A stretch of 64,000 nucleotides of DNA, from contig NC_134507.1 of the NCBI RefSeq assembly GCF_027942865.1, positions 31,230,447 through 31,294,446 on the forward strand, given 5' to 3'. A program made the translations under genes and the position numbers. Below the pieces are notes generated by a model. The model was not told the origin of the DNA and searched no databases. It saw nothing but the letters and a program-made list of their open reading frames with translations. Shown here in pieces: positions 1-64,000 of the stretch; the first letter of the stretch is position 1, and each line of letters begins with the position of its first letter. The stretch comes from Odontesthes bonariensis (Eukaryota; Chordata; Actinopteri; Atheriniformes; Atherinopsidae).

Positions 1-1220
1 AATTATTTTAACATATTAATATTTAGGCTACTGCCATTTGTAGAGCCTAACACAGACCGTCTATTGTACCCCAGCATGTAGAACAAAAGGTACATATTAG
101 GGGTGGAACGGTACAAAAAACTCACGGTTCGGTACGTACCTCGGAACGGACCCTACGGTTCGGTACATTTTCGGTACAGTGCCGAAGGAGGAGTGTAGCG
201 AGGTTCGAGCACATGGAATAGATATCTGAATCCTGCCTCTTCTACAGTGGAATATGGGCGCATAGCAGATGCGATGTAAATTCCAATTGCTTCGGTAATT
301 TTTTTTGCTCTGCATGTATTCGTATCCAGGGGTTGCGGGTGAAACCTTTCTGGACTTCCTCAGAATCAGAACCACATTATGGAGTTCTGTCCAGGAAAAT
401 CCAAAGCCAGTTATTAAGAGTGGGACCCGTAAAATACAGCGAATAGACTTCAGTTCCTGAATATTTCCTGTCCTACGATTCATTTTCTCACATTTGAAAC
501 GTTATTTTTGTCAGGAAAAATCCAGTAAAACCAGTAAAAATGTCAGTTTCCAGTAGAAACTGAGGAGGAAAAGCGGTCAGACTTTAAGCTGTGAGCTCAT
601 CCTGATTGTGCAGCTGCAGCAGGTTTTTTTGCAGTTCTGTTGGTGGAAAACAAAAAAAAAGCTGCCGGATCGACAGTTTTGCATTCGCTGCAGCTGAAGT
701 CCAGTTTCTGGTCGGCTGGGGGGGAGACGAAGGGCGGAGGAGGGAGAGGAAGTGGAGGTTTCACCAGGGGGAAGTGGAGGTGAAAAGAAGAAGCAAACGC
801 ACCAACGCTGAACCCCAACACAGTTTCTCCTCCGTCTGAGCAACAGAACCAGCCGCAAAACCAGCAGCAAAACCTCACATTTATGGAGCGAATGCATCCA
901 AAAACCAAGAAGAAACGCTAAAAGAAACCTTTTTATTCTCGTTTTAGGGTCAAAACAACTAAAACTCTGCAGCTTGTGAGATGTGAGCGGGAAAAAAAGG
1001 ATGAAAACAACCCGACTTCTGTTTGAAGCCAGGTACTTTTACAGAAAGTTCTCCTGCTTTGGAGAATAAAGCCAAAGCTGAACGGGCAGCAGCTGTGGTG
1101 CAACAAGTGAAAGAAGACAGAAATAGAAAAGGGGAAGCTGAGCTCGGTTTGTCTCACTTTACTGGAAAGTGCTGCTCATCAGCTCCTATCTGTCGTGGTG
1201 TTGAACATGCAAAGTAAAAG
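1..1220. other. Non-coding flank with repeat-like sequence
   Basis: No gene is recognised here. Positions 100-180 carry a run rich in the words GGTTCGGTAC and GGTAC that looks like the end of an interspersed DNA element, but no partner end or target duplication was found. The short open frames between 577 and 1217 overlap each other on both strands and have low-complexity content, so they are not called as genes. Confidence 0.4.
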
Positions 1221-1224
1221 CACC

Positions 1225-4200
1225 AAAAGTACCAGGCTGTAGTTTGGTGTGGGTAACATCCACCTGTTCCTGGGAGCAGCAGCACCAGGCTGTAGTTTGG
1301 TGTGGGTAACATCCACCTGTTCCTGGGATCAGCAGCAGCACCAGGCTGTAGTTTGGTGTGGGTAACATCCAACTGTTCCTGGGATCAGCAGCACCAGGCT
1401 GTAGTTTGGTGTGGGTTACATCCAACTGTTCCTGGGAGCATCAGCAGCACCAGGCTGTAGTTTGGTGTGGGTTACATCCAACTGTTCCTGGGAGCATCAG
1501 CACCAGGCTGTAGTTTTGTGTGGGTAACATCCACCTGTTCCTGGGAGCAGCAGCAGCACCAGGCTGTAGTTTGGTGTGGGTTACATCCACCTGTTCCTGG
1601 GATCAGCAGCACCAGGCTGTAGTTTGGTGTGGGTAACATCCACCTGTTCCTGGGAGCAGCAGCACCAGGCTGTAGTTTGGTGTGGGTAACATCCACCTGT
1701 TCCTGGGAGCAGCAGCACCAGGCTGTAGTTTGGTGTGGGTAACATCCACCTGTTCCTGGGAGCAGCAGCACCAGGCTGTAGTTTGGTGTGGGTTACATCC
1801 AACTGTTCCTGGGATCAGCAGCAGCACCAGGCTGTAGTTTGGTGTGGGTAACATCCAACTGTTCCTGGGAGCAGCAGCACCAGGCTGTAGTTTGGTGTGG
1901 GTAACATCCAACTGTTCCTGGGAGCAGCAGCACCAGGCTGTAGTTTAGTGTGGGTTACATCCACCTGTTCCTGGGATCAGCAGCACCAGGCTGTAGTTTG
2001 GTGTGGGTAACATCCAACTGTTCCTGGGATCAGCAGCACCAGGCTGTAGTTTGGTGTGGGTAACATCCACCTGTTCCTGGGAGCAGCAGCACCAGGCTGT
2101 AGTTTGGTGTGGGTAACATCCAACTGTTCCTGGGATCAGCAGCACCAGGCTGTAGTTTGGTGTGGGTAACATCCAACTGTTCCTGGGAGCAGCAGCACCA
2201 GGCTGTAGTTTGGTGTGGGTTACATCCACCTGTTCCTGGGAGCAGCAGCACCAGGCTGTAGTTTGGTGTGGGTAACATCCACCTGTTCCTGGGAGCAGCA
2301 GCACCAGGCTGTAGTTTGGTGTGGGTAACATCCAACTGTTCCTGGGATCAGCAGCACCAGGCTGTAGTTTGGTGTGGGTAACATCCAACTGTTCCTGGGA
2401 GCAGCAGCACCAGGCTGTAGTTTTGTGTGGGTAACATCCAACTGTTCCTGGGAGCAGCAGCACCAGGCTGTAGTTTGGTGTGGGTAACATCCACCTGTTC
2501 CTGGGAGCATCAGCACCAGGCTGTAGTTTGGTGTGGGTTACATCCACCTGTTCCTGGGAGCAGCAGCACCAGGCTGTAGTTTGGTGTGGGTAACATCCAC
2601 CTGTTCCTGGGAGCAGCAGCACCAGGCTGTAGTTTGGTGTGGGTTACATCCAACTGTTCCTGGGAGCAGCAGCACCAGGCTGTAGTTTTGTGTGGGTAAC
2701 ATCCAACTGTTCCTGGGATCAGCATTAGCACCAGGCTGTAGTTTAGTGTGGGTTACATCCAACTGTTCCTGGGAGCAGCAGCAGCACCAGGTTGTAGTTT
2801 TGTGTGGGTAACATCCAACTGTTCCAGGGAGCAGCAGCAGTACCAGGCTGTAGTTAGGTGTGGGTAACATCCACCTGTTCCTGGGAGCAGCAGCACCAGG
2901 CTGTAGTTTGGTGTGGGTGACATCCAACTGTTCCTGGGATCAGCAGCACCAGGCTGTAGTTTGGTGTGGGTGACATCCAACTGTTCCTGGGATCATCAGC
3001 AGCACCAGGCTGTAGTTTGGTGTGGGTAACATCCAACTGTTCCTGGGAGCAGCAGCACCAGGCTGTAGTTTTGTGTGGGTAACATCCAACTGTTCCTGGG
3101 AGCAGCAGCACCAGACTGTAGTTTTGTGTGGGTAACATCCAACTGTTCCTGGGAGCAGCAGCACCAGGCTGTAGTTTGGTGTGGGTGACATACAACTGTT
3201 CCTGGGAGCAGCAGCAGCACCAGGCTGTAGTTTGGTGTGGGTAACATCCACCTGTTCCTGGGAGCATCAGCAGCACCAGGCTGTAGTTTGGTGTGGGTAA
3301 CATCCAACTGTTCCTGGGAGCATCAGCACCAGGCTGTAGTTTGGTGTGGGTAACATCCAACTGTTCCTGGGATCAGCAGCACCAGGCTGTAGTTTGGTGT
3401 GGGTAACATCCAACTGTTCCTGGGAGCAGCAGCACCAGGCTGTAGTTTGGTGTGGGTTACATCCACCTGTTCCTGGGAGCAGCAGCACCAGGCTGTAGTT
3501 TGGTGTGGGTAACATCCACCTGTTCCTGGGAGCAGCAGCACCAGGCTGTAGTTTGGTGTGGGTAACATCCAACTGTTCCTGGGATCAGCAGCACCAGGCT
3601 GTAGTTTGGTGTGGGTAACATCCAACTGTTCCTGGGAGCAGCAGCACCAGGCTGTAGTTTTGTGTGGGTAACATCCAACTGTTCCTGGGAGCAGCAGCAC
3701 CAGGCTGTAGTTTGGTGTGGGTAACATCCACCTGTTCCTGGGAGCATCAGCACCAGGCTGTAGTTTGGTGTGGGTTACATCCACCTGTTCCTGGGAGCAG
3801 CAGCACCAGGCTGTAGTTTGGTGTGGGTAACATCCACCTGTTCCTGGGAGCAGCAGCACCAGGCTGTAGTTTGGTGTGGGTTACATCCAACTGTTCCTGG
3901 GAGCAGCAGCACCAGGCTGTAGTTTTGTGAGGGTAACATCCAACTGTTCCTGGGATCAGCATTAGCACCAGGCTGTAGTTTAGTGTGGGTTACATCCAAC
4001 TGTTCCTGGGAGCAGCAGCAGCACCAGGTTGTAGTTTTGTGTGGGTAACATCCAACTGTTCCAGGGAGCAGCAGCAGTACCAGGCTGTAGTTAGGTGTGG
4101 GTAACATCCACCTGTTCCTGGGAGCAGCAGCACCAGGCTGTAGTTTGGTGTGGGTGACATCCAACTGTTCCTGGGATCAGCAGCACCAGGCTGTAGTTTG

Positions 4201-5743
4201 GTGTGGGTGACATCCAACTGTTCCTGGGATCATCAGCAGCACCAGGCTGTAGTTTGGTGTGGGTAACATCCAACTGTTCCTGGGAGCATCAGCACCAGGC
4301 TGTAGTTTGGTGTGGGTTACATCCAACTGTTCCTGGGAGCAGCAGCACCAGGCTGTAGTTTGGTGTGGGTAACATCCACCTGTTCCTGGGATCAGCAGCA
4401 CCAGGCTGTAGTTTGGTGTGGGTAACATCCACCTGTTCCTGGGAGCAGCAGCACCAGGCTGTAGTTTGGTGTGGGTTACATCCACCTGTTCCTGGGATCA
4501 GCAGCAGCACCAGGCTGTAGTTTGGTGTGGGTTACATCCACCTGTTCCTGGGAGCAGCAGCACCAGGCTGTAGTTTGGTGTGGGTAACATCCACCTGTTC
4601 CTGGGAGCAGCAGCACCAGGCTGTAGTTTGGTGTGGGTAACATCCACCTGTTCCTGGGATCAGCAGCACCAGGCTGTAGTTTGGTGTGGGTAACATCCAA
4701 CTGTTCCTGGGAGCAGCAGCACCAGGCTGTAGTTTGGTGTGGGTAACATCCAACTGTTCCTGGGATCAGCAGCAGCACCAGGCTGTAGTTTGGTGTGGGT
4801 TACATCCACCTGTTCCTGGGAGCAGCAGCACCAGGCTGTAGTTTGGTGTGGGTAACATCCACCTGTTCCTGGGATCAGCAGCAGCACCAGGCTGTAGTTT
4901 GGTGTGGGTTACATCCACCTGTTCCTGGGAGCAGCAGCACCAGGCTGTAGTTTGGTGTGGGTAACATCCACCTGTTCCTGGGATCAGCAGCAGCACCAGG
5001 CTGTAGTTTGGTGTGGGTTACATCCACCTGTTCCTGGGAGCAGCAGCACCAGGCTGTAGTTTGGTGTGGGTAACATCCACCTGTTCCTGGGAGCAGCAGC
5101 ACCAGGCTGTAGTTTGGTGTGGGTAACATCCACCTGTTCCTGGGATCAGCAGCACCAGGCTGTAGTTTGGTGTGGGTAACATCCAACTGTTCCTGGGAGC
5201 AGCAGCACCAGGCTGTAGTTTGGTGTGGGTGACATCCAACTGTTCCTGGGAGCAGCAGCACCAGGCTGTAGTTTGGTGTGGGTAACATCCAACTGTTCCT
5301 GGGAGCAGCAGCACCAGTCTGTAGTTTGGTGTGGGTAACATCCAACTGTTCCTGGGATCAGCAGCAGCACCAGGCTGTAGTTTGGTGTGGGTAACATCCA
5401 ACTGTTCCTGGGAGCAGCAGCACCAGTCTGTAGTTTGGTGTGGGTGACATCCAACTGTTCCTGGGAGCAGCAGCACCAGGCTGTAGTTTGGTGTGGGTAA
5501 CATCCACCTGTTCCTGGGAGCAGCAGCACCAGTCTGTAGTTTGGTGTGGGTGACATCCACCTGTTCCTGGGAGCAGCAGCACCAGGCTGTAGTTTGGTGT
5601 GGGTAACATCCAACTGTTCCTGGGATCAGCAGCAGCACCAGGCTGTAGTTTGGTGTGGGTAACATCCACCTGTTCCTGGGAGCAGCAGCACCAGGCTGTA
5701 GTTTGGTGTGGGTAACATCCAACTGTTCCTGGGAGCAGCAGCA
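1225..5743. repeat. Large minisatellite, about 53-bp unit, roughly 80 copies
   Basis: A tandem array of a unit reading roughly GGCTGTAGTTTGGTGTGGGT, then AACATCCACCTGTTCCTGGG and AGCAGCAGCACCA. The basic length is 53 bp, and 56- or 59-bp variants come from extra AGC triplets. Recurring single-base variants (CCAACTG/CCACCTG, GGTAAC/GGTTAC/GGTGAC, GGAGC/GGATC) make it a variant-repeat array. About 950 bp at 2100-3050 reappears at 3337-4287 with an offset of 1237 bp and only occasional differences. The array probably lies in tbc1d12 intron 1, since that gene is transcribed leftwards from 12.4 kb. The minus strand is open in all three frames because 53 is not a multiple of 3 and the unit has no stop in any frame; I regard that as coincidence, not coding. 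Confidence 0.95.
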
Positions 5744-5858
5744 CATTGTGTGCCATCACACCCACAGGACAGGATCTGTGTAAATAATTAACCACAGAGG
5801 TGGTGAGGGCTCGTTAACTCCTTGAATTATTAAAATCCTTCCAGCCAGTTCTAAATGC

Positions 5859-5880
5859 TACGGAAGCTTATTGCATTCAC

Positions 5881-5911
<31 letters not shown>

Positions 5912-6588
5912 AGTTTTTTCTTTCCAATTTATTTTTGGGTTTGTTTTTCGGGGTAATTCTTTTTCTGTTTTTCTGGCTATTTTTTTTCTGTTTTTCGTGG
6001 TCATTTTTTTCGGAAATATCGAGATACTTTGAAATCCCGCGAGATTATCCAGCCTTTAAGTGTTTCCGGTGGATCCAATATTTTCAGCAGTCTCCTGATC
6101 GTCTCTTGAGTCACCACATAGCCAGCCTGAATGCATTTCAGATGCATCATCTTATATCCATGGAGCATGCCATAAATGTCCAGTTGATCCTGGAGAAACA
6201 TTGCTATGTCTAGGAGATCTGAATGGGCTTTCCTTCTGAACAACCGCAAAGTCTTCAGGTGCCTGCGTAAAGTCTTAAACCCAGGTCAAAGTAAAACTTG
6301 ATTAAACTAAACAAACCAGTCATGTTTGCCTCCATTAAATCGAGCCCTCATAAAGGAATGAATGCGTTGATTGTTGTTTCTAAACTAAAGAAAAAAATTA
6401 CCCCGCAAAACAGAAAAAAATGACCCCAGAAGACAAACCAAAAAATAAATTAGACAGAAAAACAGAAAAAATTACCCCGAAAAACAAACCAAAAAATAAA
6501 TTAGACAGAAAAACCGGAGTTATTTATTTATTTATTTATTTATTTTATTTTATTTTATTTTTTTAAGTGAATGCAATACGCTTCCGTA
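5859..6588. mobile_element. Small TIR transposon with 6-bp target duplication (IS3EU-like?)
   Basis: The left end TACGGAAGCTTATTGCATTC (5859 on) and the right end, whose reverse complement is TACGGAAGCGTATTGCATTC (ending 6588), form terminal inverted repeats. They continue inward into complementary A- and T-rich subterminal tracts. Perfect 6-bp direct repeats AAATGC flank it at 5853-5858 and 6589-6594. The middle (6001-6249, minus) encodes a fragment with the words MLHGYKMMHLKC and GYVVTQETIRRLLKILDP, which I recognise from the N-terminal helix-turn-helix part of integrase-like proteins common in fish. The catalytic part is missing, so this is a non-autonomous deletion derivative. Family assignment to IS3EU rests on the 6-bp duplication plus the integrase-like fragment and is tentative. 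Confidence 0.7.
6001..6249 (-). pseudogene. Integrase/transposase N-terminal fragment
   Basis: This 82-residue open frame sits inside the TIR element at 5859-6588. It keeps a helix-turn-helix-like stretch (HGYKMMHLKC, VVTQETIRRLLKILDP) of an integrase-type transposase. The usual following block, with a Trp-His-x-Asp catalytic segment, is absent and the frame runs into low-complexity sequence near the element end. It is a relic and is not expected to be functional. Confidence 0.55.
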
Positions 6589-6599
6589 AAATGCAACAG

Positions 6600-7540
6600 G
6601 AGCAGCAGGAAGCTCAAACTAAAAGTTGGGTCAGACTGAAGAAGCATTCCTGATTGTGTTTGTTCTGTTCGGGTCATGTGACCCTGCCTGACGGGCTGGC
6701 AGCTTGGCCTCCTTCCAGCAGAGCGGTTTCCTGCTCCGTCTGTCTGGATTCCTCTGAGACGCCGTGACATTGAAGCCAGCTGCCGAGGATCGCCTCCAAA
6801 CCAAAACCAAGACGCTCTCAGGCAGGAACGTTCCTCCACCTGCCGGTGGGAAAACATCCACCCAGGCGGCTCTGAGCTCTGAGCTGCACACCTCCTGCAC
6901 TGAACTCTGACTCGGTGCCGTTTGCACTCCTGCAGGAGTGATGTCAGCGCATTTAAAGTGAGAAAACATGGATGAACCCTCCCCTGAAGAAAAGGAAATT
7001 CATGAGAAAGAAGCTTAAACACACACAGCCAGAGCTGCCTTTACAAAGCAACCACCTTCCAAATCTGATAAAATCATCTGAAAGTCTGAACCGTCACTGA
7101 AACACAGATGTTTGTCTACAGATGTTTGAACACTGAATCTGCCTGCAGATGCTGCAGCAGTGACACCACAACCGTAGGCAGTAAACCAAGGCCACAACCT
7201 TACTGCCTAAAACTGTTAACTGATAACATCTCACAGCTCCAAACACCGATGTGTCTCTTTATCTGATATTTCCTGCTCAGACTCCTCACTGTCCTGAAGA
7301 GGAGATTCACTTCTGCTCTCCTCAGAAACTCTAAAAAACTACCCAGAATGCCGTTTTCACACCTGACACACAAACAAAGACTGTCCTTAATGGACATTTA
7401 AAGACGATATCAGATCCTAAGTTTGAGGCTTTTCTTCGTGTCAACAAGCTCGTTCACAGCTGGCTCGAGGACCGAGCACTTTCCTCTGAGAGGGGAGCGG
7501 CTCGGTGTACGATAGGAAGAGGACCGAGCACTTTCCTCTG
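6600..7540. other. No gene recognised
   Basis: Unique-looking sequence between the TIR element and the 23-bp minisatellite. Minus-strand open frames at 6555-7022 and 6631-6969 overlap in different frames and show no domain. A short duplicated phrase, ACCGAGCACTTTCCTCTG, occurs at about 7472 and again at about 7522 just before the minisatellite. Confidence 0.3.
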
Positions 7541-7544
7541 CTAC

Positions 7545-7975
7545 AGGCAGCAGCTTCAGGCCCTCCAGGGCAGCAGCTTCAGGCCCTCCAGGGCAGCAGC
7601 TTCAGGCCCTCCAGGGCAGCAGCTTCAGGCCCTACAGGGCAGCAGCTTCAGGCCCTCCAGGGGCAGCAGCTTCAGGCCCTACAGGGCAGCAGCTTCAGGC
7701 CCTCCAGGGGCAGCAGCTTCAGGCCCTACAGGGCAGCAGCTTCAGGCCCTCCAGGGGCAGCAGCTTCAGGCCCTCCAGGGGCAGCAGCTTCAGGCCCTCC
7801 AGGGGCAGCAGCTTCAGGCCCTACGGGGCAGCAGCTTCAGGCCCTACAGGGGCAGCAGCTTCAGGCCCTCCAGGGGCAGCAGCTTCAGGCCCTCCAGGGC
7901 AGCAGCTTCAGGCCCTACGGGGCAGCAGCTTCAGGCCCTACAGGGGCAGCAGCTTCAGGCTCTCCATGGCAGCAG
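7545..7975. repeat. 23/24-bp GC-rich minisatellite
   Basis: About 18 tandem copies of a unit reading GGCAGCAGCTTCAGGCCCTC plus CAG. Units are 23 bp, or 24 bp when an extra G is present, with CTCCAG/CTACAG/CTACGG variants. Because 23 is not a multiple of three, three repeats translate into a 23-residue period that is open on the plus strand. The array directly abuts the L2-type 3' fragment that follows. Confidence 0.9.
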
Positions 7976-8034
7976 TTCATCAGATGCAGGCTTTTAAACA
8001 GCTATGTTCATCAGATGCAGGCCTTTATACAGCC

Positions 8035-8448
8035 ATGTTCATCAATCAGAGCTCTTAGATCCAAGGACTCAGGTCGGCTGGTCCAGTCCAGAGTCCAGAC
8101 TAAACATGGAGAAGCAGCATTTAGCTGTTATGCTGCAAACAAGTGGAACAAACTGCCAGTGGAGATTAAACTTTCACCAAATGGAGACATTTTTAAATCC
8201 AGGTTAAAGACATTTCTTTTCTCATGTGTCTATAAATGAAATCTGCACGATATCTTTGAATTTTTCTGGACTGTTGCTTGTTTTTAAATTCATTTAAATT
8301 ATTTTATTTGTTTCTCTTTATATTCTTTTATATATTTTTAATGCTTCTTACACTCCCTGCTGCAATGCTTTTATTTTATGTGAAGCACTTTGAACTGTTT
8401 TGTACATGAAATGTGCTACAAATAAATTTGATTTGATTTGATATAACC
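8035..8448 (+). mobile_element. L2-type LINE 3' end (5'-truncated)
   Basis: The frame ending at 8239 encodes the C-terminus of an L2-clade reverse transcriptase ORF (words [34 protein letters not shown]). The following 3' UTR ends in the typical L2 signature GTGCTACAAATAAATTTGAT with repeated ATTTG at 8420-8443. A near-identical copy lies at 30085-30690. The upstream reverse transcriptase is absent, as expected of 5' truncation. Confidence 0.8.
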
Positions 8449-8449
8449 T

Positions 8450-9950
8450 TCACAAATCCCCAAAAAACAGGCACGAGGAGGAAACCAAAGCTGAGACGGC
8501 GGCATCGTTTTCAGTGGCAGGAAAACATGGAGCAGTCCTGACTGATGACCCTTTCCAGAGGCCGGGAATCAGAAATCAACCTGAGAAGCATGGACGGATC
8601 AGGCTGTGGGTCCATGAATTGTGGTGGTTTGGAAGTATAAAATCACTTAAATAACACGATGAAATGTGGAAATCTTCGCTTCTGTGCGGTTACCGTTAAC
8701 CTGCCTCATTAAACTGCGTTTATTCATGCAGAAAACGGGTTAGTTTTACATCCTCCGACCACCGAATGCTGGTGTTTTCACACCTTTCCTCCCTGGATCC
8801 TCGAGGCATCTGTTTCAAACAGGCAGCAACAGCCACTGAAATCGATGAAAACTGCAGCTCATCATTTTCAGTGCAGATTCAATAACGCCAGCCTCGCTGA
8901 CTCATTGCTACGAGCTGCTCTTATTTAGCCTCCGATGGAGAGACTTCATGTTTATTTAACGTTTTCCCCAAGTGCCTCTGAGGTTGTTCAGACTGAACAT
9001 GGGACGTTTTCCAGGCTGGAAAGTCAGCGTTTCATCAAGCCTTCCTTTTGGAAACATGGAAACAACTCTCAGGAGAGCTTTGAACCTTTATGGCGGTGAA
9101 AGACTAGAAGCAGAGAGCGTTCAGAGGTCCCACGATGATCAGGAAGCGTGAAAAGGGCTAAAGAGGCAGGTGGGTTCTTCAGTCACAGACCCATAACCAA
9201 ATAGCTTCAAATCACACTAAATCAGAAACAACTGGTCAGTATGACACAGTTCATGTACCAAAAAAGATCAAATCTCTGCTTGTAGTTTTACCTACAGAAA
9301 TGACTTGGTTTGACAGCTTAACAAAGACACCATGTCGGGTCAAAACAGCAACAAAAACCTCAACGTTGCTCCAGAAGATGCATCATTTCCTCATAATCAA
9401 CCCGCGACTCGTCTAAATAAACATTTGTGACTTAGAAACTAGAAAAACAAATCCTCAGAATCTCACAGGACACACCGAAAACAAAACAACCCCAAATAAA
9501 ACCAAATAAAAACCAATTTGTCACGTCTGCAGAAGCCATCCAGATGCGGAACGAGCGGCAGATGCTCTCTGCAGCTGGAGACTTAATGACAGTTAATAAC
9601 ATCCGGACCAGACCCAAGGTTACGAGTCCGGGGGGAGGACACGTGTCAGGGGGTGGAAACACAGCTTTTTACCGAGTTCAGGTTCTGTTTCACCGAGGCA
9701 GATCCAGCAGGTGACCTGAAAACCAGCTCATCTGGGCTCAATCTCACCTGGAGGCAGAGTATTGATCGTCTCCCATCTGATCTGTTTTGGCCTAAACTTA
9801 GCTTTAATGTTTCTGTTGAGCATCCATATCTACAGATTCATCATTTGGTTGGTGGTTAGACTGTTCTGATTAACTCATTTGGATCATAGGTTATAAATTT
9901 AATGCAGTGGTCTTTATTTGGGTCATGTCACCGTTTAGGTGCTGATAGCT
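8450..9950. other. No gene recognised in tbc1d12 intron 1
   Basis: Mixed-composition sequence with no convincing exon or repeat boundary seen. Short open frames at 9432-9662 (-) and 9653-9859 (+) have no recognisable domain. It lies downstream of tbc1d12 exon 1, so intronic sequence is the simplest reading. Confidence 0.35.
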
Positions 9951-9956
9951 TGAGGC

Positions 9957-10956
9957 TATAAAAGGGACAGTTTGCCTCTTTTGACATGAAGCTGTATGAC
10001 ATCCCATACTAGCAACATCATTTATGAACATTTTCTTACCCCCTGCTGCATCCTGTGAGCCGAGTTCCAGCCTCGTTTTGGTGTTGATGAAGGAAGTCCA
10101 GCTAGTTGGCTGGGGCCACAAAAATAAAGCGTTTTGCTTCTCAAAACAATATGCGTTCAAAAGAGTAATACATTTGCATCACAAAATGGTTCTCCAGGAA
10201 AAAGTCACACCTCACAATCGCTTGGCCCTATTTTCTCTCTCTTCGTATCACTGCCTGCTGTGTAGACCGTGCAGACCGAAGTGCAGACCGAGCAGCAAAC
10301 ACCGTAACAGGTGTGGCTGTCGGCAGGCTTTTCGATGTGATTCGATTCGATACACTTACATCATTTTCTGGGGGGGGGAAAAAAGAGTGTGATTTGACAT
10401 GAATCGTCGCTGATTGGACATGTGGTCCAAGATCACATGTGGTCTGACCTTTGAACCGGAAGGACAACACAAGACAAACAGAAACAAACGAACACTTTAT
10501 ATAACATTTTTATTCACTAATTTATCACTGTTTTCTATAATGTGACCCCCTGGCATTGTATTGTATTATATTATATTATACTTTGTCGGGAAACGAAATA
10601 TCGATATATATCGCAGTATCGATAAAATTGCTCAGCCCTCGTCGGCAGGCAGCAGCAGGCAGGCAGTGATACGAAGGTGGAGAAAATAGGGCCAAGCGAT
10701 TATGAGGTCTGACTTTTTCCTGCACAACAATTTTGTGATGCAAATGTATTACTCTTTTGAACGCATATTGTTTTGAGAAGCAAAACGCTTTATATTTTAA
10801 ACCCCAGTCAACTAGCCGGACTACCTTCATCAACACCAAAACGAGGCTGGAACTCGGCTCACAGGACGCAGCAGGGGGTAAGAAAATGTTTATAAGTGAT
10901 GTTGCTGATATGGGATGTCATACAGCTTCATGTCAAAAGAGGCGAACTAGCCCTGT
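9957..10956. mobile_element. TTAA-type foldback MITE interrupted by a hAT insertion
   Basis: The left half starts AAAGGGACAGTTTGCCTCTT and runs through TTTTGACATGAAGCTGTATG and TTCTTACCCCCTGC. The right half (10641-10956) is the reverse complement of the same sequence and ends near CTAGCCCTGTAAGG, so the original element was one long palindrome with AAGGGACAG-type ends. Other copies or halves lie at 29168-29555, 54170-54606, 55684-60735 (interrupted) and 61299-61408. TTAA at the better-preserved ends suggests a piggyBac/Kolobok-like target preference. The centre (10327-10640) is a separate insertion. Confidence 0.7.
10327..10640. mobile_element. hAT-like MITE nested in the foldback element
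   Basis: Inserted at the centre of the palindromic MITE and flanked by the direct repeat GTCGGCAG at 10319-10326 and 10641-10648 (8 bp, hAT size). The right end, GATAAAATTGCTCAGCCCT, is a typical fish hAT terminus. The left end is poorly matched and may be eroded. Confidence 0.6.
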
Positions 10957-11051
10957 AAGGAGTGAGTGTTGGAAAAAATCTGCTTTGCTGAAGTTGAACC
11001 CTGAACATGTGCAGGAAGCTGGTGGTTTTCTGGGGTCTCGACCGTCTTACC

Positions 11052-12399
11052 TGGTGAAGAAATCAGCGATCCCGAACCTCTTTGGCATCAGCTTGAGGTC
11101 CGAGCCGTCGGCCTGCTCGGTCCGGTCCGGCAGCTTGTCCGGGGCGCTCTGCCTCCGACCCGCCTCCAAAACGCTCCGCAGGTCCTCTTCGTACCCCTCA
11201 TCCTCAAAGTAGAAGCCCCCGTCCTCGTCGGGGGACAGCGGGGTGGCGTCGCAGCTGAGGGACACGGTGAGGTTGGGGTTAGTCCTCAGACTCTGCGGCC
11301 TGACTGGGAAGCAGAGGTCGGCGAAGTCCTCCTCGTCCTCCCCGGTGTTGGGCTCGGAGAGCGGCGGGCTGTCGCTGTTCGGATTGGACAGGGTGGACGG
11401 GCTGGGTGAGGGGGGTTTGGCACTTGATCCCGGGGTGGGGGGGTCTCTGGAGGAATCGAGGAAGGGAGGGAGCTCGGGAGCATCCTGCAGCGGGCAGTGG
11501 GGCACCGGCTGCCCGCTCAGACAGTGACCCCACCCGGGCTCCCTTTCTGTCCCCGAGCCCACATCAGAGTTTTTCTCCGCGGAACAGTCCGAGTCGGGCC
11601 ACTCACGTGTTGTGCCGCTCACAACGTGCACATCCCCGTTGGCCAGAGTCGCGTCTCCACAGTCCACGTCGCACAAACCGAGTCTCTGACCCAGAAGCCG
11701 AGCAGCCAGCAGCTCCGTCTGTTTACAATCAGCGGTGTTCCCTCCAAGGCCGCCAAGAACCGGGCCGTCAGCGACCCCGTTGGGCATGTTTGCCCGGAGC
11801 TTCCCCGAACATGTCAGTCCATCCAGGGGGAGAGAAGTCCTGATGCAGCCCGGGGCAGCGCACTCCTCCCGGGTCTCTCCTTCCTCCGCTGGGAGCTGTT
11901 GCATCTGTCGGCCCGCCGCGGCTGAAACTAGACCCCCGAGCACAGCTGGACAGGAAGCGGCTGTAGTCCCCGCGAGGCCGGGCCCTCCTCCTCCCCCTCC
12001 TCCGCCTCCTTCCCCCTCGACCATCGGCGGCTCCTCCTGGCCGAGTGACTCAGTGAATCCGTTCAAGCCGCCACAAACCCCCGAAACCCCGTCGCTGTCA
12101 GCCAACTGTCCGGAGAGGCGGATCTCCGCTGCGACCAAACCCAACATTATCTCAGAGCTGCGGGGGGGCGGCTGCTCTGAGGTGTCTCTGTTTACATTCC
12201 TCCCGTTGCTGGCCACATAAGTGGGAGCCCCCCCCGCTTCCTGACCCCCACTGACACCGGCCAGCAGCGCTTTGCTGCGGTCTTTGAGTGCGGCGTGAGA
12301 CGTGTTCCCGGCTCCTATCCCCGACCCCGCTTCCTCTTCGTTTTCGTTCCAGTCGACGGAAAACGACACTCCGTTCTCCTTCGTCGTTTCCATGACCAC
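11052..12399 (-). CDS. tbc1d12: tbc1d12, first coding exon (TBC1 domain family member 12-like)
   Basis: An open frame of about 450 residues from the ATG at 12399. It begins MVMETTKENG and contains low-complexity Gly-rich (G9 near residue 135) and Pro/Ser/Asp-rich stretches. It ends with KRFGIADFFTR directly at a consensus donor, CAG then GTAAG at 11050-11046. Vertebrate TBC1D12 has a long disordered N-terminal exon ending in a GFADFFTR-type motif before the NLFPKRTKE stretch, so the junction fits that gene. TBC1D12 is a Rab GTPase-activating-family protein of endosomal membranes; the catalytic TBC domain would be in later exons to the left. No later exon was recognised in the 11 kb available. 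TBC1D14 is the main alternative, but its N-terminus fits less well. The GC-rich composition, unlike the flanks, agrees with a first exon in a CpG island. Confidence 0.75.
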
Positions 12400-12499
12400 T
12401 CAGTCCGCCAAGCGCTCTCCGGCCCCGGGCGTAAATTCCTGCAACGAGTCCTCCGGCTCCGTTGGCCGAGCTCCGCAGCGGCAGGTTCTGTTGTTCTTG

Positions 12500-12740
12500 G
12501 AGGAAAGGGCTACCATTTTAGCCGGTTGATCCCTGAACGTTACCTAACCGTCACCGAACGTGACGGACTCATCTCAGTGTTCGAAATGTAAAAAATATAT
12601 CCGCGTCAAGCGAAGTTGAGGCCGCCGCCGGGTGGAAGATTAATTAAATCCCTCAACGTTTAGCTTGTTGCAGTAGCGGCATTCCTGCCACAGTCTAGCG
12701 CCATCTTGAAAATTCCCCAACAATGACGTCATTCCTCTAC
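12500..12740 (-). promoter_or_regulatory. Putative tbc1d12 promoter / CpG island
   Basis: The sequence upstream of the tbc1d12 start is CpG-rich up to about 12700. It contains a YY1-like site (GCGCCATCTTGAA at 12699, reverse complement CAAGATGGCGC) and a CRE-like TGACGTCAT at 12724-12732. Such sites are common just around housekeeping-type start sites. No TATA box is evident. The start site itself cannot be fixed from sequence. Confidence 0.5.
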
Positions 12741-12934
12741 CTCGCTCTCCAGTGTTTTGAATCGCTGGAGGGTTTCCAGGGACCCCTGCCGCTCAGTCTG
12801 TGTAATTGCACCCGGGACTTCGATGACCCCGTAAACAAAAACAACAGAATCTGACTTTTTACATAAAGAAACAACAAAAAAAGCACCTCAAGCATTTGGA
12901 CATGTTTTTTTTTTATTTAACCCTCATACCTGAT

Positions 12935-13106
12935 TTAAAACACAATTTATGTCCCCTTTTAAAACGACCTAAAAACATCATATGTTAATTTTTTTTTTCG
13001 AAGATCTTTTATTCCACTTCAATTCTAATCATACTACCAAGTTTTCAATTATTTTCAAAAATTTAACACTTTAAATACTGGTTTATATGATGTAAACGCC
13101 ATTTTC

Positions 13107-13141
<35 letters not shown>

Positions 13142-13980
13142 CTATATTTTCAATATATAGAATGCAAAGTGGAATTGATGAGGGGGGATTATTATGGTCT
13201 GGGATATGTCAATGATTAGCAACAACATTGATTTTTGGGGATTTTTAATTTTTTGCTATGTCTGATTTAAAAAAACTCCTTAATTTCTGAAAAGGAACAT
13301 TTTTGTCCCCTTTTAAAACAACCTGAAAACATATATTAATATTTTTTCCACTTTTTTTCCATAAATCTTTTATTCCACTTCAGTTCTGATCATAACCACC
13401 ACGTTTTCAATTATATTCAAAAACTTAACCCTTTAAATGCCAATTTGAACTTTTAGCCCAAATTTTAAGCCTTTGGGTGCCAGTATTTTCAAAATATGGA
13501 ATGCAAAGTGGAATTATTGAGTAGGGATGATTATGGTCTGGGATATGTCAATGATTAGCAACAACAATGATTTTTAGGGATTTTTAATTTTTATGTTATG
13601 CCTGATTTAAAAAAAAAAAGCTCCTTAATTTCTGAAAAGGGACATTTTTGTCCCCTTCTAAAATGATCCCCAAAATACCATATGTTCATATTTTTTTCCA
13701 CTATTTTTTCATAAATCTTTTCTTCCACCTCAGTTCGAATAATAACCACCAAGTTTTCAATTATTTTCTTAAAAAAATAACCCTTTAAATACTGGTTTAT
13801 ATGAGGTAAACACCAATTTCTGTTAAAAAAAAACACACAAAAACTGCTGTATTTTCAATATATGCAGTGCAAAGTGAAATATTCTATGGGGGATTATTAG
13901 GTCTGGGATATGTCATTGATGAGCTACAACATCAGTTTTTAAAGCTTTTTAGTTTTTCTGCAATGGCAGATTACAGAAAC
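12935..13980. repeat. About 350-bp AT-rich tandem repeat, three copies
   Basis: Three diverged copies start near 12949, 13300 and 13647. Each contains TTTGTCCCCTT-TAAAA, an ATCTTTT-TTCCAC-TCA-TTC phrase, TTTTCAATTATTTTC, TATGGTCTGGGATATGTCA and GATTAGCAACAACA. Copies differ by substitutions and poly-A/T length. No coding potential or terminal inverted repeats were seen. Its origin, satellite or tandem element ends, is unknown. Confidence 0.8.
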
Positions 13981-14929
13981 GGCTCCCATAGTCATCCATT
14001 ATAATGGACATTTATTGAGACATTTCTGCTGGCTGATCTAAAGCCGAGTCTAAAACTGAAGGCACCGCTGAACCACTTCCGTCTCCTGAAGATCACAAGA
14101 AGAGATCAAAAGGAGATCAAAGTGCAAAAAAGATTTAACTGTTTAAATGATCATCAAGCAGCATAATAATACGGTTGCATGTAACTTCCAAAATGAAACC
14201 AGAAACATTTAATTTCTTTACATCTGAGTGTGTATTGACCTAATTAGTCAGCTTCATAAGAGTGCAGCGCATTTATTTTGACCTCACCTGAACCCTGCTG
14301 AGTTTATTTTGACCTCAACTGAACCCAACTGAGCAGACTTTATGCTACCGGTTGTGAGCAGCTGAGCTGAGCTGAAGCGCCAGCAGCTCACAGACGATTG
14401 GCTGCTGGAGAATAAATGGACTCTGAAGATGATGGCAGGCGGAGGACGCGCTCATCTCACCCTCCTCCCAGCCGGCTAACTTTACGGGCAGCCACTTTCT
14501 TGCCATTCCTTTGTTTTCTCCTTGCGTTTGCTTTCATTTGGTCTGGTTGTGATGGACTGGAACAAAGCAGGATGTCATCTAACCTGTGACTCAGGTTAAG
14601 GTTGAAGAGGTTGCTGTAGAATGACCAGTTAGAGCCTCGAATTACTGCGTTAATAAAGCACCCACTGATCATCAAACTGGACCCTGAACGCATCATACTG
14701 ACGGAACACCTGAGTGTCTTCAGCCAGAGGAGGCTTCAGCTGCACCGCGATAAGGACGGGAACAAGAAGTCCCTCCAAACATCTTTCTGCTCTGTTCAAA
14801 CTAGGGCTGGGCAACGATTAACATGTTTAATCTAATTAATCACATGATTTCCCTGATTAATTAATCACATTTCTACGCAAAAATCCAAAAATGAATCCAA
14901 AAGTAATGTATAGCTTTTATCATTTAGTT

Positions 14930-15235
14930 TTATTTTAAATGTGCTGCCTTATGAATGAAAGTGCCATAACATTTGTTGTGCAAACACACTTTTAACATCA
15001 GCATCTTTCTGTAGTTTTTATGTAGAAGCCTCGCTCCACTGTCTGCTTCCTTGAATGACTTGCTGCTATCAGTTGTGTGTTTTGCCTTTAAGTGATATTT
15101 TAGACTGGAACTACTACGCTGAGAAGACAATTCAACTTGGCAGTGTTTACAGATGACTTTGGTTCTGTCGACTCCGCCGTCTGGAAGAACTTTAAAATGA
15201 AAATGGCCGATTAAAAGTTCCGTACCTTTCTCCAT
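14930..15235 (-). pseudogene. BED zinc-finger fragment of a hAT transposase
   Basis: A 101-residue frame starting MEKGTELLIGHFHF. It contains VICKHCQVEL and YHLKAKH, which supply the two Cys and two His of a BED finger used by hAT transposases for end binding. The frame continues into non-conserved sequence and no dimerisation or DDE block follows, so it is a transposon remnant and not a host gene. Confidence 0.6.
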
Positions 15236-15284
15236 GTTTGGTGGATCCGCCGATTACTTTCTTTTCCGGTTCCACAGCAGACGG

Positions 15285-15605
15285 CAACAGACTTTTACAG
15301 AATAAAAGCCTCTGAGCAACATAGTTTTACAAAATAAAAGCCTGTGAAAGCCTCTGAGCAACAGAGTTTTACAATAAAAGCCTCTGAGCAACAGAGTTTT
15401 ACAGAATAAAAGCCTGTGAGCAACAGAGTTTTACAGAATAAAAGCCTGTGAGCAACAGAGTTTTACAGAATAAAAGCCTGTGAGCAACAGTTTTACAATA
15501 ATAAAAGCCTGTGAGCAACAGAGTTTTACAGAATAAAAGCCTATGAGCAACAGAGTTTTACAAAATAAAAGCCTGTGAGCAACAGACTTTTACAAAATAA
15601 AATAA
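15285..15605. repeat. About 32-bp minisatellite inside the hAT fragment
   Basis: Around ten copies of a unit reading GCCTGTGAGCAACAGAGTTT plus TACAGAATAAAA, with small length changes. Each unit carries a plus-strand AATAAA hexamer. A single copy of the unit is present in the sister element near 26038, so the array arose by local expansion after insertion. Confidence 0.85.
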
Positions 15606-16587
15606 ATAATAAAACCTGCGTTAATGCGCGATAATTACGATAAGAACCTAGTTCTAATAGGAACTGCACACACACATTAGAGTTAGCTGGCTTTTATTTG
15701 ATATATTTAACAACATATTTTCATCCCACTGCAGCAACTTTCAGATAAAGTGCACGATCTGCACTGGTCCCATCAGCTTTAATAACTTCTGCACATTCAC
15801 AGTAAGACAAAAGCAAAGATTATTTCCCCAAAAAGGTGAGAAAACGTTTGGTTCTGCAGCCGCAGACCGAACCGAAGGCTGCAGAGTCGCCATCAGCACG
15901 AGACCACGAAAAGAACGAGGAGAAACGTAGACATCAGACGTACGTTCGGTTCGAGTCCATGACGAGTAACCCGAGACATCACGGCCTCCATCTGGAAAAT
16001 GGTCGTTTACTTCCTGATGATCCTAAATGTTGGTCCGGTCTTTTTCTGTTAAGGCACCGTGACACGTCGATGGTTAAAAGGTTTGTGAGCGCCGTGCGAG
16101 GACCCCGCCGACGCAGGAAGTAAAGGGGGGTCATCCCGGGCTGTGACCTGCTGGAAGTTATCTGCCACACGGGCCTCCATCCCAGCAGGTTAGAGACTTT
16201 CATGGTGTAAATAAGCAACTAAACAAGTTAGCGAACCCACATCTGCCAGCGTGAAGCCACTGGATGGAGCTGCCTTAAAAATAAAGAATAAAAAAAAAAT
16301 AATAATCTGGAATGTTTGAGTGCTTGAATCATTATTTCCTGCACGGCCTCAGGAGTCTCAGTTCTGTTCAGCTGCTGGAAAAAAGACTTTCAGATTTTCA
16401 GCCTCTTCGCAGCGTCTCTGGAATGTAAAGTCATCCTCCAGATAAGGCACCGACACCATGACTCAGCAGATAAAACCAAGGCAGAGGTCCGACCGTGCAG
16501 CCACGGACGTGACAGGAAACCCGGTGCCTAATTAAAGGGACAGTTCGCCGCTCTGGGGAACGGGAGGTGGAGGTGAAGCTGCTGGCT

Positions 16588-19500
16588 TCACTCGTGGTTT
16601 GATTTCCACTTCTCATCTTCATACAGAAGAGGCTGGGGGACCAAAAAGAAAATGGAAGTCAGAAGATGTGATGCTGAACGTAAATTACAGTTTATTTCTA
16701 CATTAAACCAAGTTATTTTTCGCTCCCTGGTAAAAAAAGACCAACTATTCCGATCAGACCGCCTGCTGGAGGTCCTGTGGGAATACTTCAGTAAATCACT
16801 TTCACACTTTTTGGGGCTGTCTCTCTGTGCACTGCAAAAAATGCCCCTCCAAAAAGAAGTAAGAAAAACAACAAATACAAGACGTTTTTGCTTGAAAAAA
16901 GAAAAAACAAAATCTGCCAATGGAACTAGTGAAAATCAGCTTGTCAAGATTTCTTGAAATAAGATGTGATTTTTAGGACTTTTGAGATAAAAGTGATCTT
17001 GAAATTAGCTTAAAAACCTCTTCAAATGTCAAAAAAAAAAAGCTTGTTTCATATTATATGTGACTCAAAGCAATTTGTTTTCAAGACTTTTTCATTTAAC
17101 AAGATATTCCAGATGTATTGTCTTCAAACAAGTCCCTATATCTGGCTGAAATGGTACTTGTTAAGCAATTGTGTCTTATATTAAGTGTAATGAGATATTT
17201 TGACTAGAAATGAGACAAATATACTTGGTAAGACTTTGACTTTTTTCCAGTGTGGCTCCATTTTGGAGAGAGATTCTTGGGGTCCTGGAGACAGTTTTTA
17301 AAAGGAAAATGTTTCTAAACTTCAAAGTTATGTACCGATGTGAGCTGGATGGAGTTGAATACAGTGAACCCTCGCTATAACGCGGTTCATCTTTCACGGT
17401 CTCGCTGCTTCACAGATTTGCATCGTGCATTGTGTTCTGCATTCTGATTGGCTAAACAGTCTCTCCGCTTCTTCTCTACCTGGGTGTCAATAACGTTGCG
17501 GTTTAATATGTACACGTACACGTTCATTACAGTTCTCAAACATAATCGATGATGGCATGTCTGTATATATAAATATTTTTGCCCAAGAAAAAAGAGCGAC
17601 AACAACTACCGATCTATGCTCTTCTCTCGAAAAAAAACACACCTGCACCGCGGGCTTTAGAAGAAAAAAACGCTACAGAGCGGAGTCAGGATGCAGCGGC
17701 TCAGTCAGAAGAGCAGTGAAATACACGTGAGCCACTATTTGTCCCACTGTACTTTGTATTTCTTTTCATAATCATTTTTCATTTTCTCCCGTTCTAATCC
17801 AATGGCTCGGGTCGCAGTGAGGCGGCGCTGATCTCCGCAATTTGAAGCCTTCAGTTCGTATTGATGATGAAAATGATTATTTTACAGTACAGTAGGTATT
17901 TGTAAAAAAAACGTTTATACAGTACTTTTATTTGTTAAACAAATGCTTGGGCCTGTAAAAAGGTTTTGTTCTTTGGTTTCAATGTATTATGGAGTATTTC
18001 ATTGTATAATAAATTGTAAAAAAAATCTGCTTCACGGATTTCGCCTATCACGGGTTCTTTTTGGAACGTAACCCCCGGGAAAAACGAGGGTTCACTGTAC
18101 ATGAAGCGGGAAAAATACCTTTTGAGAGTGTTGTTAGTAGGATGTAAAAAGGCTCTGACCAGAAAGCTTAAGGCTTAAGACAGAAAAAACAACAATAAAT
18201 GAGTGGATTGCTGTCACATATAATACATACTGTATATATGTTATGGAGAGAATTACATTGAAGTTAAGAAACCAAACTGATATTTTTGAAGAGAACTGGT
18301 TAAAATGGCTCAGCTACGTGTCAACTGTAAGACCTGATTTCATATAGATCGATATAGATTAAGCTCAAACCCTCTATTAAGATTTTCTAAATGTTTTCCC
18401 CTATTTTGCCTATTATTAATACTGGATGAACCAGTATGAACGCAGGCTGCACAGAACATGCCTCCCAGCACTATAAAGCAGTCTGTTGTTGGGTGCTGGC
18501 AGCCAGCCAGCCGCTCTGACAGTGCAGCGCTGCCTTTCGTAACCCGGACGGTGTCGTGTCACCTTGCTCTCCAGCACCCGGCCGTGGGTCGGACCGCTCA
18601 GCTCCTCCAGGGTTTCTGCCGTCGGTCTGTTGAGGGTTTCAGGCAGCAGGAGGCCCAGACATCCTGCAGAGAGCCCGCTGACGCAGAACACAGTGAAGGG
18701 CATGGAGGCGTGGAGAGCCCGCTGCAACACATTTCAGGGTTTAGTGAGACGCTCTGGAGGAGCTGCAGCAAATGTAAATGTACTTTATTTCTACAGCCCT
18801 TTACAGACAATCCTTACGGTGTACCAAAGTGCTTTACAGCAGGCAATAAATAAAGAGAAGAATAAGTAAAAACAAATAAAAACAATAAAAGAACAGTGAA
18901 AGCAATAAAATACAACAAAATCAAATAAGATAAAAGTGTCATCATACTACTGGGTATTAAAAGCCATCCTAAATAAGTAGGTTTTTAGCCTAGATGTGAA
19001 GAGGCCCAGGTCAGAAATAAGACGCAGCTGGACGGGGAGCTTATTCCAGAGCCCGGGGGCAGCTTTGGGAAAAGGCTCGCTCACCCCAGGGTTTGTATTC
19101 TGACCTGGGCACTTCCAGCAGAAACTGATCTGCTGACCTCAGAGCTCTACCAGGACTGTTAAAAGCTCAGATAAATACGATGGGGCGAGGCCGTTAAGAG
19201 CTTTAAAAACAAACATTAAAAGTTTAAAATCAGTTCTATAAAGGGCAGGAAGCCAATGGAGGGAGTTAAGAACAGGAGTGATGTGCACACGTCTGTTGGT
19301 GTTGGTTAAAAGACGGGCAGCAGCGTTCTGCACCAGCTGAAGGCGACTGAGAGAAGACTGGGAGACGCCGACATAAAGGGCATTGCAATAGTCTAACCTT
19401 GAACTTTTTAGGGCATGGATGGCTTTCTGAAGGTCATGACGACTTAAAAACATTTTAACTTTGGCCAGGAGACGCAGCTGGAAAAAACTAGTCCTGACGA

Positions 19501-22500
19501 CACTGTTCTTAGTACATATATTGTTCTTCACAGTAACAAGGGTTAAACAGTAATGTGATACGAGCTCTGAGAAAGACATGAAATCTGCTCCTGAGGGAAA
19601 GTAAAAGCAGATCCTCGTCAGTTCAGCTCGGCTCAAATGGAGCACGTGTGAGGCCGACTTTAACCCGTTCAGACCAAAGGCTTCGGTTAAACCGGCCTTC
19701 TGTAACCTGAGGCTTTTCTTTTTATTCTTTTAAATCAGCCCCAACTGGAAGCACTTTTAAATCCAGGTTAAAAACATTTCTCTTTCAGTGTGCTTATGGT
19801 TGAGTGTATATTTTTATTTTGTCCCCTCTTCTTTGATTGCTTTTAACTGCTGCTTTATGCTGTTCTTTTAAATGCCTTGTCTTCATGTAAAGCACATTGA
19901 GTTGCCTGTGGTATGAAATGCGCTGTATAAATAAAGATGCCTTGCCTATTCCTCAACGAGAGGCTGAAGCAGCAGCCTTTACTGTAAATCAGTGACTTTA
20001 GCCTCACGCAGATCAGGGGGATTAAACTCCAGGATGAAACGACACGCGTCCCCGCGGGTCGTGGTGGGTTAAAAACAGTCTGTGGTTCGGTTGTTGAAGT
20101 TCAGAAAAACGACCACTAGGGGTCCCCACAGCCTCAGGCTTCAGTCCGAGCTGCTGCTGCTCGGAAAGTACCGCCGGTTTAACCCTTCTGGGAGTTTTCC
20201 AACCTCTGACTCACAAACTTTCCCCAAACGTAAGGAAACGAAGTTACAAAGTTAGACTCATCATCTCTCCACCAGCAGCTCAGAGCAGAGATATATGATC
20301 GTTTTCTGCAGTTAAATCCCTTAAATATCAGGTTAAAGACACATCAGCAGGCCTGAGGAAAGCTCAGGGAAACCTGAGGCTGAGCAGGGTCATGCTCGGC
20401 TGAGGTCACATGACGTGTGCTGCACGTTTCCATGGCAACCGAGCATCTCCACCTACTGAGGGAGGCTTCGGCCCAGCTCAGAGCTGCTCAGCATGAATCA
20501 CTAGCCCCTTTCACACTGCCGAATAACCCGCGTTTAATTCGCGAATTTAGCGTGTCCGCTGTTGTGTTCACACTGCCGACCCGGGCTGCCGCGTCAACTC
20601 GACTCGCCTTTCGACCCGCGTCGGACCCTAGTCTTTTTGCCGAGCCGAGTTTGATGTGAACACAAATCGACGCGGGTCGGACGTGGGCGTGACGTGAGGA
20701 GTTTAAAAAACAGAATGGACAGCTGATTCAGAACAACAGCGACAGTTGAGGACAAGTTTTACTCTACATCAAGTTGGAGACATTTTTTAATATGGCCAAC
20801 TGGGGAGACAAGGAGGTCCGCGAGCTCCTCAGCCCCCGAACAGAGGACGTTATTTTCCGCCACATTTCGGGGACGGTGAAAGATGGACCTCTGCTGGAAG
20901 GGCTGGCGAGAAAGATGGGAGAGCTCGGTTTCCCACGCAGCAAGACGCACCGTAAAGTAACATCTCCATGAACTGCATTGCAAAAACGAGTTCTCAAGGT
21001 GTCCCGCCATCGTTTGTTTGAAAAATTTGATGCAGACAGGTGTATTTAACCCTACCTCCGACGCATGGCTTGTGCCTACGTCATTGTACACGCCCAGCAT
21101 TTTATGTGTTTCGTGTGACGCTCTGCCACTAGGCAACGCCCCCTGAACTCGGCTTCAGGCGACACGGGTCACCCTGACACGCCAAGCGTTCACATTGCTC
21201 GACGCGGGTCGAAGGTGCAATTTGGACCCGCTAAGATAGCGGGTCGCAGTGTGAAAGGGGCTACTGAAACTGATGTGTAGGTCATAATCTGAGTTACTGC
21301 CCTGCTTTCTGATATTTGGGCATCAGGCTGCCCGAGTTGTTAGAATAACTGTTGATCACCGTGTTGTTGGTGAAATGAGAGAATGGAAATAATCTGCTGA
21401 CTGCAGTTAAACCAGAATCTGAATTTTTTTTATTGCCAAGTAATTTTCACATCACGAGGAATTTGGCCTGGTCTATTTGATGCAATAAAACAAAAAAATA
21501 TATATATACATTATATATGATTATATTAATATATAATATATTATTATTAATAATAATATATTAATAATATTATTATTAATATATAATTTTTTATACATAT
21601 ATAATATATTATTATATTAATATATATATATATGCATGTATAAAATAAAATGTCAAATAATAATACATTTTAAAAATATATACAAAGTAATAGTAAGCTG
21701 AGGGCAGAAGAGTCCAAGCCATTCTCCCTGTGGTGTCACTTTACTTCCATGTTAAGGATTTCCCCCTTTTGAGCAAATGTGGCAGTAAATCTCAGGGACA
21801 AACCCAACAAAACCGGCTGCCAAAAAACAGGGTCAACAATCGAATTCCACGAGAGCTTAAAGCATCGAGTCACAGATCGACTCAACAGAGAACAGATGTC
21901 GTTCTATGGGTTCCCCAAAGGCAAACTAACACACCGTCCACACCCACTGAAACACTTCAGCTCCTTGAAGACAACATCGACATCACTTTCAGATCCTGTT
22001 CATCTGCTGGAGATAGTTCTTTAGGCCTGACACTTCTTCTTTTGTCCTCCACTTGTCCAGTTTCCTCAAATGTTTTAAGGACACACTGCACACCATGCTG
22101 AGATATGCCAAGTTTTCAGCTAACAGCTCTTTGGGAATCACCTTGTTGCTGCAGAAATCCTGTTTTCTGTCTGTCACACTGTGTTATCTTTGCTGTTTTT
22201 CACACATGCAGCTAAAGAAATGGGAACAAATCTTAGTTCCAGTCTAAAACCCACAAAGAGCTTCTAGATTATTCATTTCTGGAGGCATCAGTTTAAAATG
22301 GCTTCTCTGCTAAGTTGTGTGTTCAGTGTGGACACAACACTGGTTCATCCCTTGAGTTAGGAGCCTTTTTCCTGCCTGAATGGTTCATAGCTCAGAGTTA
22401 AGTGGCTTAACAAAGAAAAACTGGACTGAAGATGAGTGAAAAAGCAGAAAAATGTCGAAAGAAACACTTTAAAAGACCTTCAGGAAGCTGGAGAACTGTT

Positions 22501-25500
22501 GGCTCAGCACTTTTCTGCAGAACTATAAATGTTTTAGGCAGTGATTTCAGTTTTTCTACAGGAACTGGCCTTTGAGCCTCAGTCTCTCTTGATTCTTCCT
22601 TAACAAATGTTGACAAATCAAAGTCAGTGATACAGGAACAGGGATAAAACTCTAAGTAAATGTGTTTGACTTACCATCGAAGGAACAAACGGTGCGAGGA
22701 TTCCTCCAACCCTGCACGACATGGAGCAAACTCCTAACCCGGCGTTTCTGCAAAGCAAAACAACCCGTTAAAGCTTCGCTTGGTTAAAACACAACGTGCA
22801 CAACGAGTGTGAGCGACTGCACGCAGGCCACCTGATCACTGTCGGGTAGAGTTCTGACGAGTAAACGTAAGCGATGTTGAACGCCGCGCTGACCATCAGT
22901 TTCCCCACAAGAGCCAAAGACGTCACACTCAGCATACTCCCTGGAAGCAGAAACCCAACAGCTGTAAATCACCTGATTTTCACTCTGTTTATTCTGCAGA
23001 TTTATAACCCGATAATCTACACCGACATCACCTACAACGATTAATCGCATTTGTACGCAGCATCCAAAAATGAATCCAAAAGTAGTGTACAGCCTTTAGC
23101 ATTTAGTTTTATTTGAAATGTGCTGCCATATGAATGAAAGTGCCATAACATTTGTTGTGCAAACACACTTTTAACACAGTGTTGTTTTCGTCAACGATGA
23201 CGATGACGAAATCATTTCGTTGACGCCACTTTTTTTCATGACGATAACGAGACGGTGACGAGATAAACATAGCTGTCTGATGACGAAAACATGACGAGAC
23301 GTGTGTGAGTTTTCGTTGACGAGACGAGAATGGACAAAAATGTTAGTGGGTGATCTGTCAGACGTTTAAAATGCGTGACATTTCTGCTTATTGTGTGTGT
23401 CAATTAAAACCTAAAAAGTATCTGCTGCGGCACCTTAAGGCTCGCCACAGGGATATTTTTTCAAAGGTAAGTTACAAATGCTGTTATCATAATCGATAAA
23501 TTTCATAGTAAGCTAATACATTAGTACGTTTTCCACATACTCCTGGCGCAAATGGGCTGCTAACTTCAGGCTAAAGTTAGCTTTTGTTACGCTAACGTCA
23601 ATTCATTATGTGTGTGTTACTTTAGTAGCATGTTTACATTCAGTGACGGTGTGGTTATCTCTTTGTGTGTACGTTCTGTCAGCACGTAACTTGATATGTT
23701 AAACAGGTCGAGTTACTGTTAGACGTAGAGTCTGCTAGCTTTAGCCTAAAAAAGTTGGGACACACGCACAGTACAGAATGAAAAATCAGAAAGCTTTAGT
23801 ACAAGGTCAGATAATAAGCTATGTATTTTCGTTCTGCTTGTTTGATAGTTAAAGGGACACTATGTAATAAATTAAGTCATTTATTAGCTCAAATCAACAT
23901 ATTCATTCATAAGTTAGTCCTCATTGGTGTAAAATGATCTCTGTCAAAAATCTCACTTATCCTCCTGAGTGAAGAATAACTTGTCTGTATCTACATAGAG
24001 CCGGCAAGCTCTATGGAGGCTGCCATGTCCTTCCGCTCTATGAAAAATGACGAAGTGCCGAGAGGGACATAAAGCACTTCGAATCGCGATTTCCCCACCA
24101 GGCCTACAAGCAGAAATGACGTCATTGTGACGTCATTTCCGCCAAATGGCTTATTACAGCCGCTAATGCTAAATAGATTTTATTCCTTGGCACATATGCC
24201 TTTGTGTTCATTAGCTTTCTTTTTGTAAGTGCATCATCTTCTTCTTTTTATTATTATTCCTATGCTCCCCCTGGATATCTTCTTTTTGGCGTTATGCTCA
24301 CATTTGTAAACTGTTATTTTGTTGATTTACTAATAAAGTTTAAAAAAAAAAAAAAAAAAATGCTAAATAGATTTTATCTCGTAAATGATCCCACTAATAA
24401 TGCATTGATTGTTACCAAACTTCTGCCGTAGTACACATAGGCTCTTAACTCACAAAACGAGGCATTAGAAAGTTTGTAAGTTTACCGGGAGTTTATTTAC
24501 CGCTGCTAATGCTCCTATTGCTAACGCAGGCTAATGCTAACACTGCGTCGACGTCACTTCCGGTAACTCCCGGAATATGACTAACTGCATTGCTTGCACA
24601 CCAAAGGAGATGTTATGTTATCTGACATGTTATCTGTCATCTGTATTCATAGTGTTGTTGTATGTGTGTTATGTAATCCTTTGTACTGTGTGTCTTGATT
24701 TCTTTTTGTTTGTATGGACCTTGAGTCTGAAGCTATAGCTTCTTGAATCTTGACACATTCCGCTTGCCGTAGTTCAAGAAGTTGCAGCGCACATTTGAAA
24801 ACGTGAGGCGCTAGAGAACAAATTCATTCAACTTTGCAAAATAAAATTGCACCACTAGATGGGGGAAGAAATTACATAGTGTCCCTTTAAGACCATACTA
24901 TTTTCTTAACAAGGTAGACTATAGGCTACTTATTTTCTCTTTTTTTTTTTGACTAAAACTAGACTAAAACCCTTTTGAGTTTTCGTCGACTAAAACTGGA
25001 CTAAAACTATCACATATAGAAGTGACTAAAATGTGACTAAAACTAATAAGCATTTTAGTCCAAAAGACTAAGACTAAGACTAAATCTAAGATGGTTGTCA
25101 AAAACAACACACTTTTAACATCAGCATCTTTCTGTAGTTTTTATGTAGAAGCCTCGCTCCACTGTCTGTTTCTTTGAATGACTTGCTGCTATCAGTTGTG
25201 TGTTTTGCCTTTAAGTGATATTTTAGACTGGAACTACTACGCTGAGAAGACAATTCAACTTGGCTGTAAATGCAGGAGTTTTTTTAAAATTTATTTTGAA
25301 ATACGTGCTTTTATGTTGAAACAAGTAAAACAGGAAGTAGCGCCGGTTAGCTCCTTGAGCTTCACAATGGCTGTGTTCAAAACCGCATACTTCTCCTACT
25401 ACTCATCCTAACTTTTTGAGTTAGTAAGCGAGTTTGAGTATGTGAGAAGTTCCTGGATGCATACTAGATTCTCCGAAATGTTGGTTATGCATCATGAGGT

Positions 25501-28500
25501 TACTACTCATACTCAAACTACCCAAGATGCAACGTAATGTGACGTCGCCGATCGTCATTTCCTGTCAAAAACGGCAGTTTCAAGCTAGCTACAACGAGGG
25601 TAGGTTCACTTCCTGTTTTCAAAACAAAAGCACCAATTGTATCGTAATGGCTTTCCCTATGGTAAAAGGCAACTGTATTTTATTTTGTGAAAATAACCGG
25701 AAGTGCGTTGCTCACTGCGGCTACCTTTAGTAGCGCCGAATTCGTGGGAACAAAATTGTAAATAGCCGGTATTTTGTCAGGTTTTCAACACGTTGGGGAT
25801 CTAAACGACTACTCTCTCGCCTGAAAATGTTTCAAATGTTGCTAAAGTTTACAGAGTTTAGAGCTTAAGCGAAATCAGCTTCAGGCCGGATGATTTCGGC
25901 TCGGGCAGGAGCGAGATGAATTGTGGGTAAACGCTCTGCATACTGTCCGATCGATTAATATGTAGTATGCAGTATGCAGTATGTAGTATGCAGTTTCGAA
26001 CACAGAGACCGAGGAGCACCTGTAACAGTCTTTCTTTTCTGTGAGCAACAGACTTTTACAATAATAAAATAAATAATGAAACCTGCATTAATGCGCGATA
26101 AAATATTTATCGCCGTTAAATATTTAACAAGTTAATGCGATAAAAACGAGTTAACTCGCCCAGCCCTAGTTTACATCAATTTAAACCTGATTTGATGGTA
26201 ATGAAAGTTACTTCTGCTCATATCATTTGGTCCTGACACCCTGGGCTTTCCAGAGTTTAGCAATGAGCAACCCTTTCTTCCTCTTCCTCATCTTATGAAC
26301 TGAAGCCGTCCTCCATGGAGAGTTAGCTCACTGATCCGTGAGAAACAAACACAGAAAACTGGAAACTCCAGAGTCTCACCTGCGTTTTCAGGGATGAACA
26401 TAGTGCAGAGGCAGGCGGAGCCGGCGAGACACAGGAAGCTGGCCATGCTCTTCCTCCTCCCGGCCCTGAACAGCAACACAAAATTAAATTAAATAAAAAA
26501 CAAAACAAAATAACTGTGTTGATCTGTTTCTGCTGAAAATTAAATCATTTCTCAAAGTGGACACCATCATTTCCACTCATTTAGTTCTTCATCTCGGGCA
26601 CCTATAGGTTGGATCTGCACACTTCCTAACTCCAAAGAGTTTGTCATTAGCTCAGAAGAGGAGGGCTCTTCCTCCTGGGGAAGCCTCTGGCTGAACAGTC
26701 CTCCGATTAGTGCTGGTTCTTGCTCATTAAACTGTCATCCATAAAGTTTCCTGACTGTTTTAACCCGACTGCTTTAAACCCGACTGCTTTAAACCCGACT
26801 GCTTTAAACCCGACTGCTTTAAACCCGACTGCTTTAAACCCGACTGCTTTAAACCCGACTGTTTTAACCCGACTGCTTTAAACCCGACTGCTTTAAACCC
26901 GACTGCTTTAAACCCGACTGTTTTAACCCGACTGCTTTAAACCCGACTGTTTTAACCTGACTGTTTTAACCCGACTGCTTTAAACCCGACTGCTTTGAAC
27001 CCGACTGCTTTAAACCCGACTGCTTTAAACCCGACTGCTTTAAACCCGACTGTTTTAACCTGACTGTTTTAACCCGACTGCTTTAAACCCGACTGCTTTA
27101 AACCCGACTGCTTTAAACCCGACTGTTTTAACCCGACTGCTTTAAACCCGACTGCTTTAAACCCGACTGCTTTAAACCCGACTGTTTTAACCCGACTGCT
27201 TTAAACCCGACTGTTTTAACCCGACTGTTTTAACCCGACTGCTTTAACCTGACTGCTTTAAACCCGACTGCTTTAAACCCGACTGCTTTAAACCCGACTG
27301 CTTTAAACCCGACTGCTTTAAACCCGACTGCTTTAAACCCGACTGTTTTAACCCGACTGCTTTAAACCCGACTGCTTTAAACCCGACTGCTTTAAACCCG
27401 ACTGTTTTAACCCGACTGCTTTAAACCCGACTGTTTTAACCTGACTGTTTTAACCCGACTGCTTTAAACCCGACTGCTTTGAACCCGACTGCTTTAAACC
27501 CGACTGCTTTAAACCCGACTGCTTTAAACCCGACTGTTTTAACCTGACTGTTTTAACCCGACTGCTTTAAACCCGACTGCTTTAAACCCGACTGCTTTAA
27601 ACCCGACTGTTTTAACCCGACTGCTTTAAACCCGACTGTTTTAACCCGACTGCTTTAAACCCGACTGTTTTAACCTGACTATTTTAACCCGACTGCTTTA
27701 AACCCGACTGCTTTAAACCCGACTGCTTTAAACCCGACTGTTTTAACCCGACTGCTTTAAACCCGACTGTTTTAACCCGACTGCTTTAAACCCGACTGTT
27801 TTAACCTGACTATTTTAACCCGACTGCTTTAAACCCGACTGTTTTAACCTGACTATTTTAACCCGACTGCTTTAAACCCGACTGTTTTAACCTGACTATT
27901 TTAACCCGACTGCTTTAAACCCGACTGTTTTAACCTGACTGTTTAAACCCGACTGCTTTAAACCCGACTGTTTTAACCTGACTGTTTTAACCCGACTGCT
28001 TTAAACCCGACTGCTTTAACCCGACTGCTTTAAACCCGACTGCTTTAACCCGACTGTTTTAACCCGACTGTTTTAACCCGACTGCTTTAAACCCGACTGC
28101 TTTAAACCCGACTGCTTTAAACCCGACTGCTTTAAACCCGACTGTTTTAACCTGACTGCTTTAAACCCGACTGTTTTAACCTGACTGTTTTAACCCGACT
28201 GCTTTAAACCCGACTGTTTTAACCTGACTGCTTTAAACCCGACTGTTTTAACCTGACTGTTTTAACCCGACTGTTTTAAACCCGACTGTTTAAACCCGAC
28301 CGTTTTATCCAGACCGTTTTATCCCGCCAATTTTATCCCGACTGTTTTAACCCGACTGTTTTAACCCGACTGTTTTAACCCGACTGTTTTATCCCGACAG
28401 TTTCAGATTATTAGTTTTTTTAGGCCAGGAGAAACAAACCCCTGATCCAAGATTTCCGGCTGTTTGAAAAAGAAACAGAAAAACCCTGAATGTATAGCTT

Positions 28501-31500
28501 GAAACCCAGCCCGAAACAGGAAAAAACGTGAGACTTTCTGAAAGCAGCGACTAAAAGCCGCCAAACAAAAGTGCAGCGACTCGGATGAGCTGATGGTTGT
28601 GTTGGCAGAAACTCTAAAGGGAAGTGAAACTTGTTAAGGTTCAGAAATAAACGCGGCGTGACTCAGAAATGATCCGCAGGGCTGTTAATAAGTTACAGAT
28701 TCAGCCCCATTCAGCCGAAACGCTCAAAGAAGTAAAAAGTCTCTGACTGACGGCTGGGCCGACACCTTTCTGAACAATTGAAAAAAAACATCCAGAAACT
28801 GCCCGAGGATCAAAGTGTTGAGATTTTTTAACTGTGAAGTGGAAGATTACGGCGGTCTGAGACGTGTCCACACAGGCAGGCGAGTTAGAAACGAGTGCGT
28901 CTCTCTTACCAGTGTTTGTTGATGAAGTAAATGCAGAGCGGGTAGGCGGGCAGCTCCACCAGGCCGTACATGGCGACGTTAAGGTAGCGGCTGCCGGACG
29001 CCTCGCTGGCCCCCAGCGTGAGGCCGTAATACACCAAACTGCATGCGTACCTGCAACACACACAGGGAGTTTAACCACGTTTAATCTGAGATGGGCACAA
29101 AGAACAAACTCTCAGCTTTACTTTCAGAGCACAAACTCAAAGTTATGAAGCACCAAAATGTTCTTTAAAGTTGGCCTCTTTTGACATGAAGCTGTATAAC
29201 ATCCCATATCAGCAACATCATTTATGAACATTTTCTTACGTGCGTCCTGTGAGCAGAGTTCTCTCTGAAGGGAGAGAAAATAGGGCCAAGCGATTGTGAG
29301 GTCTGACTTTTTCCTGGAGAACGATTTTGTGATGCAAATGTATTACTCTTTTGAACGCATATTGTTTTGAGAAGCAAAACGCTTTATTTTTTAAACCCCG
29401 GCCAACTAGCCGGACTACCTTCATCAACACCAAAACGAGGCTGGAACTCGGCTCACAGGACGCAGCAGGGGGTAAGAAAATGTTCATAAATGATGTTGCT
29501 GATATGGGATGTCATACAGCTTCATGTCAAAAGAGGCGAACTATCCCTTTAAGGTTAGTTTGTTAGATCCAGAGAAGCCGTTCAGGCTGATGTGGAGTCA
29601 TTAAAAATTCTCGTGAGCCTGACTCGGCTTGCTTTACTTTGTGTTTCCACAGGCCGCACGTCTCATCCTAGAGGAGTTTCCTGCAAACAGTAGTTACAGG
29701 AAACAACAACAGAACGTCAGAGAGCAAATCAGTCTCACTAATACAAACTGAATCTGTTTCCACCCTCAGTCTGAGGCTGTCGGTTTAAATCAAAGATGGG
29801 ACCAAAACAGCAGCAAGTGAATTCATTTAAAGATTAAAAACCAAATTATAAACAGATGAGATGATTTTAACCATGATTCAGTCCAAATTCAGCCTCTTTT
29901 ACAGGCCGAGGAGCTCCAGTTTGTCCACAAATCTGTGAGAAAATCCCATCAGAACCACATTCCTCCCCCTGCAGAGCAGGGTACTGGAACTCTGAGAACT
30001 CTGAAACAACCAGGAAACAGATTCTAAGTCCGTATGTGGAAGAAATCTCTCGGGTTCAAGCTGCAATAAACATCAACAGAATTAAAGGTTTCCTCTCCCA
30101 AAAAGACTAGGAGAAACTCATCCATGCATTCATCTCCAGCAGACTCCATCACTGTAACGCTCTTTTAACTGGACTTCCCAAAAAGAGCATTAAACATCTG
30201 CAGCTCATCCAGAACGCTGCTGCTGGAGTTTTAACCCGGACTAAGAGATCTGAACACATCACAGCAGCTTTAAAATCTTTACTCTGGCTTCCAGTCAGTC
30301 ACAGAATAGATTTTAAAAGCCTGCTGATGGTTTACATCTGTGATATGTTCAGAGAATATAAAGCCAGCAGAGCTCTTAGATCCAAGGACTCAGGTCAGCT
30401 GGTCCAGTCCAGAGTCCAGACTAAACATGGAGAAGCAGCATTTAGCTGTTATGCTGCAAACAAGTGGAACAAACTGCCAGTGGAGATTAAACCTTCACCA
30501 AATGGAGACATTTTTAATTCCAGGTTAAAAACATTTCTTTTCTCGTGTGTCTATGCATGAAATCTGCACGATATCTTTGAACTTATCTGGACTGTTGCTT
30601 GTTTTTAAATTCATTTAAATAATTTTATTTGGTTCTCTTTGTATTCTTTTATGCATTTTTAATGCTTCTTCCACTGGTTCCAGCAGGTTTTAGTAAAGCC
30701 GAGGTGACAGAAACAGTGCTGATGACACCGAGGTGGCGGCAGGCTGCACGTCTCATCCGTCCCCTGCTGCGTGAAACTCACCAGACGTACATGAGCACCA
30801 TGGTCCGCAGGCGGAGGACCGGGTGGATGAGCAGCTGCAGGACGCCCGTCTGCCTGTGGTTAGGGTCGCCAGCCTTAGCAACACGCCGCAGCGTCAGGTT
30901 GTTGGCGGCGTTGCCGTTCCGCGCCGCCATGTAGCACAAAACCTACAAACCGGAACGCAAGAGCACAACGTTGCTCACCTGCATTTTTATTCCAGAACCT
31001 GGAAAACGATACAAACGTGTTGAGGATTCATCCTGAATTTGCAGTCTCGGGCAGCTATAGGTTGGATCTGCACACTTCCTAACGCCAAAGAGTTTGTCAT
31101 TGGCTCAGAATGAGCTCTTCCTCCTGGGGAAGCCTCTGGCTGAAGAGTCCTCTGATTAGTCCAATTTCAAAGCCAGAATCGCGCTGGTTCTTACTCATTA
31201 AAGGGATAGTTCGTCTCCTTTGACATGAAACCGCATTGTTTTTGGTTGTGGCTTTTAGCGAACACATTCTGCTGCGATCGCAGTTTGCCTTTTAATTCTT
31301 GGGCAGTTTGTTGTTTTTCTTCATGCCTGATGTCGGCACACTCAGCTCCGTGTTTGGTCTCAGAATGCGGACGTAGATCGTACTCTTTGACAACCGCCAC
31401 CGCCTCATAACGCAAAAGACAAACCGTTTTTTCTCCTTGAAGCACAAACACGTATTCACCTTCCAATTTTTCTCTTCCTGGACATTTTGGGATCATTATT

Positions 31501-34500
31501 TGTTTGATTATTATTTTTAATAATAATAATTATTATTATTTGATCATTATTTATTCACTCAATTCCACTTGTTGGGAAAATCGCATCGATTTGGAAACAT
31601 TGCAGTCCAGTGGTGGGATGCCGTCACTTCGCGCGTAACATAATCACCATGCATTGTGGGAAATGTAGTTGTTTTTTTTTTGGTCACTGCACGTATTTGA
31701 CTTATTTATTTATAGACAATCAGACCTTTTAAGCTCTCACGGGTCACATAAAATTTGAGTTCGACACATGAATTAGACCAGAGATACTCATTGCGCGGCT
31801 CGCGAGCCACATACGGCTCCTCAAGCTTTAATTGGTGGCTATTCTTAACAATATGGTAACAATAACAATATTTTTTTTCAAATAACACAGCGAATACTGC
31901 ACAGTATTAAGTATTTTCATTAAGTATTAATTAAGGCTAAACGGTGTTTCCTAAAGGGGGCTCTGTTAAACCTGGCAACGCAGCCCGCTTAAACCCCCGT
32001 CTCACCTGACCGCAGAGCACGCTAGCTCCTTTAGCCAGCGCGAGAAGCAGGCACAATGGATTCGGTTTTTAATTAAAAAAGGGCAAAAAGCAGCACAAAA
32101 ACCATGCTCATCCTGAATGTCTCACTTTGATTACAACAACAAACTACAAATACAACATGAAGAAAGTCAAGGACATGCACGCCAGCTTCTGCTCATCCCA
32201 GTATTAAGGTAAATGTGGTCTGAATTTAAAATGTATTGGCTGTGTTGTTTCTTTTTTTTGTGGGATGTTTTATATGTAGAAATGCATATTTGCAAAAGGG
32301 AATTTTGTATGTTGACGTTAAAGTGGCTCTTCCCTTGATTTTGCTGCCAATGTGGCTCTTGTGAAAACAATAGTGAGTATCACTGTTTTAGATGCTTCTT
32401 ATGTAAGGTCACACTGTAAATAGGATTCCACTGACTCCAACAGACCCTGCAGCTTCTCCAGTCTCTTATTTAAGCAGTTCAGCTGCATCCGTTGGTATAT
32501 TTACCTCTTCGGCTCGCTCCGTCTGGCCCTGAGAATACAACCACCGAGGAGACTCAGGGAGAGTGCTGCGAGAAAGGCGGAGAGGAGACATGAACCACAT
32601 GTACCTCTGCTTTGTTATGGTTTGGTTTGATCTGGGTGGAGGAGGGGCCTCCTCCCTGTTGGCACTCACACAGACAGCAGGAAGAACAACACTCCCGAGG
32701 AGTTGGCCACCATGGCCAAGTTCCTCCACGGCCGGATGAAGTAGCCCAAAGCGCCGAAGAGAGCGATGCCGACAGCAAAGGTCATGCTGGTCAGCGTCCC
32801 TGAAGCAAAGAGGGATCAGAACATATGTTGATCGTCAACTAAGCCGAGCAGTGAAATCATCACAGAGCAAATGATTTTGGTTGGATTTTTCCCATTTTTT
32901 CTATGGAATGAGTATACTGTTTGGTAAACAAAATGGCATATTGACTGATGTCATAATTTGGGGGAATAATTGATTGCCAATGAAGTAAAGATGAAAATAT
33001 TCGGAAAAAAGTGAAAAAGCGCCTGATTTCTTTGCATTAAATTGAGCCAAAATCATGTAGAAATGTATTTTAAGAGTTATATTTTCATTGGATGTTGTCT
33101 CCACGTGTGTTTTTGTGTTGACAGCTTACCCAACCCACTGAGGTTTTGTGGAAAATTGTAATTTTCCAACATTTTCTATCAAAAAATGAAGGGTACATAC
33201 ACTAAAATGGCCACAATTTTTTTCCACGATGTTTCCGGCAGAGCAGATCCTCTGATTATTGCTTCTTAGGGTCAAAGTAAACATAAAAAACACAAATAAA
33301 GAGTAGGTTCAACCCATTTTTGAGACTTTGGCTCCCCGACTAACAGCAGCGTTTAAAGCCGAAATCATCCTAAAACGGTGTCGTGCGACGCCATCTTCTC
33401 ACCGGTCATCGCCCAGTAGGACCTGCCCACGTACTCCTGAGTGAGGACGAAGCAGACCAGGCCGATGCCGCCGTTCATCAGCCCCACCAGGAGGCGAGAC
33501 GCGGCGAAGACCTCGTAGCTCGGCGCGAAGGCCGTCACGTAACCGAAGACCACCTCAAAAAACAGGCCTGGAGAGAAGAGGGAGAGATATTCCTTCAGAT
33601 CTCTGCAGCGGAAAGACTGCATTGATTGGAAAGACAAGATTGTTTTTTTTCTCTCTCTCATTAATCCATTTATTGCTTTATCCTGATAAGATACATTTAA
33701 TTTTGTTTATCTTAATGGTGAGGTTCTGGATAAGCCCTCCCAGGGTTTCAAACCTCTCCAGCACTGATTCATAGCAGTTTATTATCTATTGTATATATTT
33801 TTATTTATTTTATTCTATTTCTTTCTTTTATGTGATATACTCTTGTTTGTAATGTTTTAGTAAAGTGCAAACAAACAATAAACAATGTTGGGAAACCGGC
33901 GTTCCAAATTAGCTAAAAAGCTCCCGGATCTCTTAATAAAACATCTGAAATCTGCCTTTTTTTTTTCTGTTGATCCGGCGTCATCAGGCTGAAATCTAAA
34001 GAGCTCTTTAAAGCCTTCAGAGTAAAGATGTCCGTCAGTCTGGGAAGGAACTCCAGCTGCCCCTAAGCAGACTGTTCACCCCCTGCTGGTAACCTGGCAA
34101 CGTGACTTGGAAGCAGGAAAAACAGCTTCTCTGAGCTCCTCACCTGTGAGGTAAACAGGCCTCCTGCCGATCTTGTCGGAGAGGGGTCCAAAAACAACAT
34201 TCCCGACCAGAAGCCCAGCGAAGAAGAGCGATCCTGCGAGACCGACCTTGTAGGACTGCTGCCTGATGAGGAACCACTGAGGAACGCAAAGACAAGCGGA
34301 CACCCGTCACGGTCTCTCCGGGTTTTTTAAACTGTGGACTTTTTAGGGATGCGCAGAAGGAAGCGTGACGTGACGGGGTGTACGTGTATGGTTCACCCAC
34401 CTCGGTCACGATGGAGTCCACGTCCTCTGTAAAGGTGACGTGCTGCCGCAGCTCGTGCTGGCTGAACTGGACGCCGTCCTGCTGCCGATCGATCCGGTAC

Positions 34501-35439
34501 TCTGGTGTGGATCCAACGAGGACGATCAGCATGGACTGACAGGCCATATACACCTGAAACACACGCCAAACAGAGCCGTCAGTGGAAACCTGCACCACAG
34601 TCCCAGCAGCGGTGCGTAAAAAGCTGCACATCTGCACTCCGTCCCAGCTTTAACTCAACAAATACTGACACGGTTCAAGATGTCTTCTCCAAAACCACAG
34701 AACAGCAAAAGGGTGGACTTTCTTCTTTACTTAACAAGCACGATGGGATGTGACTCCTCTCGTTTAAAAAGAAAAAAATCCAAACATGTGAGTAAACTGG
34801 ATGAAAATCTTTCTGTTGACACAAAAACTGGAATTCAGCGACATTAACTTCCAAAAAAAAACACCGTAAGATTTCATGTAATTCTGTCATCAGTAAAAAT
34901 GTCAACTTGAAACCTGTTGGACTTGTGATCTTAGAACAAACAACTATTATCTTACCAGGTGTGAACGGACTGAAATTCCCGCATATCATTAACGCTGGAT
35001 GTAAACCAAACGTCGACATATAAAATGTGAAAATAGAAGCTTTCCTTATTGCGTTAATCAATGTAATATTTAACGACATCCAGCTCTTAATGAAAGTTTA
35101 GCTTTACCAAACGTGATTTAGAGAAGTGTACACACAACGATGAATCTTCGCCACAAATTCGGCATCCATTTTACGCGTTTATGAGATATAATTTGTTTAA
35201 ATAAAAGAAAAACAGCTTGTAATGTAAAGAACGCTTTACTACGTCTCTCCGGCAGCTCCTGAAAGCCACGTAGCGCTACCGTCGCTAACGAACGCGCACG
35301 TTCTCTTTTAACTAGTTTACCCTCTTATAAAACATTCATTTTTAAATTTAACAACCTGTGCCAGGACAAGGACAGCCACGGCTCGCTTCTGATAGGGTCC
35401 AAACTCGCCGACAACATGAAAAGCTGCCTCTATATCCAT
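16588..35439 (-). CDS. slc22a15: slc22a15-like solute carrier, complete 13-exon gene
   Basis: Exons in transcription order: 35439-35356, 34553-34401, 34276-34144, 33567-33403, 32799-32670, 32575-32515, 30942-30782, 29050-28910, 26465-26380, 22940-22832, 22747-22675, 18721-18563, 16632-16588. All have GT-AG borders and phases agree throughout, giving 499 residues (human SLC22A15 is about 547). The start [17 protein letters not shown] matches the family N-terminus. Visible signatures are [16 protein letters not shown] (MFS loop 2-3), [13 protein letters not shown] (SLC22 loop 6-7), ELYPTVIRN and [17 protein letters not shown]. The expected protein is a 12-helix plasma-membrane transporter of organic cations, zwitterions and carnitine-type substrates. 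The last two exons are the least certain: exon 12 could read through to a stop at 18416, and the 45-bp final exon (ending [13 protein letters not shown]) is inferred from its acceptor and phase. Introns carry many repeats. Confidence 0.88.
16960..17361. other. Intergenic/intronic DNA, nothing recognised
   Basis: AT-rich sequence within the last slc22a15 intron. No exon, repeat boundary or RNA gene was recognised. Confidence 0.3.
17362..18097. mobile_element. Tigger/pogo-like MITE with TA target duplication
   Basis: Ends CAGTGAACCCTCGCTATAAC (17362) and AAAAACGAGGGTTCACTG (18097) are inverted repeats of Tigger type, flanked by TA at 17360-17361 and 18098-18099. The 736-bp interior has no transposase frame. 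A related truncated copy lies at 52515-52962 with the same interior phrases GTGTCAATAACGTTGCGGTT and CACGGATTTCGCCTATCACG. Confidence 0.85.
18775..19645 (-). mobile_element. L2-type LINE 3' portion
   Basis: On the minus strand the frame from 19645 encodes the end of an L2-clade reverse transcriptase ORF ([59 protein letters not shown]). The remaining C-terminal codons and 3' UTR continue to about 18780. The frame is broken by a stop near 19139. It lies inside slc22a15 intron 11. Confidence 0.8.
19735..19950 (+). mobile_element. L2-like 3' tail fragment
   Basis: The sequence AAATCCAGGTTAAAAACATT followed by a TATGAAATGCGCTGTATAAATAAAG-type terminus is the last part of an L2-like element in plus orientation, opposite to its neighbour at 18775-19645. 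Confidence 0.6.
20503..21262. mobile_element. PIF/Harbinger-like element with truncated Myb-like ORF
   Basis: Terminal inverted repeats AGCCCCTTTCACACTG (20503) and CAGTGTGAAAGGGGCT (21262) are flanked by the 3-bp repeat ACT (20500-20502, 21263-21265). The interior has further mirrored GACCCGCG/CGCGGGTC words. A plus-strand 65-residue frame (20774-20971) resembles the start of a Myb/SANT-like Harbinger accessory protein ([21 protein letters not shown]). The transposase gene is missing. Confidence 0.75.
20774..20971 (+). pseudogene. Truncated Myb/SANT-like domain of a Harbinger element
   Basis: The frame [18 protein letters not shown] keeps the first Trp and the acidic helix typical of the trihelix/Myb-like protein that accompanies Harbinger transposases. 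It ends after about 65 residues, before the domain would be complete. It lies entirely within the TIR element 20503-21262 and is expected to be dead. Confidence 0.55.
21430..21690. repeat. AT-rich simple repeat (TA/TTA)n
   Basis: Imperfect runs of TATATA, TTATTA and AATATATT from about 21490 to 21645 in slc22a15 intron 11. No other structure was seen. Confidence 0.8.
21978..22520 (-). mobile_element. Deleted Tc1/mariner-like fragment
   Basis: Nearly identical to 50352-50870, sharing CATCACTTTCAGATCCTGTT, TTAGGCCTGACACTTCTTCT and GAATGGTTCATAGCTCAGAG. The related copy encodes the N-terminal helix-turn-helix of a Tc1 transposase on the minus strand. This copy keeps only that end and its flanking non-coding sequence. 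Confidence 0.65.
23849..24890. mobile_element. TTAA MITE nested in the 9-bp-TSD element
   Basis: TTAAAGGGACACTATGTAA at 23849 and its exact reverse complement TTACATAGTGTCCCTTTAA ending at 24890 give perfect 15-bp-class inverted repeats with TTAA target sites (piggyBac/Kolobok type). There is no transposase frame. It contains the poly(A) retro-insert at 24184-24360. Confidence 0.85.
24184..24360 (+). mobile_element. Short poly(A) retro-insertion with 17-bp TSD
   Basis: A 177-bp sequence ends in AATAAAG (24332) followed by an A19-type tract. It is flanked by perfect 17-bp repeats TGCTAAATAGATTTTAT at 24167-24183 and 24361-24377. These are hallmarks of target-primed retrotransposition by an L1-type machinery. 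The source is either a strongly 5'-truncated L1-type LINE or an mRNA 3' end; I cannot tell which. Confidence 0.85.
25371..26005. mobile_element. MITE with CTGTGTTCRAAACCGC ends
   Basis: Left CTGTGTTCAAAACCGCATAC and right GTATGCAGTTTCGAACACAG are inverted repeats. The interior contains CCCAAGATGCAACGTAATG and CCGGTATTTTGTCAGGTTTT, shared (inverted) with the copy at 39338-39886. No clear target duplication was found. Confidence 0.75.
26748..28400. repeat. 14/15-bp satellite, about 110 copies, in slc22a15 intron 8
   Basis: The array alternates AAACCCGACTGCTTT (15 bp) with AACCCGACTGTTTT (14 bp) plus rarer AACCTGACTGTTTT. A higher-order pattern repeats about 484 bp apart, marked by the rare CTGCTTTGAAC variant at 26991 and 27475. 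The right end degenerates into ATCCCGACTG and ATCCCGCCAA variants. It has no coding content. Confidence 0.95.
29168..29555 (-). mobile_element. TTAA foldback MITE copy
   Basis: The left arm GGCCTCTTTTGACATGAAGC is cut short after TTTTCTTACG. The right arm is a full reverse half, from GGAGAGAAAATAGGGCCAAG through GTCATACAGCTTCATGTCAA to CTATCCCTTTAAGG. Same family as 9957-10956. Confidence 0.75.
30085..30690 (+). mobile_element. L2-type LINE 3' portion
   Basis: Encodes the end of the L2 reverse transcriptase ORF in plus orientation ([53 protein letters not shown]). The block that normally separates the VYK-type and LRS-type motifs is deleted around 30345-30370. Its 3' UTR matches the copy at 8240-8350. 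It lies in slc22a15 intron 7. Confidence 0.8.
31195..31700. mobile_element. Probable TTAA-type MITE, one end
   Basis: TTAAAGGGATAGTTCGTCTC at 31198 is a typical TTAA MITE terminus and is followed by TTTGACATGAAACCG, distantly like the foldback family. A matching right end was not located, so the extent is uncertain. The sequence to 31500 has no gene. Confidence 0.4.
31779..32392. mobile_element. hAT-like MITE
   Basis: Left CAGAGATACTCATTG and right CAATAGTGAGTATCACTG are imperfect inverted repeats with GGCTC-rich subterminal words. The flanks TTAGAC and TTAGAT are compatible with a decayed 8-bp target duplication. No transposase frame is present. It lies in slc22a15 intron 6. Confidence 0.55.
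33650..33895. repeat. Interspersed repeat, unclassified, also at 54955-55255
   Basis: Shares with 54955-55255 the phrases TTATCCTGATAAGAT, AAGCCCTCCCAGGGTTTC, ACCTCTCCAGCACTGATTCA and TCTTGTTTGTAATGTTTTA ending in AAAGTGCAAACAAACAATAAA. The A-rich right end suggests a retroelement 3' end, but no family was assigned. Confidence 0.6.
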
Positions 35440-35504
35440 CCCCAGCGGAGCGAGCAGGCGTCTCTCTGAGCTAGCATCGCAGCCGAGAGGAAAAGCGCGA
35501 AATG

Positions 35505-35580
35505 GTAATCCGTCACTCACTTCCGGCTTCGCTCTCAGCGGCCATTTCTTTTCTTTTGTTTTTTTACTGGACATAACGAC
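35505..35580 (-). promoter_or_regulatory. Putative slc22a15 promoter elements
   Basis: Just upstream of the slc22a15 start lie an ETS-type ACTTCCGG (35519-35526) and a YY1-like CAGCGGCCATTT (reverse AAATGGCCGCTG, 35537-35548). There is no TATA box. The gap to the presumed 3' end of the neighbouring Ig gene is very short. Confidence 0.4.
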
Positions 35581-35604
35581 ACAACTGGAGTTCGAGAAGC
35601 ATTG

Positions 35605-36500
35605 AGGGATTTATTTAAAAGACAATGGTGTAAAAACACAATTATAAGTGACAAAGCTCCGACTACAATAAATTACAATCAAATGGCGTTTATAAACTAA
35701 GTTTAAGCTTTGTCTGTCACCCGAAAGGCACAACAATACACAGGATGAAAATGAGTGACAGCTGACAGTGCATTAAAAATAAGCCTTATAACATAAAGAC
35801 TTTAAGAGATTTAAGAGACAGCCAGACGTTTAACAAAAAATATCCAAGGTGCTAAAATATGTCCATTAGGTAAATACAAGAGGTCAATTTTAAGCTCAAA
35901 TATTACAAGTGCCTTTGTTTCTGAGCCAGCCGCATGCAAATCCCATCGTCTGTGGCAGTGGGAGCAGCTCATCATTAAACCACACAGAATCTGAGCTACT
36001 GCTCATGGGTTTGTCTAAATAATGCAGAAGAAGTTACACGAGCTACTCCAGTGTTGAGATTTAGATTGTTTTGTCACAATTCTGATGAATCTTACAACAT
36101 TTGACAGAAAGAAAAAAAAGCCAGTAAATGAACTATATTTCACTCTGCTGTCACTCTTGATTCCAGTTACAACGACGAAGAAAGAAAAAGAAGTCCAACA
36201 GACGGGTTATAATGTCTGAAAATAAGCTCCATCGTAGTAATGAAGGCATCATTCTGCTGAATACTGGGCTTTCCACAGTCATTGATGACCCAGTCGTGAA
36301 TTTTAAAAGCCTTTAACTTGTTTGCTGTTGAAGTAGGTTTGTATGCAGAAGGCTGTTAAAAAATAAAGCCAAAAAAAAAAAAAAAAGTCGCCAGTCGTGC
36401 TTCTCTTCCCACGAGAACACGGTCTGAAAAAGGCACACATCTGGAAGCCAACAGACCAACAGAACCAAGGCGGACGCAGGAGAACAGTCAGTGGAGGAGA
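35605..36500 (-). other. Probable 3' UTR of the Ig gene
   Basis: No open frame of interest. A minus-strand AATAAA (complement of 35610-35615) lies about 900 bp after the Ig gene stop and about 60-200 bp from the presumed slc22a15 start region, so this stretch may be a long 3' UTR. A poly-A run on the plus strand (36369-36386) is in the wrong orientation to be the Ig gene's tail. Confidence 0.35.
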
Positions 36501-36509
36501 TGCCCAGCC

Positions 36510-37397
36510 TCATGGTTCGTGGTTATTTTCCTTGTTCTTCAGAGCTGTGCCCTCAGAACCTGGATCCTCAGAACCTGGATCCTCAGAACCTGGATCCTCA
36601 GAACCTGGATCCTCATCTTTCGGTGCCGCTTCACCTCTGTTGCCGCCTCCAAGACAAGGTATTTTCTTCTTTTTGTAAGCAAAAATAACACCACCAATAA
36701 CACCACCAATAACACCACCACCAACCAGCACCGCAAAGACCCCACCAACAATATTCGCAACTGGATCAGGGGGTATGTAGAACGGGTTTTTGAGTTCTTC
36801 ACTGCCTTTCTCACTCACTGGGTTCTCCAGTTTGCAGGAGAACGTTTTAACACTTTGTGTTTTCTCATTATTGGTGATGATTAAGTCCTTTTCTGACAGT
36901 GTCCACTCTCCGTCACCCATCCTCCACTGATAGGTGACAGGTTGGGCTCCTGTAACATCTGCTTCACAGCTGCACGTACACTCCGGGGTCTCTTTGGTGC
37001 ACGTCAGGGGTCTCAGGATGACCGTAGGCCGGGGTACCTTCTTTAACTCCACAGCGTTATACTCTACAGGGTGGTCCTTGTTGTTGACCTCCACCGTGTA
37101 TTTTCCAGCGTGAACTGTCTTCATTTTTCTGATTGTCAGCACTCCGGTGTCCACATTGAGGACTGTATCTGATTTAAAGTCGCCGTAATATACCAACGGA
37201 AGCGCATCTTTAATCCATTCAGCCACGAGATTGCCCTTATTCTTCCATGTGATGCTGGTGATCGGCCCAGAGAGCTGAGGCCTGAGGACGAGCTCACCGT
37301 CAAGTGCGAAATACACCGTTTCATCCTGGGCCTGAGTAACTTCCAGGGCCGCCGACAGCCACGCTGCCAGGAGCGCAAAACCAGCCGGGATCTTCAT
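36510..37397 (-). CDS. Intronless Ig-superfamily type I membrane protein (CD2/CD48/SLAM-like)
   Basis: A single uninterrupted frame of 295 residues. Residues 1-23 (MKIPAGFALLAAWLSAALEV) form a signal peptide. Residues about 24-118 are a V-type Ig-like domain without the canonical Cys pair, with LTIRKMKTVHAGKYTVEV at the F strand. Residues about 122-212 are a second, Cys-rich Ig-like domain (CTKETPECTCSCEADVTG, YQWRMGDGEW, FSCKLENPVSEK). Residues about 217-245 are a Gly/Val-rich membrane helix, then KKKK and an acidic tail with four EDPGS repeats. The architecture resembles fish CD48/CD58/SLAM-family adhesion receptors, which act at the cell surface in leukocyte contacts. Family members normally have one exon per domain, so the absence of introns points to a retrocopy or an unusual locus. 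I cannot name an orthologue. Confidence 0.75.
   Translation of the reverse strand: MKIPAGFALLAAWLSAALEVTQAQDETVYFALDGELVLRPQLSGPITSITWKNKGNLVAEWIKDALPLVYYGDFKSDTVLNVDTGVLTIRKMKTVHAGKYTVEVNNKDHPVEYNAVELKKVPRPTVILRPLTCTKETPECTCSCEADVTGAQPVTYQWRMGDGEWTLSEKDLIITNNEKTQSVKTFSCKLENPVSEKGSEELKNPFYIPPDPVANIVGGVFAVLVGGGVIGGVIGGVIFAYKKKKIPCLGGGNRGEAAPKDEDPGSEDPGSEDPGSEDPGSEGTALKNKENNHEP
36550..36615. repeat. 15-bp coding tandem repeat
   Basis: Four copies of CAGAACCTGGATCCT encode the EDPGS repeats in the cytoplasmic tail of the Ig protein. The unit keeps frame, so copy number can change without breaking the gene. Confidence 0.9.
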
Positions 37398-37399
37398 GT

Positions 37400-38640
37400 T
37401 TGCTTGTCAGTAAGGGATCGACGGAATATCAGCCTTCATAGTCGGCTAAAATGACGACAATTTCACCATAGATCGGTTCCACCCTGCCGTTGCCTTCGTT
37501 CTGATCAGGAAACGCAATGCAATGGGCGTTGTCAAAAAAAAAGGATGTAGGTGTCTTTGCAGTGCCCGATTGAATAAATTCCATGAGATCGTAAAAATCT
37601 TAAAAATAAAAATAAAAACCATGTACAATGTATGTAGTTTAGCAACAGATTGATACCACGATGCTAATTTTGAATCGTTTTAGGCGACTGTGTATAGATA
37701 TTATATGTATTGCCTTTAAAACATGAAGGCATTCATGTTAGCCACCTATGCTAATATTAGCTAGCTATGTTAGCTAAATTATCTGTTAGCTTCCACGCTA
37801 AACTTGTTTAAGTTTGGAAACGCCAGGTTCATTAAGCCAATTCTTTAACCAAAAAAGATCCACCACAAACTTTATTTTTATTGAAGTGTTATGAAATACG
37901 TTCATTTGATATGTTAACGGTCATTTTAGGTCAATCGCAAAAACACACATCAGTGAGGGGGACCGAACATGACAATACACCAGTAAAACCGAAAGAAAAG
38001 AAAATGAGCATCAAGTTCCCGTCTTCCTGTTGTACGTTAAAGGACAAACACATTTGAGCTAGTGTAACGCAGAGTCTACACATGACAGTTTCCATATAAC
38101 TTCCCTGTTATATGATCATATATGTGCTACAATGCTGAAAATAATGGCTTCATGTTAGAAAAAGGAGGTAACGCTGCATGAATTGGTTTAGAGGAAGTGA
38201 TGTCAGATCTGACCGTTATAAGGTGACCGAAAGGTTTGCCTGAGGAAATCTCACCTAAAAGTGTGCTTCTTAAATTAACAATAAAATTAGAAATACCAAA
38301 CAGACGAAGATTTTTAACTATGATTCATAAAGATAAATAACGCCAGGTGTGCTTTAATTTGTTGGTACTTACTGTTAATAAGTGTGTAGTGAACAAGCAT
38401 CCCTTTTATTAAACTTCTTTCCATCAATTTTTCACATATTTGCCTTGTTGAACAGTATTTGGTGTGTTGAAAGGAACCCCGGCTATGATGACTTTCAGTT
38501 CTTAAAAGATACATATTAGTATCAGTTATAATAAAGTGATATGAAAAACATTGTTGATGTCTTCGTTTTCTAAAATTATTCAAAAAATAGTTAAACACGT
38601 AAGTCGCCATTGTTCGCAATGCTGGACAGTGACGTCACGA
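37400..38640. other. Upstream region of Ig gene; no gene recognised
   Basis: AT-rich non-coding DNA with a cluster of TTAGC/GCTAA words at 37735-37800. The minus frame 38314-38619 has no domain. The sequence becomes CpG-richer from about 38600 as it approaches the P2X7-tail-like exon, with a TGACGTCA-like site near 38632. Confidence 0.3.
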
Positions 38641-38689
38641 AGTTTTTACGGCCGGCTTCGAACCCGTGTTCGGATGACGTCGCAGCAAA

Positions 38690-38897
38690 ATGTCATCTGT
38701 TCAGCCTTTTCAATTTGAACCTGAGCGAAACATTAATGAGGTGATGAACACGGATGATGAGTCACCACATGAGGAAGAAAGACATGAGTCAGTGGGTCAA
38801 AATCAGTGGTGTTTGTGTGGTAACTGCGTCTCCATGGGAACCGAGAGGGAGAGTCTTTGCTGTAAAGAGCTTCAATTTTTGTCAGAAGATGTTCAGC
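38690..38897 (+). CDS. First exon of a P2X7-tail-like zinc-binding protein (orphan exon)
   Basis: ATG at 38690, after a CpG-rich stretch with a CRE-like GACGTCA. It encodes about 69 residues: FQFEPERNINEV, an acidic segment, then WCLCGNCVSMGTERESLCC, the Cys pattern that opens the zinc-binding intracellular domain of P2X7 and of a large family of stand-alone fish proteins. It stops at a strong donor (CAGC then GTAAGT at 38898). The next exon should carry the rest of the domain, but downstream there is only the convergent transposon-like gene. Either the locus was split by that element, or this exon is a second gene of the same mobile element. The read-through stop is at 38905. Confidence 0.55.
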
Positions 38898-39104
38898 GTA
38901 AGTAGACTAGTGTGTGATCAAACTTCTACCAATCAATAATGTCAGAAATTATTAACTTTCAGCAGAGCATCATCATATAGCAGAACTGAAGCAAGAAAAA
39001 ACAGCACACCACACCACACCACACACACAACACAGAGGGAACAACCCAAGGCCGACAGGACCAGGGCCAGGGCCCACAACTTTCACTCTTGATTTGTGCA
39101 ACTT

Positions 39105-39337
39105 TTACAGTTCCATTCTTCTGCAGTAGTGTCCAAAGCTTTGTGTGGGAAAAGACACACAATTGGGGTGGTACCAAGTACTGCAGTTGCTGCACTGCAC
39201 CATCACCTCTCTGTTGTGTGAGGTCCTGCAGATGCAGTGAACCTCAACTTGAACTGAGGCCCTTTCAAGTTTTACCTTTATGTTTTTATACTGAAAGACT
39301 GGAGCCATTTTGTTCAGCAAAGCTCTGTACAGTCTTT
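39105..39337 (-). CDS. PHD finger, separated from its upstream exon by a MITE
   Basis: The frame encodes a compact zinc finger, CICRTSHNREVMVQCSNCS then TWYHPNCVSFPTQSFGHYC, with the Cys4-His-Cys3 pattern of a PHD finger, ending RRMEL and a stop. It has no start or acceptor of its own that I trust. On the other side of the 549-bp MITE the Ulp1 frame ends, and the two together fit the protease-PHD order known from fish transposon proteins. PHD fingers read histone H3 tails, so the role would be chromatin targeting. Confidence 0.65.
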
Positions 39338-39886
39338 GGCTGTGTTCGAAACCGCCTACTACATACTACATACTTGAAAACGGCATACTCATCGATCAGA
39401 CAGTATGCAGAGCGTTTACACACAGTGCACTTCACTCCTGCCCGAGCCGACATCAGCCGGCCTGAAAAGCTGATTTCGCTTAAGCTATAAACTCTGTAAA
39501 TATATAACTTTAGCAACATTTGAAACATTTTCAGGCGAGAAAGTAGTCATTTAGACCCCCAAGGTGTTGAAAATCTGACAAAATACCGGCTATTTACAAT
39601 TTTGTTCCCACGAATTCGCCGCTAGTAAAGCTAGCCGCTGTGAGCAACGCACTTCCGGTTTCGCCGTTTTGACTGCTCTCGTCCCGTTAACGGAATTTGA
39701 CCGTTCAAATGGCGATGGGCGACGTCACGTTACGTTGCATCTTGGGTAGTTTGAGTGTGACAAGTAACCTCATGATGAATACTCAACATTTCGGTGAATC
39801 TAGTATGCATCTAGTGTACATCCGGGAACTTAAAAAAGTATGACTAGTAGGAATAGTAGGAAAAGTAGGCGGTTTCGAACACAGCC
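39338..39886. mobile_element. MITE with GGCTGTGTTCGAAACCGCC ends
   Basis: GGCTGTGTTCGAAACCGCCT at 39338 and its inverse AGGCGGTTTCGAACACAGCC ending 39886 are perfect inverted repeats. The interior (TTCACTCCTGCCCGAGCCG, GTTGCATCTTGGGTAGTTTG) matches the copy at 25371-26005. It sits between the Ulp1 and PHD coding parts. No target duplication could be confirmed. Confidence 0.85.
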
Positions 39887-39892
39887 TCTGTC

Positions 39893-40468
39893 TCAATTTT
39901 TTTCCTGAAACTGGCACTCCTCTGGCCTTACTCCCTCACATAACACTGACGCAAAAGCCGATGCAAAAAGTCCACAACTGCTAGTCGACTGCTGCATCTG
40001 CACAGCAGGCCTTCTGATAAGGAATTGAGGTGCTTGTGGACGAATTAACCAGGAAAGTTTTTGCTTTGTCTTCTTGTTGGTGTTCATATTCAGACTGTCA
40101 TAAATACAAAGCTCATTGGGTCCACAGAAAATATTACTAGCTGTGATCCAGTGGTTGTCATTTACATTTAATATTTGCACAAATGACTTCTCTGGTGTCC
40201 CAACCACCCCTCCCTGGTGAAGAGCCTGATGGCAAAGGCAGGACTGAAACCCATCTACATCAGGGAACTTCTGCGCAAGATGAAAACAGGCTGAATCCAC
40301 TTCGTCACTACTGAGCCACGTTTTGTGGTCCAGGATGCTTAGCATTTGGTCTTGGTGAATGAATGGCTGTAATTTGATGGCTTGGATGACTTCCTCTGGT
40401 GAGTGCTTTGTCCAAAGTGGTCCATGGCTTTGCTTTTTTCCTGTAGGCCTATGCATTTTCTTCCTTTT
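39893..40468 (-). CDS. Ulp1/SENP-type (C48-like) cysteine protease domain
   Basis: An exon that opens after a consensus acceptor (CTCATAG) and encodes KRKKMHRPTGKKQSHG and about 187 further residues. It carries the full catalytic set in the right order: His in NDNHWITAS (102), Asp in LCIYDSLN (120), the Gln before the nucleophile in VQMQQS (155/156) and the Cys in SSCGLFASAFA (161). Ulp1-like proteases remove SUMO or related tags. In transposons their role is not settled, but they may act on host SUMO marks. The frame stops in the sequence QFQEKN next to the MITE at 39338-39886, so the stop may be a product of that insertion. Confidence 0.75.
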   Translation of the reverse strand, partial: KRKKMHRPTGKKQSHGPLWTKHSPEEVIQAIKLQPFIHQDQMLSILDHKTWLSSDEVDSACFHLAQKFPDVDGFQSCLCHQALHQGGVVGTPEKSFVQILNVNDNHWITASNIFCGPNELCIYDSLNMNTNKKTKQKLSWLIRPQAPQFLIRRPAVQMQQSTSSCGLFASAFASVLCEGVRPEECQFQEKN

Positions 40469-40800
40469 CTATGAGACAAACAGCATACAAACACACACTT
40501 AGTTTACTGTAAAATTTTGGCCTACAATTGACTATCCAGCTCCCCTCCTTCTTAGACATTTCTTTCATCAGTCAGTTTGTGTTACCTGTTCATGCCATGT
40601 GGATTACATAAATCAAGTTACTTTTTGGATAAAAATGTGTTTATGCATACAGATCTGAGACATCATCAAGTCTGTAAATGTATCCAGCATTTTTGGCAAA
40701 TCAAAATCAATCATTTCATTTGCTCTTCAACAAGCAAATCCCATTTTTTGCAATGAAAATGTTCTATGAACATTTCAAAAGGCAATTAAATAAAGTGCAC

Positions 40801-41207
40801 CTTCAAACCATGTGTGTCCTGGCTAACTGGTTTTTGGTCCCCATGGTTCTTGGATGCCACTGATGCTGATTGGTCATCAGCTGGAGCTTTGCTTTTTGTC
40901 CCTTGAGATGCAGTCACCTGATTTGTTTCATGAAAAGCATTAGAAACTTTTAAAAAAAAGTGTTATTGATTCTAAATGTATCCAAAATGTTTGGTTAATC
41001 AAAATATTTCATGTAGTCTTCAACTGCATGTCATATTTTTGCAATGAAAATATAAATGCACATTACAAAAGGCAATTAAATAAAGTGCACCTTCAAATCA
41101 TGAGTCTCCTCCTTAGCTGGCTTCTGGTCTCCATAGTCCTCTGATGCCACTGATGCTGATTGGTTATGAGCTGGAGCTTGGCTTGTTGTCACCGGAGCTG
41201 CAGCCAC
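40801..41207 (-). repeat. Tandem exon duplication, two 39-codon exons
   Basis: Exons 41207-41091 and 40917-40801 are each exactly 117 bp and 290 bp apart. They encode related segments (VAAAPVTTSQAPAHNQSASV and VTASQGTKSKAPADDQSASV). The homology extends into the flanking introns (GGCAATTAAATAAAGTGCAC after both). Both keep consensus splice sites and phase 0, so each could be included or skipped without a frame change. Confidence 0.75.
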
Positions 41208-42356
41208 CTGTTTCATTTAAGGAGAAGCATTAGAAACTTGCATTTAGTTTTCAAACTTTTTTATATGCTAAGTACCATTTCCAAAGGTTCTTCATATTAC
41301 TTTTTTTTTCTGTTTGAACTGGAATGGCTGTTTGATGGAGGTAACATAAACTCCTCTCCTACTTTGCTTTCGCTGCCTCCACTTCTCCTTCAGAATACGG
41401 TGCTCCTTTAAGAAGAAACATATGAATTCATATATAAGTAATAGAACTCATTTTGTGGTGAAAGTGACTCTTTTAACCTATGGTATGTAACAGATACATA
41501 AGAAAAAAGATAATCTCTATCTTTAAATCTGCATTCAATACTTGAGTTACAACAAATCACAAATTTTGTATGTCTTTGAGTGTTACTCTCCATGTTAATT
41601 TCCCAACTGTCTTGGAACGTGCCACTCACTCACTTAAATGAATTATTATTAGAAGTTATTCATTTTGACTGTAACATATATACCACTTAGCTGGCCAGCT
41701 GTTGATGCTACTTTTGCTTAAGGCATTAACTACTGGATTACAACAAGCCTCTGCCTTCTGGAACTGTTCCCTGCTGCCTTTGACCAGGTCAGGAGAGTGC
41801 AAGCAGTAAGGGAAATAAAGTTTGTTCATGATGGTTAAAGGGTGGTGAAAGGGAAAAGATCACAAGGTAACCTAAACTGAAAAATGTCATCATATGGTAA
41901 ATCATATGAATGTTATTATATGAATGTGCTTTCCACATTTCATTGACTGTCTGCTGATTACATTTCGAAGGCATGCCGTAGGCCTTGGACTTGAGCCCCC
42001 CTCCCCTTTTTATTTAAAAGGATGGACTGTTTTATTGGCATTCTAAAGCAAAGTTTTAAACAGTGACAAATACAAGTAAATGAACTAACTGCAACTATCC
42101 TGTGCCTTTCGCAACAGTGGTACCTGCTGGTATAATAGGACCTCACACTACTGTGTGACACAGACACAAGCTATCATTACATAATGTTAAAAAACACTTC
42201 CCAAGATTTATTTTGTACATTGCCAAGCACAAAACAAACTTGAATTGCACTCAATGACATATTGCAATAATATATGGTGGTAAATTAACATCTTTGTCAA
42301 GTATAACCTCTTTTTTAAAGCTACAGATATATCAAATATACTGTTAGGTGTCTCAC

Positions 42357-43567
42357 CTTTCTTTTAGTGATTCATTGCGAGTCATGGAATTCCCTTAAAA
42401 GGGCTTTGTGAGTGTCTTTGTAAGTGTTAATGAAGTCATTTAGTCTGGTCAGTCGTCTTCCTTTAAAGCAGATTTTTTTCAAGTCCCACTGACTCTTTTC
42501 CATCACTCCCTGTGTCTTGTTGTCTTGCGTGAAATTCTGATAAAAACAAAAGAACAATTATTGTGTTACCAAATTATTGTGTAAAATGCATTCCACTCCG
42601 TTACACCATAACGTTACAATCAAAAGTTTAAAATGTCAGGAACCGTAAGAGAAAGCAATTATTGTGAAAAAGGCATCTTCTACTTTACTATACTTTATGA
42701 CTAAAGTAATAGGTTTAAACTCTCCATGAAATTTCTAATATTCATCCAATTTATACTTCACCTGGCTTTTTTTCACTGATATCTTGGCAAATTTCTTTGA
42801 GAAGTTCTGATAGGGGAGCCCTTCACCATGCCTGCCGATGTCACCTGAAGATGTAAAACGTTACTTTTAGATCATTTTTGGACACAGTTAAAGGACACAT
42901 CTCTGCATACATTGTACTCAATCAGAACTGACTGGGTTAATCCTCAGGGGACTGTGAATGTGCTTACCAAAGGTCTCAACAATACACCCAATATACATTG
43001 ACATGTAGATTTTCATCAAATGTTGGTGGGAGAGGTAAGGTGATTTGATGTTTAGGATGGAGGAATAAGAACAGAGTCACCACAGCAATCCACTAATTGT
43101 ATTTCCTAATAGCTGACATTTTGACTTGATGTTTACAGGAAACTCGCAAGGTTCATGACCCTTGAATTTATTAACTTGATTTCATGTCAATCAAACAAAT
43201 AGATGGCAAGATATGTTGCCTTTGAGCAAAGCCAGTGTTAGTTACTGCACTGGCAGTGGGACAAAAATGTTAGGGACAGCTGACAAACAATTTTGGGTTT
43301 TTTAACCATAAATATTTTTAGGTTATTAATTGGTCTCATCAAAAATGAAAACATTTAAAAGTGTAACTGACCCAGCATCATACTTGTCCAAAGAGCTGCC
43401 TGAGGCAAGAAGTAAGCTGCCAATAACGAGATGAATGTCTCAGAGTAATAGACATTAGGATCCCCTTCTTTGTCTAGGGGTGCGTTGTTTATGACATCCA
43501 TGAAGTGTTGTTGAAATGGTGTTGGACCGAAGGTGTCCTAAAAGAAGAAAAAGAAAAAAAGTGTATA

Positions 43568-43617
<50 letters not shown>

Positions 43618-43901
43618 TTTCAAAGTCGATTAACAAAAGACATTATTTCAAATCATTAATTAGAGATTTAGTGGGTACCTCAAGGTCCTCAGGAACAATG
43701 CTGCTGTCATCAACAGTTGAGTCCCCAATGGTTGCCAGCATTGTTTGAATGTTGTTGAGGTGCTTCTCAACATTTTCTGAGCTGCACGGGCTGGAGAAGA
43801 TGACAGTGCAGCTGAGGAGCCTTTCATCTAACTCACCAATGGAACTAGCTGATGTCAACAGTCCAAACACATGCATGGCCAGCTTGTAGTTCTTGGGCGC
43901 A
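42357..43901 (-). CDS. Middle exons of the transposase-like gene
   Basis: Four exons follow the catalytic exon. 43901-43679 starts APKNYKLAMHVFGLL. 43537-43372 carries FISLLAAYFLPQAALWTSMM, a helix often seen after the catalytic core in this protein type. 42844-42762 carries GDIGRHGEGLPYQNFSKK. 42536-42357 carries QWDLKKICFKGRRLTRLNDF. All phases agree. The last has an in-frame TGA (42372-42374) just before a consensus donor (AAAG then GTGAG), so either translation ends here or the stop is a recent mutation. A (TA)n microsatellite sits in the intron at 43565-43613. Confidence 0.5.
43563..43614. repeat. (TA)n microsatellite
   Basis: About 25 TA repeats within an intron of the transposase-like gene, starting GTATATATATG. 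Confidence 0.95.
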
Positions 43902-43997
43902 CTACGAGAGAAATACAAATTATCGCATTGTCTTCATAAACACTTAGTTGCTAATAGTGTAGATATCTGCATTCTTGAAAAAAAGTGTTTCACTTAC

Positions 43998-44958
43998 TGC
44001 TTTTTGCACAAAGTTTTTGCATTTTTCATGATGTGACTGAGACAGCGGTGGAGGATAGGATGGCTGAAGTCTTGAGCAGTGCCTTTCCCTGTTAGTATGG
44101 TATAATAACTGTGGAGCAAGGCATTGAGGTTTGTTTTGCAGAAAGCCATCGTTAAGGCCTGCATGAGAACCATGGAGCCATCACACATAACCATGGGTGG
44201 AATGATGTTTTGTCCATGTTGTTTGGCATGATCTGTCTGAAAGGAAGTAAGAAAATAAAGGACAGAGGCCGTTGTGTGGTCACAGGTCACTAACGTAGCA
44301 ACAGGAAGAGGAGAGGAACCCTTCTTTGTGTTTCTGACCACCAACTCATACACATAAAAAGGACCCTCGCAGTGTTTGGATTTCTTAATAATGCTTCCAG
44401 TTGCATCTAGGTGCACTATGTCCTCTTTGGATCGGTTGTGGAATATGCTGATGCTTCTCTTGGACCAAAGCATCACACCCTTTGGATGAAGTATCACTTT
44501 CTGAAGCACTTCATCAGGTTCATCTTTTTCTGCTTCCACCATCTTCAGGAGACTAAGAGTTTCATTTTTATGTTTCCTTTCCTTCATTCTTTGTCGATAT
44601 GAAATGGATTTAAGAACACCTGATGATGGTGCTTCATCTCTACAACCTGACTCAACCACTGATTCCTCCAGTTTTTCCAAGCTTTCAAGATAAAATGCCC
44701 TTGGGAGAGTGTTTAGAAGTTGCTGGTGTATTATTTTTTTGATTGTCTGCTCTGACGGGTCGCTTTTGCAGCTCTGTTTTACTACGCACTGCTGTTTCGC
44801 CTCTGAAGTACACATCTGCTTTAAGTGTGGTCTCACTGTGCACAATGACATCAATTTCCACTGGGCAGTCACTGAACAAGCAATGTGCAGCGCATTTAAA
44901 AACAGGTGCATTCCTGGTTGATCCACGAACTTTGACCCGGTGTCCTGAAAATGCAAAA
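43998..44958 (-). CDS. Transposase catalytic exon (RNase H-like fold)
   Basis: The frame encodes about 320 residues. Near the start is a conserved block, GSKFVDQPGMHLFLNALHIA. A catalytic core follows: VHLDATGSIIKK (Asp at about 184), PVATLVTCDHTTASVLYFL, PPMVMCDGSMVLMQALT (Asp at about 259) and HRCLSHIMKNAKTLC (His/Cys at about 304-306). Spacing and motifs are those of DDE-type transposases of fish elements in the MULE-like spectrum. The third acidic residue is not identified and would lie in a later exon. The donor at 43997 (GTAAGT) joins in phase to the exon ending EDLE at 43679. The acceptor could be at 44958 or 44944; only the former matches the phase of the preceding exon. Confidence 0.65.
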
Positions 44959-45347
44959 CTGCAATGTGGATTAATTTTATTGATTTTTATTTTAGTCCAT
45001 TGTAGTCACTTGAAGTGGTCCTTCTTTTGAGTTTTCCGTAGTTTTGTCCAAGCATTGCGAGGAACAAAAAAAATGAAGGTGGTGCTGGAAGACTCTGTAT
45101 AAAGAATTCCTCTTCTTTGTCAGTGTCATCATCTTCATTGTCACTCCAACTGTCACTGTCTTCTTTTTGGACCTGCAAGACAAAAAAATAGTAATTTATG
45201 AAACTATATTTTGTTTGTAAAGTAGTTGGCCACATTTTATTGTGTAATGATTTGAGATTAAACATTTGAGATGGATTTGTAAAGCCGGCTACGAGTAGTA
45301 AACATAGTAATAAATGTGTACCATATGTATTAAATGTAATTCCTTAC

Positions 45348-45856
45348 ATATTCCTCTGGCTGGGCATATGTCATCTCCTGTGCAAAATCCTCTTTTAAGT
45401 CTCCCTCCTCTTGTATTAAGTCATTTTTCATTGGATGTTGATTTATATCTTCTTCCTTTTCAAAAACATCCATCTCTTGTGTGTCTTCGTCCTCTTGTGC
45501 AGCTTCCATCCGTGGTGCATCTTCTTCTTTTTGAACCATTTGTATCACCTTTGATTCCTTTTTATTTCCATCCTCTTCAAACTCTTTGTCTTTTAAAGCT
45601 CTGTCCTTTTCATTATCCTCTTTTTTTATGTCCTCATTGTGAACAACTCTCAACTCAAGTGCATCTTCACACTCTTGTGTTAGGTCTTTTTCCTGTGCAT
45701 CCTCTCCTGTTATGTTATTATTACTTTGGACATCGCACCTCTCCTGTTCATCTTCTTTCTCTGGTACGAGTTCTGGTACATCATAGTTGTCCTCAACAGT
45801 GTCAGACTGAGCCTGATATTTAAAACATGAAAAACAGTTTAAAAATATACTATTAC

Positions 45857-45938
<82 letters not shown>

Positions 45939-46145
45939 TTGGCAGACCTTAATACTTCTAATGTGTGCCCTCTTCAGTCGATATCTATTTGTCGATGTGT
46001 TCGGTACACCCAAAGCAGTGCACAGTTCTGGCCAGAAGTTATGCTCGCTTGATGGACATTCCCCTGTTTTCTGCTCAGATAAGGAATCCTTAAGTTTCCG
46101 GATGTGCTTTGAAATATCCTCATGAGCTATATATTTTCTTTTGGA
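45348..46145 (-). CDS. N-terminal exons of the transposase-like gene (basic motif, acidic linker)
   Basis: Exon 46145-45948 (66 codons) begins SKRKYIAHEDISKHIRKLKD and contains HNFWPELCTALGVP and a basic RYRLKRAHIRSIK end. Exon 45812-45348 (155 codons) is a Glu/Asp/Lys-rich low-complexity segment with repeated EDxQE-type words. The two are separated by an intron that holds a (GATA)n microsatellite. The first part may be a DNA-binding region, the second a spacer. A tiny upstream exon at 46357-46333 is phase-compatible, but the true start codon is not identified. No ATG begins the longer frame: position 46163 is GTG within the acceptor tract. Confidence 0.5.
45857..45938. repeat. (GATA)n microsatellite
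   Basis: About 20 perfect GATA repeats in the intron between exons 46145-45948 and 45812-45348 of the transposase-like gene. On the minus strand it gives a spurious open frame of repeated YLSI. Confidence 0.97.
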
Positions 46146-46439
46146 CTGTTGAGGCAAAAGCACATTTTTGTACCAGTGATAAACAGGTATGTTTTACACG
46201 TAAATATAATATAAAAATATATTATAAAACACAAATAATTTGCCAGCTTAAAATGTTTTGTTATTGTCAAAAATGATTTGCCTCTCTTAGTGCATATTCA
46301 AATTTGGAAATGCATTAGAGTCTGATTCTTACCTTTCCAAATGTTTTGAAGACAATTCTAGATGGAAAATATTTAAGAAAAAAGCACAATTCAGTTCATT
46401 TTTCACGTAACTAATTAAATCGGGGCTCAGTAATATATG

Positions 46440-47540
46440 GGGTTTGTTTACCATGCAATACACACCCCAAAGCTGTAGGGGGAGCTCCGTAGAAAATAAG
46501 CAACAGTCTAGCCAGACTGTCGTAAACCCACCAGAGGCAATTTACGGTTTATTTTTCAAGACACTGGCAGAGAGTTGGAGAAGTAGAGATGCTTAACTCG
46601 AATCTTTTGGGCAATCCGGGCTGATTGGATCATTTCGAGGAGGGGATTCGAGTTATACTGACCACTTGAATCACTTGAGTCACTTATTAAAAAAAAAAAA
46701 AAAAACCCTTTCTGCCGTTTAGTGGCTATACGCCTCGCCTTTTTTTGGTCCCATTTATCAATTCATTTTGATAAATCAAAGAGCAGCCTACGGCTACAAG
46801 TTCCTTCATTTATTTTTGTCAAGTAATAATTCAATGCCATTTTATCTGAAAGCCAGACACAACAGCTAGTGTGTGCATTTACACAGCGACAAATGTGGTA
46901 GCATTAGGTGAGGCAATGCTGAGTTTAGACCTACAAGTAAACAACATGGAATGATCTTGCCCTCCCTATATCACTAAATGATTATTTTTCAACGACTGTA
47001 CAAGATGCATGAAGCCACGCTAACCGAGCCTGTAGCTGCCTGTAGCTGCCGACTGGGTGCTCGCTCGTCAAGACGAAACTTAAAAAGCTCCGAGTTGGCA
47101 TGGATCCGCTACTTGCCCGTCTGACCGCTGAATCGCTGGCTCTGGGTGACTCAGCGGTCAGACGGGCAAGTAGCGGTGGTTCTGCCATCACAACATCTAT
47201 TACAAACTATATTACAACTCTAGAAGCTAACCGCATTCAATTTAGACGTCGACAGCTAATGGAGAGGGGGTGTGTCTATCAGGCTACCTGGCTCGGCTCA
47301 GAGTCCTTTACGACCTGCCGTGAAGCAGTAGTTCTCGGCTCTCGTGTGTCGCGAGACTTCCAGAGCTAAACAAAGCACGCGCCGCCACAGGTAAAGTTGC
47401 AAGCGCTGTTTCGGGCTAGGGCCACCAGATGGAGATGGAAATGTCACCGTTTTCATTGGAACGGGTCAGCCAAGCAATCTGATGATTGCCAAGCAATTTT
47501 ATGACCATGAAAAAGTTGCATAGCATGTCTTTAAGAACAG
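46440..47540. mobile_element. Probable non-autonomous element with internal 26-bp perfect hairpin
   Basis: Bounded on the right by sequence typical of a DNA-element terminus (GTTGCATAGCATGTCTTTAA). It contains perfect inverted arms at 47106-47131 and 47151-47176 around a 19-nt loop. The overlapping frames on both strands (46982-47191 minus, 47100-47369 plus) both read through the hairpin and are probably fortuitous. The left end of the element is not defined. Confidence 0.4.
47106..47176. repeat. Perfect 26-bp inverted repeat, 19-nt loop
   Basis: The left arm CCGCTACTTGCCCGTCTGAC plus CGCTGA is exactly complementary to the right arm TCAGCGGTCAGACGGGCAAG plus TAGCGG. The arms are GC-rich, unlike the AT-rich flanks. 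Confidence 0.95.
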
Positions 47541-48227
47541 TTAGTATTAATAGTAGGGAACTTAGGCAATTCTTTAGTCTATTTCATGATAATATTTTCC
47601 TAGACACTAACGATATAAATGTTGTCCAATTCCCATAAAACAACAACACTGTTATTAAAAAAACAAAGAGCGCCTAAACAAGAATCAAAAGCAAGCACAA
47701 AAAGTTCATATCGGTATGAAAAAAACAAACTCACCCATATTTTCCCTTCTTCTCCGTCATTCTTTCAGATCAATAGAAATAAATTTCCACTGAGAAGAAA
47801 CGAGGAGTTGCGATTCAATATTTGGAGGGTTAGTCAATTAAGCTCGGCCGATAGGATAGAGTAATGCATGCATGCATTGAAGGCACGCGTTACCCATGTA
47901 GGCTAATTACAACTCTCGTGATTGAACATGTGAGGTACTGCTCATGCGTACAGTCATGCAGGATATTTACCTATGGGTGATCACTGCGTGTTTATCCAGG
48001 TGGCCTCTTAGTCTTCCTTGTTTAATTTCACATTAATTGTCTATATTTCACATTTTATGCTTTTTCTCCTTCTACTACTTTTAATATTTTCTTATATTAA
48101 GACTTTTTTTTATTCAGTGTTTACTGTTTATTTTTTATTTTACTGTGTTGTTAGGGAGACTCAGAGTCACGAAATTTTAATTCCGATTATGTCTGAGCAT
48201 GTATTACAAGTATTTAAAACATTACAA

Positions 48228-48717
48228 CAATACATGCCCAGTAATATTGTTGTAATGTTTTAAATACTTGAACGCAGTTTTTCTAAAGAAGATAATTGTT
48301 TTGTATATGGGATTATCGTCCATTGACTCTTTTGGGCTTTCACATTCGCGAGTGTACAACTAACCGGTAAGTGACATGCTGTTTATAAAGTTGTTTTGTA
48401 ACGTCCCCATGCCAGTAATGTGAGAACCATGCATATGGTTTTGATGGTAAGGGTTGTGACTTTATTGTCGGATGGTTTATAAAGTGGTGTGACGTTTCTG
48501 CAGTGTGCAAGTTGTTGTTTTACGTGGAAGGTTTAGCACTTGCCCCTAGCCACCACGTATTAGCCTCGCATGACAGGCTGCCCAAACAGCGCTATCTCCA
48601 CACAGGGAGCGCCGATTTGCACCGGTCTGTGTCCTACTGTCAGTATTTGACAACCTCTAGCAATGGAAATGCGCTTCAAATGCCCCGGAGTTCCCCTTTA
48701 AAGGGCTTTATAAATAA
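48228..48717. mobile_element. Interspersed element, copy 1 (TTAA-type end)
   Basis: Shares nearly all of its sequence with 60822-61298: it starts CAATACATGCCCAGTAATAT and runs through GTAACGTCCCCATGCCAGTA, TTTTACGTGGAAGG and CGTATTAGCCTCGCATGACA to GGAGTTCCCCTTTAA. An L2-like tail (GGGCTTTATAAATAAAGTTG with repeated AGTTG) follows directly at 48707-48735. No transposase frame. Confidence 0.7.
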
Positions 48718-48915
48718 AGTTGAGTTGAGTTTACCTTACTTGTGGACTACAGGTGGAAATTAGCAAATGTTGCTACAACCTGGCACAAGGCATCTCTTCT
48801 CTCACGATTAATGCTTTTGTGCATTGTCCCTGTTTTAAATAAATGAAAATGAAACCTGGGACTCTCTCATTGCATCATGTTCGTGTTCTCAAACCCGTCC
48901 TGCTGTCGCCTTCAG

Positions 48916-49638
48916 GAACAACCCCTCAGCGACGGAAGTTTGTGTATCCTCGACAGCTGAACAAGTCGCGGAGCCGCTGCGAGCTGCTGGAGAACCTCCG
49001 GAGGCAGCAGGAGAGCCTCAGGAGACAGGAGGAGGAGCTGCAGGCCACCATGGAGGAGGAGGAGGAGGAGCTGGAGCTGGAAGAGGACAAACTCAGCCAG
49101 GTGGACCGCGTATGTTCGCACTTTTTCTTTTTCAGCTCCTCAAACATGGACATCAGAACCACGATGAGCTCACCAGACACTTCGAGTTTCTTCACTTTTC
49201 ACTGAATCCTCTTCTCCAGCTTCTGTTTCCTCATTCTTCCCTCATATTTCACTCATCTGTTTTTGTTTCCAGGACTCTCTGGAGGACGAGATGAGCAACG
49301 GTAACGAAAGCTCGGCCTCAGGGCCCTCCTTCATCGACGAGAACCTCGTCTTCAACCAGAGCATACGCGTTCCTTTCTTCAAGGTGAGCTGGAAGTAAAA
49401 CCTCAACCCTTTTACCATCCGTTTCCTTTCTCCAGCTGGAGAGGATTCAGCATTTCTGATGTCGTTTCAAACAAACGGAGGGAAATGAAGCTGTGCCGTG
49501 TTGGTTATTGTGTTTTCTTTACTTCCCCAGCAGAAGAAGGGCAGTAAAAAGGACTCAAAGATCCTCTCCAAGCCAAAAGCATCAGAGAACGACTCCACTC
49601 CTCAGAAATCCAAACTGCCACTCCGCTGTCAGAACTGA
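48916..49638 (+). CDS. kif11: kif11 C-terminal exons (kinesin-5 / Eg5 tail)
   Basis: Three exons with GT-AG borders and agreeing phases: 48916-49109, 49273-49383, 49531-49638. The first encodes the BimC box TTPQRRKFVYPRQL, in which the Thr-Pro is the conserved Cdk1 site that sends kinesin-5 to the spindle, then an Arg/Glu-rich coiled coil. The second encodes FNQSIRVPFFK. The third ends KSKLPLRCQN at a stop (49636-49638). The human protein ends with the same order (TTPQR, VPFF-KK, SRLPLR). An AATAAA at 49737-49742 gives the 3' end. The motor and most of the stalk are not upstream on this strand; upstream there is only repeat DNA, and other kif11 parts occur to the right in the wrong order (55.3 and 61.5 kb). 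Possibly a real gene end with an assembly or rearrangement problem. Confidence 0.8.
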
Positions 49639-49736
49639 AGCAGCTTCGATGTCTTTTAAAATAACATTATTACTGGTTTTATTGTCTTTTAAGTGTGAAG
49701 ATGTAATGACATGTCTCGTTTACTTGTAAAAATTGA

Positions 49737-49742
49737 AATAAA
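49737..49742 (+). terminator. Polyadenylation signal of the kif11 3' end
   Basis: AATAAA about 100 bp after the kif11 stop codon, followed by a T/G-rich stretch (TTAGTTGTTGGTTTT) fitting a downstream element. Confidence 0.65.
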
Positions 49743-49948
49743 CGCCTGTTTTATACCTCTGTTAGTTGTTGGTTTTAAGTGTGAGTGGAAAAAAGTGACC
49801 TGATGAATCATCTTCAGCTCTAAGTTGGAGTGATTTTGTCTGAAATGAGGAACCAAATGGAAAAGGAAGCATCAGTCAGTCCCAGAATGATTAAAGCCTG
49901 ATTTATGGTCGTAGAGCCTCCCGTATTACTACTGCATTTCTGATTTAT

Positions 49949-50870
49949 TTAGGTAAGATGAGTGGAAAAGGAGTCTTCAGGAACAGTTCTCCAGGCTTCT
50001 TGAAGGACATCCCAAAGCTCTTCTTTGGATGTGGGCTGCCTTTTGTTGCGTTCTCTGCCAACATGATCCCACACTGCTTCAGTAATGTTGAGCTCCGGGC
50101 TCTGGGGAGGATTCATCCCTCCATCAGACCTGCTGCCACTGATTTTCAGCCCACTTCTTGTGTCCTTTGGCACAGCTCAGCCTTTTCTCCCTGTTTCCCT
50201 TCCTTAAGAACGGCTTCTTGACAGCCACCCTTCCATGGAGCCCATTTCTGATGAGGCTTGGGCCAACAGCTGATGGATCAGCTGAAGGTCCAGATGCATC
50301 TCTCAGCTCCTGTGTCAGGTCTTTGCTGGATTTTTTCCTCTTTCTTAAGGACATCACTTTCAGATCCTGTTCATCTGCTGTAGATAGTTCTTTAGGCCTG
50401 ACACTTCTTCTTTTGTCCTCCACTTGTCCAGTTTCCTCAAATGTTTTAAGGACACGCTGCACAGCATGCTGAGATATGCCAAGTTTTCAGCTAACAGCTC
50501 TTTGGGAATCACCTTGTTGCTGCAGAAATCCTGTTTTCTGTCTGTCAGACTGTGTTATCTTTGCTGTTTTTCACAGATGCAGCTAAAGAAATGGGAACAA
50601 ATGATGTGTCTCTGTGACAGGCTGCTGGGAACAAAGTGCCTAAAGATCTAGTTTAAAATGGCTTCTTTGCTAAGTTGTCTGTTCTGTGTGGACACAACAC
50701 TGGCTCATCCCTTGAGTTAAGAGCCTTTTTCCTGCCTGAATGGTTCATAGCTCAGAGTTAAGTGGCTTAACAAAGAAAAACTGGACTGAAAATGAGTGAA
50801 AAAGCAGGAAAATGTCCAGAAAAAATTTAAAAGACCTTCAGGAAGCTGGAGAACTGTTGATCAGGACCAC
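49949..50870 (-). mobile_element. Tc1/mariner-like element with internal deletion
   Basis: A minus-strand frame (50462 down) encodes the N-terminal helix-turn-helix part of a Tc1-type transposase ([32 protein letters not shown]). It then jumps to a short segment (GMNPPQSPELNITEAVWDHV, PTSKEELWDVLQEAWRTVPE) that is the normal C-terminal end with the last catalytic acidic region. The central DDE part is missing. 50352-50870 matches 21978-22520. Confidence 0.75.
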
Positions 50871-50879
50871 TGTGGCATG

Positions 50880-52090
50880 AAAAGAAGGAATTATCATGTG
50901 GTTGCAGGCAAGTGAACAGAATTTTTCTCTTCTATTAAACATTTTGACAAGAGCTGGCATGTATCCATGTGCATTATTCTGTCTGTGTGTGTGTGTGTTC
51001 AGTTTTTTTAAGGTATAATCCCTATGATATAGATCAGTGAGCAGTGACTTGACCTATTACAGGACTTGACTTGAAAGCTAAGACTTGAGACTTGCACATG
51101 TGTGACTTGGTCCCATCTCCGTTATTCTCGTTATGTTCAGGTACTGCAACTCTAAAGCCCAATTTATGGTCGGTGACGCAAGACGCAACGCAAGCCCTTG
51201 CGCGGTTGCAAGCCTCCCTTTGCGTGCTTGCGTGTGTCACCTCAATTTTATAAACTTCACGCAAGACGCAAGCCACTATCTACATCACATCCGGCGGCGT
51301 GTTCATCTTCCGGTTTCATCCCCTAATAAAAGACCGCTGTTTTCAAACGCCATGGTAGAAAGTGAAGGAGAAGAAGAAGCATGAATCCACTCGAAGATAG
51401 ACTTGCCGAAGAGGTCCATAGCTTAGATATGTGGAGTTGAGGGCAGAAGCAGAGCAGCTGTACACTTTTTAACTCACCAAGTCCAGTTCTGTAACTGTAA
51501 TATAACACTCCCGAACACAGTCAGGTTGAAAAAAAAAAGAAAAAAAATTGCGGAAAGCTCCTTCTCCAAAATTGGAAAAATGTTTTAGACAGCAGGTAGA
51601 CTTTGAATCGTCAATTTTCTCTTATCTTTCTCTCTTTCACAGCACAACCCTTCTAGCTTCTTCATGAAATACATGAAGTATTAAGAAGTACATAACATGA
51701 AATACAGAATTCCTACTGTCTGTAATTCTGACTTTTTATATTTTTAACTTTTTAAAGATGTATTTATTCTCTATTTATTTATTTACTTCCTATTTATCCA
51801 TTTGAGAACTATTTTTATGAAAAGGCTTATTTTTAGTGAGGGTTATTTTAACTTGGGTTACAGAAGTGTCAGATGAGCCAGTAAAGTCCAGTCAGTGGAT
51901 TTGGATTAGAAGAAGCAATAGCAGCTGGGGGCCCAGCAGGGGGAGCACTTAGGGAAAACAGACTTTTGAAAAAGCAAAGAAGAAGTTCAAGATATTTAAG
52001 TGGAGGGTTTGGCCCATGTGATCCTTTTGAAACCAGGCGGCCATTTTGGGTGAGTTGGCTTGGAGTGAGTTGTATGGCTTTGTTTTTGCT
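50880..52090. other. Repeat-like intergenic DNA, no gene
   Basis: Contains a stretch rich in ACGCAAG/CTTGCGT words at 51160-51265 with inverted character (probable DNA-element remnant) and a short (TG)n near 50985. No exon was recognised. Confidence 0.35.
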
Positions 52091-52101
52091 GGCATTCTTA
52101 G

Positions 52102-53327
52102 TAGTGATGGCAAAATGAGGCTTTGTGAACCAATGAGGCTTTCCAGCCCAAAGGTTCGCCAAAAGGTTCATTACCCGAAGCCTCATTGAAACGGTCTCTC
52201 TAGTGACACCTGCTGTGCAAAAGGAATATATGACAGACTAAATTAACTCAGTTAGAGCATCCTGCAATATAAAATAAACAATTTTTGTCACTGTGTCTCA
52301 ATGAAAATAAATGTGTGAAAACTGCATATATGGAAGTATTATTGAGTGCTATGGTGTTGATCACTCAAATGAAATATATCAATGATGTAGGCTACACTGA
52401 CTACAGTGCTTATGGAACTGGGAGTATGAAAGTGCTTATGGGACCGGGAGTCAGGAATGAACTGTAACCGAGCAGTATGGGCAACAGACAAATATAAGTT
52501 ATTGTTTTTTATTTAAAAAAATGTGTGTCAATAACGTTGCGGTTTAATATGCCCAGAAGAAAAAAGAGCGACAACAACTACCGATAACAATGTTCTTCTC
52601 TCGAATAAACACACCTGCACCGCGGGCTTTAGAAGAAAAAAAACGCTGAGTCAGGAATGCAGCGGCTCAGTCAGAAGAGCAGTGAAATACACGCGAGTCA
52701 CTATTTGTCCTACTGTATTTTGTATTTTGTTTTCATAATCATTTTTCATTTTCTCCCGTTCTAATCCAATGACTCGGGTCGCGGTGGGGCGGTGCTGATC
52801 TCCGCAATTTGAAGCCTTCAGTTCGTATTGATGATTCAAATTATTATGTTACAGTAGGCCTACAGTAGTTATTTGTAAAAAAAAAATAAAGGTTACTACT
52901 TCACGGATTTCGCCTATCACGGGTTCTTTTTGGAACGTAACCCCCGCGAAAAACGAGGGTTCATATCCTATATAACTATTCTAACACTATTCTAACCTAA
53001 TTACGATATATTCTAAATGCAGTATAATAGATGATATAATAACTGAACTTAACCACTAACTCTGATACAACCAACGCACACTCTACCTCTCACCAATGCC
53101 AAACGCCAACTCAAAACCCTCGAAGTGCCGCAAGGTTCAAACCCTTTTTATGCCATAGTGACGCTCAAAATGAATCAGTGACGTGTACACTGAATCCGAG
53201 GCCTCGTTTGTCATCAGTCACGTGATTTTTATGGAAACGATACAAGCCTCGAACCAACGCTTCATCTGGCTCGCCCCTTTTTGCTCGACACATGCTCCGA
53301 GGCCTCGCTTCAAACGCCACATCACTA
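52102..53327. mobile_element. hAT element, 8-bp TSD, with nested Tigger fragment
   Basis: The left end TAGTGATGGCAAAATGAGGC and the right end GCCTCGCTTCAAACGCCACA-TCACTA are inverted repeats. Perfect 8-bp target duplications ATTCTTAG lie at 52094-52101 and 53328-53335. Subterminal GAGGC/GCCTC words repeat on both sides. The interior contains a Tigger-like fragment (52515-52962) and no transposase frame. Confidence 0.85.
52515..52962. mobile_element. Truncated Tigger-like copy
   Basis: Matches the interior and right half of the element at 17362-18097, including the terminus CGCGAAAAACGAGGGTTCA at 52962. The left end is missing. Confidence 0.75.
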
Positions 53328-53339
53328 ATTCTTAGTGAT

Positions 53340-54165
53340 TGTAAGACTGTTTAGGTGAGTTTGTCTGTTGAATCTGCTAGTGTGTGTCGTCCTGCCTCCA
53401 CCTCTGGCACCCTTTATATTTTCATTACCCCCTACCCGAACCAGGGTTTGCATCCCCACCCCGCTGTGACTGGTGTGCAGGTGGTGAGAGGCTGGGGTAG
53501 CTGGTGGTTGTGGGAAAAAAAAGATGGTTGTTGTGGTGTGAAGAGCAGTGTTGGCTGGCATTAGGGGGGGTGACTCTGGGACGCCAGTGGTCACTCTCTA
53601 GCCTCCTGGAGGTGTCGTGGGCCTAACTAGACGAAACACTGATGAAAGGAGGTTCCCACCTGATGACCCGAATGACATGTTGGTCAGCACTGCTCACTGA
53701 TCTATATAGGGAGTATAGGGAATTATTCACTGAGTCTGGTCCTTTTATTTTTTTTTCTTTAGCACAAGTTTCTTGTGTTTACCTTGAATCTGGCCAGGAG
53801 CGAGTAATGAATGATGGATAACGGGATGGCATACGTGGACTGAAGGCTGATTATTGCGCCCGTTTAGATTCACACCAAACGGCTGATGGATTACTTTTTT
53901 ATTAGATCATAAAGTCGTGATATGCTGATAAGGGCGAAGCTGTGAGTGTGGCTCCTTGTGTTGAACATGGAGAGAACAGGCTGATGGATTCGTAGCACAG
54001 CTACAACTTTACTGTTCAGGCTCCGCCCTCGTAGCTCCAACAGTTGCTGACTCTGAACTGCAGGAAGCACAAGGCCAAACATCAGAAGTTTGAATGCTGG
54101 GATGCCTCATATTTGCAAAGGGAAGAAGGAAAAGAAACAAAAGGAAAGAAGACACCTGCCGACAG
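53340..54165. other. Intergenic DNA, no gene recognised
   Basis: 53590-53710 resembles an interspersed repeat (GTCGTGGGCCTAACTAGACG, GAGGTTCCCACCTGATGACC), but no second copy exists in the window. The short frames here have no domain. Confidence 0.3.
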
Positions 54166-54169
54166 CTGC

Positions 54170-54606
54170 GCCTGTTGCGGTGTTTGCTGCTCGGAAGCAG
54201 GGGACTGCTCGGTCTGCACGGTCTACACAGCAGGCAGTGATACGAATTTAATTTATGATTTAATACATTATTGATTGTTTATTTATTTATTATTTAATAT
54301 AATTTATAATATAAAATTATTATCTAATAATAATTATATTTATCATGATATTTTATTATAATAAATATATTTTAAAATAATATATTTTAATATATTAAAA
54401 TAATATAATATTTTATAAAATATTATAAAAATATATAAAATATATTTTCTACATGGCGCTAGCCGGAGAGAAAATGGTGCCAAGCGATTGTGAGGTCTGA
54501 CTTTTTCCTGGAAAACGGTTTTGTGATGCAAATGTATTACTCTTTTGAACGCATATTGTTCTGAGAAGCAAAACGCTTTATTTTTTAAACCCCAGCCAAC
54601 TAGCCA
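54170..54606 (-). mobile_element. Foldback MITE half with AT-rich insert (left arm of a large inverted repeat)
   Basis: Reverse half of the TTAA foldback family (CAGCAGGCAGTGATACGAAT, GGTGCCAAGCGATTGTGAGG, CGCATATTGTTCTGAGAAGC) with an AT-rich stretch at 54245-54450 inserted in it. The same sequence in the opposite orientation runs from 55690 to 60640, where it is interrupted by two Rex3 LINEs. Confidence 0.75.
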
Positions 54607-55113
54607 GCCTGGAATACAGGCAATAAGAGACTTGTTTTGTGCACAATCTGATGTGCAACAGCACATCCACAACTGTCAAAGGTTCTCCATGTTAAATCTC
54701 CCAGGATGCTCAACCTGTTTGTCCTAACTGAGGCAATATGTTAAAGGATTCCACTTAAAGTTGGATTTCTTCTCACTGAGGAACCCGTTTTAGTGTCACA
54801 GCTGAGGAAAACTAAATTAAAAGATCACTTGTACTCTATGGGACTGTCTTAGTACTTTTTCTTTTTTTTGTTAATAGTTGCATTGCAATTTAGTCTTTTG
54901 ATTAATTGCAATTTATTTCTTGATTCATTGCTTGATTATTGATTTTATTTTTTTGTTTATTTTTTTCTCTCATTAATCCCTCTGTTGTTTTATCCTGATA
55001 AGATGCGTTTAATTTTGTTTATTTATCTTAATGGTGAGGTTCTCGATAAGCCCTCCCAGGGTTTCTAACCTCTCCAGCACTGATTCATTGCAGCTTATTA
55101 TCATTTATTATCT

Positions 55114-55117
<4 letters not shown>

Positions 55118-55170
<53 letters not shown>
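55118..55170. repeat. (GT)n microsatellite
   Basis: About 24 GT repeats followed by (TA)n, inside the interspersed repeat 54955-55255. Confidence 0.95.
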
Positions 55171-55176
<6 letters not shown>

Positions 55177-55291
55177 TTATTCTTTTTTTGTGATATAGTC
55201 TTGTTTGTAATGTTTTATTAAAGTGCAAACAAACAAACAATAAATAAAACACTTTTAGTCTTCTGATGCCTGCTGTGGCTTCTCGTCTCAG

Positions 55292-55608
55292 GGCATGAAG
55301 CGGACCATCCAGTGCCTGCAGGACCAGCTCAACCTGCAGACCATGCAGGCGCAGCAGGACTACGCTGAGCTGCGTTCGGCCTCTGAAACTCTGCAGAAAC
55401 CCATCAGCAGGCTGCAGGAGGACCTCAGCAGGTGAGCTGGAGACCTTCAGGTCCAACCGTGCTCTGGTTTTCATGCTCCTGTTGCCTCACGATGGCGTCT
55501 CGGTGCTCCTCTCTGCCGCAGCTGCAGCTCCTTAGAGAATCAGGCTTCAGCCCAGGCGGACCTCCTCTGACGGGGAAGAGTTCCACTGAAGCTCAGGCGC
55601 TGCATCAG
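55292..55608 (+). pseudogene. kif11: kif11 mid-tail exons with frameshift
   Basis: Two exons with consensus splice sites: 55292-55431 (acceptor CGTCTCAG, donor CAG then GTGAGC) and 55522-55608 (acceptor TGCCGCAG, donor CAG then GTAAAG). The first encodes MKRTIQCLQDQLNLQTMQAQ through ASETLQKPISRLQEDLS. This fits the kinesin-5 tail, where human KIF11 has an ENIQKPLSSVQENIQ-like stretch. In the frame imposed by the first exon, the second reads SSLENQASAQADLL and then hits TGA at 55568; the later part is open only in another frame (TGKSSTEAQALHQ). A one-base loss is the simplest reading. The pair lies on the same strand as the C-terminal kif11 exons but 6 kb downstream of them, which is the wrong order for one gene. 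Confidence 0.55.
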
Positions 55609-55683
55609 GTAAAGAGCAAAGTTGCTCGCACATTCTCAGCGCACAAGAAGATCTATGCAGTGCATAAAATAAAATTCATGATT

Positions 55684-56138
55684 CAGGATAGTTCGCCTCT
55701 TTTGTCATGAAGCTGTGTGACATCCCATATCAGCGACATAATTTATGAACATTTTCTTACCCCCTCCTGTGAGCCGAGTTCCAGCCTCGTTTTGGTGTTG
55801 ATGAAGGTAGTCCGGCTAGTTGGCTGGGGTTTAAAAAATAAAGCGTCTTGCTTCTCAAAACAATATGCGTTCAAAAGAGTATTACATTTGCATCACAAAA
55901 TGGTTCTCCGGGAAAAAGTCAGACTTCACAATCGCTTGGCCCTATTTTCTCTCCGGCTAGCGCCATGTATAAAATATATTATATTATTTTAATATATTAA
56001 AATATTATATATTTTATAAAATACTATATATTTTACAAAAATATTATATTTTCATAATAGTTTATAAAATATATTATTTTAAAATATATTTATTATAATA
56101 AAATATCATCATGATAAATATAATATTATTATTAGATT
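55684..56138 (+). mobile_element. Foldback MITE half (right arm of the large inverted repeat)
   Basis: Begins GTTCGCCTCTTTTGTCATGA and runs through TTTTGGTGTTGATGAAGGTA and CTCTCCGGCTAGCGCCATGT into the AT-rich stretch. It is inverted relative to 54170-54606. It is cut at 56138 by the Rex3 insertion and resumes after the second Rex3 copy at about 60461-60735. Confidence 0.75.
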
Positions 56139-56153
56139 CCATCCATCCATCCA

Positions 56154-57029
56154 TTATCTTCCGCTGGTCCGGGGATCGGGTCGTGGGGGCAGCAGCTTGA
56201 GCAGAGAGACCCAGACGTCCCTGTCCCCGGCCACTTCCTCCAGCTCCTCTGGGGGGACCCCGAGGCGTTCCCAGGCCAGCCGAGAGACATAGTCTCTCCA
56301 ACGTGTCCTGGGTCTTCCCCGGGGTCTCCTCCCAGTGGGACGGGCCCGGAACACCTCACCGGGGAGGCGTCCAGGAGGCATTCTCACAAGATGCCCGAGC
56401 CACCTCATCTGACTCCTCTCGATGCGGAGGAGCAGCGGTTCTACTCCGAGCCCCTCCCGGATGACCGAGCTTCTCACCCTATCTCTAAGGGAGAGCCCAG
56501 CCACCCTGCGGAGGAAACTCATTTCGGCCGCTTGTATTCGCGATCTCGTTCTTTCGGTCACTACCCACAGCTCGTGACCATAGGTGAGGGTAGGAACATA
56601 GATTGACCGGTAAATCGAGAGCTTCGCCTTCTGGCTCAGCTCCTTCTTCACCACGACGGGCCGGTGCAGAGCCCGCATCACTGCAGACGCCGCACCGATC
56701 CGTCTGTCAATCTCCTGCTCCATTCGTCCCTCACTCGTGAACAAGACCCCGAGATACTTGAACTCCTCCACTTGGGGAAGGATCTCATTCCCGACCCGGA
56801 GAGAGCATTCCACCCTTTTCCGGCCGAAGACCATGGTCTCAGATTTGGAGGTGCTGATGGTCATCCCAGCCGCTTCACACTCGGCTGCGAACCGCTCCAG
56901 TGAGAGCTGAAGGTCACGGCCCGACGACGCCAACAGAACCAAATCGTCCGCAAAAAGCAGAGACCCGATTCTGAGGTCGCCAAACCGGACCCCCTCAACG
57001 CCCTGGCTGCGCCTAGAAATTTTGTCCAT
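56154..57029 (-). CDS. Rex3 reverse transcriptase C-terminal part (after frameshift)
   Basis: A 291-residue frame holding the catalytic FADD box ([14 protein letters not shown]), the thumb and C-terminal region ([37 protein letters not shown]) and the final [20 protein letters not shown] and [20 protein letters not shown] motifs. It begins where the long frame 57013-59346 is broken. The FADD and following blocks are therefore out of frame with the endonuclease, and the copy cannot make a full protein as read here. Confidence 0.85.
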
Positions 57030-59346
57030 AAAAAATTATGAACAGAATCGGTGACAAAGGGCAGCCCTGACGGAGTCCAACCCTCACAGGAAACATGTCC
57101 GACTTACTGCCGGCAATGCGGACCAAACTCTGACACCGGTCATACAGAGACCGAACAGCCCATATCAAGGAGTCCGGCACTCCATACTCCCGGAGCACCC
57201 CCCACAAGAGTCCCCGAGGGACACGGTCGAACGCCTTCTCCAAGTCCACAAAACACATGTAGACCGGTTGGGCGAACTCCCATGCTCCCTCCAGGATCCT
57301 GCGGAGGGTATAGAGCTGGTCCACTGTTCCACGGCCAGGACGAAAACCACACTGCACCTCCTGAATCCGAGATTCGACTATCCGGCGGATCCTCCTCTCC
57401 AGTACCCCCGAAAAGACCTTACCAGGGAGGCTGAGGAGTGTGATCCCCCTATAGTTGGAACACACCCTCCGGTCCCCCTTTTTAAAGAGGGGGACCACCA
57501 CCCCGATCTGCCAGTCCAGAGGCACTGCCCCCGATGTCCACGCGATGCTGCAGAGGCGTGTCAACCAAGACAGCCCCACAACATCCAGAGCCTTGAGGAA
57601 CTCAGGACGGACCTCATCCACTCCCGGGGCCTTGCCACCGAGGAGTTTTTTGACCACCTCGGCAACCTCAGCCCCAGAAATGGGAGGTCCCACGTCCGAG
57701 CTCCCCAACTCTGCTTCCTCATCGGAAGGCGTGTCGGTAGGATTGAGGAGGCCCTCGAAGTATTCCCCCCACCGACTCACGACGTCCCTAGTTGAAGTCA
57801 GCAGAGCCCCGCCCTCACCATACACGGTGTTGACGGTGCACCGCTTCCCCCCCCTGAGCCGCCGAATGGTGGACCAGAATCTCCTCGAGGCCGTCCGGAA
57901 ATCGTTCTCCATGGCCTCCCCGAACTCCTCCCAAGCCCGAGTTTTTGCCTCAGCAACCGCCGAGGCTGCGTTCCGCTTGGCCTGTCGGTACCCATCAGCT
58001 GCTTCCAGAGTCCCACTGGCCAAAAAGGCCCGATAGGACTCCTTCTTCAGCTTGACGGCCTCCCTCACCACTGGGGTCCACCAGCGGGTTCGGGGATTGC
58101 CGCCACGACAGGCACCGACCACCTTGCGGCCACAGCTCCGGTCGGCCGCCTCAACAATGGAGGCACGGAACATGGCCCATTCGGGCTCAATGTCCCCCAC
58201 CTCCCCCGGGACATGGTTGAAGCTCTGCCGGAGGTGGGAGTTGAAACTCCTCCTTACAGGGGATTCCGCCAGCCGTTCCCAGCAGACCCTCACAATACGT
58301 TTGGGCCTGCCAGGTCTGACCGGCTTCCTCCCCCACCAGCGGAGCCAACTCACCACCAGGTGGTGATCAGTTGACAGCTCCGCCCCTCTCTTCACCCGAG
58401 TGTCCAGGACATACGGCCGCAAGTCCGACGATACGACTACAAAGTCGATCATCGAGCTGCGGCCTAGGGTGTCCTGGTGCCAAGTGCACATATGGACACC
58501 CTTATGCCTGAACATGGTGTTCGTTATGGACAATCCGTGACGAGCACAGAAGTCCAACAACAAAACACCACTCTGATTCAGATCGGGGGGGCCGTTCCTC
58601 CCAATCACGCCCCTCCAGGTCTCACTGTCATTGCCCACGTGAGCATTGAAGTCCCCCAGCAGGACGAGGGAGTCTCCCGGAGGAGCACTCTCTAGTGCCT
58701 CCTCCAGGGACTCCAAAAAGGGTGGGTACTCCGAACTGCCGTTCGGTGCATAAGCACAAACAACAGTCAGGACCCGTCCCCCCACCCTAAGGCGGAGGGA
58801 GGCTACCCTCTCGTCTACCGGGGTAAACCCCAATGTACAGGCGCACAGCCGGGGGGCAATAAGTATGCCCACACCTGCTCTACGCCTCTCACCGCGGGCA
58901 ACTCCAGAGTGGAAGAGAGTCCAACCCCTCTCGAGGAGGCTGGTTCCGGAGCCCAAGCCATGCGTCGAGGTGAGTCCGACTATATCTAGCCGGAACCGCT
59001 CAGCCTCGCGCACCAGCTCAGGCTCCTTCCCCAGCAGAGAGGTGACGTTCCACGTCCCAAGAGCCAGCTTCAGTAGCCGAGGATCAGACCGCCAAGGTCC
59101 CTGCCTTCGGCTGCCGCCCAGCTCACACTGCACCCGACCCCCATGGCCCCTCCCACGGGTGGTGAGCCCATAGGAAGGGGGACCCGTGTTGTTTCTTCGG
59201 GCTGTGCCCGACCGAGCCCCACGGGCACAGACCCGGCCACCAGGCGCTCGCCGGCGGGCCCCACCCCTGGGCCTGGCTCCAGGGGGAGGCCCCGGTAACC
59301 CGCGTCCGGGCAAGGGAACACGGCGTCCAAAAGTATCACTCATCAT
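57013..59346 (-). CDS. Rex3 endonuclease/reverse transcriptase ORF
   Basis: A 777-residue frame. The first 110 residues are Gly/Arg-rich. An AP-type endonuclease follows ([36 protein letters not shown]) at about residues 100-360, then a linker, then reverse transcriptase from about 590 on ([62 protein letters not shown]). It stops at FYGQNF because of one extra A at about 57030 in a run of A (six instead of the five seen in the second copy), just before the FADD box. Apart from this change the element looks intact, so it is young. Confidence 0.85.
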
Positions 59347-59529
59347 AGGGGTTCTTGTGAGCTGTTCTTTGTCTGGTCCCTCATCTAGGATCTGTTTGCC
59401 ATGGGTGACCCTACCAGGGGCTTAAAGCCCCAGACAACATAGCTCCCAGACTCATTGGGGCACGCAAACCCCCCCACCACGGTAAGGTGACAGCTCAAGG
59501 GGGAGTATTATTAGATTATAATTTTATAT

Positions 59530-60460
59530 TATAAAATATCCATCCATCCATCCATCCATCATCTTCCGCTGGTCCGGGGATCGGGTCGCGGGGGCAGCAG
59601 CTTGAGCAGAGAGACCCAGACGTCCCTGTCCCCGGCCACTTCCTCCAGCTCTTCCGGGGGGACCCCGAGGCGTTCCCAGGCCAGCCGAGAAACATAGTCT
59701 CTCCAACGTGTCCTGGGTCTTCCCCGGGGCCTCCTCCCAGTGGGACGGGCCCGGAACACCTCACCGGGGAGGCGTCCAGGAGGCATTCTCACTAGATGCC
59801 CGAGCCACCTCATCTGACTCCTCTCGATGCGGAGGAGCAGCGGTTCTACTCCGAGCCCCTCCCGGATGACCGAGCTTCTCACCCTATCTCTAAGGGAGAG
59901 CCCAGACACCCTGCGGAGGAAACTCATTTCGGCCGCTTGTATTCGCGATCTCGTTCTTTCGGTCCCTACCCACAGCTCGTGACCATAGGTGAGGATAGGA
60001 ACATAGATTGACCGGTAAATCGAGAGCTTCGCCTTCTGGCTCAGCTCCTTCTTCACCACGACGGGCCGGTGCAGAGCCCGCATCACTGCAGACGCCGCAC
60101 CGATCCGTCTGTCAATCTCCTGCTCCATTCGTCCCTCACTCGTGAACAAGACCCCGAGATACTTGAACTCCTCCACTTGGGGAAGGATCTCATTCCCGAC
60201 CCGGAGAGAGCATTCCACCCTTTTCCGGCCGAGGACCATGGTCTCAGATTTGGAGGTGCTGATTCTCATCCCAGCCGCTTCGCACTCGGCTGCAAACCGC
60301 TCCAGTGAGAGCTGAAGGTCACGGCCTGAGGACGCCAGCAGAACCAAATCGTCCGCAAAAAGCAGAGACCCGATTCTGAGGTCGCCAAACCGGACCCCCT
60401 CAACGCCCTGGCTGCGCCTAGAAATTCTGTCCATAAAAATTATGAACAGAATCGGTGACA
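59530..60460 (-). mobile_element. Rex3 LINE, 5'-truncated second copy
   Basis: Nearly identical to the 3' part of the first copy, with a 300-residue frame (60461-59559) from [18 protein letters not shown] to the end. It starts abruptly at 60460 in AT-rich DNA and ends in the (GATG)n tail ATCCATCCATCCATC at 59538-59560. Same orientation as copy 1 and 24 bp from its 5' end. It has five A where copy 1 has six, and its frame is open. Confidence 0.88.
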
Positions 60461-60735
60461 ATTCTATTAAAATAATACAATTATATTAAATAATAAATAA
60501 ACAATCAATAATGTATTAAATAATAAATTAATATCGTATCACTGCCTGCTGTGTAAACTGTGCAGACCGAGCAGTCCCTGCTTACAAGCAGCAAACACCG
60601 TAACAGGCGCCGCTGTCGGCAGCAGGCAGTGATGCGAAGGGAGACAAAATAGGGCCAAGCAATTGTGAGGTCTGACTTTTTTCCTGGAGAATGATTTTTG
60701 TGATGCAAATGTATTACCCTTTTGAACGCATATTG
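60461..60735. mobile_element. Continuation of the foldback MITE right arm
   Basis: After the Rex3 copies the interrupted sequence resumes (ATAAACAATCAATAATGTAT, CGTATCACTGCCTGCTGTGT) and passes the palindrome centre (GCAGCAAACACCGTAACAGG). It enters the reverse half (AGGGCCAAGCAATTGTGAGG) until it is cut at about 60737 by the 60738-61298 element. Confidence 0.7.
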
Positions 60736-60737
60736 TT

Positions 60738-61298
60738 TTTTGTGTTTTTTTTAATACTCTTTTTATTGGTTTTTCAGTTATAAGTGTACAAACATTAGAA
60801 AAACAAAACTGACAACAAAACAACAATACATGCCCAGTAATATTGTTGTAATGTTTTCAATACTTGAACGCAGTTTTTCTAGAGAAAATAATTGTTTTGT
60901 CGTCCAGATTATCGTCCATTGACTCTTTTGGGCTTTCACATGCGCGAGCGTACAACTAACCGGTGAGTTACATGCTGTTTATAAAGTTGTTTTGTAACGT
61001 CCCCATGCCAGTAATGTGAGAACCATGCATATGGTTTTGATGGTAAGGCTTGTGACTTTATTGTCGGATGGTTTATAAAGTGGTGTGACGTTTCTGCAGT
61101 GTGCAAGTTGTTGTTTTACGTGGAAGGGTTAGCGCTTGCCCCTAGCCACCACGTATTAGCCTCGCATGACAGGCTGAGCAAACAGTGCGATCTCCACACA
61201 GGGAGCGCAGATTTGCACCGGTCTGTGTCCTACTGTCAGTATTTGACAACCTCTAGCAATGGAAATGCGCTTCAAATGCCCCGGAGTTCCCCTTTAAC
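60738..61298. mobile_element. Interspersed element, copy 2, inserted in the foldback MITE
   Basis: 60822-61298 matches 48228-48717 almost base for base and ends at the same GGAGTTCCCCTTTAA. The MITE sequence continues immediately after it (CTGGAACTCGGCTCACAGGA at 61299), so this copy is nested. The left 80 bp differ from copy 1. Confidence 0.65.
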
Positions 61299-61411
61299 TG
61301 GAACTCGGCTCACAGGACGCAGCAGGGGGTAAGAAAATGTTCATAAATGATATTGCTAATATGGGATGTCATACAGCTTCATGTCAAAAGAGGCGAACTG
61401 TCCCTTTAAGG
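61299..61411 (-). mobile_element. Foldback MITE terminal piece
   Basis: The end of the reverse half: GACGCAGCAGGGGGTAAGAA, GTCATACAGCTTCATGTCAA and the terminus GGCGAACTGTCCCTTTAA at 61394-61411. It completes the element interrupted at 60737. Confidence 0.75.
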
Positions 61412-61456
61412 TTTGTTTACTGTCAGAACTACTTCTTCCGTTTATTTCCGACTCAC

Positions 61457-61862
61457 CAGCAGCTGCAGCAGAAGGTCTTTGTCCCCCTGACACAGCGCCT
61501 CATGCTGCTGCACGCGCTGCTGACAGCGAGCCACGCCCTCCGCCACCAGCGACCCGACTCCGCCCACCACCGACTCCACGGCGGTCAGAGCGCCTTTCAG
61601 CGTCGCCTCGTTCATAACGAGGACGGAATCTGAACGGAAAGAGCGCAGAAAGACGGAATAGATGTGATTTCTTTCATTTGAACTTGGAGAAAACTTTCAG
61701 GAAACGCCGCGGCTCTCTGGTCTTACCGATGGCGTGCGAGTAGCTGCTCAGCATGTGCTGGTGTTTGGCGCCGTGCTCCTGAACGCACCGCTGAATGTTG
61801 CCGAAGGCTCCGTCCATCCGCTGAGCAAAAGTCTGCTGGATCTGCACGTTGTGCTGCTCCAC
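61457..61862 (-). CDS. kif11: kif11 stalk/tail exons (kinesin-5), inverted relative to the other kif11 exons
   Basis: Two exons with GT-AG borders and matching phase: 61862-61727 (136 bp) and 61629-61457 (173 bp). The first encodes VEQHNVQIQQTFAQRMDGAF and HQHMLSSYSHAIG. The second encodes SVLVMNEATLKGALTAVESV through HEALCQGDKDLLLQLL. The human protein has a closely similar run in its stalk (VDQHNAEAQDIF, KQKAMLEVHK, SALDTITTVALGSL). Both exons are open with no defect. They are transcribed leftwards, whereas the later tail exons at 55.3 kb and the C-terminus at 48.9 kb are on the plus strand, so these three groups cannot form one transcript as assembled. An exon-like frame at 62011-62217 is phase-compatible upstream but does not look like kinesin. 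Confidence 0.7.
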
Positions 61863-62010
61863 CTGCAAGTTGGGCGCCGTTCGTTAGTCACAACGGAATA
61901 TTTGTGCAGATTTTCTGTCCGTCTGCCACACTTTGGACCCCGTAGTCCTTCGACCAAACAGTCCAAAGCTAAAGCGCCTGAAATCCGTGAGACATTTGAA
62001 TGAGGCTTAC

Positions 62011-62217
62011 AGCCGTGTCCCTAAACACAGTGGCGGGCCCTTTGAGTGGAAACTGGTTTATAGCATTTATAGACAACATTTCTATGGCCAGGAGCTGGAT
62101 GGATTCCAGTGTGTCGGCTTTGGATCGGATCTCTGCTTCGTACAGATGTTGTACAGATGTTGTGCTGCTGTTGGCTGTGGTGTCAAACTTCTCATCAGGA
62201 CTTTTTAACATGTTCTT
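62011..62217 (-). other. Exon-like open frame of unknown origin
   Basis: A 69-codon block with a good acceptor (CTTCCATTTCAG) and a consensus donor (GCT then GTAAGC). It encodes NMLKSPDEKFDTTANSSTTS, LYEAEIRSKADTLESIQLLA and INQFPLKGPATVF. The composition is amphipathic/helical. It lies between kif11 stalk exons and the Harbinger element. It could be an accessory-protein exon of a DNA transposon, or from another host gene. Not recognised. Confidence 0.35.
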
Positions 62218-62229
62218 CTGAAATGGAAG

Positions 62230-62870
62230 AATTGAGCCATAAAAAATAAAAAGATTTAAAAAAAAAAAAAAAAAAAAAAAAGCACTGAGTTGTAAATACA
62301 TTTTATGATAGTTATCATATATATATTTTTCTTGTATTGATTAAGAGTTTTGAGCAAAGTTGTGCTTTGCTCAAGAAACCCTGTAATCCTAGGCACTGAC
62401 AGGTTATTAATTGATAAAGGTACCTCCTGTTGAGGGGAAACGGGCCCGGCAAATACCCGTGAGGACGGCGGAGTCCTGCGTAAACAGGCGCTTAAATTCC
62501 GTAACAAAAACGGTGTGACTGTGTGTAAGGAGAGCGAAAATATCATTTAGATATTTTCCTCTCATATAATCCAGCAGGACTGTAAGCAGAGAGCCTCTTG
62601 TGGATGCAAAGGCACAAATTTTCCACTCGAAAGAGTTGAAGCGAAAATTACCACAAAAGGAGATTTTTCTCTGCCCTGCTGAATATAAACAACCAGTTAT
62701 TACAACACCCTAGGTGTTGAAAAGCTGGACTATATTCTCAAAATGGGAAACGGGGGAAATAGTCAAAAAGAAAGTGTCTATAAAGAAAAAGGCCCAATCC
62801 CATTTCACCCCTTGGCCCTACCCCTTACGCCATGGGCAGGCGCTCGATGACTGCAACTAAAGCCGTGCAA
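62230..62870. other. Repeat-like DNA, no gene
   Basis: Starts with an A-run (62257-62281) and continues with low-complexity sequence. 62410-62530 may be part of the Harbinger element's other end, but no inverted repeat was proven. Confidence 0.3.
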
Positions 62871-62879
62871 TCAGTTGTT

Positions 62880-63870
62880 GCCTCATCATGATGGCACTTT
62901 GATGGGGTGGTCCATGAGGGGGGTCTTCTGGCACCACACCTTCTGGGCTGGTTCAGGAAGTAGGAGACCCTCGTTCATGGCAATATTGCGCCATGAACGA
63001 GGTATCGAGACACACCCACCTGGCCTTCAGCTCAGTGCGCTCCATGACAGCACGGGTGTTTTGATGCGTATATGTGTGCAGTCTAGTGCTCCGATTATGA
63101 TTGGCAGTCCAGCCACAGGATGAAAGTCCCTCTTAATTTGTACTTGTTGGACAGCGGTGTATGGGAATCTGATGTACCATGGGTGATAAACTGATGAGAG
63201 CTTTGATGACCAAGGGAGCGCACGACTCACAGAGGACTGGGACACCCCGATCTGTCTCCAATCTCCCTCTGAAAGGTTCTAGTGGCCAAAAATCCAAGGG
63301 TGGTGAGGACCTGGACGTGGGGTGGAATTGGGTTTGATCGGCGTGTTTCTCCCTGGAGTTGTGGCTCTAGCAAGCTGCATATTTGTAGCAGCACAGTCTT
63401 TGGGAATCTTAATCGCGATGTCAGCCATTCGTCTGTCTCCGCAAGGATATCTACACGGTCTCTTCCAAGAGCCTGATGCGCTAAGGCATCCAAAAGTAGC
63501 AAGACAGCCGCTGGTTACGCTTCCCATTGACCTTGTTATATACAGATTCAAATTAACCTTCAATTAGTGCATAATTTAAGTCAAACAGAATAATGTCAGC
63601 ATCATTATGGGGTATAATGTATATTTATTTATGTTTTCTTCAAAGTAATTAAATATATAATCCATTAGTCAAGCAAACTTGATCTGAATAACAGCGGACT
63701 ATTTTACGAAACTCCTACGACAGCTCTGGATCACTCGTAAATTCTGTTCGTACCTGAAAGAAAACGTAAAATACGAAAAGATTGGTGAATGCACAAATTC
63801 TCTTAAATCACTCGTACGGACGATTTAAGAACAAATCTGTGCGTACGAAAGGTTCTTATGAGGCCCATTG
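62880..63870 (-). mobile_element. PIF/Harbinger element with internally deleted transposase
   Basis: The minus strand carries HARBI1-like transposase pieces in order: DEWLTSRLRFPKTVLLQICS and TLGFLATRTFQREIGDRSG (63502-63240), then SQSSVSRAL and LPIIIGALDCTHIRIKTP, which holds the first catalytic Asp (63245-63050), then a jump to a late fragment (ELKARWVCLDT). The middle with the second Asp is missing, and frames shift between pieces. The right end TGCGTACGAAAGGTTCTTAT-GAGGCCC (to about 63868) is a typical fish Harbinger terminus. The left boundary is not fixed. Confidence 0.75.
63027..63502 (-). pseudogene. HARBI1-like transposase, fragmented
   Basis: Two overlapping minus-strand frames, 63502-63227 and 63245-63027, give the N-terminal helix-turn-helix region and the first DDE block (GALDCTHI) of a Harbinger transposase. 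They are separated by a frame change near 63240 (the expected GVSQSSVSRAL junction is split). The second catalytic block is deleted, so the protein cannot be active. Confidence 0.7.
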
Positions 63871-64000
63871 AGAATAAAGATAAGTAGATAGCAGGTCTCT
63901 GTTGAACTCATGACCCACAGGGGAAGTCCAGACCAGAGCCGTACATAGAGAGAGTTCGGCAAACTCGAATCATGGGCGCCATGTTCGCTACCAACGGCGA

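Follow-up and report, generated by a model that had tools for sequence, protein, structure and literature searches.

Two unrelated transposon remnants, one with transposase, Ulp1 protease and PHD finger, probably adjoin at a locus of Odontesthes bonariensis

A transposase core, a Ulp1 protease domain and a PHD finger are encoded in series on the minus strand of the 64,000-nucleotide stretch of Odontesthes bonariensis DNA analysed here (the window), and a plus-strand exon similar to the P2X7 tail lies next to them, which raises the question of whether both belong to one mobile element, as a preliminary description had proposed. The best explanation as a whole, with a probability of roughly 0.85, is that two unrelated dead transposon pieces adjoin at this place: the main piece would be a copy of a foldback-type DNA transposon, truncated and carrying mutations, and the P2X7-like exon would correspond to a KolX exon of a Kolobok-type element.

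The decayed transposon copy occupies the minus strand between 39.08 and 46.15 kb of the window (Table 1), and its homology to young copies of the family extends over 38955..48134 (-) in blastn, with both terminal arrays absent; no terminal inverted repeats were found on the window copy, both ends of which are lost. Its reading frames are broken by a change of frame within exon 3 (two overlapping frames versus one frame of 406 residues in the copy on C6), by a stop in exon 7 and by disruption of the PHD frame, and the exon encoding Ulp1 and PHD is cut by an inverted-repeat element of 549 bp. The exon series had been described as making one protein; this applies to the C6 copy, where 11 exons with GT-AG borders join into a single open frame of 1,232 residues, but a single joined frame was not confirmed for the window exons.

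Table 1. Features of the two transposon pieces in window coordinates, with identities to the young copy on C6 unless stated otherwise.
Feature	Position	Strand	Remarks
Exon E1, N-terminal	45948..46145	-	99.5% to C6 exon, AG...GT borders; start-codon exon not identified
Exon E2, acidic region	45348..45812	-	87.5% to C6 with gaps, AG...GT
Exon E3, cysteine-rich; carries the first two Asp of DDE-like core	43998..45172	-	95.9% to C6
Exon E4	43679..43901	-	98.2% to C6
Exon E5	43372..43537	-	98.2% to C6
Exon E6	42762..42844	-	100% to C6
Exon E7, Glu of DDE-like core; window TGA at 42372-42374	42357..42536	-	97.8% to C6
Exon E8	41301..41405	-	99% to C6
Exon E9, repeated linker	41091..41207	-	92.3% to C6; direct repeat D2
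Exon E10, repeated linker	40801..40917	-	91.9% to part of C6 exon
Exon E11, Ulp1 part	39887..40468	-	Peptidase_C48 match
549-bp insert splitting E11, 23-bp perfect inverted ends (repeat I6)	39338..39886	.	C6 site uninterrupted
Exon E11, PHD part; window frame disrupted	39083..39337	-	PHD match; C6 frame intact
About 1.14-kb insert, absent from C6	46392..47530	.	Alignment break W 2470/3610 vs C6 3645/3648
Kolobok-type element end fragment, different transposon	38467..38954	+	97.8% to C27 copy L058; repeated elsewhere; L059 TTAA at both ends
P2X7-tail-like (KolX) first exon in Kolobok-type fragment, then GT splice donor	38690..38897	+	P2RX7_C match

The genome search for further copies that had been recommended returned nine transposase loci at an identity of at least 82%, comprising the window, seven loci at 90-91% and one at 82%; the eight beyond the window lie on C2, C6, C7 (two), C16, C17 (two) and C24, and exactly the same nine loci were recovered with the Ulp1 exon. 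Over long internal pieces the young copies are 98.4-99.9% identical to that on C6, the protein of which consists of an acidic and cysteine-rich N-terminus, the DDE-like core, the Ulp1 protease and the PHD finger, in this order, with Ulp1 and PHD encoded by one exon. C6 is the only copy with an open frame across all exons and every exon end aligned; mechanical splices of C24, C16, C7a, C7b and C17 gave shifted frames, partly because some exon ends were incompletely aligned. Between C6 and the 82% copy, dN/dS, based on few changes, was 0.36 for Ulp1 and 1.42 for the DDE part. A mobile element protein with transposase, Ulp1 and PHD, as suggested earlier, is thus borne out by the multicopy family and the C6 frame, and the family is a recently active one whose protein, by functions predicted from sequence, would cut DNA, remove SUMO and read histones.

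The assignment of a Ulp1 protease and a PHD finger to the locus is upheld by Pfam matches: the PHD finger was detected at 39105-39365 (-) of the window (PF00628, E 5.2e-8) and in C6 (E 1.1e-9), and Peptidase_C48, which remained below the cut-off at 39896-40468 (-) of the window (E 1.1e-3; 19.3 bits, cut-off 20.7), exceeded it in C6 (E 2.1e-6). By reading of the sequence, the protease residues His (NDNHW), Asp (YDS), Gln (six before Cys) and Cys (SSCG) were all found in place, in agreement with the preliminary description, and their roles are presumably those assigned in Ulp1/SENP. Against PDB, phmmer gave no match to the window Ulp1 exon at E up to 1, and the alignments listed at E up to 0.1 for the C6 Ulp1-PHD exon cover the PHD part. 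Single-sequence structure models of the window Ulp1 (mean pLDDT 39.3) and transposase part (mean pLDDT 40.1) were too poor for fold search, and the RNase H-like fold ascribed to the core in the preliminary description is thus a putative one. The transposase exon (44000-44986, -) matched no Pfam family, and searches with the core in Pfam, in PDB and by profile gave no match, so the assignment of DDE chemistry rests on the conservation of motifs, namely a D...D...E pattern common to relatives. With a profile of six aligned members, none of the solved structures was matched at E up to 1; a Pfam search of these members gave three weak matches, each in one member, and the NCBIfam matches, seven in all with a best E of 2.5e-4 and each in a single member, look like low-complexity acidic sequence.

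The ends of the young copies are inverted repeats of 170-bp tandem units, starting ACTGCGGTCACG, arrayed at both ends; where the units were called, their number ranges from 4 to 26 or more. In C6, the distance between the PHD stop and the terminal array is only about 250 bases. An exact 8-bp target duplication (8/8) occurs in three of the six testable copies (C24, C16 and C7b), and the flanking 8-mers agree at 6/8 positions in C6, at 5/8 in C7a and at none in C2. Alignment of copies yielded both inverted array ends and duplications, and the terminal inverted repeats that had escaped the preliminary description exist on young copies but are absent from the window copy. Long inverted ends with tandem units of variable number, the structure of foldback-type elements, are found here in the 170-bp arrays. 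Inverted arrays also stand on both sides of a relative whose transposase is about 54% identical, and their 168-bp units are unrelated in sequence; in a second relative, the 3' side has an array of 177 bp, and there are further relatives at 23-29% identity. The recurrence of a near-nucleosome unit length with unrelated sequence in a relative is the least ordinary feature observed.

In the accessible parts of their descriptions, Tm1, Galileo and Tetris also have long inverted ends with tandem units varying in number, together with 8-10 bp duplications in Tm1 and units of about 220 bp in Tetris, whereas Galileo differs by its P-type transposase and Tm1 by its units of about 14 bp; a Ulp1-PHD fusion was not found described there for Foldback/Phantom Mutators, Galileo or Tetris (PMC3169594, PMC3688188, PMC4079207). 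Likewise, no fish transposon with both Ulp1 and PHD was found in the open-licence literature, as far as its accessible text extends.

A placement of the main element in the Mutator superfamily, as an ordinary member nearest to Rehavkus or to Phantom/foldback Mutators, has odds slightly short of even. The 8-bp duplication falls within the 8-11 bp range of Mutator elements, and the long, internally repetitive inverted ends, a CxxH after the second Asp of the core and the PHD finger are consistent with this assignment; in the available parts of the literature, Rehavkus is described with a PHD finger and a minisatellite, and Phantom with 8-10 bp duplications. Rehavkus (PMC6446971) resembles the family in the PHD finger of its transposase protein, repeated terminal DNA, long inverted ends and near-equal duplication length, and differs, by its partial description with which it was compared, in its occurrence in arthropods and annelids, its 9-bp duplications and the minisatellite before the 3' inverted repeat, with no mention of Ulp1 there; the present family, too, has a PHD finger as well as a minisatellite ahead of its 3' end, with 170-bp arrays standing at both ends. 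Against Mutator membership, the MULE model PF10551 matches eight genome places, none of this family, and none of the six members, and an hhalign comparison with one MULE protein of the same genome was negative at low power (Neff 2.1). Moreover, the Asp-to-Glu spacing of the core is 230 residues, and that of Mutator is usually shorter. A separate hhalign comparison, with a Kolobok-type protein that this genome also encodes, gave nothing, again at low power.

Ginger1 and Ulp1-bearing Mutator transposases (PMC2836005) are similar in that, according to the accessible text, the transposase is followed by Ulp1, sometimes with PHD; Ginger1 differs in its Gypsy-integrase-like core, for which the core studied here has no match, and its CCGG/CCGT duplications. 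Membership in Ginger1 was rejected, no integrase-type Pfam match being found in the six members at E up to 5. Zisupton/KDZ elements, fish transposons with 8-bp duplications, share this length with the main element and suit its fish-like host, but the six aligned members gave no KDZ match at E up to 5 and the 11 places matched by the KDZ model in the genome include none of this family, making this affiliation very improbable. A host gene or domesticated transposase, as the multi-exon structure with orderly splice sites could suggest, is scarcely credible for a locus with dispersed near-identical copies, inverted arrays, target duplications and a broken window copy.

The P2X7-type exon that had been described as facing the Ulp1 gene is real (P2RX7_C, 38678-38905, +; E 3.8e-6, above cut-off), but it belongs to another repeat. 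In a tblastn search of the window and ten other stretches, it was recovered in the window at E 1.7e-44, and the ten others gave just one 13-residue match (E 5.9); the extended sequence of the 82% copy gave one 14-residue match (E 1.4). The repeat containing the exon ends at 38954, the same base where young-copy homology stops, and occurs by itself at other genome places. It is bordered by TTAA on both sides in L059, on the left in L061 and on the right in L060, whereas the window fragment reads TTGA; L059 ends in AAGG...CCTT, which fits the 5'-RR / YY-3' ends of Kolobok. The C27 copy (L058) contains another P2RX7_C exon, together with a 403-residue frame in the opposing direction that has no Pfam match and, from its motifs alongside TTAA and KolX, may be a Kolobok transposase. 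KolX of the Kol0 Kolobok lineage has been published as P2X7-tail-like, and such elements as a source of the P2X7 tail; Kol0 elements, in the available part of the paper, share with the element of this exon a ballast-domain protein beside a transposase, here a putative one, TTAA duplications and RR...YY ends, the difference being that the window retains an end fragment only (PMC9587614). The P2RX7_C matches in the window exon and the C27 copy agree with a KolX identity. Since the 38954 junction joins internal sequence of both elements with no duplication, a deletion probably brought the Kolobok-type fragment to the main piece.

A single two-gene transposon, in which the Ulp1-PHD transposase has a P2X7-tail protein as partner, retains next to no probability. 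Both features lie less than 0.3 kb apart in the window, and at C21:34755333 a terminus of the main family lies about 5.4 kb from a KolX-type repeat (C21:34761065), but the loci listed for the transposase and Ulp1 exons do not include this C21 place, the ten other stretches hold no P2X7-like exon at E below 5, and the exon repeat has its own boundaries and TTAA duplications. Among the 150 P2RX7_C matches listed of 596 candidates, the closest to the eight copies, judged by eye, stands about 31 kb off the transposase exon (C17:9509544). The exon is therefore not consistently linked to the Ulp1 gene, and the copy boundaries leave it out, a result that the preliminary description itself had named as refuting its proposal.

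For the main piece, taken as a foldback-type transposon, the most likely mechanism is one in which the N-terminal cysteine-rich region would bind the terminal arrays, the DDE core would cut and paste with an 8-bp stagger, the PHD finger would tether the complex to tails of histone H3, and the Ulp1 domain would deSUMOylate host proteins in the vicinity, which could be factors of repair or of SUMO-dependent silencing. Its assignment to a superfamily of large foldback DNA transposons that is as yet unclassified, with ends built from nucleosome-length tandem units, is a speculative and rather unlikely reading. If unit length and not sequence is kept, the ends may act as phased nucleosome arrays, and, as the transposase includes a putative histone reader and deSUMOylase, chromatin would be the route both for recognizing the ends and for evading silencing.

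The link of a P2X7 tail as partner to a Ulp1-PHD transposase is thus a false one, to be replaced by the published association of KolX with Kolobok, and the use of histone marks, SUMO or nucleosome phasing by a transposon on its own ends becomes testable.

Searches of the 945-Mb genome, in which the window lies at C2:31230447-31294446, showed that the main element, a DNA transposon encoding a DDE-like core, a Ulp1 protease and a PHD finger, has further copies. Its transposase exon (329 residues) has at least 48 matches, copy counts being lower bounds with 80 candidates scored: the window, seven young copies at 90-91% identity (named by contig C2, C6, C7a, C7b, C16, C17 and C24) and one at 82%, that is, eight besides the window at 82% or more, followed by others at ~46-66%, divided over several pieces, and by many long-frame matches at 23-29%. 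The Ulp1 exon gave 10 matches at nine loci, which are the nine copies with a transposase of at least 82% identity, so that transposase and Ulp1 are linked in 9/9 of them; this genome search found no Ulp1 exon elsewhere. The PHD, Ulp1 and P2RX7_C domains placed in the window by the preliminary description were recovered by Pfam, Ulp1 just below the cut-off, and the transposase exon of the window had no Pfam match.

In the C6 copy, 1,232 stop-free residues result from joining eleven exons, all bounded by GT-AG and compatible in phase; the start-codon exon is not among them. Residues D466, D542 and E773 and a CxxH at 588 have similarly spaced counterparts in two relatives (~22-25% identity). The last exon is a 280-residue frame holding Ulp1 (E 2.1e-6) and PHD (E 1.1e-9), open at full length in six of the seven young copies. 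Among solved structures the DIDO1 finger is closest to this PHD, followed by those of CXXC1, Spp1 and BPTF, and fingers of this kind read H3K4 methylation. Mechanical exon-by-exon splicing left C2 and C6 without stops; the shifted frames that it gave in C24, C16, C7a, C7b and C17 are partly due to incomplete alignment of some exon ends. Compared with the 82% copy, C6 has a dN/dS of 0.36 in Ulp1, from 12.5 synonymous and 18.5 other changes, and of 1.42 in the DDE part, from 6 and 30, respectively. Against the window copy the two values are 0.63 and 0.44, based on very few changes. These figures are compatible both with constraint on Ulp1 and with its absence.

The inverted ends, not located previously, are inverted arrays of a 170-171-bp unit, detected by TRF in six of the seven young copies; in C16, where TRF calls no array, blastn places pieces of the unit at either end. 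The outermost sequence is ACTGCGGTCACGCC, with the variants ACTGCAGT in C6 and C2 and ACAGCGGT at the left end of C24. Among six copies compared, flanking 8-mers are identical (8/8) in C24, C16 and C7b, match at 6/8 positions in C6 and 5/8 in C7a, and show no agreement in C2. The terminal 390 bases have 306 genome matches; among those listed, 20 start at or near the terminus as judged by eye, 11 in young copies and nine elsewhere, the latter probably being non-autonomous copies or relics.

Two other relatives, C6b (~54%) and C1 (50-54%), have retained their transposase exons; the stretches searched yielded neither Ulp1 nor PHD at a threshold of E 1e-3. C6b has at least 32 units of 168 bp downstream of the transposase, and 299 bases ~8.5 kb upstream of the transposase exon match these units inverted at 90-96%; the downstream array of C1 comprises 6.4 units of 177 bp, with no inverted partner within the stretch examined. 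The 170-, 168- and 177-bp units share no similarity at E 1e-3, and three families do not suffice to establish a rule on unit length.

By description, the architecture resembles Rehavkus (PMC6446971) and Phantom/foldback Mutators and foldback-like elements (PMC3169594, PMC3688188, PMC4079207), a likeness with no sequence test backing membership. Ginger1 and KDZ were tried and rejected: six aligned members had neither an integrase-type nor a KDZ match in Pfam at E up to 5, and the 11 places with KDZ in this genome lie outside the family. PMC2836005 reports Ulp1 and PHD within Ginger1 transposases, and Ulp1 in Mutators of hydra, lancelet and plants.

Alignment of the window copy to the young ones spans 48134 to 38954, with identities of 87.5-100% in exons and 96-98% in long internal pieces. 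The window copy no longer has either terminal array, its frames are disrupted in exons 3, 7 and 11, and it contains an insert of 1.14 kb as well as an inverted-repeat element of 549 bp. Unit lengths of the tandem arrays within the window are 23-53 and 127 bp.

Features of the window and of related loci (TRF unit counts; "at least" marks arrays extending past the edge of the stretch analysed)
Feature	Position	Description
C6 terminal arrays		9.0 and 9.1 units
C24 terminal arrays		5.0 and 4.1 units
C7b terminal arrays		at least 12.2, and 15.1 units
C2 terminal arrays		at least 12.3, and 16.1 units
C7a terminal array		left, at least 12.7 units
C17 terminal arrays		at least 11.6 and at least 26 units
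C6b relative	C6:3647100-3669000	inverted 168-bp arrays, unrelated to 170-bp units
549-bp element	window 39338-39886	perfect 23-bp inverted ends GGCTGTGTTCGAAACCGCCTACT
Kolobok-type repeat	window 38467-38954	own left end; 26 genome matches including window
Long frame	window 36510-37406 (-)	immunoglobulin-domain matches, hydrophobic stretch, repeated acidic tail; putative Ig-type membrane protein, maybe immune
Minisatellite	window 1231-5744	84 copies of 53 bp
Minisatellite	window 26753-28398	~57 copies of 29 bp
Long frames	window 56154-60485 (-)	LINE endonuclease and reverse transcriptase-like by reading; 3' part duplicated
Main-family terminus	C21:34755333	~5.4 kb from KolX-type Kolobok repeat at C21:34761065; no transposase/Ulp1 exon there among matches listed; proximity probably chance
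P2RX7_C match	C7:6159970-6162756	best among matches listed (E 4e-63), N-terminal piece nearby; probably true P2X7 receptor gene

The preliminary description had also proposed the neighbouring plus-strand P2X7-like exon as a partner of the Ulp1 gene, a pairing abandoned here since the exon sits in a separate repeat with its own left end and a TTAA-flanked copy elsewhere. At 38954, the interior of the Kolobok-type element abuts the interior of the main element with no target duplication, as would follow from a deletion. The P2RX7_C domain is itself common in the genome (at least 150 matches; 596 candidates). Because a short copy of the repeat (L059) has inverted ends with TTAA on both sides, and another copy on C27 (L058) carries, besides the P2X7-like exon, another P2RX7_C exon and, on the opposite strand, a frame of 403 residues, the repeat fits the Kol0 Kolobok with its P2X7-tail-like protein KolX, as described in PMC9587614, a study that proposes KolX as the origin of the P2X7 tail.
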